Below are positions 1 through 64,000 of a stretch of DNA of 64,000 nucleotides, piece by piece. The notes beneath the pieces were generated by a model. That model was not told where the DNA came from. It saw nothing but the letters and a program-made list of their open reading frames with translations, and ran no database searches. The stretch lies in assembly GCA_037043015.1 (NCBI GenBank), contig CM073325.1, forward strand, positions 3,288,501-3,352,500. The letters run 5' to 3'. The DNA is from Bryum argenteum. Its lineage: Eukaryota > Streptophyta > Bryopsida > Bryales > Bryaceae. Numbering within the stretch: the first letter of the stretch is position 1; every line of letters begins with the position of its first letter. The position numbers and the translations under genes were made by a program.

Positions 1-924
1 GCATCTCATGCGCTATCTCCGAGGCACCGAAGACCTTGGACTTTACTTCACAAAGAAAGCAGATCCTGCTATCACTGGCTATGCGGATTCTGGATTTTGA
101 ACGGACGAGGTGAATGGTAAGTCCCAAACCGGTTATATTTTCATCAAGAATGGTGCCCCGATTTCGTGGAAATCTGTCAAGCAAACGATTACTGCGACGT
201 CCACAAACCATGCGGAACTCCTGGCGCTTCACGAGGCAGCACGAGAAGCAGTGTGGTTGCGCGCGATGGTGCAAGCCATCTCCGAGCAGTGCGGCACAAC
301 ATTCAAAACGCGGGCAACAGTCATCCACGAAGATAACGCCGCAGCTGTCACCCAAGTCGCCACTGGCTTCATCAAATCCGACCGTGTCAAGCACATCAGC
401 CCAACACTCTTTGGGTTCATGCAAGACCTTGTGGAGACACAACAGGTAGCAGTTACGAAGATCGAGTCATCCAAGAACGTTGCAGATATGTTGACCAAAG
501 CGCTACCGCCGTTCAAGCACCGTGAACTTGTCCAAGCTGCCGGCATGCGCTCTCTCCAAGACTTGTGAGGACACACTCTTTTCTATCCTTGAACTTTTCC
601 CACTGGGTTTTTATTCAAGGCATAGTTTTTAACGAGGTGTTCCTTAGTCGAGGAGGAGTGTTGTGATAGGCCGACTAGCGGAACACCTAGTGTAGATAGG
701 CGCCGCTTCATCTCCCGGGAGCTGGTAGTTAGCTACAGTGCCACCTGTCCGAACTGCCTGTTCACTGCAGTTGACCTTTGGTGCCATTACGGTGCCGCCT
801 GTACTCACCAACCCCGATCTCTATAAAGCCCGGCCGAGGCTCTTGAAGCTCTTGGCACTCTTTCACCAATTCTTGTTTTCTCCCTCTTGCTTTCTCTCGT
901 CGATGCTCTCAACACATATCATCA
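1..924 (+). mobile_element. Ty1/copia LTR retrotransposon fossil, 3' portion
   Basis: The window opens inside the end of a copia-type pol gene. Bases 1-568 encode the C-terminal RNase H region, recognisable by the family-typical segments HAELLALHEAAREAVWLR and VADMLTKALPPFKHRELV. A purine tract (about 650-658) follows and then a putative 3' LTR. The left part, with gag, integrase, reverse transcriptase and 5' LTR, lies outside the window, so total length and completeness cannot be judged. The visible coding stretch is largely open, which suggests a fairly recent insertion. Treated as a fossil. Confidence 0.85.
659..924 (+). repeat. Putative copia 3' LTR
   Basis: The LTR is inferred to begin at TGTTGTGATAGG, directly after the purine tract. 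It contains a TATA-like CTATAAAGCC at 821-830, and a plausible end ...ATCATCA lies at 924. The start is reasonably sure. The end is a guess from the CA terminus and the distance to the TATA box, because the 5' LTR is not in the window for comparison. Confidence 0.45.
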
Positions 925-934
925 AGGGTAGGTC

Positions 935-1354
935 GGACGGGCACTTTATTCACGCCAACCCCACAAGGGTATAGTGTTCTTATTAAGGCACCACAAGCCT
1001 TGGCTTGGTGGTTAGGGCTTAGGCCCCCGATGAGGAAGTCGTGGGGTCTATTCCCCATGCCGGCGTGGTGCTCACCCCTACAGTCCACCCAATTATTGTG
1101 GGAGGTCCTTGGACCTTGTTTTATGGGTACCTCAAAGTCCTTTGGGGGGATACTATGTCAAGTATCTTCAAGGCACTAGTAACTAGGCTAGAAACTAGCG
1201 TAGTTATAGTGTCCACCCTCGAGAGGGGGAAGTAATATTGTTCTAATTTCCCCTTGTCTGGTGGCCATCGGGATATTAGCATTACGAACGGACACTTCAT
1301 TCACGCCGGCCCCTTAGAAAGGAACGGAGTTTCTATCTATCTAGTGTTCTTATT
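935..1354. repeat. Imperfect direct repeat pair flanking the SINE-like segment
   Basis: Bases 935-984 and 1287-1354 share CACTTYATTCACGCC and end in the same 13 bases, TAGTGTTCTTATT (972-984 and 1342-1354). The shared 13-mer looks like a target duplication, but because sequence upstream of it is repeated too, a local tandem duplication is also possible. Confidence 0.4.
985..1250 (+). other. tRNA-like (SINE-like) segment with pol III A and B boxes
   Basis: Bases 1001-1011 (TGGCTTGGTGG) fit the internal A box with one mismatch. Bases 1044-1054 (GGGTCTATTCC) fit the B box with about two mismatches. Their spacing of about 43 bases is that of a tRNA gene. No full cloverleaf is apparent, so a tRNA-derived SINE head is more likely than a functional tRNA. 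The right limit is uncertain. The segment sits between two copies of a direct repeat (935-984 and 1287-1354). Confidence 0.3.
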
Positions 1355-1390
1355 TATTTATTTGGAATTACAGAGGGCTGGGTTTAGTTT

Positions 1391-1542
1391 TTCTGGAAAA
1401 TGTCAATTTTTGTGGCTCAGGGTGATGGAGGGAGAAGGCTCTAGAAAAATCACGGGCGAGAGGTCCAGGCATGACCCAGCCCGCGCCCGGGTTCTGGGTT
1501 TATCCACTGCCTCACATCATCCGCCTTCGGAATTCTCCAGAA
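1391..1542 (+). promoter_or_regulatory. Candidate heat-shock elements upstream of the HSP90 gene
   Basis: Two matches to the alternating GAA/TTC heat-shock element lie 180-330 bases before the HSP90 start codon: TTCTGGAA at 1391-1398, and GAATTCTCCAGAA at 1530-1542 (three units, the middle one CTC instead of TTC). Such sites are usual for HSP90 promoters. No convincing TATA box was seen. The assignment rests on motif match and position only. Confidence 0.35.
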
Positions 1543-1719
1543 CCTTGGGCAACTCTCATAGTACTTCACCCACCGGCCCTTCGACAATTCTGAATTGCGG
1601 TCACTTCTACCGATTCTGCTCGACGACTGCCGAATTTGACATTCGAGTAGTGCACATTTTGTAGAATTTTTTTGTTAGGGTTTCTCGGAAGGTTTTGGAG
1701 TCTCTACAGGGTGGTAGCA

Positions 1720-4700
1720 ATGGCTTCGTTTGCCGCTGTTCGAGGTCTTGCCGCTGCTGTCGCCCCGCTCCCTGCTACAAAGGCGGTGAGTATCAGGCCC
1801 CTGCATTATTGTCTATAGTTTGTTTGCGAGAACAGTTACTTTATTATCGGGAAATGAAATGTTTTCTCTCCGGCCTCCTTGAGTAACTGAATGCATTCCT
1901 TGTTGGAGTATCCATTTATATGTGTCTTTCATTATCTGGAGAAATTCTTGAGAAATTTCATTCGTTAGTGAGTCAGTCGCTCGAGACAGGCGCGGCCCGA
2001 GGGGATTTGATTACTGAGTTGCCGTCTTGTCATTCGGGAATAAATTGGTGTTTAGTAGGTTCAGTTTGATTCACATTAGCACTATTTTTTGAGAAAATCG
2101 TGCTAATATTGATAATAAGATTTCTGTATGATTTATTTTCATACTGCGGTGAATATATTCATTTATAGCAGCTACTCAATAAGGATGTTTTGAACCTATT
2201 TTGTCACAATGGTGTCAGCTGCTGAAGTAATTTTGTGGGTACAGCGCCGCATATGTTTTTCTTTTCGTGCTGTAGTGACGACTGAAGGATGTTGTCCTTT
2301 ATTCTGCTCACAATGGCATATTTATTGATGGAACAATTAATTATGTTAAGCTATTTTGCCTGAGTCCAATTCTCTCAAGAGCTGACATCTTTCCGTTTGA
2401 AACCATATCAAGCAAGAATTTATCTTTACCTTTTTATCCCAGTTATTTAATCGGTTAACTCAATTAGCGACACTTCGATTTTTCTGAGGTGGATACTTCA
2501 CATTTTGTTTTACTTGCCTTCGAAAATTCCGAGAATGTGGTTCGCAGCAGACGGTGAATGAGGTTACCGTCTGTCTCTGTAAGTATTGTTTGAAGCTATG
2601 GTGGACAAGCTCTCACTGACTTGGTGTTTGTTGAGCAGAGTTCGGCCTCACCAGCGACAAGTTCTTTCCAAAGAAGGACCTCGTTCTTGCCTACTCAGAA
2701 GGCTGTTTTGAGGTCGTCCGCTTCTATTTCTGGAAGAACGAATGGATTTAATGTCTTCTACGTACCGAAGACAGCCAGTGGTTCTGTTGCCGGTCGCACT
2801 GGCATTAGGTGCGAAGCAACAGTTGCTGAGACGGAAGCGCCCGTGGAGAAGTTCGAGTACCAAGCTGAGGTAATCATTGTTTCATGTTTCCGTCAAAAGT
2901 GTGATCTTACTGCGTAATTCCAAGACGGGATGGATATTTAACGATAGTGCTCAGTGCAATCACAATTCTCGACTATGATGAAAATTCGCTCCTCCGTTAA
3001 TGCTAGTTTTGGACGTTAACGTGCAGGTTACCCGGCTGATGGATCTTATTGTGAACAGTCTTTACAGCCACAAAGAAGTATTTCTTCGAGAGCTTGTCAG
3101 GTATTACATCTGATTATTCTTGTGTTTGAATAACACTGAAAGATTAGGACGATGCGAATTCAGCAATCATGCATGGGATTACTCTGATCAGGATCATAAG
3201 CGTATTTTAGTTGCTCACTTGTTTTACATTGTGGGTATGGTCTTTGTCAAGAATGAGCTAACGTGGGCTATCGCTTTAATTCCCACAAAGGATTGTCCTT
3301 GTGTGCACCGAAGATTTTGAGCTTCTTGGATTTGCTATGGCACTGAAAGTTGGAAAACGTTAATGGTCTGATTGTTATTGCAGTAACGCGAGCGATGCTT
3401 TGGACAAGTTGCGGTTTCTCAGTGTGACAGACCCAACATTAATGGAGGGTAATCCCAATTTAGAAATCCGTATCAAGGCGGACAAGGATGCGGGAACCAT
3501 TACTATCGTGTGAGTGCATGCACTTGCATATTGCGTACTGAGTGAATGTTTGCTTTACAGATCATGTGTCATAGTTGAGGGTGAGAGATTACAGTCTCAG
3601 TATCAGAGCAGGGTTCTTCGTCCACGGAAAGTTACAGAGTTTGGAAACTTCTGAAACATCTTCCTTATTATTCCAATTTTCTGGTTTAATCAGTGATTCA
3701 GGGGTTGGCATGACCCGAGAAGAGCTGGTCAAAAGTCTGGGTACAATTGCTGAAAGCGGAACTGCTAAGTTCCTGAAGGCAATGAAGGTGAGTCACAGCT
3801 TTCTAACCTTCTCTTAAAGAGCAGGAGATTTTTCGATCTTGTAATATTGTTGGTTGAACCTATTCAATTGCTCATTGTTTTCCAGATCATTATATTCTAA
3901 ATGATCACTATGGCTTTGCAGGAAGGCCAAGACAACAAATCTTCTGACAACAACTTGATCGGACAGTTTGGTGTTGGTTTCTACTCTGCCTTTTTGGTGG
4001 CTAACAAGGTGTCTGTATCATCGAAGAGTGCCAAGTCTGACAAGCAATATGTTTGGGAAGGCGAGGCCGATAACAGTTCATACACTATCCGGGAGGAGAC
4101 GGATCCGGAGAAGCTAATTCCCCGTGGGACCGTCATTACACTTCAGTTGAAGGTGTCCTATCCATCTGATGACTGTTTCGTCGTTTTTAACCAACTCCTG
4201 GAGTAGATTACTTCAATTCTGAGAGTTGATGGCCGTATTGCATAAAAAAGCGAACAAAAGAAGAATAGATGGTTTTTTAGTATGAGTGTGCAAATAAGCT
4301 CTTGCTCTTGCTCTTGGAACTCATGAGGTGTACGGATCTTGCAGGAGGATGAGAAGTTCGAATATGCTGATGCTATTAGAATTGAAAGCCTAGTCAAAAA
4401 CTACTCTCAGTTTATCTCTTTTCCCATATACACATGGCAGGAGAAGTCTCGTGAAAAAGAGGTGCATACCTTTTTTTTCTTTCATATACTGCAGACTGCA
4501 TTCACAACTGGTGTTCATGAAGTCGTTATGACGGGAATCAGATATGAAATCTCAGGATGTCTTTCTCATTTTACGTTCTAACGTCTTGGGTCGATTCTAT
4601 GTCATTTTTATTGAGTTTTCACTGACATCGTTCTGCAGGTAGAGGAGGAAGCGGAGGCGAGTGAGGAGTCTTCTGAGGAAGACAAGCCAAAGGTTTGTTG

Positions 4701-7700
4701 CGATCCCTCATCTTACTTTTGAATTTGTATCGGCAGTACTCCATCTCAAGATGGTAAACGTGCACATTTGTTGATTGAAATTACACTACGGTAGTCGTCT
4801 CTTGGGTATGTCCTGGATAGTATACTCGCAGCTTTTTAAGTGAGTTTTTTGGTTCTGGAATCAGAATGTACGGTATTTTTGAGTTTCCGCTGCTAAGTCT
4901 ATGGATAAGTGTGTATCCTATTCAGCTTTGCTTCACGCTTAAGTCTTAAAAACTGCTTCGTCATCCTGTCATTGGGCTTCCCTTTATTTTGTTGAAATCA
5001 ATTGTGCTTCTGTGGTCAGGAGAAGAAGATAAAAACCGTCACTGAGAAGTACTTTGATTGGGAGCTTGTCAACGAAACCAAGCCTATTTGGGTGAGTCGA
5101 TGATCAAGTAATTTGTTGCAGTATAGATGACTATTTTACTTTTTGTCCATCACATTATTAGTGCTAAAAACAATTGGCCTTGATCTTTTTACTTTTAAAT
5201 CAATGTCTCGTAATGCTGATGATCGAATTTTTCTGTGCGACATAGTTACGTAATTCGAAGGAAGTCCCGAAGGAAGACTACAACACCTTTTATAAGAGTA
5301 CATTCAAGGAATTTATTGACCCTCAGGCGTACACTCACTTCAGCACCGAGGTATGTTAATCCATAGAACTTCTGTAAAGTGCTTCGTGGTACAATGTGTA
5401 GCTATATATCTCGTGTTCTCATTTTGAGAAGAGAAACTTGAGGAAAAGCTCTTTTGATATGGTTCGTCTTTGCATCTTTCTTGTTGAAAGATTCTGAGTA
5501 ATCATCTCATGATCGTTGTGACTATTTTGGCAGGGAGAAATTGAGTTCAAGAGTTTATTATTTATCCCAGGAATGGCTCCCTATAATTCAGAGGACATGC
5601 TTAGTGGAAAAACAAAGAACATCCGGCTGTACGTGAAGAGAGTGTTTATCTCGGATGAATTTGATGGGGAATTGGTAAGCAATCACTGTGGAATTTAGTG
5701 CTTCTTGCTCGTTGACGTCTAGAGTTGAGTACTTTTCTGTTTCATCATTAAAGGGTGATAACAATCATCCGAGGTTATTATTATCCATATCAATCCTCGA
5801 TACCGTATCACTTGTTTGCTAATATTGTGTTCATGTGGCAGTTTCCGCGTTACTTAGGATTCGTTAAGGGTGTTGTGGATTCCAACGATTTGCCTCTGAA
5901 TGTATCCCGTGAGATTCTGCAAGAGAGTCGGATTGTAAGTCCAACGCCTTCCCTGTCCATGCCTTGTCCTCGAGAAATCTTTCAAATCGTAGTCAGAGAA
6001 TAAGTTTCGGGGCATTACAATCTGGAGTGCCAATGCAGTATTTAACATTTGAAATTAATTCGAAGAGAAACACATTCGGAATTTGTCCAGGAGAAAGCAA
6101 GGTCAATAGAAGCGAGTTGGACATATGCAGATCTGTTTCCAGCCATGATACTTAAACGTTCAAAGATGAACCCTCTATGATTACAGGTTCGCATCATGAA
6201 GAAGCGACTTGTTAGGAAGACTTTCGACATGGTTGAAGAGATTGCCAATCGGGAAAATAAAGAGGTATGCCGTTTTACGTGGCTTCATGTAGTATGTTTG
6301 CATAGTAGCAGCTCAATAGGGGATGCTTTAAATGCCTGAATTTTGAATTAAAGGTCACTTCACTCAAGTTGTAACGACTACACATGTCCTTGTGTTGTAT
6401 CAGGATTACAAGCAATTTTGGTCTAGTTTCGGAAAGAACATGAAATTAGGGTGCATTGAGGACACCGCTAATCACAAGAGATTAGCGCCGCTTATGAGAT
6501 TCAACTCGAGCAAGAAAGAGGAGGAGTTGATTAGTCTTGACCAGTACGTCGAAGGCATGAAGGAAGATCAGAAGGCAATCTATTACTTGGCGGCTGATTC
6601 TCTCAAGAGCGCAAAAAGTGCACCTTTCTTAGAAGAGCTTGTCAAGAGAGATCTGGAGGTAGGTCATCGGCTACCTCTTACAGCGAGGCATCAATTTCTA
6701 TGCTTGTTGAGATGACCACTAAGTGACGGTGAGAGGTTGTTCATTAGATATAAACTGGGATATTTTGCAGGTTCTATTTTTGGTGGAACCCATCGACGAA
6801 GTTGCAGTTACCAACTTGCAATCTTACAAGGAAAAGAAATTTGTGGACATCAGTAAAGAAGATCTCGAACTGGGTAAGTGGCCGGTATCTACTTATCGCA
6901 ACTTTTGTGTCCTGATTATAATTTACTGTTCTCCCGTAATCTGTTCTTCTCGGGACGTTCAGCTGACGTTTGTTGTGGAACTCTTGGGTATCCAGGAGAG
7001 GTGGATGAGGAGAAGGAGAAGGAGACTGAAAAGGAGTACAGGTTATTGTGCGATTGGATGAAGCAGAATCTTGGTGACAAGGTCGCGAAGGTCGCAATCT
7101 CCAAGCGAATCAGCTCCTCACCTTGTGTGTTGGTTTCTGGGAAGTTTGGATGGTCTGCTAACATGGAGAGGTACAGACTCACTTTGTTGAAGGTTATCTG
7201 AAGTGTCAGAGAAATTTCCAAAACTTATCACGATTCAGTTGTGCATTGCATGTTGCAGGCGTTCTACTTAAGCAAAAGTGTGTTTCTGATGTAACGTCTG
7301 GTTTTATGTCACAATTCAGAATCATGAAAGCGCAAACGCTGGGTGATAACTCACAAATGGAGTTCATGCGAGGACGCCGCATTCTTGAAATCAACCCAAA
7401 CCATCCCATCATCCAGGACTTGAATGTATGTCAAATCGTCTCACTCATTTCTTTCAATGTGACTTCTGCGTCAGTATCTTTCGTTAGCTGCGCAGATCAA
7501 TGACTACACATGAAATTGAATCCTAAATAAGATGGTTTTCACTCTGCAGGTTGCTTGCAAAGATACTCCAAGGAGTACACGTGCTCAGGCAATGGTTAGC
7601 CTTCTGTACGAGACTGCACTGCTCTCTAGTGGGTTCACGGTAAGCATCCCAAGTTCCTCAAAGCCAGTTTATCAATCCCCTTCCTTTGTCTTTACATGAG

Positions 7701-8029
7701 GACCATAATTATCAGTCTAGCAGCAGCCTTTGTGGCATCTCTACGAGTTCTTACTTCATTTTGATTGTAATATGCAGCCGGAGAATCCAGCTGAATTTGG
7801 ATCACGAGTATACGAGATGATGGGTCTGGCCTTGGCAAAGAAGGGCAGTGCTGCAGCAGAGAAAAAGGTAGGAAGTGCAGTAAATGACGGAGCAGCCAAG
7901 GACGATGCCTCAAGTGCATCATCTGAAAGTTCTTCCCAGGTTGTGGAGCCTTCAGAGGTTGTGGAAGCCTCAGAGGTTGTGGAAGCTTCAGAGGTGATCA
8001 CCGAGAACGATCCATGGAATGAATCATAG
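1720..8029 (+). CDS. HSP90C: Chloroplast HSP90 chaperone (HSP90C, HSP90.5 type)
   Basis: ATP-driven HSP90 of the plastid stroma, which in plants supports protein import and folding. I read 19 exons: 1720-1785, 2639-2869, 3027-3100, 3384-3509, 3694-3787, 3922-4152, 4345-4461, 4639-4692, 5020-5091, 5246-5350, 5534-5674, 5842-5934, 6187-6264, 6404-6658, 6771-6873, 6996-7170, 7320-7425, 7550-7639, 7778-8029. They join in frame to 820 residues. Residues 1 to about 80 are Ser/Arg-rich and poor in acidic residues, as expected of a transit peptide. The GHKL ATPase signatures are present: [12 protein letters not shown] (about 120-132), DSGVGMT (about 167-173) and GVGFYSAF (about 214-221). An acidic linker ([18 protein letters not shown]) is followed by the middle domain. 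The tail carries three VVE(P/A)SE-type repeats and ends DPWNES, not the cytosolic MEEVD, which fits the plastid form. Start chosen because it opens the transit peptide in frame. All introns are GT-AG. Confidence 0.95.
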
Positions 8030-9578
8030 ATAATTACATCTGTAGAATACGAGACGTTCGAACTCTTTACAGAGGGAGGAATAGATAAGGGGATGATATA
8101 CCCTTGATTCTTGGATAGGGAGACTGCAGATCGTGAGGCTCGTCTGAGTATTATCGCAAGGATGCAGTTCTTCAGATAATTTTGCACTTCAGCTCATATA
8201 TCGTATGCAGCGCGGTAACAACAGCCCATTTTGGGGCTACTTACCATCAACCTCTTCTTCATTTTATATCAATTTGCAGCCTATCTGCTGGACTTTGTAC
8301 ATGGGTTGGTACTCGGTAACTGAAGAATCTTGCTGGCAATGGCGTACCGAAAAAATGCTCTTCACACAGTTCCACTTCGAAATGATCATGTCTCCGTCCC
8401 TTGCAGCTCACTCACAGACGTCCATATTGATCGTGAAGGTAACCCAACTCATTATGAAGCCTTGCCATGTCGGGATACAGATAAATTTCCGAAATGTGTG
8501 CCGTCGAGAACTGCCTCTCATGCATACACGAATAGAACGGTACATGAAATCGAAAGTATGCGTATAAAGTATTCACTTTTGAAGGAAGAGAGAAGAATAT
8601 TGAGCTCATTTAGCTTTAGCGTTAAGCCAATCGGCACACATCCCGCGGTAAAACTCTCGACTGAGACCACGGGCATGGAGCTCTTGCGCTCACCGAGCGG
8701 GAGGTAGGGGCGAGGTCCGCCGACATAACAGAAGGTTTCGATGATATATACCTCATACTTCATTCATCAAAAAAGGAACAACCCCATAACGCGCAAAGGC
8801 CCTCCCCTGCGTCCTTGCTGGTCTGCACGGCGTTGCTCGCACCACGTCGCAGGTTGCCCGATTCAGACTTGCAATTGCAACCCGTCGATGCCGCTACACT
8901 TTCGCTTTTTCTCAAACAGAAACAATCAATCAGTACGTCTCTTCAAACACATCACTTGTGTCACAGTAACCTCTTGCACTCTTGCACTGATTGAAACGCT
9001 GTAGAGTCCACCGCGCTCAGCATCTGCGTATTTCCTGGTGTGTTCTTGACGTTCATGCTCTTTGTGATTAAAATTGTTTGAAGGGTTTTTTGGAGAAGCC
9101 TAGTGAGGGTTGTAGTATTTGTCATTCCTTGGATTTTTTCTGTATGGTTGGAGGAGCTACATTCCAGAAATTCATTTTGTGCAAGAAGATGTGTCTCTGT
9201 GGTAGAGGTTAATCTTTCCGCCTTCTCAAGCTAGCTGGAATCCTCATGGTTGGGAGTTGCGGAATGATCACACTGGGGTAGCAAGAGAGCTAAACTCTCG
9301 AGATCGTTGTATATGACAGTTCATGCAATTGCGAAGTGAGATCACTTTCAAAAGGACAGTTATCTTAGTATGGGACTGTAGTTTTGCTGATTGAAGTGTG
9401 AGCATGGTTTCATAGGTAGGTACGGGGTAGTTATGGTGGATTGGAGACGTTTTTTCTAACATGGTATCCTTGTAAACGAATGTCTGACTTCGTAATTGTA
9501 AGATTTGGGCCCGGATCTTCATGCAAGTGGTTTGGTCTTTGATGGCAGTGATCCGTTAAAATCAAACTTCGTTGAGCA
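8030..9578. other. Intergenic: HSP90C 3' region and ABC gene upstream region
   Basis: This stretch holds the HSP90C 3' untranslated region and the leader or promoter of the following gene. Open frames of up to 125 codons (for example 8330-8707) occur, but show no recognisable domain or family resemblance. No mobile element was recognised. Confidence 0.5.
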
Positions 9579-11181
9579 ATGGTTAATGCGGAGGAGAATG
9601 TGGTGGAAGTTTCGGACTTGGAGTTCGCGTACGGGGGTCAACCGTCTTTATTCAGCAAGTTCTCACTGAAGCTCAAGCGTGGCTCTCGGTGTCTCCTCAT
9701 TGGTGCCAATGGAGCCGGTAAGTGACTCAAATATCATCATTCAAGCAATGCTAGAAAAGCAAAGAGTATTCCACATTCAGCAAAGATCGCATTCATTGTT
9801 CACAAGTCGCGCAAGTGAAATTTGAGATTCTAAATTTGCTCTTGAACCAAAATGAGTACGTTGCCACTTCATCGGCACCCGCTTTGAGAAACATCTGGTC
9901 ATTCACTTGATTTGATTCGAAGTCTGAGATGTAACAAGCTGGTGACGAGGGTTTAGGGTTTAGTCATGTGATGATTGTGTGGGTGCTGTTTGTAGGAAAG
10001 ACAACGCTGCTGAGAATACTAGCAGGCAAGCACATGGTGGGAGGGAAGAATGTGGTGCGCGTCCTGGGTCGCTCCGCATTTCATGACACTGCACTCACTT
10101 GCTCCGGACAGTTGGCTTACCTCGGCGGATCATGGAGCCGAACCGTTGGCTGTGCGGTAAGCTTCAATTCAGCTTAGGGTTAGGGTTATCGTCATGTCGT
10201 GAAGGATACTGGAGTAACCCGCAATGTATGTGATTGCAGGGCGAAATTCCTTTGCAAGGTGACTTCTCAGCGGAGCACATGATCTTTGGAGGTAATGCCC
10301 CATCTCATCGAACTCTTCATTGTCTGCGTTCACGTAATTTTGGGCTAAATGTCACGTAGCTACTTTTCAAGCCAGTTTGCACTACATGAGGTCAGAAATG
10401 CAACACAGTAGTAAAGTATAGATGAACTGGTCATGAATTTAACGAAGAGTGGATTGGTGATGGCAGTGGAGAATGTGGACCCAGCACGACGAGAGCGCTT
10501 GATAGAGCTTCTCGACATTGACCTTCGCTGGCGCATGCACAAAGTTTCCGACGGCCAGCGCCGTCGGGTTCAAATCTGCATGGGCTTGCTGCAACCTTTT
10601 CAGGTACTTAAATCCTTTCCTCCTTGAAGCATGTCTTTGTGTAAGCATTTTCCTACTGGCTCTGTGAGCATTCAGAAGACCTAATTGATTTTACTGATGA
10701 ATTTTGCAGGTCTTGTTACTTGATGAGATCACTGTGGATCTTGATGTAGTAGCTCGCATGGACTTGCTTTCTTTCTTCGTGGACGAATGTGAAGAGGTAG
10801 GCCCTCACTTCCAACTTCCAATTGTTAATGTACCTACTATTCTTTCGAATTTTGTACTCATGACGGACTTGATTGATGCAGAGAGGGGCAACGTTGATCT
10901 ATGCTACCCACATTTTCGACGGACTGGAGACATGGGCCACCGACATAGCCTACGTGGAGGATGGGAAGCTGAAGAGGGCACAACCGATCAAAGAGCTTCC
11001 GGAACTGTTACCTCCTAGTCAAGCCAAGAACTTGATCCAAGTGGTGGAGCCCTGGCTTAGAACGGAGCGTGAAGAACGAGAGAAGCGAGGCCCGAGCAGC
11101 GAGGTGAAACTGGACAGAGTCACTCGCCCTGCCGACGTCTCTCCCTTCACATCCAGTCGCCAAATGGCGTACTACAGGTGA
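9579..11181 (+). CDS. Soluble ABC ATPase, plant ABCI19/20/21 group (CAF16-like)
   Basis: Single ABC nucleotide-binding domain without membrane segments, related to plant ABCI19-21 and yeast CAF16. Arabidopsis members act as non-membrane proteins linked to cytokinin response. Exons: 9579-9717, 9996-10156, 10240-10291, 10467-10603, 10710-10796, 10882-11181, joining in frame to 291 residues, the usual family length. Walker A GANGAGKTT lies at about residues 42-50 and is split by intron 1. The signature region reads VSDGQRRR (about 144-151) instead of LSGGQ, as in this family. Walker B VLLLDE ends at about 169, and the H-loop histidine is at about 202 (ATLIYATH). The start ATG lies 14 codons before the conserved LEFAYGG. 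Convergent with the CFIm25 gene. Intron 1 holds two TTTAGGG units near 9950. Confidence 0.92.
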
Positions 11182-12820
11182 TGCCCTCGAGAGGGCTTTA
11201 GATAGACCATATAAGGATAGGTTTTTACAGGTATTATTTAGAGCTTATTGACTTGCTAGATAAATTTTTGTTGAATAAGAGAAAGGAATTCTCTTTTATT
11301 GTTTCCTTCTCATCATGAAGTACACTGCAATGAGATGGAGCAATCTCGTCTCACTTTCACGATGAATTGCCCATTTATTTGATTGAGAAGAAGCCTACCA
11401 CTAGACGTCCCTTGCTGTTATTTGTAGAAATTGCTCGCGTGTTGCAGGTATTGTTGTGGTGTACAGAAATCCAGGGTGAGAATTTCTGTGAATACTGGAG
11501 AAGGTATGAAAGCGAATGTTCCTGGGACTGAGTAATTTAGAGAGGGTGAGGAGAAGCAGCCTGCTTTGTTGTGCAGATACGTAAAGGTCTGGTTTGTATT
11601 CCATTATGAATCACATATGCAGTTCCCTTGTAACTGGCACAGTCGAATAAACTACTTCGAGAAATCATATGCAATTCCAACACAATGACGTTTCCTATGC
11701 ATTTCTCTGTCCCTTCTCAGTGGCATATTTGCATGTCTGGCACACTCATCTACACTGGATCCAATGCCTATGGGTGCGTCGGTGGCTAACTTTGTATGTT
11801 TCCAGTTTCTGAGGTCTGAAATGAACATCTTACCACGTGAGTGGTGGTTACTGTTAACATGTTAGCTATTGAATGATTGAGAGTGGCGAGGATCTCACAA
11901 AGATGCACGTGAAAATTAAATGACAATCCCCGTTCAGAGAGAGCTCAATCAGCAGAAATGATTGTGCAATGGAGGGGGCCCAGGATGCCGCTCCCGCGCG
12001 CTTCCCAAAACTGGGGGTACGTGAGTTGCCGGCACTGGCGACGGTCGTGCCGGAAGGAGGGGCAGCAACCATGGCTAAAGATGGGTCGGGCCTCCAGGCG
12101 AAAACTTTGGAGAACCGATCTTTTCCTGCTTCCTTAATGCTCGATGATGACACGCTCTCCGATCTCTACAGGCCCCCGTGGTTTAGATATAATTTACGAA
12201 ACCAGATGTTTGAGAATACGAGAAACACCTGATGCGCATAGACATGCTTTTTCAAGCGGCCGTCGGGCGGCCATTTAATATACAGACAGACACTAACCAT
12301 CATGCCCATCACACCACAAGTTATCAGAACCTCACAATACTGAGAATGCTCACACTGCCACAAGTTGAACAAAAACTGATCCGTAAAAGTAGAATCTCTG
12401 TTTAGTCCTGGCCAGAGCTTAATGAGATACAGCTCCATTGCAGCATACCGTAATGCAAAAAATGCATCCACATAAATAAAGTGGCGTGCCACAACACTGA
12501 CGAGCGTAACTGAGCTATATCAACTCATAGTGACCAGGTCCCCTACCAAAGCACGAAAGGAACAATCTCCAATGGACGGTCTTCTAAAGCATCAATGTCG
12601 AACCATCTCCTCTCTACACACTACCTGTTTGGAGCCTTCACGATTTCTACCGTCTTGTGCTGCTCTCAGTAATAGCTCGAAGCATCCAATGTGCTGCTCC
12701 AAGTTCCATACTGTCTACAAGGAGTATGTCACTTCGCCAACAGATGTAAGTTGGCTCTCATCAGAAACTGTACAACATTGTCGTAATCCATATCGAAATG
12801 GAGAAAATGACCGCAAAGGT
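11182..12820. other. Convergent intergenic region, 3' ends of ABC and CFIm25 genes
   Basis: Expected to hold the 3' untranslated regions of the two convergent genes. A GC-richer island at about 11965-12180 has open frames on both strands (11969-12232 plus, 11866-12153 minus) without recognisable similarity or splice support. No RNA gene or repeat was recognised. Confidence 0.45.
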
Positions 12821-14458
<1,638 letters not shown>

Positions 14459-14802
14459 GGTGGCTGGGAATACTCCCAAAAAAAAACAGAGCAAGGACGA
14501 TGGAATCGAAACCCTAGAAGATTGAATGAAAAGCAGCAGCTGGAAACAAGCGTGGGGAGAATAATGGAAAATGTTGCGAGATTCCACGATTCCACGCTTG
14601 CTCGCTTCGCTTCCCCCGCCTTGCCTTCACTCTCCACTGTAAACCCTACTGTATAGGGTTCGCTTTCCTCACTACGGGTTAACCCCTAGACGTACTTGAT
14701 GGCCAGGTTCTCATAGGAAGAAAACGGAGGGGGGTTTAGGTTTTACTTTTTGGTTTTAGATTTTGAGCTTTACTTTTTGGGATCAGGGACACTTTACACG
14801 GG

Positions 14803-15040
14803 GAGTCAAGCCATACATGGGGTTGAAGAAGTGATAAATTCCTGTTGATGGGATTGGTTCATCATATGATCAATCTCATTGCAAGAATTTGTGTCGTCCT
14901 TTAGCCCCTTGCACGGCTTGACTCTCTCGTACATGCAGTCGAAGAAGTGATAAAATCATGTTGATGGGATTGGTTCATCATAGGATCAATCACATTGCAA
15001 GAATTTGTGTTGTTCTTCAGTCCCCTTGCACGGCTTGAGT
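14803..15040. repeat. Tandemly duplicated small MITE, 116-bp period
   Basis: A short element with inverted ends GAGTCAAGCC(R)T(R)CA(W)GGGG at 14803 and CCCCTTGCACGGCTTGACTC ending at 14924 is followed by a second, slightly diverged unit ending near 15040. Matching points such as GAAGAAGTGATAAA (14825 and 14941) give a period of 116 bases. A third, separate member is at 42257-42401. No transposase. Superfamily not assigned. Confidence 0.65.
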
Positions 15041-15279
15041 ATCCATGTAACACGTCCCGTAGAGTCTCTGGTGGTCCATTATCAGAAGTCAAAATTCTGA
15101 AATATTTGTAGTTCACTCTTCCAAATAGATACTTGGTGTTTTCATTTTTAGTTTCAAATATTTGTTGCATTGAGACCTTGGCCATACTTGATGTCCAAAT
15201 TTGACATGCGAATGAATGTAATGTGATAGGGATGTATGCTCTAAGTGTAAGCAAAAGATGATTGGAGTTAGACAACCTG

Positions 15280-15940
15280 CCAGCTGAGACGGTCTTGAAG
15301 TCTTGGAAAGCGTAGATAATTTTGAGTTTTGATTCATGGGATCTTTAGATTGTAAGAAACTTTTTTTCCAATTGACCCTTATTCTTCTCAATCCTATTAT
15401 TGAATCTTTTTTAAAATTCATGACCTACTCATATGCCTCGTTGAAGGTCTTTGGATTGTAAGCACTGACCGTGAATGTAATTGAATTTTTCAAATTGCAA
15501 CAAAGAATTCAACTATATCACTTTCACCCCAATTAGGAAAGAAAACTATGTACTCATAAAACTTAGACTTGAATTTGACTCATTAAACTTCTAGAGAACA
15601 ATGGAGAGGACATGCGTTTGGGGTTAGTTGGTTCAAAAGAAGGAAGTTTCGAATGACCCAAATCAAATTTGATGAGCACATAGTTTACTTTCCTAATTGG
15701 GCTGAAAGCGATAGAGTTGAGTTCTCAGTTTGTAATTTGAGTGATTTAATGAGATCCAAGGTCAATGCTCGCAATTGAAATACCTTAGAGGAGACATATG
15801 GGTTAACTATGAATTTTGAGAGAAGTCAACAACAGGAGCGAGAAAAATAAGGGTCAGTTGGGAAAAAGATTTTTAGTCTAATAATCTTGTTCATCAAAGC
15901 TCAAAATCAACTAAGTTTTTTAAGACTTCTAAAGCGTATC
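15280..15940. repeat. Long imperfect foldback (inverted repeat, arms about 300 bp)
   Basis: The sequence from about 15280 to 15600 reappears reverse-complemented at about 15610 to 15940. Matched pairs include CCAATTGACCCTTATTCTTC with its counterpart in 15840-15866, and CCCAATTAGGAAAG (15530-15543) with its complement near 15690-15703. Arms look roughly 65-75% identical by eye, with a very short centre. It is either a foldback/MITE element or an inverted duplication. A transcript would form a very long hairpin. Confidence 0.7.
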
Positions 15941-16406
15941 AATATTGAAAATCCAAAGAAAAAGACAAGACTTAGAAAATAAGCAACAAACACAAAGTAG
16001 TTGCACAAAGGGAATCCCTAACCATAAAGATAGAGAAAAAAACAATGAATGTCTTTATGTCCCCTTTGAGTTCTATTCATAAGATATATAAGCTATAGTT
16101 CTAAGTTTACGCTTTTACCTTTCTTTTCTTTTATCATAATAAATATTTCATTTTATAGTGGCCGATGTGGTTCAATCACAATCCCTAGTGCTATTGTGGA
16201 ATTATCTAGCTCCAAGTCACTGCTTTAATTATGGTGCTAACTCGAGGTTAACAAACTTCACATCATCACTTTTAGTGCCACCTCCAAGTTAACAACTTTG
16301 AGTCTCTATATATGAAGTTGATTAACACAAACTCACGTATTCTTGTCTTGGGGCTATCTAGCTTCACTAATTGGAAATGACATAGAAAGTGATGTCCATA
16401 GCAGTT

Positions 16407-16646
16407 TGTCACTAGTAACCCAAGAAAGCTCAACTGATTGTGCTTTTAATGAAATCATAAAAATTTAATATAATTGTCACTTTCATATATTGGTGTAATA
16501 AGCAACACTACATTTTATTAAATTCATACAAATTTAAGGAAAAATAACTAATATACTACTTATTTTAATGTTATTGGAAGCACAATTCATACATGCATTT
16601 TTATGTCACTAAAGACATTACTTTTGTGCCATTTTCTACTAGTGCT
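16407..16646. repeat. Possible small CACTA-like element
   Basis: A segment starts CACTAGTAACCCAAG and ends TTTTCTACTAGTG, so both ends read CACTAGTA when viewed inward, as in non-autonomous En/Spm elements. I do not see a matching 3-bp target duplication and the inverted repeats are short. The call is therefore weak. The rest of 15941-17317 is AT-rich without recognisable genes. Confidence 0.25.
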
Positions 16647-17316
16647 TTGATCAATTCATGCACTAAATGTGAAGTTGTTTAACTTTGATGTATATATTTG
16701 CAATTTGGTTTTCTTTAGCTACAATCATCTTTTGCTTGCACTATGATATATTTTCGTCCACCAAATAAAGTTAAAATAATACACTTTGTTAAATTATAAT
16801 GACAAGCTAATACATAAGGCGACATAACTTCTTCATCCTTTAATTTCCCTAAAATGAGGGGCACTTAAATTCATCAAAATTCTGCAACTATTTTAATATG
16901 GGTGAACCATTAAGGAAGTGTACTAGAGTCTTGGAACATTGTGATTAATATTTGAATGTATGTACTTTTGGGCCCAAAATTGGGCACTTCGGTCAAGGAG
17001 AGAGCTATTTACAAGTAATGTAAGAAGAAAAAAAGACAAAGGGTTGCCAAAAAAATACAAAGGGTTGGCAAAAAAAATGTGTAGAGAACAAAGCCTCAAA
17101 AATACAAAATGTTTGACACCAAGCACACGACCTCGTGACATGAAGAAATGACAATACCCATACCAAACTCTTCGAGACAACAAGTCAAAGACTTAGCACT
17201 CGGTTCAAAGGAGAGAGAAGTGAAATCTATTGTTGCCCATAGCCATTATCATTTTAAAATTTCCTTTATTTGTTTTTCTTTTAAGAGAAATATAAAATTA
17301 AAGATTTTTTGAGTTT

Positions 17317-17317
<1 letters not shown>

Positions 17318-17368
<51 letters not shown>
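17318..17368. repeat. Poly(T) tract of 51 bases
   Basis: An uninterrupted run of T lies directly before the mitochondrial insertion. Such long homopolymers are prone to length error in assembly. Read as poly(A) on the minus strand, it could be a retroposon tail, but no body was recognised. Confidence 0.9.
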
Positions 17369-17371
<3 letters not shown>

Positions 17372-17375
17372 GTTT

Positions 17376-18190
17376 ATTGTTTTTTGTTGCGAGTATGAGA
17401 ATTTTTATTCCCATTATCTACTTTTTTTATGACGGAAAACTGTCACGTATGGTTCTGAGGGCAGACAGCGAGCGCTGACCCCTATCTTACATCATGATAT
17501 TTTTTTCTTTTTAATAATTATTTTGATCTTTGTATTATGGATGTTGGTCCGCGCTTTATGGCATTTTCACTATAAAAGAAATCCAATTCCGGAAAGGATT
17601 GTTCATGGGACTACTATAGAGATTATTTGGACCATTTTTCCTAGTATTATTCTGATGTTTATTGCTATACCATCTTTTGCTTTATTATATTCAATGGACG
17701 AGGTAGTAGATCCAACAATTGCTATCAAAGCTATTGGAGTGCGCTCTTTCACAAGAATGATGGAAGTGCAATGAGATGCTTTTTGCTTACCAAAAGAAAG
17801 ATGAGCCAAAGTCATTCTTCGTTTGACGTTGAAAGATTCAAGAGACTAGAGCATGCCAGAACCGGAGAGTTGAAGTTAAACCTATAGACTGAAAAGGCTT
17901 GTCAAGCTAGTCAGCCTATGGTTCCATTATTTTTTGTTGCTGGAGGTACACATTCTTCTTCACGGTGTAGGCAATAGACAAGAAATAGACTGCTCAGCCT
18001 GCGATGTCCAATAACAACGTTGAAGTATTGAATTCATGAGCACCACAGCCAATGGTATACGACTTCGAATCTAATAGACCCAACCCCGTCATCTTTTGGA
18101 ATAGGGAATCTGAGAGAAGAACCTTCGGTCGCTGAGAAGGCCTCCGGCCCCGCGAGGCCGAAGGCCACGCATCAGTTACATCAAATTGCC
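17376..18190 (+). pseudogene. cox2: NUMT: mitochondrial cox2 exon with flanking group II intron sequence
   Basis: Bases 17486-17738 encode an internal part of cytochrome c oxidase subunit II, with the conserved blocks [20 protein letters not shown] and [16 protein letters not shown] (transmembrane helices near the N-terminus). Upstream, ACGTATGGTTCT followed by GAGGGC resembles the end of a group II intron domain V. The downstream base series GTGCG at 17739 is the standard 5' end of a group II intron, and the reading frame loses cox2 similarity exactly there. So the insert carries intron-exon-intron and came from mitochondrial DNA, not from spliced RNA. The exon is still open, suggesting a recent transfer. 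Limits are estimated from base composition. Confidence 0.88.
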
Positions 18191-18987
18191 GTCAGTGATG
18201 AAATGAGTTTTTTTCTTCAATCAAAGTGATTTTTTTTTTTTTTTTTTTCAACTTTAGGACTTTTGACGTTGTTTTATCCTAGTTGGGATAAGAAAATGTG
18301 ATGAAAGTCCTGGAGATATGATTTTTGGCCAATTTTTTTAAAGCATATCCTCAACTAGCAAGTCTCTATAAAGAAAAAATTCAGAAGTATCATGTAGATC
18401 TTGTGCCATACTCAGTGTGCACATTGTATTAACAACAATACTTAGAAAAACTTCGGTCTCTACTCTAAATGTTACAATTTTGCAAATGAAGTGACATTTT
18501 TACCTAAGATCTTGCTCACCATCCTTGATAGTAACTGGATACAAATTTTTATGGTTGAAAGAGCCAAAAGCATAAATAAAAATCACTACACAATAAGTAA
18601 CTCAATTTTGACAGTTTTGGACTTTGGAAGAGTGAAACCAACTAACATTTTAAGTGCTCAAGTACGATATCTTAATAAAACTCAACCAGACATAGCAACT
18701 TCGCTTTGATTCGTTAAAAGTCTAGTCTTGTAATGTAATAAGGACAAGTGGAAATATAAACTCCGTGTACATACATCTCCATACTATGTTAATTGATTCA
18801 TAATTTATTCATTTATTGATTAACTACCCATTAATTTGTTTGAGGTATCTATCCCTTTATATGTTTACAAGACAAATGGATGCAAAGCCACAAACATTGG
18901 ACGACTACACATATAGCTGATATATACATTAATTTTAGGAAAATGGTTTCTTCAATTAACCCAAGATTCCAACGTTGACATTTGATA

Positions 18988-18990
<3 letters not shown>
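18191..18990. other. AT-rich spacer with a short poly(T)
   Basis: Contains a T run near 18231-18249. One open frame (18491-18709) shows no recognisable similarity. No gene or element could be supported. Confidence 0.5.

Positions 18991-19059
<69 letters not shown>
18991..19059. repeat. (AT)n microsatellite followed by poly(T)
   Basis: About 43 bases of alternating AT (18991-19033) run straight into 26 T (19034-19059). A simple repeat with likely length polymorphism. Confidence 0.95.
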
Positions 19060-19064
<5 letters not shown>

Positions 19065-19065
<1 letters not shown>

Positions 19066-19380
19066 TTTATTTATTTAAGTCATCCATCTTCTACTAAGAA
19101 TTTAATCAAGTTTTTAACCTTCTTTTGCCCAAACGTGTCCAATAGTGAAACATTGACCAATTTTGGGGATGGACCTCAAGAGCTCAAGTCTCCAAGATCT
19201 CAAGACCTCAAGTTCCCAAGATCGACATTTGATAACTGAGAATTGATTTAAATCACCTATCTTCTATTAAGAGTTTAATGAAGTTTTAATCTTCTATTGT
19301 CCCCCGTGTACAATAGTGAAGCGTTGACCAATTTCGAGGATGGACCTCAAGTCTCCAAGATCTCAAGACCCAAGCCCAAT
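19065..19380. repeat. Two-unit tandem duplication, about 173-bp period
   Basis: Blocks such as ATCTTCTA(C/T)TAAGA (near 19085 and 19258) and GTCTCCAAGATCTCAAGACC recur with the same order. The shift is about 173 bases at the first block. The units differ by point changes and a small deletion in the second. Not recognised as a known family. Confidence 0.6.
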
Positions 19381-19394
19381 AATCATGAGACTTA

Positions 19395-20800
19395 TGGCCG
19401 GTTTACGCTACGGTGGAGAAGTCCACCGGTCAAGAAAAAAAGGGCGTCTCTGCATTGTGATTGGTCGAAAATGCCATTCTTGACCGGTGGGTGTTTACAC
19501 TTGGTGAAGAAATAAAAGGTGGTGAACTTTTGTCATGGATGAAAAAATGACATGGCCGCTTAGGTGGCAGTACTTTTTGCTCAAAACCTTCTCCGAAACA
19601 GTGATTTCTTGTCCGCCCTCAAGAGGCCGGACAAAAAATCACTGTTCCGGAGAAGGTCTCGTCAATAAGAAAAATATTTTCAAAAACAAATCTCGGCCGT
19701 AGATCTTAGATCTGACTTTCAAAAACCTAAGGCTCAATCCATCAAGACTTGAACCTTTTACCTCAAGGCTATGATCCATGGCCCCCAAGGTGGCCATCCA
19801 TCCCCACCTACTCCATATATCCCAAACCGCTTGGGATCGTATATATACACTTTCTAATCTAGCTCCACATGTTGTAGTTAAATTTTCAAAGCCATTTTGA
19901 AGGCTTAGAGCTCATTTTTTCAGCATTTTATCATTTGTTCGTGCACTTGAGCACATAGTACACTAGAATTGATACTTATTAGGTGTTGATATATGGGTTC
20001 GACATTAAGCACAAATGATAGTGACAATTTTTGGATTTCACGTACGGCCGAGGCATGTCGAAAGAAATTTGAGATAGGTCTAAACATTACAAGGAGGAAA
20101 AACTTGCTAACTTGATTACATAAAATGACCACCATGAATTTAAGTTTTATAATTCAGTTGATCATTGATGGTATCAGGTCGGTTTCGTAATGAAACATAT
20201 GAGTGGACAACACTAGTGTAGGAGGACAAGAAAATCTAACAAATGCTAATGAAGATGAAATTCAACCGGTCACTACCATTCAATCCGCATCATCAAGTGC
20301 CTCAAAAAAGAAACAAAATTCAAAACCAAGCTCTACATTACTATTTTAAAATAACATTGAATATAATATGACCATGGCATGTTTCTATACTATTTAAAGG
20401 AAAAAGGAACCATCAAAATTATTAGTCTACAACACACGTCGATAATAAAATTAATTTGAAGTTTACTCAATTTGCCATGCATATGCATATTGATTTTTAT
20501 GAAAAGAAAAAATTGTTGATGTATTTTCATACAATGTGAATGTAGAGAATTATTATTATCTATCACAAAAGATCTTCACCATGAGGTGAGCTTCTCTTCA
20601 CCGGTGGACTTCTCCAGTGGACATCACCCCTAAACTTCTCCTCTAGGTGTTTAGACTACAACCGGTCAAGACTCCTTAAGAAATTGTTTATTGCATTTAA
20701 TTCTTCTCCGGCACATCCACCATTTGCCTCATATAACCATGTCTTGGCCAAGCATTCTTGACCGACCGGAGGCCTTCTCCACCGTAGTGTAAACCGGCCC
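19395..20800. mobile_element. Non-autonomous PIF/Harbinger-like element with TTA target duplication
   Basis: Terminal inverted repeats read GGCCGGTTTACGCTACGGTG inward from the left end and GGGCCGGTTTACACTACGGT inward from the right end. TTA stands directly outside both ends (19392-19394 and 20801-20803). A 3-bp TTA duplication is the PIF/Harbinger hallmark. The 1406-bp interior has no recognisable transposase. It contains further inverted repeats: a CACCGGTCAAG pair near 19429 and 19480, and the hairpin at 19585-19657. Confidence 0.75.
19585..19657. repeat. Strong hairpin inside the PIF-like element
   Basis: The arm with CTTCTCCGAAACAGTGATTT (19589-19608) is mirrored by AAATCACTGTTCCGGAGAAG (19635-19654), continued inward by TTGTCCG/CGGACAA. 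The stem is about 28 bp with few mismatches and a loop of about 10 bases. It may be a nested MITE or a small-RNA-type hairpin. Confidence 0.8.
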
Positions 20801-20803
20801 TTA

Positions 20804-23412
20804 CTTCGATCAGGAGCCATATCTTGGACAGGGCCTCCCAGTTATTAACTTGGTGTAACCGGTAGGGACGATCCTGGCCGCAGAATCACAAGGATCCACG
20901 GCCACAGCTGAATTACCTACCACTCCCAAGTACAGCAGCATTGCGAGGCGGGAATTGGGTGCCAGATTCGAATTTCCCGCCCACAAGCTCCTGGTCTCCT
21001 TCCCATCTCGCAAATCGTGCTCGTTCTCCTGTTCGTCATGCGTAGCTAGGTCGTTTGATGTGTGTACCGTAAAAGTAATTTCATTGAGACTGGACCCGGA
21101 AGGGAGCAACACAAGCGGAACCAAAGAATAGACGCGTGTCGAATTGCATAACCCCTACAGTGCATCAGAATTTCTTACAGGATTAGGAGCCGAGGAGATC
21201 AATAGGATGGGGGAGGAGGATTTATACTTTCCACCTTCGTGAAATTTTTACAAGTGAATGAGCTACAGCACCAGTGTGAAGTCGGCAATTTTGACAGGGT
21301 CATGTGGAGTGCGCTTTTTGTGCCAGAATGTAGCAATTTCAGGTTGCTTTGTCTAGATTTACCTTCAATAATTTCTCTTCCGCCATTGATAAATTCGTAA
21401 TAAATTCCCAATTTCAAGAGATTGAGGTTTATCTGAAGTAATGATGAAGTACTGAAAGGACATCGAAGCGTTTGTACTTGAGCGCGTCCAACGGAGGTTC
21501 GTTGATGGTACTTCTTTGTGACATCTTGGTTTTGGAGAGTTGTAATTTATACATGTATTTTGATAATTTCATGTAAGTTTAGGTATTGATGTTCAACTTT
21601 GTGTGATGACATGTTTATGTTGAATTCTCTCTGTTTCTTGTCATCGTTGCGAGATCTCATGGCTTTCATGTAGCTTTCGTAAAGAGTGCAAAATGCATAG
21701 CACACTCATGTTTGTCTTGGAGTTGGTGATGATCTCACCAAATGATTGTGTCTCTTTGTACTTGAAGGCAAATGTCCATTATCAAAAAAGGTTCATATCA
21801 GGTAGGGCTACCACAAAAGGAAACATCATATACTATCAATTGTTATTTGCTGCAAGGTTTCTTGAGAAATATGTTTGCGAAACTATTACTAATTATACTT
21901 GATAATACATGCACCATTGATCTTAGTGTAACCTTCGTTTTGATACGTTTTTGAAACTATCAACAATTCATGATTATTTACACACCATGAAGATAAGCAG
22001 TTGTTGGCGGAGTGGATTGACAGATGTGAAAAGTGCCCAGTGACACCTCCAATTTCTTGTGTTTTTTCCCTTTAATAAAACCTCTCGTTTATTTCCTTAT
22101 ATTTACCTTTTATTTAGGCTGGTAGGGTCTCTCTTGAGGATCATGGATTCATTTTTTCTAAAGTGGGCAAGACGGTGGCTTTATTGCTTCACCCACGAGG
22201 TTGACTTGGGAGATATTATTGGAAGGTCTTTTGAATGTGGACTGTACTCTTCTGGAAACTGTCCTCCGAATTGTGCGGATTGGAACCTTCTGACGCGCCT
22301 GGCTCATTCCGGTCGACGTCCACTCTCCGCTCCTCCGTCTCCGACATCAATTCGACGAAGATTCCACTGCTTACCGCTAAAGCTCGATCCCCCTCCCCTC
22401 CAGTACGGAATCTGCTTTGGAAGGACAGTTAGCGATGGTGTACGAGTGTGCGCAGGTGGTATTTGTTAGCAGGTATATGCGTTACAGGTGATTTTCAGTG
22501 ATCTCAACCACATTGCTCTGTCTTTTCTTCCCACGTTGCTGCTAGCTATTTGACTAGGGTTGCCATTGTCTCTCGATCAGATAGATTAGTCACTCACATT
22601 AGTCGTCAATCGGGCTTAGCTTGACAGACACAGAGCGTCCGATTTTTGAGGTTAGATCTCCGCCATGGGGCGCTCCTGGATCTGGGGTCATGTTATTAGC
22701 TCGGCAATCTTGTGTGGAATCTTGACGTGATTCCGACGCCATTGTAGAGAGATTCCTTCGCGTGTGTCTATCTCTGAAGCTCGGAAGTCCTCCGTCGGTA
22801 CTTGTTCTCCATACTGCAATTTCTTCGGCTTTTGAGATATCTTATGTGAAATAATCTCTAGTGCAAGTGGCGTTAATCCACAGAGTCAGAGGCCAATAAA
22901 TTCGCTCATCCACTTTTTTGAGTTGAGGGTTTAGGCTTCGGGGTTTACAAGCAATTTTGAGTTTCATAATACCACCAGTCTTGAGTGTTGAGCTAGGCTG
23001 GGAAGAAACGGTGTGGGAAGTATGTTGCTTGAGCTTTCTTTTTGGTTTTTCAAAGTCACCCTGCTGGAAATGCCGGATTCTTACCAGATCTTTGCAGCAT
23101 TGTAGAACTCACGAAAACTCATCCTCATCCTGAATCTGCTTGTGCAGGGGGACGATAGTCGAGGTGATTGGAGGATTCGAAAAGGATTATGATATGGCGT
23201 CCTCTTCATGAATTTTTAGCAGCTACAAATATGGATTAAGGGAACTGGACCAACATGGTGAGGGAGGGAGGGGGATTGGATTAGTGCTCCAAGGATGGCC
23301 ATTGCAGGCTTATTATCGACGTGCAAGCCGGATCAGCTTTAGAGATTGCACATGATACGTGGTGAAGAAATAAGCTTTAAGGGGGACTATTCGGTGAAGA
23401 TTTCTGCCCAAA
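20804..23412. other. Spacer and probable 5' leader of the C2-GRAM gene
   Basis: A GC-rich minus-strand frame (20810-21124, 104 codons) and plus-strand frames in 22059-22469 have no recognisable similarity. The GC-rich part from about 22240 on, ending in TTTCTGCCCAAAATG at the next gene's start, is probably its promoter and 5' untranslated region, possibly with a leader intron. No mobile element was identified. Confidence 0.4.
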
Positions 23413-26400
23413 ATGAAGCTGCAAGTGCACGTGGTGGAGGCTCGTGGCCTGGCTGCTCGGGATGAGAACGGGCTAAGTGATCCATTTGTGCGTTTGCAAC
23501 TCGGCTCTACCAAGGCCAAATCAGCTACAGTGTACAAGAATTTGAACCCGACGTGGAATGAGGAATACATCTTCAACGTCGAGGGCTCGGACGGGGAGCT
23601 TCTTGTTGTGGTATGGGACGAAGACCGCTTCTCCCGTGATTTCTTGGGACAGGTCAAAATTCCCATTAGTGACATTCTTACAGCTGAAAAGCAGACCATC
23701 ACCAGAAAGTGGTACACTCTCCAGCGCAATGAAAAATCGAAGTTCCCAGTCACTGGTAAGTCACTCTTGAGTCACAAGAAGACGACCTCATTAATACTTC
23801 TGAAAATATTCTGCTGCTAGTGGGGAAGTTCAAGTTCGCTTCGTAGGAAACCCCGCTCTTTTTCAAATCATCGTAGTTATAAATCCCATCACCCGAGTCG
23901 TCCTCTCTCGACCCAAATGGTTGCGAGTCAAATGTTTATTCAGAAGAGATAATCTGTAGGAATCTGTCAGAAGTAGACCATATCATGATGTGCGTGTTAA
24001 GATGCAGGAATGCTTACTCATTTGACACATTTTCTCTTACAGGCGAGATACTACTCAGTCTCATATTGTTTGGGAAGGATGTCTCTACGGGGCCAAGGCT
24101 ACAGAGATGGATCCCGGAGGACAGGCGGGAGGATAGGTCAACTTGGTCGATGGAGGATACAGTTTCGCCCACCAGCTCCATGGATATGAGTGACTACTCC
24201 ACTGACCTTATCAGCCAGCATCTGGATAATGACTCCTATCACAGCGGAAAGGTATAGAATTTACCGCATTGAAAATTTTGCAATGTCAGATAGAATGTAG
24301 CAGAGCATGACATCTCAGGGAAGCCCAATCGTTGTAATCCAAAGATTACTTGGATGTTTTGACTTCCAAGCTACAACACAGCAGGTTTACTGTAAATTCT
24401 AATAGCTAGTTACTCCTGTATTATTGTATTTTCAGTTCGCAAGTGTGAGGATGCACTTGCTCTTTAGTGTTTAAGTCCGGTTTGTTTCTGAAGGAAAGAG
24501 CTTCACGCGTACTGTTATGTACCTGGTTGGCAATTGATGAAGGGATCTCGGCCTGGGACGCCTCAGTCGTATAATGAGGAAGACTTTGCAAAGGAGGTGC
24601 AGAGCAGTAACAGGACTCCTAAGACGTTCGCAGATAGGTTCACTGCTGTTTTCAATAAGAAAGGGAAGGACGGGTCTTCCAAGCATGGGGGAGAAGGATC
24701 TTCCACCTCGACTCCCAAATTCAGCGACAGGTTGGTGTCAATCGTCTCTTGCAGTCTGCACATCTCTTCTAATTTCATAAATTCGTGCCATTTCTGGTTC
24801 TTAGTGCATCATGAGACGACATACCAGCGTGACGGACACTTTTGTCTCATGAGCCCTTTTAGCGACCCAAAGAAATTTTGAAGCAAGTATTGGTGTCCAG
24901 TGATAGATAGGTCCACCTATACATGAGGCTTGGATGATCCTTATTCAGTGCAATTTCTATCAATGAAGAGTGGTCATTGGAGTCTTTGTGAAATGACATC
25001 TCATATTTGGGCTTTAAGGGGCTATCATCAATGAGATTCGTATTCTCATCGTTGTCATCATATTATATAGAAGTGATGTGTATTTCGCAGTGGCTCTACC
25101 GGTATGGATAGTCCGGATAGATTATTTTCAGAAGCTGCTGAAGAGTGCAGCGACGAGGAGACGGACACCGTGGTCACATCATTCTTTGAAGACGACGGCA
25201 AGAGCACGGAGGCTTCTGATACCGATTTCCCTCCCCCTTTGGCCGGTGGAGTGGTGGTGAATCAAGCGTATGCTGTCAGTGCCAAGTTTATGAATGCCTT
25301 GCTTCTCAAGGCTGACTCGCCCTTTATGCAAGACCTCCTGACTGTACAAAAAACGACCGAGTTCGTGGCTGAGCCCTGGAAGAATGTCAAAAATGACAAG
25401 ATCCAACGAGTTGTGACGTACATGAAAGCTGCCTCCAAAATGATCAAGGCCGTCAAAGCCACTGAAACGCAATCCTGCAGGAGGGTGGATGACAAGGGCT
25501 TTGTTTTTGACGTCTCTTGTGCTACACCTGATGTACCTATGGGAAGCTGTTTCTTGGTCGAATTGCAGGTAATTACTCTCATTTCCTATTTAACAGTTGC
25601 ATTGAGTTCCAGGTGTGTAAACATGGAGAAGCAGCTGCTTAGTATAACTGTACTTGAAATTGAAATCTCTGCATTAAGTCATCTTCTTCTCGTAGTGATT
25701 GTAAGAGATATTGAGAAAGGGAGTGGATAGCCGTCTATTCATTTTAGCTTCAAGTACTATATCATAAGCACGTGGACGAAAGGTTGAAGGTTGCGTAGGT
25801 GGGATTGTGGGGGTGGCCTGTGTGCACCTTACGGGGACTTCTTTTTGAATCAATCGAGAGGCTATCCTTACGACATTCTCATATCAGTTCAAATAAACTG
25901 AATGGAAACAACGACAAATCTCATGTATCTTCTTTGGATTTGTCAGTTTTGCATAATGGCGGGACAAGATCTACCTTCAAAAGAGAAAACTTGTAGGTTA
26001 CAAGTTTCGTGGAGGCTCAATTTCCTAAGCTCTACAATGATGAAGGGTATGATTGAGAACGGTGCTCGCGCTGGCATCAAGGAGACCTACGTAGTATTTC
26101 AAGAGGTGCGTGCAGTAACACAGCTTACAATACTTTGACTGACCTTATTTTAGGTTGATAATAATGAATTATCTTTTGGAGGATTGTCAATGGATACTCT
26201 TGCAGCCAAAGAGTCTCATGTGGGTGCAAGTCACAATCGTCTGTAAGCTCGTACAAGAAGGAACCGAGTAATTCTCAGATATGTTTTACGGAGTACCTGG
26301 AGTTGCATGCCAGTAAGAAGTTGTATGCTAACTAAGCTGACTCTGTGCAAGTAAAATATGTATATGTTTGAACAAGATGCACAAACATGAAATAAATGAC

Positions 26401-29400
26401 TTAAAAATTATTGAAATGCATCGTGCTAAGCGGAGCCATGATATCAGGCAACACATCTGATATCGTGAACTGCAACAAAATCTCCAGACACTATCATCAG
26501 CTTGGAGTCTTGCAAATGGAAATATCACTTCGGTAGAATGAGCTACTATGTATTGATAGTGGAGAGCAGGTCCAGATCTTAGTTGTACGCTGATTCTTTG
26601 TGACGCTCGAATATAGCAGGGGTAATAATACTCAACATGCTCTCTTGAGCAGCCATTTTTTCATTTCTACAATGAATGGATGACTTTGGATGTCGTGATT
26701 GTCATTGAAGTTGCTTAGACCATTCAATGACGTTCTTGAAATTCTGCTTTTTCGGCAGGTATTATCGAAGTATGCCAGCCCACTATCTGGAGACTCGCAA
26801 GGAAAAGAGTTAGTGGCTGCAGCTAAGCAGGAAGAAGTGCCGTTGAGTGACTGGGAGTTGGTGAGAGCCTACTTTGGGAAGTGGCATGTACTGCTGGCAG
26901 TCTTGTCGTTGACCATTGTACTCTTGCACATCTGCTTCGCACCTCCTAAATTGCGAGCCACTCTCATACGCTGGGGCTTTGACCTCCCCGACTCAATAGC
27001 CGAGCTAATCCTTTCTGCTGTCGTCGTTCTACAAGTGGAGAAGGTTGTGAAAATGGTGCAGCAGTTTCTCCAAGCACGATATTGGCAGTGTAAGTTGACT
27101 CTTGTCCCGACGCTGCTACACTATACATTCTATATAGCGTATGATTACATATATATCATATTGTCATGAATTTTAAGGAATTCCATAAACTTGTTCAAAC
27201 ACCAGTTACTGAGCTTTGGCTCTATTGTTGGCCGAACTTTTTCATGGTGATTTCGAAGTACAGAGTGTAATGGCAAGTATTCCTTTTACTTCACGGAAGT
27301 AATAGAGCTCGATAAATGGACGGATGTAGTATTGTACTCATCCGCGGAGCCCTTGAAGCAATTCTTGCAAGATCTAGGTTCAAATCTACATAATAGTCTT
27401 ACAATTATATTGAGATTCTTCGAGCCGATAACACTATGTATATCTGTTTCGTTAAAGTAGGACGTTGCTTCTGTTACGTTGGACTTAGTTTATTCATCTT
27501 ATGACTGGCAGCCGGAGATCATGGGGTGAAGGCTCAAGGCGATGGTTGGCTGATGACCGTGACATTGATTGAAGGAGAGAATCTGAGCCCTACCGAAGAG
27601 TCCAAATACGCCAACCCGTATGTTGTTTTTACTTGCAGTGGCAAGAGACGCACCAGTTCTGTGAAACTAAGAACTTTGAAACCACGGTGGCGTGGTACGT
27701 TTTTGGCTTCCAATATTGATTTTTTTGGGTGTTCTACCTGCATTTCGCTCTACAAAAAAGTCGATCTCATTGTGGAATATAATCGCAGAGATATTCGAGT
27801 TCGATGCTACAGAGGATCCTCCGTCAACTATGGATGTGGAAGTGTTCGACTACGACGGTCCGTTCTCAGATGCTGAGTCCCTCGGCCATGCGGAGATCAA
27901 TTTCTTGAAGCACAGTCCGGCTGATTTGGCTGATTATTGGCTCGACTTGTCTGGGAAAAATGCTAGAACACATGGCTCCAAGTTGCACCTTCGAGTTTTC
28001 TTGACAAATACCAAACAGTCTGACGCTCTTCCTGTCTTCCTTGAGCGGGTGGAAAAGGAGGTCGGAACCAAGGTATACTTGCCCTCCATTCTTTGACCAG
28101 AAATAATTTCGGGGATTTATAGTATGGCTTCATTCAAATATTATTGTTCACAACATGATCACTCCAGTTTGTCATTCGAAAGCCCTGAATCTTTGGTAGT
28201 TTATAGTTCCGTATGCTCTGTACACTCACAAGGTATATAGGAAGTCTCTAAATAGCAGCACAAGTATGTAGTCAGAATATCTGTTTTCCTATGACAAGGT
28301 ATGCAGGATGATGTAAACCGGTCATTTTGTGCAGGTCGTGAAGCGGTCCGCTCAAAAGAATGGATCGTTTCAGAAGTTGTTCGCACTTCCAGCTGAAGAG
28401 TATCTGATCAATGACTTCGCTTGCGCCATCAAGAAAAAAATTCTTATCCAGGTTCGTCACGTGTGTAGTGATCGGTCCAAACTTCATTTTGCAATGACCA
28501 TATTCTTGCCATCGTGGTGGGGAAGAAATTTCAGTGCTTACAGAGAATGTGGGCTGAAGTACCTCCAAAAATAGATGATGTCCCGATTGAAGATTCTTCG
28601 CCGCATGTTGAGAATCATCTTGATCCTCGTGTGTTCCTTCCACAAATTCTGAGTTTCTTCATTGTTGCAGGGGCGTCTATTTCTGTCACCGAGGATGTTA
28701 GGCTTTTACTCGAATTTGTTTGGAATGAAGACCAAGTTCCAGTTCATATGGGAAGACATTGACGAGATTGTAGAGACTCCGGTGGCCATCAATCCCTGTG
28801 TTGTCATCTTTTTGCGGAAGGGGCGAGGTCAAGATGCTCGGAATGGAATGCGAGGTGTCGATCCGAATGGCCGTGTCAAGTTCTACTTTTGTTCATTTGT
28901 CAAGCCTATGACCGCGTTCAGGTACACACAGATCCCACATTTTAGAGCTTTAAAACTCGAAGTTGGCGCAACATTGCCTGCCTCTAGGATCCCGTGAGTG
29001 AAATCAGTGTCCTGTTAACGTCGTTTAAGTAGACTCTATCCTTCTGCAACATTTCATCAACATATCCTCAGCAGATTAAGATATGAAGGAAGGATATTAC
29101 AAGGATTGCATTGGAATTCTGATGAATCTACTGGATAAAAAGAGATTGGTAATTCATGCATTCTTGTAAAAATACATACTCCCTCCGTCTCAGAAAAACA
29201 CCATGATTCGGTTCGAACACCCCTCTCACAATAATACCAAGATTTCTTATCAATGAGTAATTTAGACCATCAGAAAAGTCTACCAGTTTTAGCAGATCAT
29301 GGTGTTTTTCTGAGACGGAGGGAGTAATCTATACGGAATAATCGAATAGGATATTGCTGATTTTTGTCAAGCTTTCTGTTTAGTCCGTTTTCTTTTTCTT

Positions 29401-30543
29401 TTGCGTTTTCTGCTTCTGTCAAACGTCCTGACATTACTATCTCATGCTTCTTCTAGAACGATTATGGCGTTATGGAAGAATAGGAAGCTGACTCCAGAGC
29501 AGCAACTGGAGCTGATAACGAATGTCGAGAGGAAATTCCCAGAGGTAGATAGACAGTTAGAGGACTCAGATAGCTTCACGGGAATGGAAGAGGCCAAAAT
29601 GACCCATGTTTGCACCTTCGAAATTCCGCTTACGGTGAGCCTGCAACACCAACCCAATCTGTCAAGTTTCAAAAGATTGTTAATTATGCACATTGTTAAC
29701 TCACAGATCAAGCTTTTTCCAAATAAAAGTGATACCGTACCGACTGCTAATCTATTAAAGTATTGGCGTACAATTTTTTGACCAACGCTGTGAGACGAAG
29801 AGGAAGACTAGAGAAAGAGAGAGGGCTTATACTCCTTCCTTCGAAGCATGCATTTCTTGTTGTATACTTGGAATGTGTTTGAATTTTTATAAATGTGACT
29901 CGATGCTATATACACGGTCAGTAAAGTTACATGTGATTTTCTGGGGCAGACGGCTTCTGTGATGACGCTGTTTGAGGAAGGCGCATTGGAAAAAATCGTG
30001 GCCGAGAAAATGGGTTACATCAATTACACAAGTGCTGTGTGGGAGCGTCTAGATAGCCAGCCGGGCGTGCAACGGCGACAGATCAGCTATCAACTGAACC
30101 GGCAGATCAGTCAGTTCGGAAGCAAAGTGACTTGCATTCAGCAGAAGACCAGCTTAGACGAGAACAAGTCTTGTGTTTTGGATGAAGTCCTCACCCTGCA
30201 TGATGTTCCTTTCGGTGACCACTTCCAGGCACGTCTCTATCTTGATACTCCCTGTCGTTAGTCTTTTCTGCAGCTATTGACTCTCATTGTCTGATGCTTT
30301 GCTTTGCAGGTGCAAGTGAAGCGAGAGATTGAAACCATATCCACAAATCCTCCGAAAAGCTCAGTGAAAGCATCGGTGGGGGTGGCATGGCATAAGAACA
30401 CAGAGTTCCGGAAGAAGATCACGAAAAATGTACACGATCACATGGCCATTGAAATTCGGGAGGTGATGAATGTTAGTGTCCGTGAAGTGAAGGCTATTGT
30501 CAAAGACAAGAAACCAGCTAACGGATGCAAAGTTGGTTGTTAA
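23413..30543 (+). CDS. C2-VASt-C2-GRAM-VASt membrane protein (At1g03370-like)
   Basis: Homologue of the plant C2 and GRAM domain protein At1g03370. Such proteins combine Ca/lipid-binding C2 domains, a GRAM domain and sterol/lipid-binding VASt (DUF4782) domains and are thought to act at membranes or contact sites. Exons: 23413-23755, 24043-24251, 24543-24730, 25091-25568, 25947-26105, 26759-27089, 27512-27694, 27789-28072, 28335-28451, 28671-28921, 29457-29634, 29950-30228, 30310-30543, joining in frame to 1077 residues (about 1020 in the relative). Order: C2 about 1-105, low-complexity linker, VASt about 300-455 (SWRLNFLSSTMMKGMIENGA), membrane segment about 502-521, C2 about 575-700 (VEVFDYDGPF), GRAM about 735-815 (GRLFLSPRMLGFYSNLFG), VASt about 880-1060. 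The start matches the family N-terminus MKLQV. Intron 12 uses a GC donor (30229). Intron 10 carries a Stowaway MITE. Intron 9 holds a possible cassette exon. Confidence 0.92.
29179..29324. mobile_element. Stowaway MITE (Tc1/mariner) in an intron
   Basis: 146 bp bounded by TA (29177-29178 and 29325-29326). Ends are perfect inverted repeats CTCCCTCCGTCTCAGAAAAA continuing through CACCATGAT. This is the classical plant Stowaway terminus. It lies in intron 10 of the C2-GRAM gene. The perfect repeats suggest a young insertion. Confidence 0.93.
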
Positions 30544-32382
30544 GGTGGGCTTTCAAATTAGTGTAGAATTGAGCCCAAGAAACGTACATAACTATATTTC
30601 ATTGTCTGGTGGGTTGGTTGTGTGATTTTAAATCAAGAGACTTTAGGTTTTAGAAGAAGTGAGTAGAAGTTTCACTTGTAGTGGGTGATTCACTACCAAA
30701 ATTTCAGCAACAAGTTTAACAGGTTTGAGGTGAAAAAGATTAGTTCTAAAGTGACTCACATGTATTGCAACCAATCATGAATAGATGATAGAATTGGTAT
30801 GCCACCCTTGATATTGGATTTTAGACAATGCAATATATTTGTTGTTTGGAAAGCACTTGTGGACACCTCTTGTGAATATATTATACTGCATGCTTGAGCA
30901 GAATAAATCTTAAAAATGTCTTAATGTTGGTAAAACAACTTTATAACTTTGAGATGTTTGCTTTTTATTACATGTGATTCTAGATAGCCGTGGTTGCAAT
31001 AACAAATCTTCATTTACAATGAGATTGCAACAACTTAATAATCGAGAGAGTCAAATGTGATGATTGTCATATTTTGGTTGTGACCACCTAGTTGTGAACA
31101 CCCTAACCTTGTACATGTGCGAAGTGTCCTTTCGCAAGGAATGTGACCATGCAAATGAGTTACTTATAATAGTACTTACAACATCGCAAAGTTTAATCAA
31201 AGATCTTTGACAAGAACACTTTGAATCATAAACTTGACAACTACAATTTTTTGCTCACAATTTCCCTAAACTATATCTAGAATCAACAAAGAAGTACTCA
31301 CAGCTGTGTATCCTCTCAACTCCAATTATTCTTCCTCTCAACTTCAAACAAGCTCTAAGTCTCATACTCTAGAGCAAATGTGAATAGTATCATGTGACAA
31401 TGTAGTTGAGCATAATGGCCGTTTAGTGATGTCAAGGGCAACATGCTTATTTTTAGATGACGCATTGTGTTTCGAGAAAAACACCTTGTTTTTAGAAAAA
31501 AATCTCACCAAAAGATGATCATTAACATGCAAGGATTAACATCTCCAATTTGACCATGGAGGAGTTTCCATAGGAGAGACTAGCATGGGTTGCTAAATAT
31601 ATTACTATAGCAGAGGCTATTGTACATCAAAACGTGGAGAATCTGAATTTGTAGAGAAATAAAGGCAAAAGAGGTATATTATGTAAAAGAGTTCGAAGAC
31701 AACCATGTTTTCTATATCTTTATACTAGGACTACAAGCGCTCATTAACCCCACAAGGGGAGAAGCTCAAATCAAGTCGATTTCCTCTTTTAAAAAAAAGT
31801 TGTTTATTTCACAAAAACTGTAACTTTGACTCAATATAACTCAAGATCAGTACAGTGAAATCGGATAAAAGTTGGTGGGAGAACTAATTCAAGTATTATG
31901 AATAAGATCCTACAGTTAAATTTCCCAATTCAAATTCAAGAAATATCGTTCATGGATTTCAAACATGGCCGTCTGCAGGTCACTGTACACTGAGGTCACT
32001 TAGTCTCAGCCTTGATGATGCATCCTAAAGTAGATTCTGGAACATGGTCTCACGAAGCTTACATTCAGATTCACACCAATTTCATAACCACATTGTCTCC
32101 GATACTGAAGCTCCACGATTGCACATGTGCCAGAGAGACAATAAAATTTTCATGTGACTGAGGCCCGAAACATCGCGTCTCATTATACGCAAGTCGCGCT
32201 GTAACCCGAAACATCGTCAGCCAGAATCGAATACGACTCCATTCTGTCATCAGCAACACGGCCAGTGCTATCTAGCTATCAAATGTGGGTACTAACAGGC
32301 GAACTTATTCTAGTATGTTGCGAAGCTCTGGCAAGCCATGCATGTGCGTGGGTTCCGCCTCAGCAACATTTGAAGCTGACGT
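30544..32382. other. AT-rich spacer; right part is the 3' flank of a germin-like gene
   Basis: Starts with the 3' region of the C2-GRAM gene. No gene or transposon was recognised in about 30700-31980. Bases from about 32000 to 32382 correspond, reverse-complemented, to the 3' flanks of the germin-like copies at 38.9-39.3 and 41.2-41.6 kb, so the duplicated block includes this flank. Confidence 0.55.
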
Positions 32383-33033
32383 CTAGACGCGGAACTTGCT
32401 CTGGATCATGTCGACGGTCTTGGTGTCGATGCGGAAGCCCTTCTCCAGCACCTTGTCCTTGATGTTAGGCGTGAACAGCGCCGGGGCCACCTGCGACACG
32501 CCGGGGTTCTGGCTGCTCAGTCCTGCGACTGCCAACGCGTCCTTCTTGCCCACATTGAGCTGGAAGTGGATGAGGCCCTTGGGGAACACGAACGCCTCGC
32601 CGGCGTGGATGGTGGTGGCGAACAGCGTGTTGTTCACAGTGCTGATGAATCCCACGTACAGCTCGCCTTGCAGCAGGATGAGAAGCTCAGTGGCGCGGGG
32701 GTGAATGTGGGGAGGGTTGATGCCGCCCTTGGCGAAGTCGATGCGCACTGCGGAGATGCCGAGCGTGTTGAGGCCCGGAAACTGGACGACAGTGGCGGCA
32801 GTGACGGCGGCGTTGTTGGCATTGTTGGTGTTGCCGGCGTTCTTGAAGCCCGAGAAGACGAAGTCCTTGGCTGAAGTCTCCGCGAATGGTTTGCAGGGAA
32901 AGCCATTGATTGTGACTCCAGCGTTCATGTTCGCCACGCACACGTCCTGCAGGGGGTCCTCGTCGGCCGCCATGACCACACCGGTCACAGCCAGGCTCAT
33001 CACAACTACGGTGACCCAGATTGATGGACCCAT
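32383..33033 (-). CDS. Germin-like protein 1 (secreted cupin), intact
   Basis: Single-exon, 216-residue germin-like protein of the cell wall or apoplast. Family members bind Mn and may have superoxide dismutase or other activity. A hydrophobic signal peptide (1 to about 22, ending VVMA) precedes ADEDPLQD. Cysteines 32 and 47 fit the conserved disulfide. Cupin motif 1 has PPHIHPRATE with metal ligands His109, His111 and Glu116. Motif 2 has FPKGLIHFQLN with His156. The mature protein differs from the 38.2-kb copy at only four positions, although the signal peptide and flanks differ more, and the gene is inverted relative to that copy. Its upstream region is not that of the other two copies, so its expression may differ. 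Confidence 0.94.
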   Translation of the reverse strand: MGPSIWVTVVVMSLAVTGVVMAADEDPLQDVCVANMNAGVTINGFPCKPFAETSAKDFVFSGFKNAGNTNNANNAAVTAATVVQFPGLNTLGISAVRIDFAKGGINPPHIHPRATELLILLQGELYVGFISTVNNTLFATTIHAGEAFVFPKGLIHFQLNVGKKDALAVAGLSSQNPGVSQVAPALFTPNIKDKVLEKGFRIDTKTVDMIQSKFRV

Positions 33034-33779
33034 CGTATGCGAACTTGTATCAAAGCTGGTTGCAGAAGTGGAGGTCTACGGAGAAGCTAGTGGGACACTT
33101 GCTGTTGATTTAAGTTAATTTGTTGTAGTGTGCAAGAGTCTTACATAGGCCAGGTTTATGACGCGCCCACCTGAAAAATCTCTGTTGACGGCACTAGAGT
33201 GAACAATTTCCTGCAACACGTTTATTTCCAGAGATGCAGGAATCGCCATAATTCTGCAGTCGACTTTGTAGAGCGAGCACGCTGCAATAGGGGAATGAAG
33301 CCCGCGAAGGACCCGGTAAGCTTGTGGTGGCTGCCGATTCATGGACCCCACCGACACCTTGGCGATCCGTCACGTATCGATACTGTTGCACATTACCTTT
33401 GTTTTTTCCGTGGAGTTTGAGTTTATGTATTCAAACGTGGCATTTAAAGTTTTATTGTATGAGTGGACATTAGTATATTACTGCCAATTCAAGGAAGGAG
33501 TTATGAGGGTATTTGACTGAGAAAAGTAACAATTTAGAGAGTATGAAGGATTGAGGCAATAAATTTTGATCATGAAAGTTTGAGAGCATGAAGTAACTGA
33601 CAACCTTATAAGTTGGCAATTCTAAAATAGTGAATGGCTGCTCTAAGAACCCGATCTGAGTAATCTTTGTTTTATGTATGTATTTATCATAGTGGAAAGT
33701 GACATTATCGAGGTTCAAGTATCCTAATCCCTCTAAACTCAAATACAAATCTCCGTGCAGGATTAAAATATAGTCGTTC
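33034..33779. other. Upstream region of germin-like gene 1 and spacer
   Basis: Holds the leader of the minus-strand germin-like gene and AT-rich sequence. Open frames on both strands have no recognisable similarity. No repeat was identified. Confidence 0.45.
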
Positions 33780-34430
33780 GCATTTCAACACCCATCGACT
33801 GTTTGTAATTCACCTACACCTTTAGCTGTCATACAACTCCATAGCATCAAAGACCCTCGTCAATGCTTCACTGTTTGCTTCACCGCACAATTAGACAAAC
33901 TTTTTTTTATCATTAACCCAATACCAAGTCTTTTCATCTGAATTGAAACAATTTATCTTCGTTTCATCACTTGATAATACGCTTTTCCAATCCTCTACTT
34001 TGCGCTCTTTAAGAGTTTTTGCAAATCGTAGCCTCTCAAGTACATCTTTATGTGACAAACAAGATTTAGGAATCTTTGCACAAGCACTCAATCCAACATT
34101 TTTCAAAGGAGGCCACAAAGTGCTATCATAAGAACCTACTTTTCTACCCTCTCTCGACACTTTTGCTGCATTTACAGCCATTTCTAGTCCTCAAACCGTG
34201 ACCAAATGCATTGTATATCCTCGCTCGGAAGTAGTAAGAATCCTTGGAGCACCTTGTTTTGGCAATTCTAAATTACTACAATGTTTTTTTCGTGACTCTA
34301 TTCATTGTACTATGTGAGAAACCCAAAGACTTTGCAACCACTCTTGTACTTTGACCTTTCATGAAAAGAACAAGAATATCTCTTACTTTGTCCCCTGAAA
34401 TTGGCTTGATCATACCAATTGCAATTCCTA
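33780..34430 (-). pseudogene. Tc1/mariner-type transposase remnant
   Basis: Read on the minus strand, the region starts with a helix-turn-helix-like segment (SGDKVRDILVLFMKGQS, then AKSLGFSHSTMNRV), a stop just after it, then ERLRFAKTLKERKVEDWKSV with FSDES-like SSDETK, and finally a GGSLMLWSCMTAKGVG-like segment. This order is that of Tc1-family transposases. The pieces lie in more than one frame with stops between them (first around 34285, later around 33850), so the gene is dead. Clear terminal inverted repeats were not found. A plain DNA transposon relic. Confidence 0.75.
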
Positions 34431-34541
34431 TTCTCTATAGTATGCTCTACCCCAAAGAAGAGAAGAGAAACTACAAAAGAATTCTTAGAAAAATATAAGT
34501 TACTAGCTACTCTACACTTATATAAAGTTCCTCCGGGAGCT

Positions 34542-34643
34542 ACCTCAGAAACTCATTTTTGAGAATGCATGCATATTTGTGATCATAACTCGACCTCAAA
34601 AACTCATTTTTGAGAATGCATGCACATTTGTGATCATAACTCA
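34542..34643. repeat. Two-copy 51-bp tandem repeat
   Basis: ACCTCAGAAACTCATTTTTG at 34542 and ACCTCAAAAACTCATTTTTG at 34593 start two near-identical 51-bp units ending TTTGTGATCATAACTC. Only two or three differences between units, so a recent duplication. Confidence 0.85.
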
Positions 34644-34874
34644 CAATGTAGATATTATTTAGGCAAAGTGCCTAAATAATGTGATATGTCTTGAGAGTGC
34701 ATTATGCACAATAGAATTTTTGAAAGGCTTTAGCCACCTTATGGTTTATGAGTTGGCCCTCGTTAACCATATAACTCATTTCTTGAGGTCGTTGTATCAC
34801 TATGGTACCAAAGTAAATGCCCACCAAAATGATTGTTATAAATTCTAAAAGAGTGTTACTCTATAGATCTAAAG

Positions 34875-35519
34875 CAAGGTTGTCAAACCGGGCGCGTTTA
34901 GGTGATGGGGCGGACGAACCGGGCGGACTAGTTGTCCCGGACAAGTAGGCGTGCTTGCCCACCTTGATTGTAGGCGGTGAGTAATTTTTCGTGAATAACA
35001 AACTTTGAAGTAAAATGCCTGTGTGACGTCACACTTGGACCGTACATAGCGGCCAAGTGGCTTAGTTTTCACCTAAACCCTTGCCACGTTGCCGTTTTTC
35101 TTACCTAAACTAAAAGTCAGTAGGCGTTTGACTCTATCGGGCGAGCGAGAGCTCAATCGGGCGGGCGGCGTGCCTGCCCGGTTAGGTGATGGGGCGTGCA
35201 AACCGGGCAGACCAGTTGTCCCGAATAGGCAGGCGTGCCTGCCCACCTTGATTGTAGGGGGTGAATAATTTTTTGTGGGTAACAAACTTTGAAGTAAAAT
35301 GCATGTGTGACGTCACACTTGGCCCGTACATGGCGGCCAAGTGGCTTAGTTTTCACCTAAACCCTTGCCACATCGTCGTTTTTTTTACCTAAACTAAAAG
35401 TGAACAGCCGTTTGACACTTTGACCCTATCGGGCGAGCGAGAGCTCAATCACGCGGGCAAGTCGGGCGGGCGAGCGGGAGGCGTGCCTGCCCGGTTTGAC
35501 AACCTTGTTGACAACCTTG
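34875..35519. mobile_element. hAT MITE with 8-bp target duplication and internal tandem duplication
   Basis: Ends are inverted repeats CAAGGTTGTCAAACCGGGC on the left and GCCCGGTTTGACAACCTTG on the right, followed by a partial repeat of the last 12 bases. The 8-mer ATCTAAAG flanks both ends exactly (34867-34874 and 35520-35527), the hAT hallmark. The 645-bp interior consists of two similar units with a 284-bp shift (for example ACAAACTTTG at 34998 and 35282). No transposase is encoded. Open frames here are incidental. Confidence 0.9.
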
Positions 35520-35527
35520 ATCTAAAG

Positions 35528-37078
35528 GTTTAATTCTTGTTTTTTTGGTAAAAAAGCCTAAACATAATTATTACCTTTGTCAGATTGTTGTGCTGTAACG
35601 TCCAAACTAACTTCCAAAAAAGTACTAAATTCTCATACATATTCGAGAATGTTTTCAATATTATATCTTTAATCATAATTAGGCATTGGTAGAATGACAT
35701 ATGAAAGCCACATCATAATTTGAAACATAAAGTCATAAAGTTGAGGTGAATTAGAGTTTGAAATAGAGGAGTTCAAGTTTTTCCACAATTGTGACCGCTA
35801 AAGATATATGGTCTGGTGTACCTTCACCCTTCCAAATATTACCAGTTTGTCCGATATTCCTCAGCATAGGTCTTTATTTGATAGTAAGATATGTTCAATA
35901 CTATTGTTAATATAGTTTTTTAGTTGCAATAATTATGATTCCTTTATAAGTTTATCCTTGATTTTCCTTTGATTTCCACTCGTATCTACCTATCTACCAT
36001 AGGTCAAGGAACACTTAAAAATGAATTTCTTAAGTATTTCATAGTGAAAAAACACACTAAATTAATCATCAATAATGATGGAAATGGTTTCCAAACAATA
36101 ACTTGTGCATACTTCCTCTATCAAAACTATTATAAGCAAAGATTTACCGAACTCTAACAATATAGCCACCTAAAAACGAGATTGAAGTCACCTATTATTA
36201 CTAAATTCACCTTAAACCACACAATCTGTTCTTTGATTATTTGACACACTTACTTTAGCTAGAGGCAAGATTATGAAAATGCTCATTCACAAATAAATCA
36301 TTGGAGCTTAAGTGGTTAGTGTAATCGTTGTACATCCCACCCCAAATAGTGTCCAATATTATGTAAAAGCATAAATAGTGTCAAGATACACTATAGATAC
36401 CTCTTCTCAAGCATTTAAAAAGATCAAATGAATGTGCGAACGTTACTTGATCAATGTAACTTACAATCAATTAGTATCCCACTTTTTTACCACACCTACC
36501 TTAGTACTCGCCGCTGATCGGGAAGAACCGTAGGTCAGTTGTAAATCAGCTGAACAAACGAAGTTGACAAATTACCGGTTCAATTTGAAAGATTTAGGTT
36601 TTTTTCCAACTCATATTCTAAATATTACCGAATTATCACATGGGTATTACCCAAGTATCATGCTGGTATCAAATAGTGTTATCGAATAATTTTATGAAGA
36701 AGGGAAAATAGCTGGATTGTGTTAAAAACTTCCCGAACAGTGGCATATATAAACAGTTTCACTAATAGTGTCATGAACACTTATTACACTAATCGTGGCA
36801 GCCAAGCTTAGTTTGAATTTTGTAAGCGCGTGCCGACGATTTCGTACGAAGCCCTTGGAGTCGGTAAAGCTGATTTTCTGACCGGAAAAGTCGCACACAT
36901 CTGAAGACAAGTCAAAGCACATGCCATTGGTGGGGTGAACTGAAGCTAGTACTGTACTACTCATGGATAGATCGAACCAGCTGGATCGAACTGCTGCAGC
37001 GTCGGAGAGGATATGCTTTTCTCTCCGAAGAAAAATCACCCTTGTTGCATCGTATCTCCTCAACAGCTACAGCAGCTA
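35528..37078. other. AT-rich spacer
   Basis: No gene, RNA or element could be supported. Frames such as 35969-36157 and 36722-37063 have no recognisable similarity. Confidence 0.5.
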
Positions 37079-37813
37079 AAGAGCATGCCCAGCCCGCACT
37101 GTTGGCCGGAGAGTTGTTCATACTTTAGCGGTCAGAAGGGCATGTGCATCACATTTTGTGATGTTTGGTCATTTCGTTTAGCATGTTCAATTGCAACATT
37201 TATATTTCCAACTTCAAGAATTCATATCTCATTTATTGTAGAAAAGTTTGAAATTAATGATTCCACTTGCTCTAGTTTTCTATTAGTTTTCCCCATGCAC
37301 TAAAATTACTCGCACTGCTCATGGCGCATTCCCATGTAAGACCATCCTTGTAATTTCACTTAGAAGCCCTTGAAAAATCATGGTCCACTATTAAGAGAAG
37401 ATCACAAATTACCACTTGCATGTCTTTCCTTACAATCCAAATTTAATTCCTCCTTTGAGGAAATAGTAGAACTTCTCCATTTGAATGAGCACTATTCATC
37501 CTCAAAAAGGTGGAGACAAGAGGATTAAGACTCCAAATTATATTGCGGGACCTTGTAATGTATCAAGAGCTTCTCACCTCCCCTTTGCCAAGCTTTTTGC
37601 AGTGCCTGGTTTCACATGGGAATAGGCCCCGTGAGCATGCCGAGCCCTGTGCTTCATAAAATAAGGCATGGGATGACTTGGGAGTTATGGTGTTCTAGAC
37701 TTTAGGAGACCTCAACCCTCTTAACCACGTTACATGGATAGTTTGTGGGATGGGGTTCCTCACACTCCAAACAAGGCTCCACTCTACGGGCCACAGTGCA
37801 GGATGGGTATGCT
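37079..37813. repeat. Inverted-repeat element with a smaller one nested inside
   Basis: Left end AGAGCATGCCCAGCCCGCAC (near 37081) matches the complement of GTGCAGGATGGGTATGCTCT (near 37794-37813). An inner pair lies around 37313-37345 (CTCATGGCGCATTCCCATGT) and 37608-37640 (ACATGGGAATAGGCCCCGTG). This suggests a MITE inside a related MITE. Exact ends and target duplication are unclear. Confidence 0.5.
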
Positions 37814-38224
37814 CTAACATCCCTGGATTTTCCATGCTGAAAATTGCGCCATTGTTGGCCACCTTCCTATATATGGCCAATGCACTCGGCTCGACTACTC
37901 TCGAATGCGTCATCAACAGGGAGCATGCGGATTTTGGAGTTGAAATCATCAAACAATATTAACGATTCCAATGGTTCAGAATATCTACGCATCGCTTACG
38001 TTGGTTTGAATGAGTAAGCCAGACAGTGATGAAAGTCTAACCACGAGTACGACTACTGTCCGCAAAAGTTGATATCTGCCATATATGGACTTGTACCGAG
38101 CGAATACAAAAACAGATTCAACCTCGACACACATCAAAATACAAGCTCCGTACAACGCCCTTTGCAAGTTACCACTGGTAGCTACAATTCACTTTATTTG
38201 CTTGCTTGTACCGAATTCGTGACC

Positions 38225-38872
38225 ATGAACCGATCACTGTGGGCGACCGTGGCCGTACTGGTGGCTTTGGTCGGAGTGGTCATGGCGGCCGACGAGGATC
38301 CCCTGCAGGACGTGTGCGTGGCGAACTTGAACGCTGGAGTCACAATCAATGGCTTTCCCTGCAAACCATTCGCGGAGACTTCAGCCAAGGACTTCGTTTT
38401 CTCGGGCTTCAAGAACGCCGGCAACACCAACAATGCCAACAACGCCGCCGTCACTGCCGCCACTGTCGTCCAGTTTCCGGGCCTCAACACGCTCGGCATC
38501 TCCGCAGTGCGCATCGACTTCGCCAAGGGCGGCATCAACCCTCCCCACATTCACCCCCGCGCCACTGAGCTTCTCATCCTGTTGCAAGGCGAGCTGTACG
38601 TGGGATTCATCAGCACTGTGAACAACACGCTGTTCGCCACCACCATCCACGCCGGCGAGGCGTTCGTGTTCCCCAAGGGCCTCATCCACTTCCAGCTCAA
38701 TGTGGGCAAGAAGGACGCGTTGGCAGTCGCAGGACTGAGCAGCCAGAACCCCGGCGTGTCGCAGGTGGCCCCGGCGCTGTTCACGCCTGACATCAAGGAC
38801 GAGGTGCTGGAGAAGGGCTTCCGCATCGACACCCAGACCGTCGACATGATCCAGAGCAAGTTCCGCGTTTAA
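38225..38872 (+). CDS. Germin-like protein 2 (secreted cupin), intact
   Basis: Single-exon, 215-residue germin-like protein. Start taken at MNRSLWATVAVL because it opens a signal peptide (cleavage expected after VVMA). An upstream in-frame ATG at 38069 lies in the duplicated promoter region and is unlikely. Cupin ligands are His108, His110, Glu115 and His155. The mature protein differs from the inverted copy at 32.4-33.0 kb at four residues. In the place of the third copy's TATATAAA, this promoter has the weaker GAATACAAAAACA (near 38100), so transcription may be lower or start elsewhere. Confidence 0.93.
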   Translation: MNRSLWATVAVLVALVGVVMAADEDPLQDVCVANLNAGVTINGFPCKPFAETSAKDFVFSGFKNAGNTNNANNAAVTAATVVQFPGLNTLGISAVRIDFAKGGINPPHIHPRATELLILLQGELYVGFISTVNNTLFATTIHAGEAFVFPKGLIHFQLNVGKKDALAVAGLSSQNPGVSQVAPALFTPDIKDEVLEKGFRIDTQTVDMIQSKFRV

Positions 38873-40417
38873 ACGTTCAGCTTCAAATCTTGCTAAGGTG
38901 GATGCCACGCAGATGCATGGCTTGCGAGAGCTTCGTATTCTCTACATACTAGAATAAGTTCGGCCGTTAATATCGACATTTTGTAGCTAGCTAGCACTGG
39001 CATCTTTTGTTGCTGTTGACAGAACCTAGACTCTGCAACTGGAGTTCGTATTTGATTCTATTTGACGATGTTTTGGGTTACTTGCGTGTAATGCGATGAG
39101 GTATGAGTAGCCTCGTCCTTACGAAACTTACAACGAGTGTCTATCTCGTACATGTGATTGCAACTGCAGGTGAAGGAAATGACTCAGCTGCAGTTTCATT
39201 AGCCGTTTAATTGATGATAAATTCGGTGTGAATTTGAAACTAAGCTTCGTGAGACAACGTTTCCACAATACACTTCATGTCGAGTTCCCTCAAATGCATG
39301 TTCTTGGTGAACCCTAACCTCAGCTGGATTCTCAATTTTCTGAAGCTGATTCAAGGCAATAGAACTTAGGAATCGAGACTCCATTAGTACAAAATAGTTG
39401 TAGATATACACTTGTCAGATTGTGCATATGTGACATCACATCACTTTGGACGACTGCCGGATGCCATGTCGGTTTGCAACCAACAGCTTACGCACAAAGC
39501 TCGTATTGAGATAGCAGAACCGCCATTTTTCAAACTTCACCATGTTACTCATTTTGTCTGGAGAATTGTCTTGGAGAATCTTATGTTCAATAATGAAACT
39601 GCTTACAAGTTGATAACGCTTGGTTGGTTCAATAATTTTTCTAGGAAGACACAGTAGAGTGTTTGGAGATCAAGAAAGCTAGACGAAGTCAAGAAACCTG
39701 CCATCATCATGAAATTACAATCGATAGATAGTACCTCTGAAGCATCGAAGGTGTATACAAGATTGTAACAATCAGGAAGCTGAAGAAGTCTGAAAGATGA
39801 AGCATCTTCCTGAAAGCATATACGTAACTGACATAGCATCAATCAACAGTTTCCTGGTCTACGGCTCGATACGTGTGAGCGAGACAATAAACGGAAGCCA
39901 GGGCCTCAAAAGTATGAAGTCCTCCGAGTGGATGTTGAGAATCATCGATATCTAGCTTACTTGACAATAATAAGTGCACGTCTACGTTACTGAACATGAA
40001 ATCTAGCCAGAGTGAGTCATCGCTGTGGTGCTGTAGTCATGAGGGCTTGGCCAAGCGGTTCCTACCACCAGGTGATTAATCGTATTGGTATAATTCTGGA
40101 CAAATGTGTTTCTCTCTTAGATTCATGAAAATCATGTATAGTTTTCTCAAGCCAAACTGGTTGACATGATTTACGTAGCCAATGCATTGGGTTCAACTAC
40201 ACTTGATTAACTTATGATGAATTTGAATGTGTTCTTGATATGTTTTATGCAGAAAATTGATATTGATCAACTCAAAGAAAACTATCATTTTCAAGGGTGC
40301 ACGCATTGCTTTTGTTGAAGGGAAAGAGTAAGCCAGTCATGAAAGTCTAGACACGAGGAGTACGACTATTGTCCGCAATGGTTGATTTCTGCCATAGTTG
40401 GACTTCCACCGAGCGCA

Positions 40418-40425
40418 TATATAAA
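40418..40425 (+). promoter_or_regulatory. TATA box of germin-like copy 3
   Basis: TATATAAA, 93 bases before the ATG, inside a stretch homologous to the upstream region of copy 2, where the box is altered. Context and distance fit a plant TATA box. Confidence 0.65.
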
Positions 40426-40517
40426 CAGATGCAACCTCAGCAGAACCACAAACTACAAGCTTCACTCAGCGCCCTTCGCTACAATTGCCTTCACTTGCTT
40501 GTACCGATTCTGTGATC

Positions 40518-41172
40518 ATGTACCGATCAATGTGGGCGACCGTGGCTGTGCTGGTGGCTGTGGCCGGAATGGTCATGGCGGCCGACGAGGACCCCCTGCA
40601 GGACGTGTGCGTGGCGAACATGAAAGCTGGAGTCACAATCAATGGCTTTCCCTGCAAACCGTTTGCGGAGACTTCAGTCAAGGACTTCGTGTTCCCAGGC
40701 TTGAAGAACCCCGGCACCACCGACAACCCCGACAAGGTCAACGTCACGGCCGCGTCCGTCCTCCAGTTCCCGGGGCTCAACACGCTCGGCATCTCCGCAG
40801 CGCGCATCGACTTTGCCAAGGGCGGCATCAACCCCCCCCCACATTCACCCCCGCGCCACGGAGCTGCTCATCCTGTTGCACGGCGAGCTGTACGTGGGAT
40901 TCATTAGCAGTGTTGAGAACACCCTGTTCGCCACCACCATCTACGCCGGCGAGGCGTTCGTGTTCCCCAAGGGCCTCATCCACTTCCAGCTCAATGTGGG
41001 CAAAGATGCGGCGTTGGCGGTCGCAGGACTGAGCAGCCAGAACCCCGGCGTGCAGCAGGTGGCCCCGGCGTTGTTCATGCCTGACATCAAGGACGAGGTG
41101 CTGGAGAAGGGCTTCCGCATCGACACCAAGACTGTCGACTTCATCCAGAGCCAGTTCCGCAAGAAGATGTAG
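40518..41172 (+). pseudogene. Germin-like gene 3, frameshifted in a C9 run
   Basis: Third germin-like copy. From ATG 40518 the frame runs MYRSMWATVAVL to KGGINPP and then leaves the family sequence. At 40832-40840 there is a run of nine C where copies 1 and 2 have CCCTCCCC, an excess of one base. After it, the +1 frame continues normally (HIHPRATELLILLHGELYVG to IQSQFRKKM, stop 41170-41172). All cupin ligands are therefore split from the signal peptide. The rest is undamaged and the promoter has a good TATA box, so the change is recent or a homopolymer sequencing error. About 25 residues differ from copies 1 and 2. Confidence 0.85.
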
Positions 41173-42256
41173 ATGTTCACCTTTCAAAACTTGCTGAGGC
41201 GGAAACCACGCATATGCATGGCCTGCCGGATCTTACTCCGTAACTGTTATCTAGAATAAGTTCGGCAGTTGGTATCGACATTTTGTAGCTAGCTAGCACC
41301 TGGCAATGTTGCTGTTGATAGAATGGAGTTCGTATTAGATTCTGTCTGACAATGTTTTGGGTTGCTTAGCGACTTGCGTATAATAAATGCGATGAGAAAT
41401 GAGTCGCCTCGTTCTCATTCTCATGATAAAATTTCTATCTCCAGCAACCGCGAGTTATTTGGACCAGCTGCAGTGTAGTTGTGGAGCTTCAGTTTCAGAG
41501 ACCATGTGATATTGAATTTGTATGTAAGTTTCGGGAGACAATGTTCCTCAGTATATATCGTGTCGAGTTCCTCAAAAGCACGTTCTTCTTGGTGGGTCTA
41601 GTCTAAACCTCAGCTGGATTCTCGAAATTCTCACGGCAAGAAACCTTCTGTATCTATTAACCATGACGTTTCGCAAAGGCTCCATCAGTATAATGTAGTT
41701 GCAAACTGACACTTGTGAGATTGGCATGTGTGATAATATTAATCCGGACGACTGCCGGAAACTTTTAGAAGCCATGTCCGAATGCAACATAACACTCTCG
41801 GACAAACCTCCTCTGAGGATAGCAAGATTGCTTCTACCGTGTTACTCACTTTGTTTCGGAATTATGTTCAAATTGATACAGTGGAACGCTTGGTTGGTTC
41901 AATGAATGTTCTCAGAAGACACTGTAAAACGAAGTTTAGAGACCTGTTGATGTTGAACCCGCCATCGTTGATGGTATCTTGACAGCATCTAAGGTACGTA
42001 CAAAATTGCAACAATCAGGAAGCTGAAGAGATCAATTGAAGAAGTTTGAGCAGAAAGCACCTCCCTGAAAGCATTTAAGTAACAGTCACCTTCCTTCACT
42101 ACAGCATCGATCGACAGTTTCCTAGTCTAGAAACCGATACACGTTCAATAACAAGACAATAACGGAAGCCAAGGCCTCGAAGAGTGCAGTCCGTGTGGAG
42201 GTTCAGAATCATCGATATCTACTTCAATTGACAATAATAAGGGACACATGTAGAGT

Positions 42257-42401
42257 GGGAAGTACAAGCCGTACATGGGGTCGATAAAGAGCAAAAAATC
42301 CTTTCAATGTAATTGGTTCAATTTTTGGGCTATAAGTAATAAACCAATCAAATTGAGAGAATGGTTGTCCTCCTTCAACCCCTTGTATAGCTTGACTCCC
42401 C
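42257..42401. repeat. Third copy of the GAGTCAAGCC MITE
   Basis: Left end GGGAAGTACAAGCCGTACAT and right end (inward) GGGAGTCAAGCTATACAAGG match the ends of the duplicated element at 14803-15040. The interiors share the ATTGGTTCA-type core. Lies at the edge of the second germin duplication unit. Confidence 0.6.
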
Positions 42402-42510
42402 ATGCAAAGCATTCGTAAGTGCACATCTACGTTATTGAATATGAAAGCTAGCTAGAGTTAGTCATTGTTGTGGTCAGCAGGGCTTGGTCAATCGCTTCTT
42501 ATCAATCACG

Positions 42511-44127
42511 TTGTACAAATTTGTTCATCACATACATCTGGAGGAATCATGTACGCTTAGCTTAAACACAATTTTGTTGAAATGGCGTTATTCTACTAAA
42601 ATGGCACTCAACTTTATGTATAGCACTCCAGAAAGCACTTGACATTACAAAGTTCAAAAGTGCTATTAGAGAATATGAATGATATTATATAAATATGCGT
42701 GATTTTACACAACGTGTATATTACAGACTACACCATTATATAGTTATGGAAATGCAAGATTTGGTGTGACAAAATGGCACATGGCATAGTGCCAGTGTAA
42801 CCGAGTTGAGGTTGCTTATAGTTTTTGTGTTTTCAGTACCAATGATTCCTTAAACTATGCATTGAATTGAACATCACGTTTGGTGACTGTGATTCTTTCA
42901 GGACCTGATTTCAAATGAATAGCGTTGAAATTGGCAGACTCGTGTGCTCCGAAACGAGAATTTTCCAGCACTGTCTGTATCAACTTAATTGAAGTCATCC
43001 ACTACAGGCTTCTTGTAGGCATGTGTGATGCATGAATCATGGGCGGGTGGAGAAAGTGGTATATCAGCAGTTGCAAGATTATTGCAAGATATCCTTCACA
43101 TTACAATATAATTTTGTGTCTATTCTAGAATGAAGTCTTTCGAAATGGTCATACTTGAATGTTGTACCATTGTACGAAGATTCATTGTTTTTGATTTTAT
43201 CAATGTGAAAATGGGTGAGTTTTGAAGTTTTCACAAATTAGACTCTTTAATTCTTCTTAGATTAGAAGATGAGAATGTACAAAGAGAGTTGAGTTTTATT
43301 AAGGTACAATAGCACAACTAAAATGCATGCTCTATTTCCAAACTTAAGCACCATGGGTTGAACTAAGCTTTCTACCACAAAACTAGATCTAAGATAGAAT
43401 CCAACCCAACCCAACAATAAAGTTGAAATCAGCTAGTTCAAAGTTTCAGCTACTCATTTTGAATATCCAATGTTGACACTTGAAGTTAGTCTTTCCAAGT
43501 CTATTATGTGAGTCCATCTAAACCTAAACTCATCTGACATGCCACAAACAAAAACCTGCACCATCTACAAATAACAAAACTCACATATAAAACATGCTCC
43601 ATAGTCCGTGACCCTAAGTTTGAAAACATTCTACTCATCGGCAGCTTCTAAGGAATTCCGAAAATAATATCTAACTTTTGAATTATAAAACCTATTGAAC
43701 CTTTGTAATTGTGGAACCGACAGCAGAACAATGAGCGCAAATTTCCGTAAGAAGAACAGCAATGAGTGCGAGAAAGATGATCCAGTGATGACGGCAACGA
43801 TGCAGAATAATGAAAAAATCTTGCAACTTACGCACACTGGTCTCCACATACAATCCGCATGTAGGTTGAAGTTAGCATCATGCATATGTGTGCTGTGGAC
43901 TACGAGGTGACTTTAATTTCAATGCATGTAGTGGTCCTGTGCTTTGACTCCACCTTCAAACGTGCTCCTTGACGTTGAAACCAAAACTTACTCTTTTGCA
44001 AAACAATTCTTCGCAGGTGGAAAAGTGTCATACATATCTTCCACCAATCTGGGTAGAAGTCCTAGTTGTAGATTTAACATCCTCTTTTCTGTCTTAGAAA
44101 AAAAGTGTACATTCTTTCAGAGCTTTG
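42511..44127. other. Spacer without recognised genes
   Basis: Contains ATGGCAC motifs in opposite orientations near 42600 and 42775 that hint at a decayed element, but no consistent ends. Open frames (43631-43910, both strands) show no similarity. Confidence 0.45.
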
Positions 44128-44131
44128 TTAA

Positions 44132-45020
44132 CCCTTTAACGTCTCAAATGGTTGCAAGAGGCCACTTTCTGGGCCGTGAGATGAAATTGATAAGGAAATA
44201 GAGCAATCTACAAATGTGCAATCGGGGTAAAATCAAGCAAATGGGAGCCAAAAATTCATGGAAAAATTCCGTGACATACGTATGTGAACACAAAGAGTAT
44301 GAAGAAATATGGAAGGAAATTGTGGCGAACATTATTTAATTGTTATGGGGTTGCTTGGATTTTGCTAAAGAATAAAGATGATGCTCCTGGTGTAAACGTG
44401 TCAAGCAGATCCTCCATGTATAATTCTGTTAAAAGGCCTACTCCCTCAACTAGGAATACGATTTGGTAGAACATGGAATCTCCAAGCATCCTCAAAGCGT
44501 GATGTTTTACAACAATATGTATTACTCTATTCTGCCTTGTTACCTATCAAACCACGTTGATGTTCCATTGAAGTGCGAGATAAGACTTGACACTTAGTTG
44601 AACAACAATATGTTTCTGTATGCAATTATTTATCTCCTTTGCTTTGTGTAAATCTGAGGTTGCATTTATGCATGAAATTGAGAAACTATTGTTGTAAACG
44701 TGTTCACCTCATGGACCTTCACGACACTGATTAGCTTTTGCTTACCTCAAAGTATCCAAGAATTTCACCTAATTACCTTTTAGATAACTATATCTCTATC
44801 AACACGGTCCTATGCACTCTGATACAAGCAATAAAATCTCAATCTACCGTGGTTGCCTGACCGACACAAATTTTACACGTTTCTTTATTGCTTGCCTTTG
44901 GATGTGCACGGTTAGATTTGCTAAATCTTGCCAAAATTACCAATTTCATTCAGCCCATCATGAGAAACCTCTCCGATGAGAAACCTCTCCGGAGAGGAGG
45001 ACCACTAGGACGTTGAAGGG
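44132..45020. mobile_element. TTAA-flanked element F (CCCTTTAACGTC ends), 889 bp
   Basis: Ends read CCCTTTAACGTC (left) and CCCTTCAACGTC (right, inward) with TTAA outside at 44128-44131 and 45021-45024. The right TTAA is shared with the next element. Related in its ends to the CCCTTAAACGCC family. No transposase frame was recognised. A CTCTCCGGAGAG palindrome and two copies of GATGAGAAACCTCTCCG-like sequence lie near the right end. Confidence 0.6.
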
Positions 45021-45024
45021 TTAA

Positions 45025-46717
45025 CCCCTAAAGTCAATTGAGGCCATATCCTTGTCCATTAGGGTTTGGTCAGTCTCTTACTTTTTAAATTTAGTTTGTA
45101 TGAAGTTGAAACCTTTTGCAATTTGGAAAGTTTTCTATATACCTTTGTAAATAGTCCTTTCGAGCTTCATGATCACCGTTTGAAAACAATATTCAAAATG
45201 TGCCCAATACTACCCAAACTACCATGTTTGCTCCCTAACTCTCAAAATTTGCGCAGAATTCTTTAATTCATAGAAACTTCAAAATTTCACCAAAAATTGA
45301 AACTTTACATTTTTTTCAAATTTTATTTTGTATACATGTAAATACAGATTTGAGGCATGATCTCACCGTTCATATCTCCATTCCAGTTATTCTTCACATG
45401 CTATTTTCATCATCAAAGCCCTGCCTTTGTATTTAAAATTCACCATACCTCCATGTGAATAATCAAGCATTTCTTTAGACTTTATGAGGAGTATGAGGGT
45501 AATAATTGCATAGACATGTTCCTAACTCACCTAAGAATAAGATTATGAAGAGCCTCATGTCAAAGTTTCTACCCAAAATGGATTTTTTGGCCCTTAAATA
45601 ACTAGTTACCCTTTCTACAACAAGGGAAAAAAAGCTTTTTCTCCAAATGAACTTTGAATATTATAAACTCACAGTTGGTAAGGTATTTGAATATGAGATT
45701 CGACCTACATATACACATACAAGTTAGGTACTAGATCCTACAGTTACAAATGCAAAACTACGTGAAAATTTGAAAAATTTCACCCAACATAAAAAGAAAG
45801 TAGTATTGAGACATTTTGGCAGTTTTGGGGCTAGTCAAACAAACTTACATTCAACCGCTTTATGCTCCAATGGTTGTCCTCACACCACCATCCATTCTTT
45901 AACCCCTAAGTGCCCACTCGACCATTTTCTCGTCCATGCCAAATTTTGAGGGCTTTGGGGACCAAAATTAGCACTTAAATTTTTTTTCTCAGAAGTTAAT
46001 GAGTAGAGGATCATGACCAATTTACATAACCTCATTTGGACTTGTGGTACCTTATCGTTCTCACTAACCACAGGTACAAGGAATGAGAATCCTATCAAGC
46101 AATTAATATACCAGCATGGGTCATAATGTCCACAATCCCTGCAGAGATTACAAGGTGCTTCCATCGGAAATTTGTGCAGTGCAATACCTGCCTGGGTTGA
46201 TCATGAGATCGATCGATCGTAAGCTTCAGAAACTCTCTTACTATGAGATAGTATGAGAATGAAACCTTCCGAACTCTGCCCTCCTACTTGCCTGGGTAGC
46301 AACTGAGAGCTGGACGACACAGCAAGCTGACAACGTCGAATGATGCCATTTATGCAATCGCCGGCAACGATGATGATCGAATATGAGTTCATATAACCGA
46401 AGAATATGATCGAATATGATCGAATATGAATATTTGAAGTTTCCGCAATTTAATTGATTCAGTGGAAATTTTGAAAATTAATGAGCATATACACGGCAGT
46501 ATTGGGCACATTTTGAATAGTGTTTTCAAGCGTTGGACATGAATATCTGACTCCTAAAGTATGAGGATTTTTGAAGCGTGAAATGACTTTTCGAAAAAGT
46601 GCATCAAATCTCTACAACTAGAAAAAGAAGTTTCAACTTCATGTGGGCTAAAAATAGTAAGTCAAAGGCTGACCAAATCCCAAACGACCACAATATGACC
46701 TCACTCCACTTTAGGGG
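45025..46717. mobile_element. TTAA-flanked element E with long inverted repeats, 1693 bp
   Basis: Ends CCCCTAAAGTCAATTGAGG and, inward from the right, CCCCTAAAGTGGAGTGAGG, bounded by TTAA at 45021-45024 and 46718-46721. The inverted repeats continue for about 220 bp with gaps. For example, TTCAAAATGTGCCCAATACT occurs at about 45190-45209 and its complement at about 46497-46516. The interior has no recognisable coding region. Confidence 0.72.
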
Positions 46718-46721
46718 TTAA

Positions 46722-47811
46722 TTCTACTTCTTTCACCAATTGCAAAGACTAATGCGTAGTCTTCAAAGTGAGGTCACCAAAAAAAAGTGGCCTGGTGAAG
46801 AATGAACTTCATTTATCAACCATGAAGTTGGAGATAATTGGTCCAAGCATCTGACCTTCACAATATACATAATTTGAAGGTCAAACTGAAACGATTTCAA
46901 ACTACCATGTTCATCCCAGAGATCCATTGATCCCTTTAGCTCCTCGACACACAAGTATATTGTGTTTGAACGGTGAGATTGTAGAGGTGGATGACAGCCC
47001 TTCAATTAGCCGAGATTAGGCAATATGGTGACATAGTAAGAATGTAAGATTCTGATGGATACTCAACTTCAGCATCAGTAAGTTCGATTTGTGTTGTAAG
47101 TTGTAGTCTATATTGATAACTGTTAGATGAACATATTCCTTGTCTGCGTGCATGAACTGAGAATGAATGAGTAGTGATCGAGCTGCCACAAAATGCTCAT
47201 TCACGTACAAATCTCATCAGGAATGGCCAGTGCGACTTCGAAACCGTCACCTACTGCAAAAAGGAGGACAAAAGGAACATGAAGATGGCCAGGAGGACTT
47301 ACCTGCCTTAAACGTTGAATCTAGCACGTAAATATTGCTCGATCGAACGCTCACCAGGGTTTTCTCTATTTTGTTGTTTGGAGCACTAGCTGGTGATGTT
47401 TAAACGCATATTAACTATACATTGTTGACTAGGTTATAATGTACTGTACTAGGATAGAATCATAAGAATTTTTCTCATAAGAAAACGACCATTCTCGATC
47501 AGGACATCAGCTAGGTTGCGGAGGAAGTGATGGATATGTCCAGCATGTAAGCAGTCTCGATCACAGCGGTGCAGAGGCATCACTTACATTGCGGAGGTTC
47601 CATTCTACTTGAAGCCTGCGATCGAGATCGATCAGATCGATGATATTAATTGTTCATGCTAGCTAGTCTTTGTCGGTAGCAAATGGTTTACCCGAACTTA
47701 AAGCTTCCGGCCGATTCAATAGATCTAGAGAGTGTGTCAATTGTTTGCTTTCGGCTTGTGTACATGTAACTGTGATCCTCCCTGTTTTGTTAGCAAGTCG
47801 ATTGCAGTACT
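46722..47811. other. Spacer between TTAA elements
   Basis: AT-rich sequence with GATCGATC motifs (near 46208 to the left and 47635 here). No gene or element could be supported. Confidence 0.4.
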
Positions 47812-47815
47812 TTAA

Positions 47816-48172
47816 CCCTTAAACGCCTAGCTATACGGATTTGGGCAGTCCAGTATTGGATCACAGCATCTTTTGCACTTGGACATCATGAATAGTGCAC
47901 TTTTTGGACTTGGGCATCATGAATGATCCAATCATGAGCTTGCAACCTCCTACAAGTATTGTACAACTCCAACCTACCTACCACAATCCTTTCAAAGCAC
48001 AAAATCACTCATACAAATTGTGATTTGAATTCTAAAATTTCACTATTTGAATGCATCAGAAGAAGGCGACCAGTTTGACATCAAAATATAAGTGAAAAGT
48101 TGAGTACATTGAGAGCTACAGAGGAGATTCTGTTGGAATATGACCCCTTGGGTCACCTTCGGCGTTTAAGGG
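47816..48172. mobile_element. TTAA-flanked MITE A (CCCTTAAACGCC ends), 357 bp
   Basis: Perfect 12-bp inverted ends CCCTTAAACGCC/GGCGTTTAAGGG with TTAA on both sides (47812-47815 and 48173-48176). The interior matches MITEs B and C in the opposite orientation, sharing CATCATGAATAGTGCACTTT and the reverse of AGGATTGTGGTAGGTAGGTT. Confidence 0.85.
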
Positions 48173-48599
48173 TTAATGTTTCCCCAAGTTCCTCTAGAGA
48201 GCTTCTGCGATCATTTTCCGACAAGTATTGGCAGTTTGAGTTTTTTGTTTTATCGTGTGAACAGCCGTTACTGATGTGAGGGAATTTAACACATAGTCCT
48301 CTTTAGATAATCCCAGACATACGTGTTGGAGGTCTATATCTACATCAATAAATTGTTTTTAGACCTACCTATCAATAAAAGGTTTTCTTTGTGTAACACA
48401 TACCTTGGGTGGACTATCCACCACTCCGACTCCTTGAAACTCACCCATTTTCACATTTGATTCAATCAAAAACAATGATAAAAAGCACGTAGATATTTGT
48501 ACAACATTTGGTGATGTACAAGTACAACAATCAAATATGACCATTAATTTCAAAACACTTCATTCTAGAGTAGAAACAAAAGTATAGTGATTAGCTACA

Positions 48600-49045
48600 T
48601 GAAAATTTATCCATATCCAAAAAAGGAAGTTAAATTTAGACTTTTGAACTCCTAAAAAAAATTTGTTCATAACCAAATCATCATTCAAGTTTCAAAGTGA
48701 CCTAAGTCAAAAAGTTTGTCAATTTCACAAATAACAAGGGCAACCTACAAAATTTACAAAAAAAATCTCTACAACTTTTACTAGTTCCCAAATTAGTTCT
48801 TACAAAACTTGTCAAGATTCAAGATTTTGGAAAAAAATTAATTTTTTTGAAAACCAAAAATTTCTACTAGAATGCATGTTTTACTATGTTGTTGTTTTTG
48901 GAGCTTAATATAGAATATAATTTGCATGAAGGTCAAAAAATTTAAATGAGTCTCCAAAATTTTGCATGATAGTACCCAACTTGATTACCTACATGGAAAA
49001 AATTATACTGAAAATGTTTGGGGTAACAATTTTCAACTTGCCACC
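48600..49045. repeat. Truncated copy J of the CCCCTAAA family
   Basis: Bases 48650-49045 align by eye with 56830-57265 of element H (shared AGTTTCAAAGTG-like, GTCAAAAAGTTT, CAACTTGATTACCTACATG and ATGTTTGG-GTAACAAT). Neither terminus was found, so the copy is internal or decayed. Confidence 0.55.
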
Positions 49046-49307
49046 ACCTATTGTCCTACACTCAAGGAAACGTGAGGGAATTTATATACTTGGAGTGAGA
49101 AATAAGTGGGTTACTATTTCCCAAGGATAAGGAATAGGAAAAGACAAACTTTCCCTAACTTTGTGGTTTTTAAAACACTCACATGATTAGATACAAACTT
49201 TTAAAAGCATGAGCCTAGAGGCGGGCATCCTAAACATATATGCATGAGGTACATGGAGAGGAAGTTCGATCTCTATAAAGGCAAGAATCTTGGGTGCCCG
49301 CCACTAA

Positions 49308-49669
49308 CCCTTAAACGCCCAAGAGAGCCCGAGGGGCTCTTTTCCAACAGAATCTGCTCTGTAGCTCTCACTGTAATGAACTTTTCACTTATATTTTGAT
49401 GTCAAACTCGTCACCTCCTTGTAATGTACTCAAAAAGTGAAATTTTACAGTTTAAATCACAATTTGTATGAGTGATTTTGTGCTTTGAAAGGATTGTGGT
49501 AGGTAGGTTGGGGTTGTACATAACCTTGTAGGAGGTTGCAAGCTCATCATTGATTGGTTCACTCATGATGCCCAAGTTCAAAAAGTGCACTATTCATGAT
49601 GCCCAAGTCCAAAAGATGTTGTGATTCAATTTTGGGCTGCCCATTTCAGACCCCATGGGCGTTTAAGGG
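49308..49669. mobile_element. TTAA-flanked MITE B, 362 bp
   Basis: Ends CCCTTAAACGCCC and GGGCGTTTAAGGG. Flanks CTAA (49304-49307, one change from TTAA) and TTAA (49670-49673). Same length and orientation as MITE C at 60739, and clearly the same sequence. The right TTAA is at the same time the left TTAA of element G. Confidence 0.85.
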
Positions 49670-49673
49670 TTAA

Positions 49674-51564
49674 CCCCAAAAAGTCCTTGTGTTTTTGGGA
49701 GCTCCAAAACTCAAAACTGCATTCTTGTACCACCTAATTGGAGTTGCGGTATGGTCAAATAATCTATTGTTTCTCTGTACTTTCAATCATAGGGCCTTGA
49801 AGCTAGCTACTCTATGTATTGGTACGTAAAATTTAAACCGTTGGATCATCACCATGTGTGTGATCGTACGATTCAAAGTCAATACATAACTTTTTGGGGG
49901 TATTTAGAGAGATACTTTATGCAAAGAGGGACTTAACCCGTAAACGCCCGAGCCTATTTTTAGCAGAAAAGCACATTTCCTTAGAAATCGTCATAGATGA
50001 AAATCAAGAGAAGCTATTAAGATCTTAACCGTACAAACTTGTAATAGACTTATCGAAGATCATGTGGACCAAAATTTGAGTCATGAGGCCTTATAGATTG
50101 GGAGATCATAACATATCAATATCAAAAACAAACTGCAAAATTTCATCATTTTCACTTTGAGGTGGAAATGCTACCAATATACCTATTGCAATGAAAAAAT
50201 CACCAACTAGAAAGATGTTCACCTTCATCTTAATGAGTCCTTTACCCAACAAAAATTCATCAAAAAAATTTCTTGGCTCAAATAAAAGCCATGCAATGGT
50301 AAAAACTACTGAACATTTTACAAAGGAAAAATAGTCCAAAACTAGACCCTTTGCATTCAATTTCATGCCTTATCTTCAAAACATCTTCGATCTTGTTAAG
50401 GTTTCTACCACTTAGACTAGACTCTAATTGGAGGCTATCCCAAAAAATTAAGTTGAAATCCAACGGTGGTTGAGGGAGATATAGCTCCTCAAATATCATC
50501 CATTTTCTCACTTTTTTTGTTGACAAAACATCATTGCAAATCCAGTAGCAAAATCATTTGGATCAAAAAATTTCTCACTACAAAGTTGTTAAGAATCACC
50601 TTAAGATCATGACCATGAAAAAAAAATCATGAAAAACTATTTTTAATTTCACATAATTGGCTTGCAATGGTAATACATGCCCCATGCTTGGAATTCCAAA
50701 AACAAGAGCTGTATTCACTAAAGTGCATTCCATCAATTCATACTTTATTGTATGGGCTTGCAAATTTTACAGCACAAACTAGACTTGATTTGGAACCTAA
50801 ACCAAGTGATTTCATCCAAAACGGACCTCGGATGAAGAAGATATGGCTCTTCAAAGTTTCTGGATGTACATCCACAATGTCGTTTTTCGACATCGTGGGC
50901 GTTTAAGGGTTAATGATTGTTACCACAAATTTTTTGCTCAAATTTTTTTCTTTGTGGAGATTGGGTTGACTCTTCCCATGCAAAATTTAAGAGGCCAATT
51001 TGGCATTTAGAACCTTCATGCAATTCATTTCGGACATGAAGGTATGAAATAGATGATATAGAAAAACTTGAATAACGTCAATTTTATTTGGTTTAAGGAA
51101 AATCAAAACGGTGAGTAGGTGAATTATATGCTTTTGAGTTTTAAAAAAATAAAAAATAAAAAATAAAAAAATTTGAAATCTCAAACTTTCACAAATTTTT
51201 GAAGGAAAAATGAAAAATGATTAAAAACATTGAAGCTGGCTGCTGTAATTTTTGGAGGCTGCCCTCATTAATTTTTTGACATGATTGACCTCGGTCACAT
51301 GATGATCATGCTAAAATAAAGATTTTCCAAAAAAAATGTCAGTTCAAAGAAGTTTTTTTTTTTCTGCCCCAATTGGGCCTAACTTCAACAATTTGAGTTT
51401 TAAAATTTTACATTAGAATTTGAGTTTGTAAGTTTATGCACATAAACTTTGTAGTATAGGGAGCACCCATTTCAAATATTAGGCAGGAATATTACTTCTA
51501 ACCCCTTCATCTAAGCTGCGCAAAATTGCAAAAATCTATTTTGGGTTTTAAGAATCTTTAGGGG
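49674..51564. mobile_element. TTAA-flanked element G (CCCCTAAA family), split by element D
   Basis: Left end CCCCAAAAAGTCCTTGTG, right end inward CCCCTAAAGATTCTTAAAAC. TTAA at 49670-49673 and 51565-51568. Without the nested element it is about 914 bp, close to the 928 bp of H, with which it shares interior blocks such as GTGCTCCC-TA-ACT near the right end and TGATTGTTACC next to the insertion site. Confidence 0.75.
49937..50909. mobile_element. TTAA-flanked element D nested in G, 973 bp
   Basis: Ends CCCGTAAACGCCCGAG and, inward from the right, CCCTTAAACGCCCACG. TTAA at 49933-49936 and 50910-50913. Longer relative of MITEs A-C. The site in G is occupied, whereas the paralogues H and I run through the same point without an insert. 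Frames inside (50106-50366 and 50278-50526, minus) show no recognisable similarity. Confidence 0.82.
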
Positions 51565-51709
51565 TTAAGTGGGGCACCCTTCAATGAGTGCTACTAGTGT
51601 TTTTCGGAGCCCCATGAGCCAATGGGATATTTTCTTCAGAGTTCCTGGAATTTTTGATTTGGACCCGCCGACTACCATTTTTGATAATTTTGAATTCAAA
51701 GATGGGACC

Positions 51710-52230
51710 TAAAGGGTCGTTCGCACCTGGCGCTTGGCCCTCGGTCTTACGGAAGAAGTGACGCTAAAAGTAACCGGGCATTCACACTGGAGGTGGTTAT
51801 TATCCACCGAGCCAACGTGTACGCCTACATGGCATGCCTGTAAGACCGGTTGTAGGAGAGGCCAGTTGCGCTAATTTCGCCGCCACTAGGATAAATCAGG
51901 CGAGTAACTAGTTCATGAACTTTGCAAGCTCCTATCTACTGGAGCCCCGGGTGGCAAATTAGGAAACAAAGATGGTTGCTCTTATCCCTGTTAAGTCAGG
52001 GAACTACATCGCGACGTTTGAATGCAAGCGCGACGTTCTTAAACTCCAATATTCGGCAGGGGGACGTAGCTCACTTCGTAACGTCCATCGCGGGTACGCA
52101 CCACCTCACTCCATCTTGAGTTGACCTGCACTCGCTCTACATTTCCATATCAGTATTATGCATCTTCGGGATGTGTCAAACTTTGATTGTTGTATGCTGA
52201 AATTGTAGAGCACCGATGTACATATCAAGC
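51710..52230. other. GC-richer segment, possible left end of the Harbinger-type element
   Basis: Composition changes sharply at about 51712, where TAAAGGGTCGTTCGCACC occurs. It may be a terminus of the autonomous element whose genes follow, but no matching inverted end was found on the far side. Otherwise unassigned. Confidence 0.25.
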
Positions 52231-53012
52231 ATGGAGAACAGCGTTGATCCTCAACAATTTACCGCCCCCATTCGTCCTACTCCGCAGCTTCTTGACGGTA
52301 AGTACAATTTCATTTTGGCATTGTGCATTGTGCGAGTATTTATTCAAGACTGTAACACTAGTTTGGAGGAAACTAGCATCACCACAATCGCAACTTACAT
52401 GATAGCTCTCTTGTGAAGTGCGCATACCTCAAGAAAGTAGTAAAATTCTATCTCGGTGTTATAACATGTACATGCCACCTTTGGCATCTGTCTTTCTTAT
52501 TCTTTGTAGAATTATGTTTCTGAAAAACAATCAACGCTGTTTGTTTTTTGTCAAATATCTTATGTTGTGTCTTTTCACCGGGCCCACTATAGTGTACTTT
52601 CATTCTTCGAAATAGAGAACCCTTGAGAAATTTAACTTGCACACAGAAAACGCACACTGCGATGGTACAATGACGACGTTGTAGAGTATATAAAAATTGT
52701 GAACAATTGTACATGTTTTATTATTCAGGTTCTGTTCGGATGGCACATGTGGCTGCAAACCAACAAGTGAGTCGTAGCATGCCGACGACTGCCTCATCAC
52801 GGGCAAGCACTGTCCTATCTTTCGATTCGGGATTAACACGACCAAAGATTGACAAGCGCCAATGCAGCGATTCATCCCCTCTTGTTGAGTGCAATCAAGA
52901 GAAGAGGCGCAAAGACAGAGGTCCTAATGGATCCCACAGAAATTTTCTCACCATTCAAGCTAATCGGGACGTATTCTTGGAGGAGTTAGATACGATTGAC
53001 GGCGTGATTTGA
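52231..53012 (+). CDS. Two-exon gene of unknown function, possible transposon accessory gene
   Basis: Exons 52231-52297 and 52729-53012 join in frame over a GT-AG intron to 116 residues. The protein is polar and Ser/Thr-rich with a basic patch (QEKRRKDRGPNG) and no recognised domain. It lies between TTAA elements and Harbinger-type genes, so it may be an N-terminal part of that transposon's DNA-binding protein or an unrelated host gene. The splice model rests on GGTAAGT at 52297 and a pyrimidine-rich TTATTCAG at 52721-52728. Confidence 0.4.
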
Positions 53013-55020
53013 CACCGTAAACATCAAAATGGCTACGGGTTTACAACATGTCACGAGATCTCGACAAATGTTCACCTTGTTTCCGTAATAAAGTTCAGAT
53101 GGCAACCAAGTAGAACCAGGTTGATTCCGGACTATAAATGTATTGCGGATTTTCCTTAGTCGCATCTAGGAACGGACGCGATTCTTGGATATATGAGTGT
53201 GTGCGACACCAAATCCCTCCTAAGAAGGAAGTGGGCAAAAAAATCGGGCATGGGTGGGGAGAGTGACAACCCTTCCAAGAATTGGACAAAACTCAATGTG
53301 AGTGATTTTCTTAGCTTAAGATGGGGTTGGAATGGTAGAACAATCTGCCCACTCCACCAAGTTCAACACGCCTTACTTCTCTAGAATGACTATTAATCGG
53401 GTCGCACAATCCCAAATCGCCCCTACCCTTACCTGTGACACTTCACAATCAAAAATGGGTTATTTTGCGCCCATCGCACCCTTAAAACCCCTAAAACCAC
53501 ATCAATTCAAATACTCCAAAGATTCACTTAAGACTCAAAGAAAAGAAATTTCAACTTAAACCACTTCACAAGTCATTCCCATTACCTCCAATCCATAAAT
53601 ATCACTTAACAAAGATCCTAACCCCTGGATGTCACCCTACACCTATTTAAATTAGGGTTCTTTTCTAAAGAGACCGGGCGTGACTTAGCGTCGCGCTCAA
53701 AACCCTAAAAATTAGCCCAAGACTACGCAGAACTCTACTGACCAAGTGGAATGGGCGTAGCTCCCGCGCTAACCCTCACCGAATCACTTTACTTTAACTA
53801 AGAAACTACAAATACGAACTTCACCAATTCAATCAATACAACCACCAACACGCAACTTTCCACGATCACGCCAATCAACTCACATACCAAGAGAAACAAC
53901 CAAAACAATTCAACACACTCCAATACTTACAAAGAACCCATCTCATCACAATTCCAAGAAAGATACAACTAATTATTGCTGGCGAGAATACAATCACCAA
54001 TTTTTTAAATAAGGTTCTCTAACACTCAAACTAATCAATCCCACACAAAAAAAAAAAAGATCCAAGGATTTAGAGCCGAGAGAGGGCTCCCTCCGATTCC
54101 GGATGCTATCGCTCCCTGACCCCCTCGCCACAAAATGGCCGTCAGTTCTTGTTCTTGCTCCTCTTGGAAAGAACCTCTAGCTTGTTGGAAAGATGTCTTG
54201 ATGACGCACTTGAATCCAAAAGCACGTCTCCCAGTTCCTCCTAGATCTCGAGATATGGCTCTCCAAAGTCGGACCTTCTAACTGCCGCCGCAGTAGACCC
54301 ACCTCCACTTGATCGGCCACCACTCCTTTGTCCTTGCTCCACTGAAGTCGCACCTAGTCTTTTTAGAAAGACCACTTAAAGGCGCTCCCGAATCCAAAAG
54401 GGCGTCTCCCAGTTCCTCCTAGATCTCGAGATATGGCTCTCCAAAGTCAGATCTTCTAACTGCCCGTCGCAGCAGACCCACCTCCACTTGATCGGCCACC
54501 ACTCCTCCGTCCTTGATCCACTGAAGTCGCGCCCTAGTCTTTTTGGAAAGACCACTTAAAGGCGCTCCCGAATCCAAAAGGGCGTCTCCCGCCTTCCTCC
54601 TAGATCTCGAGATATGGCTCTCCGGTTCCAAAGAATAAATGTTCAAAAATCGGTCAATCACAAAAATTAGAGGTAGATCTTTTCTTTTTCCCTAAAACAC
54701 TCCTCAAGCTCACACACAAACTTGTTCTAAAACGGCCACAAGAACCAAGTTCCCAGGAGACCACCCACTTCCCAAGATTCACAACGGCTACACTCTCTCA
54801 AAAACTAGATCTAGATTCAAAAACACACACCACGCTTCAAAAACTCTCTCCTTCCCTCGCTGACTCCAGGAGGTTGAAGAAAAAGCTTCATCCAACCAAG
54901 GACGGACTTTCATCCGTCTTAGTGTACCAATTTCATCCACAGGGTTAAACCCTGCAGTGGTTGAAAGACCACTAGGGATGAAGAGGATAAGGGGCCAATT
55001 AAGAAAAACCTCCCACCTGT
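53013..55020. repeat. Unclassified repeat region with three units of about 179 bp
   Basis: AGATCTCGAGATATGGCTCT occurs at 54243, 54421 and 54602 (spacing 178 and 181). The surrounding AAAAGGGCGTCTCCC and CCACTTGATCGGCCACCACT recur with it, so about 54070-54630 is a three-unit tandem array. Base composition of 53250-55020 (runs of ACC, CAA) differs from its neighbours, like retroelement non-coding sequence, but no domain or clear LTR was seen. Confidence 0.6.
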
Positions 55021-55156
55021 GAGCTGGTCACAAGAAATAACAAGCAATGCTAAACGCCTTAACTAACTCATAAAAATAGACAATTAAGTCGAAAACCTCA
55101 TGGAAATGCATTCCCGCTAGAGCCAACTGTTTCATGGGCTTCACAATGAAATTGCA

Positions 55157-56272
55157 GGCCAACAAAAAAGCGGAAGGCTTACCAAGACTCTTCAGTAGAG
55201 ATGTTTTTGATGTTGACCATGACTGGTACAGGAACCGTCTCCAAATACAGCCACCTCGCGTTAGAGATCTCCTCTCACCAAACGATGCTAACTTCAGACC
55301 ACTACAACATGGCATGCATGACTATGTGGACAAGTTACAGAGCAAACCAGAAGCCGAGGACCTTATGGAGATGCCGCACCCCGAAGGTATCGAGACAACC
55401 AAGGAGTCGTGGCCACAGCAAACTACCCGAAGTCCCCTATCAACGCCCGTTCGTCCGAATGATTCGTCACCACCGCAAACTCCCCAAAGTCGCATCTCAA
55501 CGCCCTTTTGCCCCACACCCACGCAGAGTCCGCACCAAGCCCACAGTTACGAGGTTTCAACGACTTGCTCTCTGGAATTCACCCGCATGTCATCAGTTCA
55601 TCTGACACATCTCAAAATGTTGTCCATAAGCGTCCAGGCAACACAACAGTGAGGAGAAAGAATATCTTGGGGCATAGCGTGATTACGACAAAGGCAACCG
55701 GTGCAGTGATGGTTGCCTAGATGCAACAAATTGCGGATGCAAGTCGTGAGTCGCGGTCAAAAATCGAGGTCCAGCTAAAGCTTTTCACGGAACAAATGGA
55801 ATACCAAAAGGAGAAGAATAGACGCATGCACGTCAATGCTGCCATAGTAAACGAAAACCCTCGACTAGCCATCATGAAGCAAGGTGAGATGGTTTCTTGT
55901 TTGGCACAACTCTCATCTGTATTGAGTACAGACTTGAGTATGTCAAGCAGAACATTACACTCCCACATGGGAGCACCTGGCCAACAGAGATTTCCTCGGC
56001 CCTCTGATCAACAACACTTATTTCGACAAAGAGACCCGGTCGGCCTCAACAACACTACCACCCTACCGACCTCTACTTCCTTCCCCACATCAGCTGGGAC
56101 ACCACAGGTGGACCAGAGCATGGTTCCGGTGGGAGCACATTGTACTGTGCCATCTCCGACGCACATGCTCTGCCTTTCACTGCGGACAGAGAAAAAAATT
56201 GTGGAACTACCGAGGAGACTCATGGTACACCGAGCACTCCCGCTTCTAGACAGGTCATCGATCTCTACCTGA
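55157..56272 (+). pseudogene. Probable Harbinger accessory (Myb/SANT-like) gene remnant
   Basis: Two plus-strand frames, 55157-55652 (after a possible intron end TTGCAG) and 55721-56272. The first has GLPRLFSRDVFDVDHDWYRN followed by a Pro/Ser/Thr-rich linker. The second starts ADASRESRSKIEVQLKLFTE, a basic-acidic helix reminiscent of the C-terminal part of the Myb/SANT-like proteins carried by plant Harbinger elements. The two are in different frames, so it is spliced or broken. The DNA-binding domain itself is not visible. Lies convergent to the transposase remnant at 58 kb. Confidence 0.45.
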
Positions 56273-56602
56273 TCCAACATCTCAACGTTGACTTACACTT
56301 TTAACTCATTAGCTTATGTAGATGCCAGTCATGCCACCCATGATGGCGATCGCCTTTACTGCATCCACTCTTATAGGTCACAGACACCTGCACAACAAAA
56401 AAGATCAATTAGATGTATTACATATGATTGATATATCAGTATGGTTGAAATTTAAATGCAGTACTTCGTCTGTTTCAACATCGGTTTCTGAATAAAGGAG
56501 GACTTGTAAATTGTATTGTACCGTGCTCATTTATTTATTATTTTGATAGATAGTTCCCTTCTATGCAGTCATGAACATACTATTTAGTCCGAAGTTTTTT
56601 AA

Positions 56603-57530
56603 ACCCTAAAAATCCAAGAAAACCAATTCGATATTTTGAGATTTCGGGCAGCTCCTTTTAAGCAATTAAATTGATATTTTTGCCTAAGATTTTTATTGAG
56701 TGCTCCCCATACTGTAATGTGTATGCGGTAAAATTTGCAAAGCCAAGTTTTAATTTTATAACCTTCATCTAGAAATTTTCGATTTCAAGTCCAAAACCGG
56801 CAGTTTAAAACAAAAAAAAATTTAGAGTTTTTTTTTTTTTGGAAATATGTTCATTACCAAATTACTATTCAAATTTCAAAGTGTCCAAAGTCAAAAAGTT
56901 TACCAATTTTACACGGGCAGCCTCTAAAACTTTCAAAAACAATCTTCACAATTCTAGTAATTTTACAATTTTTTCTTTCAAAAATTGCCAAAATTTGAGA
57001 TTTGGATTTTTTCCAAGATTTGTTTTTTTCAAAATTCACATTCTCATAAATGCACCTAATCAATGTCCAAATTTTTCTCAAACTAAATATATCATATGTC
57101 GTGCTTGTTTTAATATATTGTTGTTTTTAGACCTTCTTTCATAAAATAATTTACATTAAGGTCAAAAAGTGGAATTGGGCTCTAAAATTTTGCATGAGCG
57201 TACACAACTTGATTACCTACATGAGAAAAAATGACGGAAAAATGTTTGGAGTAACAATCATCAAGTTGCCCTTGGCACCATTTAGACAATGCCTCTCACG
57301 CAGCGGCAAAAAAGTGTTGGACAAACTTTGATTGTTATGATCTCACAAATGACAAACATCCAACGGTTGAAATTTTGACCAATTCTTTGTATACAAGTTA
57401 GGTACAAGATCTTATGGTTTAAATTCAAAAAGCAGAAAAAAAAGTTTCTCCATTTTCCCATTTCTCAGCAAAAGTGAAAAATGGCAGTTTTTGGTTCTGG
57501 AGGTCGAGGAAACGCTTGGATTTTTAGGGG
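56603..57530. mobile_element. TTAA-flanked element H (CCCCTAAA family), 928 bp
   Basis: Left end ACCCTAAAAATCCAAG, right end inward CCCCTAAAAATCCAAG. TTAA at 56599-56602 and 57531-57534. Inverted repeats are about 16 bp. The interior is shared with G, I and J (for example TTTCAACCGTTGGATGTTTG read from the right end, also in I). Sits between the candidate Harbinger accessory gene and the transposase. Confidence 0.78.
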
Positions 57531-57534
57531 TTAA

Positions 57535-57989
57535 TGAGAAGAGACATCACAAAAGAGAGCACACCATATTAAAGATCATCCTATATCATTTCATAATAAT
57601 GTAAACGAAGAGACAAAAGTATTGGGAGAGGTCAAAAAGATCTGATGACAAAAACCGTAACTATGGTACAGATTCAGAAACAAACAAGCATTGACCAATA
57701 ACGTGGTTATGAATAAGGCTCTTCACAGATGCCAAAGGTGGCGTGTACATCAATCCTGCTCCCACCGAGATACAACTTAAATACTACTTTCTTGGAGTAT
57801 GCACATTTCAGAAGAAACCATCAATATAAGAGGGTTATCAAGCAGTGAGATTCTAGTTTTTATCTATGACGGGAATCAATAATCATGAGAGAATTACTTA
57901 CATTGAAGTTAACAGCACACCATATGAAAGATCATCTTGTATCAATTCATAGAAATGTAAACAAAGAGACCAACAGCACATAGGGAATT
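57535..57989. repeat. Spacer with a duplicated 55-bp block
   Basis: The block GCACACCATAT(T/G)AAAGATC... through AATGTAAAC(G/A)AAGAGAC appears at about 57560-57615 and again at about 57911-57970. The second copy abuts the transposase remnant, so the duplication may be part of its 3' region. Confidence 0.6.
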
Positions 57990-58830
57990 ACTTACATTGA
58001 AGTTAGCGTTGCACACGCCGTTGCAATGCTTCAGATATAGAGAGTTGCCCTTGTGTCCTATGGGATACCATTAACCAAGGTAGCAACGGGTAACCTAAAT
58101 TCCCTATAATGTAAGGAGAAAAATCGTGAACACTATGGTGGGCACGCATCAAATTGTTTTGCATAGCCAATGTGTATAGGGAGGAGCGGCGTAGCATCCT
58201 TGAGTTGTTAATAGATCCAGGCATACCAACATACAGATCAAGGAAAGGCTTCTCACTGTCCACGACGACAGCTTGACAATTGACAGTGTACCCACCGCTT
58301 TTGAAGTAAAAATAATCGGCAAGATCAATGTTCGGCTGGATATGCTAACAGACGTACCGTCAATGGCTCCCACGACACCGGGCAGTCCACATAGATCCTC
58401 GAACTTGGCCTGAGTATCTCGCATTCTATCTTCCGTTGGCAACGAGATCTGGTCTCTGAAGCTATCGTTAATTGCATGCACTACTTCCCTTAACACCATC
58501 GACACCGTACTCCTACTGAGAGCGAACATTTCACTACAAACAGTTAAATTCGCCCCATGCGACAATTTGAACAGAGTATAGGCCACTTGTATTAGAACTA
58601 ATATTGCAAGCCTATACCTAGTGTTCTCTCTTTCAACATGTGGCCTCAATACATCTGCTAGGCTATGACAGCAAGCTTCGTATTTCTAAATATTTGGACC
58701 CATCGGCTATTGTCATATTGTTCTAACATAAATTTGCTGAACCACGTAGTAGACCTAAGTTTAACCCAATACCCGACATCGTCATCTAAGAAATTATACG
58801 ACAAACATAACTTGAATGGTGGAGGGTGGC
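57990..58830 (-). pseudogene. PIF/Harbinger DDE transposase remnant
   Basis: Minus-strand remains of a Harbinger (DDE_Tnp_4) transposase. Family-typical segments in order: WFSKFMLEQYDNSRWVQIFR (near 58700), RPHVERENTRYRLAI, CSEMFALSRSTVSMVLREVV, GVVGAIDGT (first catalytic Asp), then ADYFYFKSGGYTVNCQAVV, FLDLYVGMPGSINNSRMLRR and LGYPLLPWLMVSH. The frame changes near 58330 and again near 58650, where there are stops. Where relatives have (N/H)D(S/A)R, carrying a catalytic Asp, this copy has NNSR. The C-terminal Glu region is absent. So it is non-functional. Plain DNA transposon. Confidence 0.85.
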
Positions 58831-60735
58831 ACGCATCTAGTTTTCAGTAAAGCGGTCCTGCAGATTCTCAACTATGGAAACCACCGAATCTGATGCGATC
58901 AGGCGGGGAAGAGCCTCGACATCTTTGTTGTTGAAAAGCAATAGCAGTAGTAACACACTAAATACAATGGCTTCAGTCGGGTCACCCAACCGGTCCATTG
59001 CAGCAATTGATATGCAGCGGTCACGAAGGCTCCGCTACATCTAGTTTATGATCACAGCAGTGTATACGTTAGCTTACTTCTCGACAACATAGTAATAGTC
59101 TAAAGGTCCTCTATGTACGCAACTATCATCTCCTAATCGTTGCTGCAAAGTCGTGCACATGCATCCCCAACAAAGCAAGTATTCTTTTGAAAAACAATGA
59201 AGTGAACAGATAAAGGGAAACTATCTCTTGGCAACCGTAAACCCATGAACTACACCAGAACCCAAGAAAGGCGTATCACAAGAAAAGACTACTTTTGTAA
59301 AGAGATGCGTTGAGAACCTAAATGGAAGAAAGTCCAACTCTAGAAATACAGTAAAGATAACCCTCACACAAGCATTGCAAAGGGAATTCTTCCATTCCTA
59401 CATGTAGATGCATCTAAACTCGTGTTCTCATTCATAACTTTAAGTTCTCGCAAGTGACAAAATCATATATTTGACTAAAAGAAGAACATGAACATCTTGA
59501 CTTTCAAATAATGATGGCAACGAAAGGACGTCCACAGGAAAATCTTGTAACATCCTTCGGCGCAACTCTTGAAACAGCAAGCAAATTTGTATAAATTAAA
59601 TTAGAATACTCAACAATTGTGTAAGAAAGTACGTATAGAAATCGCATCTGTGCCGATACTTTCGGGTATAATTCCAGTGAAACACATGATACTCAGAAAT
59701 TATACTTGAACAACCGAAACTCCAAATGATGTGCGTGAGGGGTACTTACTGAGATTACGAACTCCAAATGAACGACTCCCGCGCTCGATAAGCATATAAA
59801 ACTTCGGATAATTCACCAGCCGCGACCCCGGATACTTCACCAGCTGCAGAGAGTGCTTTGGCAAGAACTAAACATAATAAAACCCTAGATTGCAGTCTCC
59901 TCGCGATTGCTCAAGGGACAACAAATGATGCGTACCCTCGCCTACCCAATTTCCGTCCAACAAATGAATAAACCAAAGCAAAATCTGCCAATTCTTCCGT
60001 TGAATGCACTTACAGGCAAAAATGCGGAACGAAGAAAAATAATGCATCTCAACCGCGACAACGAAAACAACGAGAGCGATCACCACGCACAAAGGGAAAA
60101 AAATGATCGAAGACACTGACTTGAGGCAACAGCCACTCCATAAACGGCGACACTACGTAACACCACTACGCACGTATGACGGGTTGGGAAAAAGTGGCCT
60201 AAGACCTTATCCAGTCACCAATCAGTAAAGTTAAGCATCGTATATGTGAACATACAATATGTATGTACATACCGAGAAATCCGCAACCCACCAGCGTGGA
60301 CCCACTCCATGTGAACCCATTTAAAGTAATAATTATAGTAGCGCTCTTACCCGAAACCAGGGACCCTTACACGAAGCCAGGTGTGAAGGGCCCATAAGGC
60401 CTCAAATTACTAAAGGAGATTCCTCGTGGCAATTTAAGCCTAAACATTAAATTTTTAGGGGGTTCTTTACCCCTCCCCTCCCTTGCCCCACAGAAGTAGG
60501 GGTAAGCATTCGTAGCAGCTACCAAGGAGGATGGAAGAGGGGTAATGAGCCCCCTATTTTTTTGATGTATAGACATTAAATGCCAAGGAATAGATTTCTC
60601 GGGGTAACTAGGGATCGCAGACCTCAAATTTGAATTCAAAATTATGAAAAATGACCTTGGGAGGTCGCCACGGATTCTAGGGTGCCTCCTTGGTAGCTGC
60701 CACGAACCATTGCCCCAGGAGTAGGTGCCCGTCTT
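58831..60735. other. Probable 5' part of the Harbinger element, spacer and an inverted repeat
   Basis: Upstream of the transposase on its strand. Frames at 59868-60119 (both strands) lack similarity. At its right end an imperfect inverted repeat pairs GTAGCAGCTACCAAGGAGG (60508-60526) with CCTCCTTGGTAGCTGCCACG (60687-60706), extending outward through GGGG-rich sequence, about 35 bp per arm. Confidence 0.4.
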
Positions 60736-60738
60736 TAA

Positions 60739-61100
60739 CCCTTAAACGCCCAAGCAAGCCCGAGGGACATGATTCCAACAGAATCTTCCCTGTAGCTCTC
60801 ACTGTACTCAACATTTCACTCATATTTTGATGTCAAACTGGTCACCATCTTCCGATGCATTCAAAAAGTGAAATTTCACAATTCAAATCACAATTTGTAT
60901 GAATGATTTTGTGCTTTGAAAGGATTGTGGTAGGTAGGTTGGGGTGGTACATAACCTTGTAGGAGGTTGCAAGCTAATCATTAATTGGCCTATTCATGAT
61001 GCCCAAGTTCAAAAAGTGCACTATTCATGATGCCCAAGTCCAAAAGATGTTGTGATCCAATTTTGGGCTACCCGTTTCAGACCCCATGGGCATTTAAGGG
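60739..61100. mobile_element. TTAA-flanked MITE C, 362 bp
   Basis: Ends CCCTTAAACGCCC and GGGCATTTAAGGG, TTAA at 60735-60738 and 61101-61104. Near-identical to MITE B over its whole length (shared TGGTAGGTAGGTTGGGG and CTATTCATGATGCCCAAGTC), so these two moved or were copied recently. Confidence 0.9.
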
Positions 61101-61267
61101 TTAAGTGGTTTCACCATAGCACCCTCAAAATTGCCCTAAAACCCCACAGGATAGCCAATCTTCCCATAGAAAGAACAGAAGTCGAAGGGTCGGCAGCAAG
61201 AACGAATGAAAGTCGGTAATCCCCCACTAAATCTCACTCATCCGACGAATACGAACACTTTCTCATT

Positions 61268-61405
61268 CAAGAACACGAACCCGATAAAATATCTTCTCGA
61301 TCGACATGGCCAGATCCTATCCGTCGATCCGCGATCCAACGGACACACATCTCAGCCAGGAACACGAGAATCGGATAAAATATCTTCTCGATCGACATGG
61401 CCAGC
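61268..61405. repeat. Two-unit tandem repeat, 91-bp period
   Basis: ATAAAATATCTTCTCGATCG occurs at 61284 and 61375, preceded both times by GAACACGA and followed by ACATGGCCAG. Unassigned. A short palindrome GGGGACAGTT...ACAGTCCCC follows at about 61480-61504. Confidence 0.75.
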
Positions 61406-61831
61406 TTTCACCCGTCGATTCAAGATCTTACGGTCCCAAAGATTCACACGAATGGGCAGCGGATGAGATCCCATGTATCTGGGGGACAGTTATTGTACAG
61501 TCCCCATGTACTTAAAAATTTAATATATACTGCGCATAATTTAGTATATACTGCCCAAAAAGACATTTTTTATGTATTTCCAATTTAAAATAATAAAAAG
61601 TGCACTCCCTTATGGACTCCCTTGATTGGGCTACTCTGGGGCGCTGACCAGCCAATGGGATGAGAGATAGGTACCGAATGAGTCTCTCAGCCTCAAGCTC
61701 AAAAAGTTACTGTACAGGGCAGCAATTTAGGGCAGTTCAACGAAAAGGGGCCACATTTTTTAGGGCAGTCCACAAACAAATCTTGAGTCGCCGTTTGAAT
61801 TTTCAGCCATTCGTTCTCTTGGCCAATGAGA

Positions 61832-61869
61832 GGAGGAGGTTGCCACTCAACCAATCGGCAACCTCCTCC
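61832..61869. repeat. Short perfect hairpin
   Basis: GGAGGAGGTTGCC (61832-61844) and GGCAACCTCCTCC (61857-61869) form a perfect 13-bp stem with a 12-base loop. It lies just left of a Stowaway-like MITE. No function can be assigned. Confidence 0.85.
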
Positions 61870-61889
61870 GTCCTTCTTTCTGAATAGTA

Positions 61890-61978
61890 CTCCCTCTGTC
61901 CCATTATAACTGTACAGGAGGTTCTTGAGAGGTGGATTTGAGAGAACCTATTGGACAATTACAATGGGACAGAGGGAG
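61890..61978. mobile_element. Stowaway-like MITE, 89 bp
   Basis: Ends CTCCCTCTGTCCCATTATAA and, inward from the right, CTCCCTCTGTCCCATTGTAA. TA on both sides (61888-61889, 61979-61980). A variant of the terminus seen at 29179. Confidence 0.9.
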
Positions 61979-62213
61979 TATTTATCACGTGAATAAAGAT
62001 GAGATTCTTTTCTTTTTGAGCATTACCATATGGGTTCGTTTTGTTTTGAATGTTCTTTTTGTTCTCTCATGTATGGATGTTATACGATTTGATCTTTCTA
62101 AGAGATAATATATTAAATTGTTGTTCAAGAATGCCTTGTCGAATATTTGCAAAGCCAGAATAATGTTGGTAATTTTCTTATAGTACAGAAATATCATAAA
62201 ATTGGTAAGTTAA

Positions 62214-63403
62214 CCCCTAAATTTCCTTGTTGTTTATGGAACCTTGAAACCTCAAAACTGCCATTTTCTAGCACTATGTACTCCTTGCGCTACGAGTCAG
62301 ATTTTTTTACTTTATTTTGACTTCTAACCGTAAGATCTTGTACAAAAACCTAATTGGAAAAACTAATCTAAATTTCAACCGTTGGATGTTTGGCATTTGT
62401 GAGATCATAACGTTCAAATTTACGACAAATGTTTTTTTGGGTATTGCCCGAGAGACAAAATGCAAAGGGCGAATTGTCCATGGTGCAAAGGGCGAATTGA
62501 TGATGATTACCTCAAACATTTTGGTCACATTTTTTTTCATGTAGGTTTATGAGTTCTTCATGCTCATGCAAAAATTTGGAAACAGATTCCACTTTTAGAA
62601 CCTTCACTAAAAATGTTTTCCAACTTAGGGTCTAAATTCTCTCATTAGAGTTGAAATATGAAAAAACTTGGTGGTATCTATAGAGTTTTGAATTTTGAAA
62701 AAGTGAACGGTGAGAGGGTGCACTCATAGAATTGTGAATTTTGGGCACAACTTTTATTCAAAAATTTTAAAATCTCAATTTCTTATGAATTGTTTAAGGT
62801 TTACAGTAAGAAAATTAGAAAAATAAGAAAGGGGCAGCCTTACAAAGTTGGACCCCTTATTAGCCCCACTACACCCTTTACATGCATTCATAAAAATATC
62901 AAAGTAGATCTTGTTGTTACAACTGCAATGGCCTAAATTGGTCAAAATTGACTTACATTTATGGCATGTGTAAGTAAAATTCAGTCGTGGATAGTCCTAT
63001 GCGGAATACATTGAAATTACATTGAGATTGGTGCTAATCGATGGAGCATTTAGCAAGGCAGGTGAGCAGCCCCCATTTGCAGATCATAAGTTAGCCATAA
63101 CCCCCTTCTAAACCCCCTGCCCATGTCATATTTCTTCTCTCAAACCGCACGACTGCCCTATTTCTGACAGCAACCCCCATTGGCTTAGAGCCCCGCCCGT
63201 CTTGCCCCTTCTCGACTCCAAAACGAAATAATGCCATAGAAGTCATGAAAATGAGAATTTTACACCAAGATTTTTACCACATCTTCATCATGGAAATGCC
63301 CACCTCCGGTAAAAAAATTAGCAAAAAATATCAATTTTTACTACTTCACTTACGTTGCCCAAAACAACTAAAACCCGTTTTGGTTTTTAAGGAAACTTAG
63401 GGG
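62214..63403. mobile_element. TTAA-flanked element I (CCCCTAAA family), 1190 bp
   Basis: Left end CCCCTAAATTTCCTTG, right end inward CCCCTAAGTTTCCTTA. Flanks TTAA (62210-62213) and TTGA (63404-63407). The left half follows element H (read from its right end) closely, including CAAAACTGCCATTTT and TTTCAACCGTTGGATGTTTG. No recognisable coding capacity. Confidence 0.75.
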
Positions 63404-63407
63404 TTGA

Positions 63408-64000
63408 GAATTTTTGTAAAATAGAGCTTCTAGCTTTCGTTTGAAAATATTTTATAGAAGATGAAAAGGTTAAGGAAGAGTGATTCATTTTTTCTTGATT
63501 TAAGCCCTGAACAACCGGAGTGTCGAAAAACAACATTTTGGATGAAGAGCAGAAATTCTGAAGAGGCATACTTCTTCATCTAGATTTCCTTACTGGTAAA
63601 ATCACTTAGATTGGGTAACAAATCAAGTCTAGTTTGTGAGGTACAAATTTTAAACCCAGAAAATAAAGTATGAATAAATGGCATGCACTTTAGTGGAGGC
63701 AGCTTTCACTTTTGGGTTTTTGAATAAAATGCATGTTTTACCATTCCAAGGCAATTATGTGAAATCAAAAAATATAATATAGTAAAAAAAATTAAAAATT
63801 GATTAGTTTAAGTAATTGTGATCTTTAAGTGCATCCAACAACGTTGTAGTAGGAAGATTTTTGATCAGGATAACTTTGGATTTGCAATGATGTTTCTAAA
63901 ATGAAAAAACGTGAAAAATATGAATGATATTTGAGGAGCTAGATCACTTTTATCCACCATTAGATTTTGACTTTACTTTTTTCGATATATTATAATTTAA
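63408..64000. other. AT-rich spacer at the window end
   Basis: One minus-strand frame (63387-63569) overlaps the end of element I and has no similarity. Nothing else recognised. Confidence 0.4.

Follow-up and report, generated by a model that had tools for sequence, protein, structure and literature searches.

Nine elements are present in the window, the 64,000-nt stretch of Bryum argenteum contig CM073325.1 that was analysed, each starting and ending at the coordinates claimed for it in an earlier reading of the sequence alone (Table 1). TTAA is found just outside 16 of the 18 element ends, the two other flanks being CTAA to the left of B and TTGA to the right of I on the + strand. As one TTAA is common to B and G and another, at 45021-45024, is both the right flank of F and the left flank of E, the 18 flanks represent 16 distinct sites, 14 of which are TTAA. 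CCC starts 17 of the 18 ends, the sole departure being the left end of H, which begins ACCC. With up to one mismatch allowed, TTAACCCYTAAA occurs 19 times in the window versus 0.93 expected, the highest value obtained in 100 dinucleotide shuffles being 3. The inverted arms of E are imperfect (∼71%), and an TTAACCCCTAAGTGCCC end is observed inside this element at 45899.

Table 1. Positions, termini and flanks of the nine elements in the window.
Element	Position	Strand	Length (bp)	Termini (left / right)	Left flank	Right flank	Remark
F	44132..45020	.	889	CCCTTTAACGTC / CCCTTCAACGTC	TTAA	TTAA	
E	45025..46717	.	1693	CCCCTAAAGTC...	TTAA	TTAA	
MITE A	47816..48172	.	357	CCCTTAAACGCC	TTAA	TTAA	
MITE B	49308..49669	.	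362	CCCTTAAACGCC	CTAA	TTAA	right TTAA also that of G
G	49674..51564	.	1891	CCCCAAAAAG / CCCCTAAAG	TTAA	TTAA	length includes D
D	49937..50909	.	973	CCCGTAAACGCC / CCCTTAAACGCC	TTAA	TTAA	nested in G
H	56603..57530	.	928	ACCCTAAA / CCCCTAAA	TTAA	TTAA	
MITE C	60739..61100	.	362	CCCTTAAACGCC / CCCTTAAATGCC	TTAA	TTAA	
I	62214..63403	.	1190	CCCCTAAA / CCCCTAAG	TTAA	TTGA	

The division of these elements into two families, as originally suggested, holds in part, A, B and C forming one family and G, H and I a second, while D, E and F stand apart from both. The copies A, B and C represent a single ∼360-bp family and are 85–90% identical, and a genome search with A gave 45 matches with 40 of 2566 candidates scored. 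G, H and I are diverged relatives within the second family, H being reversed in orientation relative to G and I. D, E and F have only short termini in common with the other window elements, a 12-base terminus alone for D and TTAA and CCC alone for E and F.

A genome search with the piggyBac transposase profile PF13843 was passed by all 116 candidates scored (E 7.4e-82 to 1.4e-69), these being the best of 775 first-look candidates and not a random sample, and by 0 of 14 control genomes in the same test. The long relative with window-type ends and a piggyBac transposase, for which the sequence-only reading had advised a search, is present as the 5191-bp element L026 (C1:23339978-23345168), which is flanked by TTAA left and right, ends in perfect CCCTTAAACGCC termini of 12 bases and contains an 897-aa frame matching PF13843 at E = 1.4e-82. 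This frame is similar to the solved transposases of Trichoplusia ni piggyBac (6x67, E 2e-29) and Myotis piggyBat (9c0f, E 7.7e-24). Elements ended by CCCCTAAG/CCCCTAAA encode another lineage of piggyBac transposase, and further full-length elements are L036 (5461 bp), L035 (5750 bp) and L042-L044 (∼5.7 kb each). The six transposase elements read from end to end (L026, L035, L036 and L042-L044) have CCC at both ends, with TTAA left and right in five and TTAT left and right in one (L043). Among 15 transposase loci, the sequence read reaches a single end in four (L025, L029, L032 and L034), and a TTAACCC end is absent from the ∼1.5-kb flanks of five (L027, L028, L030, L031 and L033). The aspartates of the DE, D and VDxxDQ motifs are invariant in 10/10 aligned transposase fragments and the first four C-terminal cysteines are present in 9/10, the later part of the cysteine motif being degraded in L025. 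In L042 the main ORF and the cysteine motif occupy different frames, suggesting that L042-L044 may undergo splicing or be mobilised in trans. At least three transposase lineages are represented among the full-length piggyBac elements of the genome.

Comparison of the window ends with five full-length transposase elements, judged against shuffled controls, relates the two families to different lineages. Both ends of B resemble both ends of the 5191-bp L026 element above shuffles and with their arrangement kept. Both ends of C are likewise above shuffles in their similarity to transposase-element ends, the left 32 bp being 87.5% identical to the right end of L026. The right end of A resembles the L026 right end slightly above shuffles, and the similarity of its left end to full-length element ends is not above the shuffled controls. 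Both ends of G, together with subterminal DNA, align with the transposase-bearing L035/L036/L042 lineage, of which G is a deleted relative; both ends of I align with those of L035 and L036, and the ends of H resemble the same G/H/I-type lineage. For D beyond its terminus and for E and F, end similarity to the five elements is inside the shuffled range, and this comparison found no partner transposase lineage for any of the three. By their TTAA and CCC only, E and F would be piggyBac-type, and we infer a piggyBac assignment for D as well.

Genome-wide, TTAA is found outside 3775 of 4219 exact CCCTTAAACGCC ends, versus 0.7% predicted from composition, in agreement with the earlier expectation for the flanks of genomic copies. 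The claim that the whole TTAA, and not just TA, is the target is also borne out, the four bases being kept at 96/100 CCCTTAAACGCC-type ends listed, a count made by eye in 50 listed elements of 409 with four free bases beside each end and the fifth base out set as non-C. The four exceptions are CTAA (twice), GTAA and TTAG. At CCCCTAAGTGCCC ends, with the fifth base likewise set as non-C, TTAA is observed at 23/30 and other bases at 7/30.

The TTAA target is duplicated, over 4 bases. L043 is bounded on either side by TTAT in direct orientation, and the flanks of L035 are joined at one TTAA in 40/40 scored copies of a 607-bp MITE, an empty site seen letter by letter as an uninterrupted single TTAA in the 12/12 copies fetched; contrary to this, the window D copy has TCAA at the L035 site. 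The D/G junction is crossed without D in 38/38 scored G homologues, the window's own two halves being left out, and 4/4 homologues read are continuous with a single 4-base slot at the D site, TTGA in three and TTGG in one, none having TTAA. These comparisons show D as an insertion in G.

Kolobok and Sola3 likewise target TTAA, and the target by itself cannot tell these superfamilies from piggyBac. That the window elements are Kolobok or Sola3 elements is nevertheless very unlikely, since the transposases between window-type ends match PF13843 and solved piggyBac transposases and carry the piggyBac C-terminal cysteine motif. A Pfam scan of four transposase frames gave PF13843 (E 1e-78 to 1e-82) and no other family at its cut-off; the other transposase class inside the same ends that would have spoken against piggyBac was thus encountered in none of the four. 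For L026- and L036-type ends, Kolobok and Sola3 are strongly disfavoured.

The elements might instead have a TA target, as do Tc1/mariner or Stowaway-like elements, with termini that happen to read TAACCC and a TTAA that is either fortuitous or belongs to a longer terminal repeat. TTAA is self-complementary, so that such a palindrome beside an element could be terminal repeat and not duplication. However, an inverted terminal repeat would not give the direct TTAT on both sides of L043, empty sites have one TTAA versus two in filled sites, and TTAA is complete at nearly all listed ends, making this interpretation extremely improbable. We consider it equally improbable that they are PIF/Harbinger elements, whose target is a 3-base TTA/TAA (TWA duplication). 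A PIF-type transposase fragment does occur in the window at 58006-58685 (DDE_Tnp_4, E 2.5e-9), but its position, between H and C, is outside all nine elements. Furthermore, with a target of 3 bases the two ends would be asymmetric, and the TTAT...TTAT flanks and single-TTAA empty sites correspond to a duplication of 4 bases, not 3.

The window elements are thus almost certainly non-autonomous DNA transposons of the piggyBac superfamily, MITEs and deleted copies, in a streptophyte plant with full-length relatives in the same genome. The host is assigned to the streptophytes by a LEAFY domain, which has a streptophyte distribution. The original interpretation of TTAA and CCC ends as piggyBac is supported by the PF13843 transposases found between the same ends. 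The transposase would presumably bind the CCC-ended termini and nick at the CCC end, with TTAA hairpins forming as the element is excised, a mechanism taken from PMC7351741; the excised element would then enter a new TTAA, which becomes duplicated. The CCCTTAAACGCC (L026) lineage would most likely supply the transposase that mobilises the A/B/C MITEs in trans, and G, H and I derive from the CCCCTAAR (L035/L036/L042) lineage.

The three ∼5.7-kb elements L042-L044, picked because their PF13843 search scores tied, are located on three contigs and are only 3 substitutions and 11 gap columns apart, a near-identity which shows recent movement. One piggyBac group has therefore spread recently. More tentatively, and as a possibility somewhat short of probable, the elements may represent a still-active plant-resident piggyBac radiation, several lineages deep, with footprint-free excision and very recent MITE bursts, and would then be the plant's own equivalent of the tool derived from insects. 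Insect piggyBac is now in use as a tool in rice, and a recently mobile native piggyBac could offer footprint-free tools adapted to plant cells if excision proceeds as in insect piggyBac.

piggyBac is best known from insects and bats. The T. ni element (IFP2; 6x67/6x68) is similar in its duplicated TTAA target, CCC-starting termini and PF13843-type catalytic domain with aspartates at matching positions, and in the cysteine-rich C-terminal domain described in PMC7351741. In contrast, the plant elements are 5.2–5.75 kb in length, versus 2472 bp for IFP2 (PMC10803768), their frames of 831–910 aa have a long N-terminal part beyond the T. ni match, and the alignment with 6x67 ends short of the cysteine motif. 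The match to piggyBat of Myotis lucifugus (9c0f) spans the C-terminal cysteine motif (query 425-895); piggyBat differs in its animal host, the unmatched plant N-terminal part and low overall similarity. Coral MITEs (PMC2872659) are alike by description, being short and non-coding in a text that has 'piggyBac' 57 times and 'TTAA' 13 times; they differ in their animal host.

The earlier statement that piggyBac is not known to be established in land plants stands insofar as the literature searched for piggyBac yielded no in-depth account of a family native to plants, but not entirely, as plants are counted in passing among piggyBac hosts in two papers and a fern repeat table has piggyBac entries. 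In that table C-fern, a land-plant genome with PiggyBac annotation, is listed with 1230 PiggyBac pieces (0.00% of the assembly), the table passage differing from the present case in giving no transposase, ends or target sites (PMC6890710). A mention for Niphotrichum japonicum was rejected, the word there being 'piggybacking'. The plant elements raise the question of whether piggyBac originated in plants by vertical descent or transfer. A further question is raised by the tenfold scarcity of piggyBac ends on contig C1, which is 44 Mb long.

We find the nine window elements with CCC-type ends (A–I) to be real and of a known kind, the piggyBac superfamily. All starts and stops proposed for them in the sequence-only reading held when the ends were checked, and 16 of the 18 flanks are TTAA, the others being CTAA (B left) and TTGA (I right). 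CCC begins 17 of the 18 ends, with ACCC at H left, and since F and E have one TTAA in common, as do B and G, the 18 flanks represent 16 distinct sites. With at most one mismatch, TTAACCCYTAAA occurs 19 times in the window versus a shuffle mean of 0.93 and maximum of 3 (100 shuffles). The piggyBac interpretation of TTAA plus CCC ends was borne out elsewhere in the genome, where the long relative that the reading had proposed seeking is present: a 5191-bp element on contig C1 (L026) in which a match to the Pfam piggyBac transposase family, PF13843, lies between two CCCTTAAACGCC ends.

A PF13843 profile search of the genome gave 775 first-look candidates, and each of the 116 taken on to scoring passed (E 7.4e-82 to 1.4e-69); none of 14 control genomes gave a match. 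The long frame of the 5191-bp element matches PF13843 (E 1.4e-82), T. ni piggyBac (6x67, E 2e-29) and piggyBat (9c0f, E 7.7e-24). Ten aligned transposase fragments all keep the aspartates of DE, D and VDxxDQ (D172, D251, D364 and D367, numbered on the first of them), and nine of the ten have the first four of the C-terminal cysteines. By analogy with piggyBac, together with alignment to the solved structures, we take these aspartates to be catalytic. For piggyBac, PMC7351741 reports a DDD motif together with a cysteine-rich domain at the C terminus.

The genome around the window comprises 25 contigs (258.8 Mb) with 2114 + 2105 = 4219 occurrences of the 12-base CCCTTAAACGCC end; reversed, this string is found 26 times. 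TTAA lies directly outside 1887 + 1888 = 3775 of these ends (89.5%), with 0.7% expected from window base composition and TTAA forming 0.5% of window 4-mers. A pattern leaving the four flanking bases free (exact 12-base ends, 344–369 bases, fifth base out not C) fits 409 elements; among the 50 listed, TTAA was counted by eye at 96 of 100 ends. Because the outer T is altered at three of the four exceptional ends and the last A at one, the outer T belongs to the site, in agreement with the earlier claim that the target is TTAA and not just TA. CCCCTAAGTGCCC ends carry TTAA in 23 of 30 cases (backward control, one match).

As TTAA is palindromic, flanks alone are insufficient to distinguish a duplicated target from a terminal repeat; three results identify the flanking TTAA as a duplication and not a terminal repeat. 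The element L043, one of three near-identical copies, is flanked by TTAT...TTAT in direct orientation. The transposase element L035 is inserted within a copy of a 607-bp MITE, and the sequence made by putting its two flanks together around one TTAA reads through without a break at all 40 scored places (99–100% identity), two additional partial matches (72–80%) lying beyond these. The single intact TTAA is present in all 12 fetched MITE copies, and window element D, a diverged relative of this MITE, has TCAA at that position. Lastly, G is interrupted by D, and apart from the two halves in the window itself, every scored homologue (38 of 38; 40 scored of 1053 candidates) is continuous across the junction. 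One four-base slot is present in 4/4 homologues read, as TTGA in three and TTGG in one, none being TTAA.

Both ends were read at six of 15 transposase loci examined (L026, L035, L036, L042–L044) and a single end at four (L025, L029, L032, L034); at five (L027, L028, L030, L031, L033) no end was detected within the fetched ~1.5-kb flanks. Where seen, ends are CCCTTAAACGCC on L025, L026 and L034, both being read only in L026, and CCCTTAAATGCT at the one end of L029; the L025, L029 and L034 cores are 91–98% identical to L026. Ends of L035, L036 and L042–L044 are CCCCTAAG/CCCCTAAC/CCCCTAAA. Because cores are 36–46% identical between lineages, the genome contains at least three deep lineages of transposases (L026; L036; L032/L033), L027 and L031 being likewise distant.

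Judged from their ends, two transposase lineages correspond to two window-element groups, B/C (A partly) and G/H/I. Over 60 bases, compared with 200 shuffles keeping the first 12 bases, B and C match both L026 ends in the same left-right arrangement, scoring 24.5 and 30.0 at the better ends and 19.0 and 15.0 at the others (shuffle maxima 13.5 and 12.0). The A right end exceeds shuffles (22.5 versus 20.5) and the left, at 11.5, does not. For G, H and I, alignment to L035/L036/L042–L044-type elements takes in both ends and 200–350 bases close to one of them that the long frame does not cover. D, E and F ends did not exceed shuffles in this comparison, and these would be piggyBac-type by TTAA and CCC alone.

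Near-identical copies are signs of recent movement. L042–L044, selected for tied PF13843 scores, differ in 14 of 5703 alignment columns (three substitutions, eleven gap columns). Their 831-aa frames are open, with a cysteine motif downstream in another frame (read in L042); they may or may not encode a complete transposase. The 12 fetched copies of the 607-bp MITE are 98.9–99.5% identical to one of them, have ends unlike each other (CCCCTAAATGG / CCCTTAAGCGGGCC) and are flanked on both sides by TTAA in 12 of 12 cases, which looks like a very recent burst.

Locations of transposase elements and of additional features
Feature	Location	Size	Observation
L026, transposase element	C1 23339978-23345168	5191 bp	TTAA both sides; 897-aa stop-to-stop frame
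Frame in L026/L037 (5191-bp element)	upstream of transposase, same strand	134 aa	no Pfam match at E 0.1
Array inside L026	L026:655-890		21-base unit, 11.2 copies
L042, transposase element	C4	~5.7 kb	flanks differ between copies L042-L044
L043, transposase element	C8	~5.7 kb	as L042
L044, transposase element	C9	~5.7 kb	as L042
GGGTTAACCC, outside the span first proposed	window 14676-14685		two CCC ends facing outward around a single common TTAA; may be two further abutting elements of the same kind
Match to inner part of D	window 63521-63987		72%, reverse orientation; probably another related element running past the window end
PIF/Harbinger-type transposase	window 58006-58685 (-)		two ORF fragments; DDE_Tnp_4 E 2.5e-9; HTH_Tnp_4 under cut-off, E 0.0015
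Putative germin-like proteins	window 32383-41032		several ORFs, two near-alike (read from translations)

The suggestion that piggyBac is not known to be established in land plants was upheld in part. piggyBac-like elements are said in passing to occur in plants (PMC8086355; PMC10813416) and the C-fern genome has a piggyBac table row (PMC6890710). No description of a native plant piggyBac with transposase, ends and target site was found among the top matches in one open-licence full-text library. The elements are notable for their host, for how many and how diverse the transposases are, and for the signs of recent movement.

A LEAFY C-terminal domain is present at one locus (E 2.6e-50), which, given the distribution of this domain, indicates a streptophyte plant. 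C1, at 44.1 Mb the largest among contigs whose size was recorded, contains 5 of the 116 scored transposases and 82 of the 4219 CCCTTAAACGCC ends (C1 rows counted from listings), 1.9 per Mb versus 19.3 elsewhere, a tenfold depletion. One guess is that C1 is a sex chromosome.
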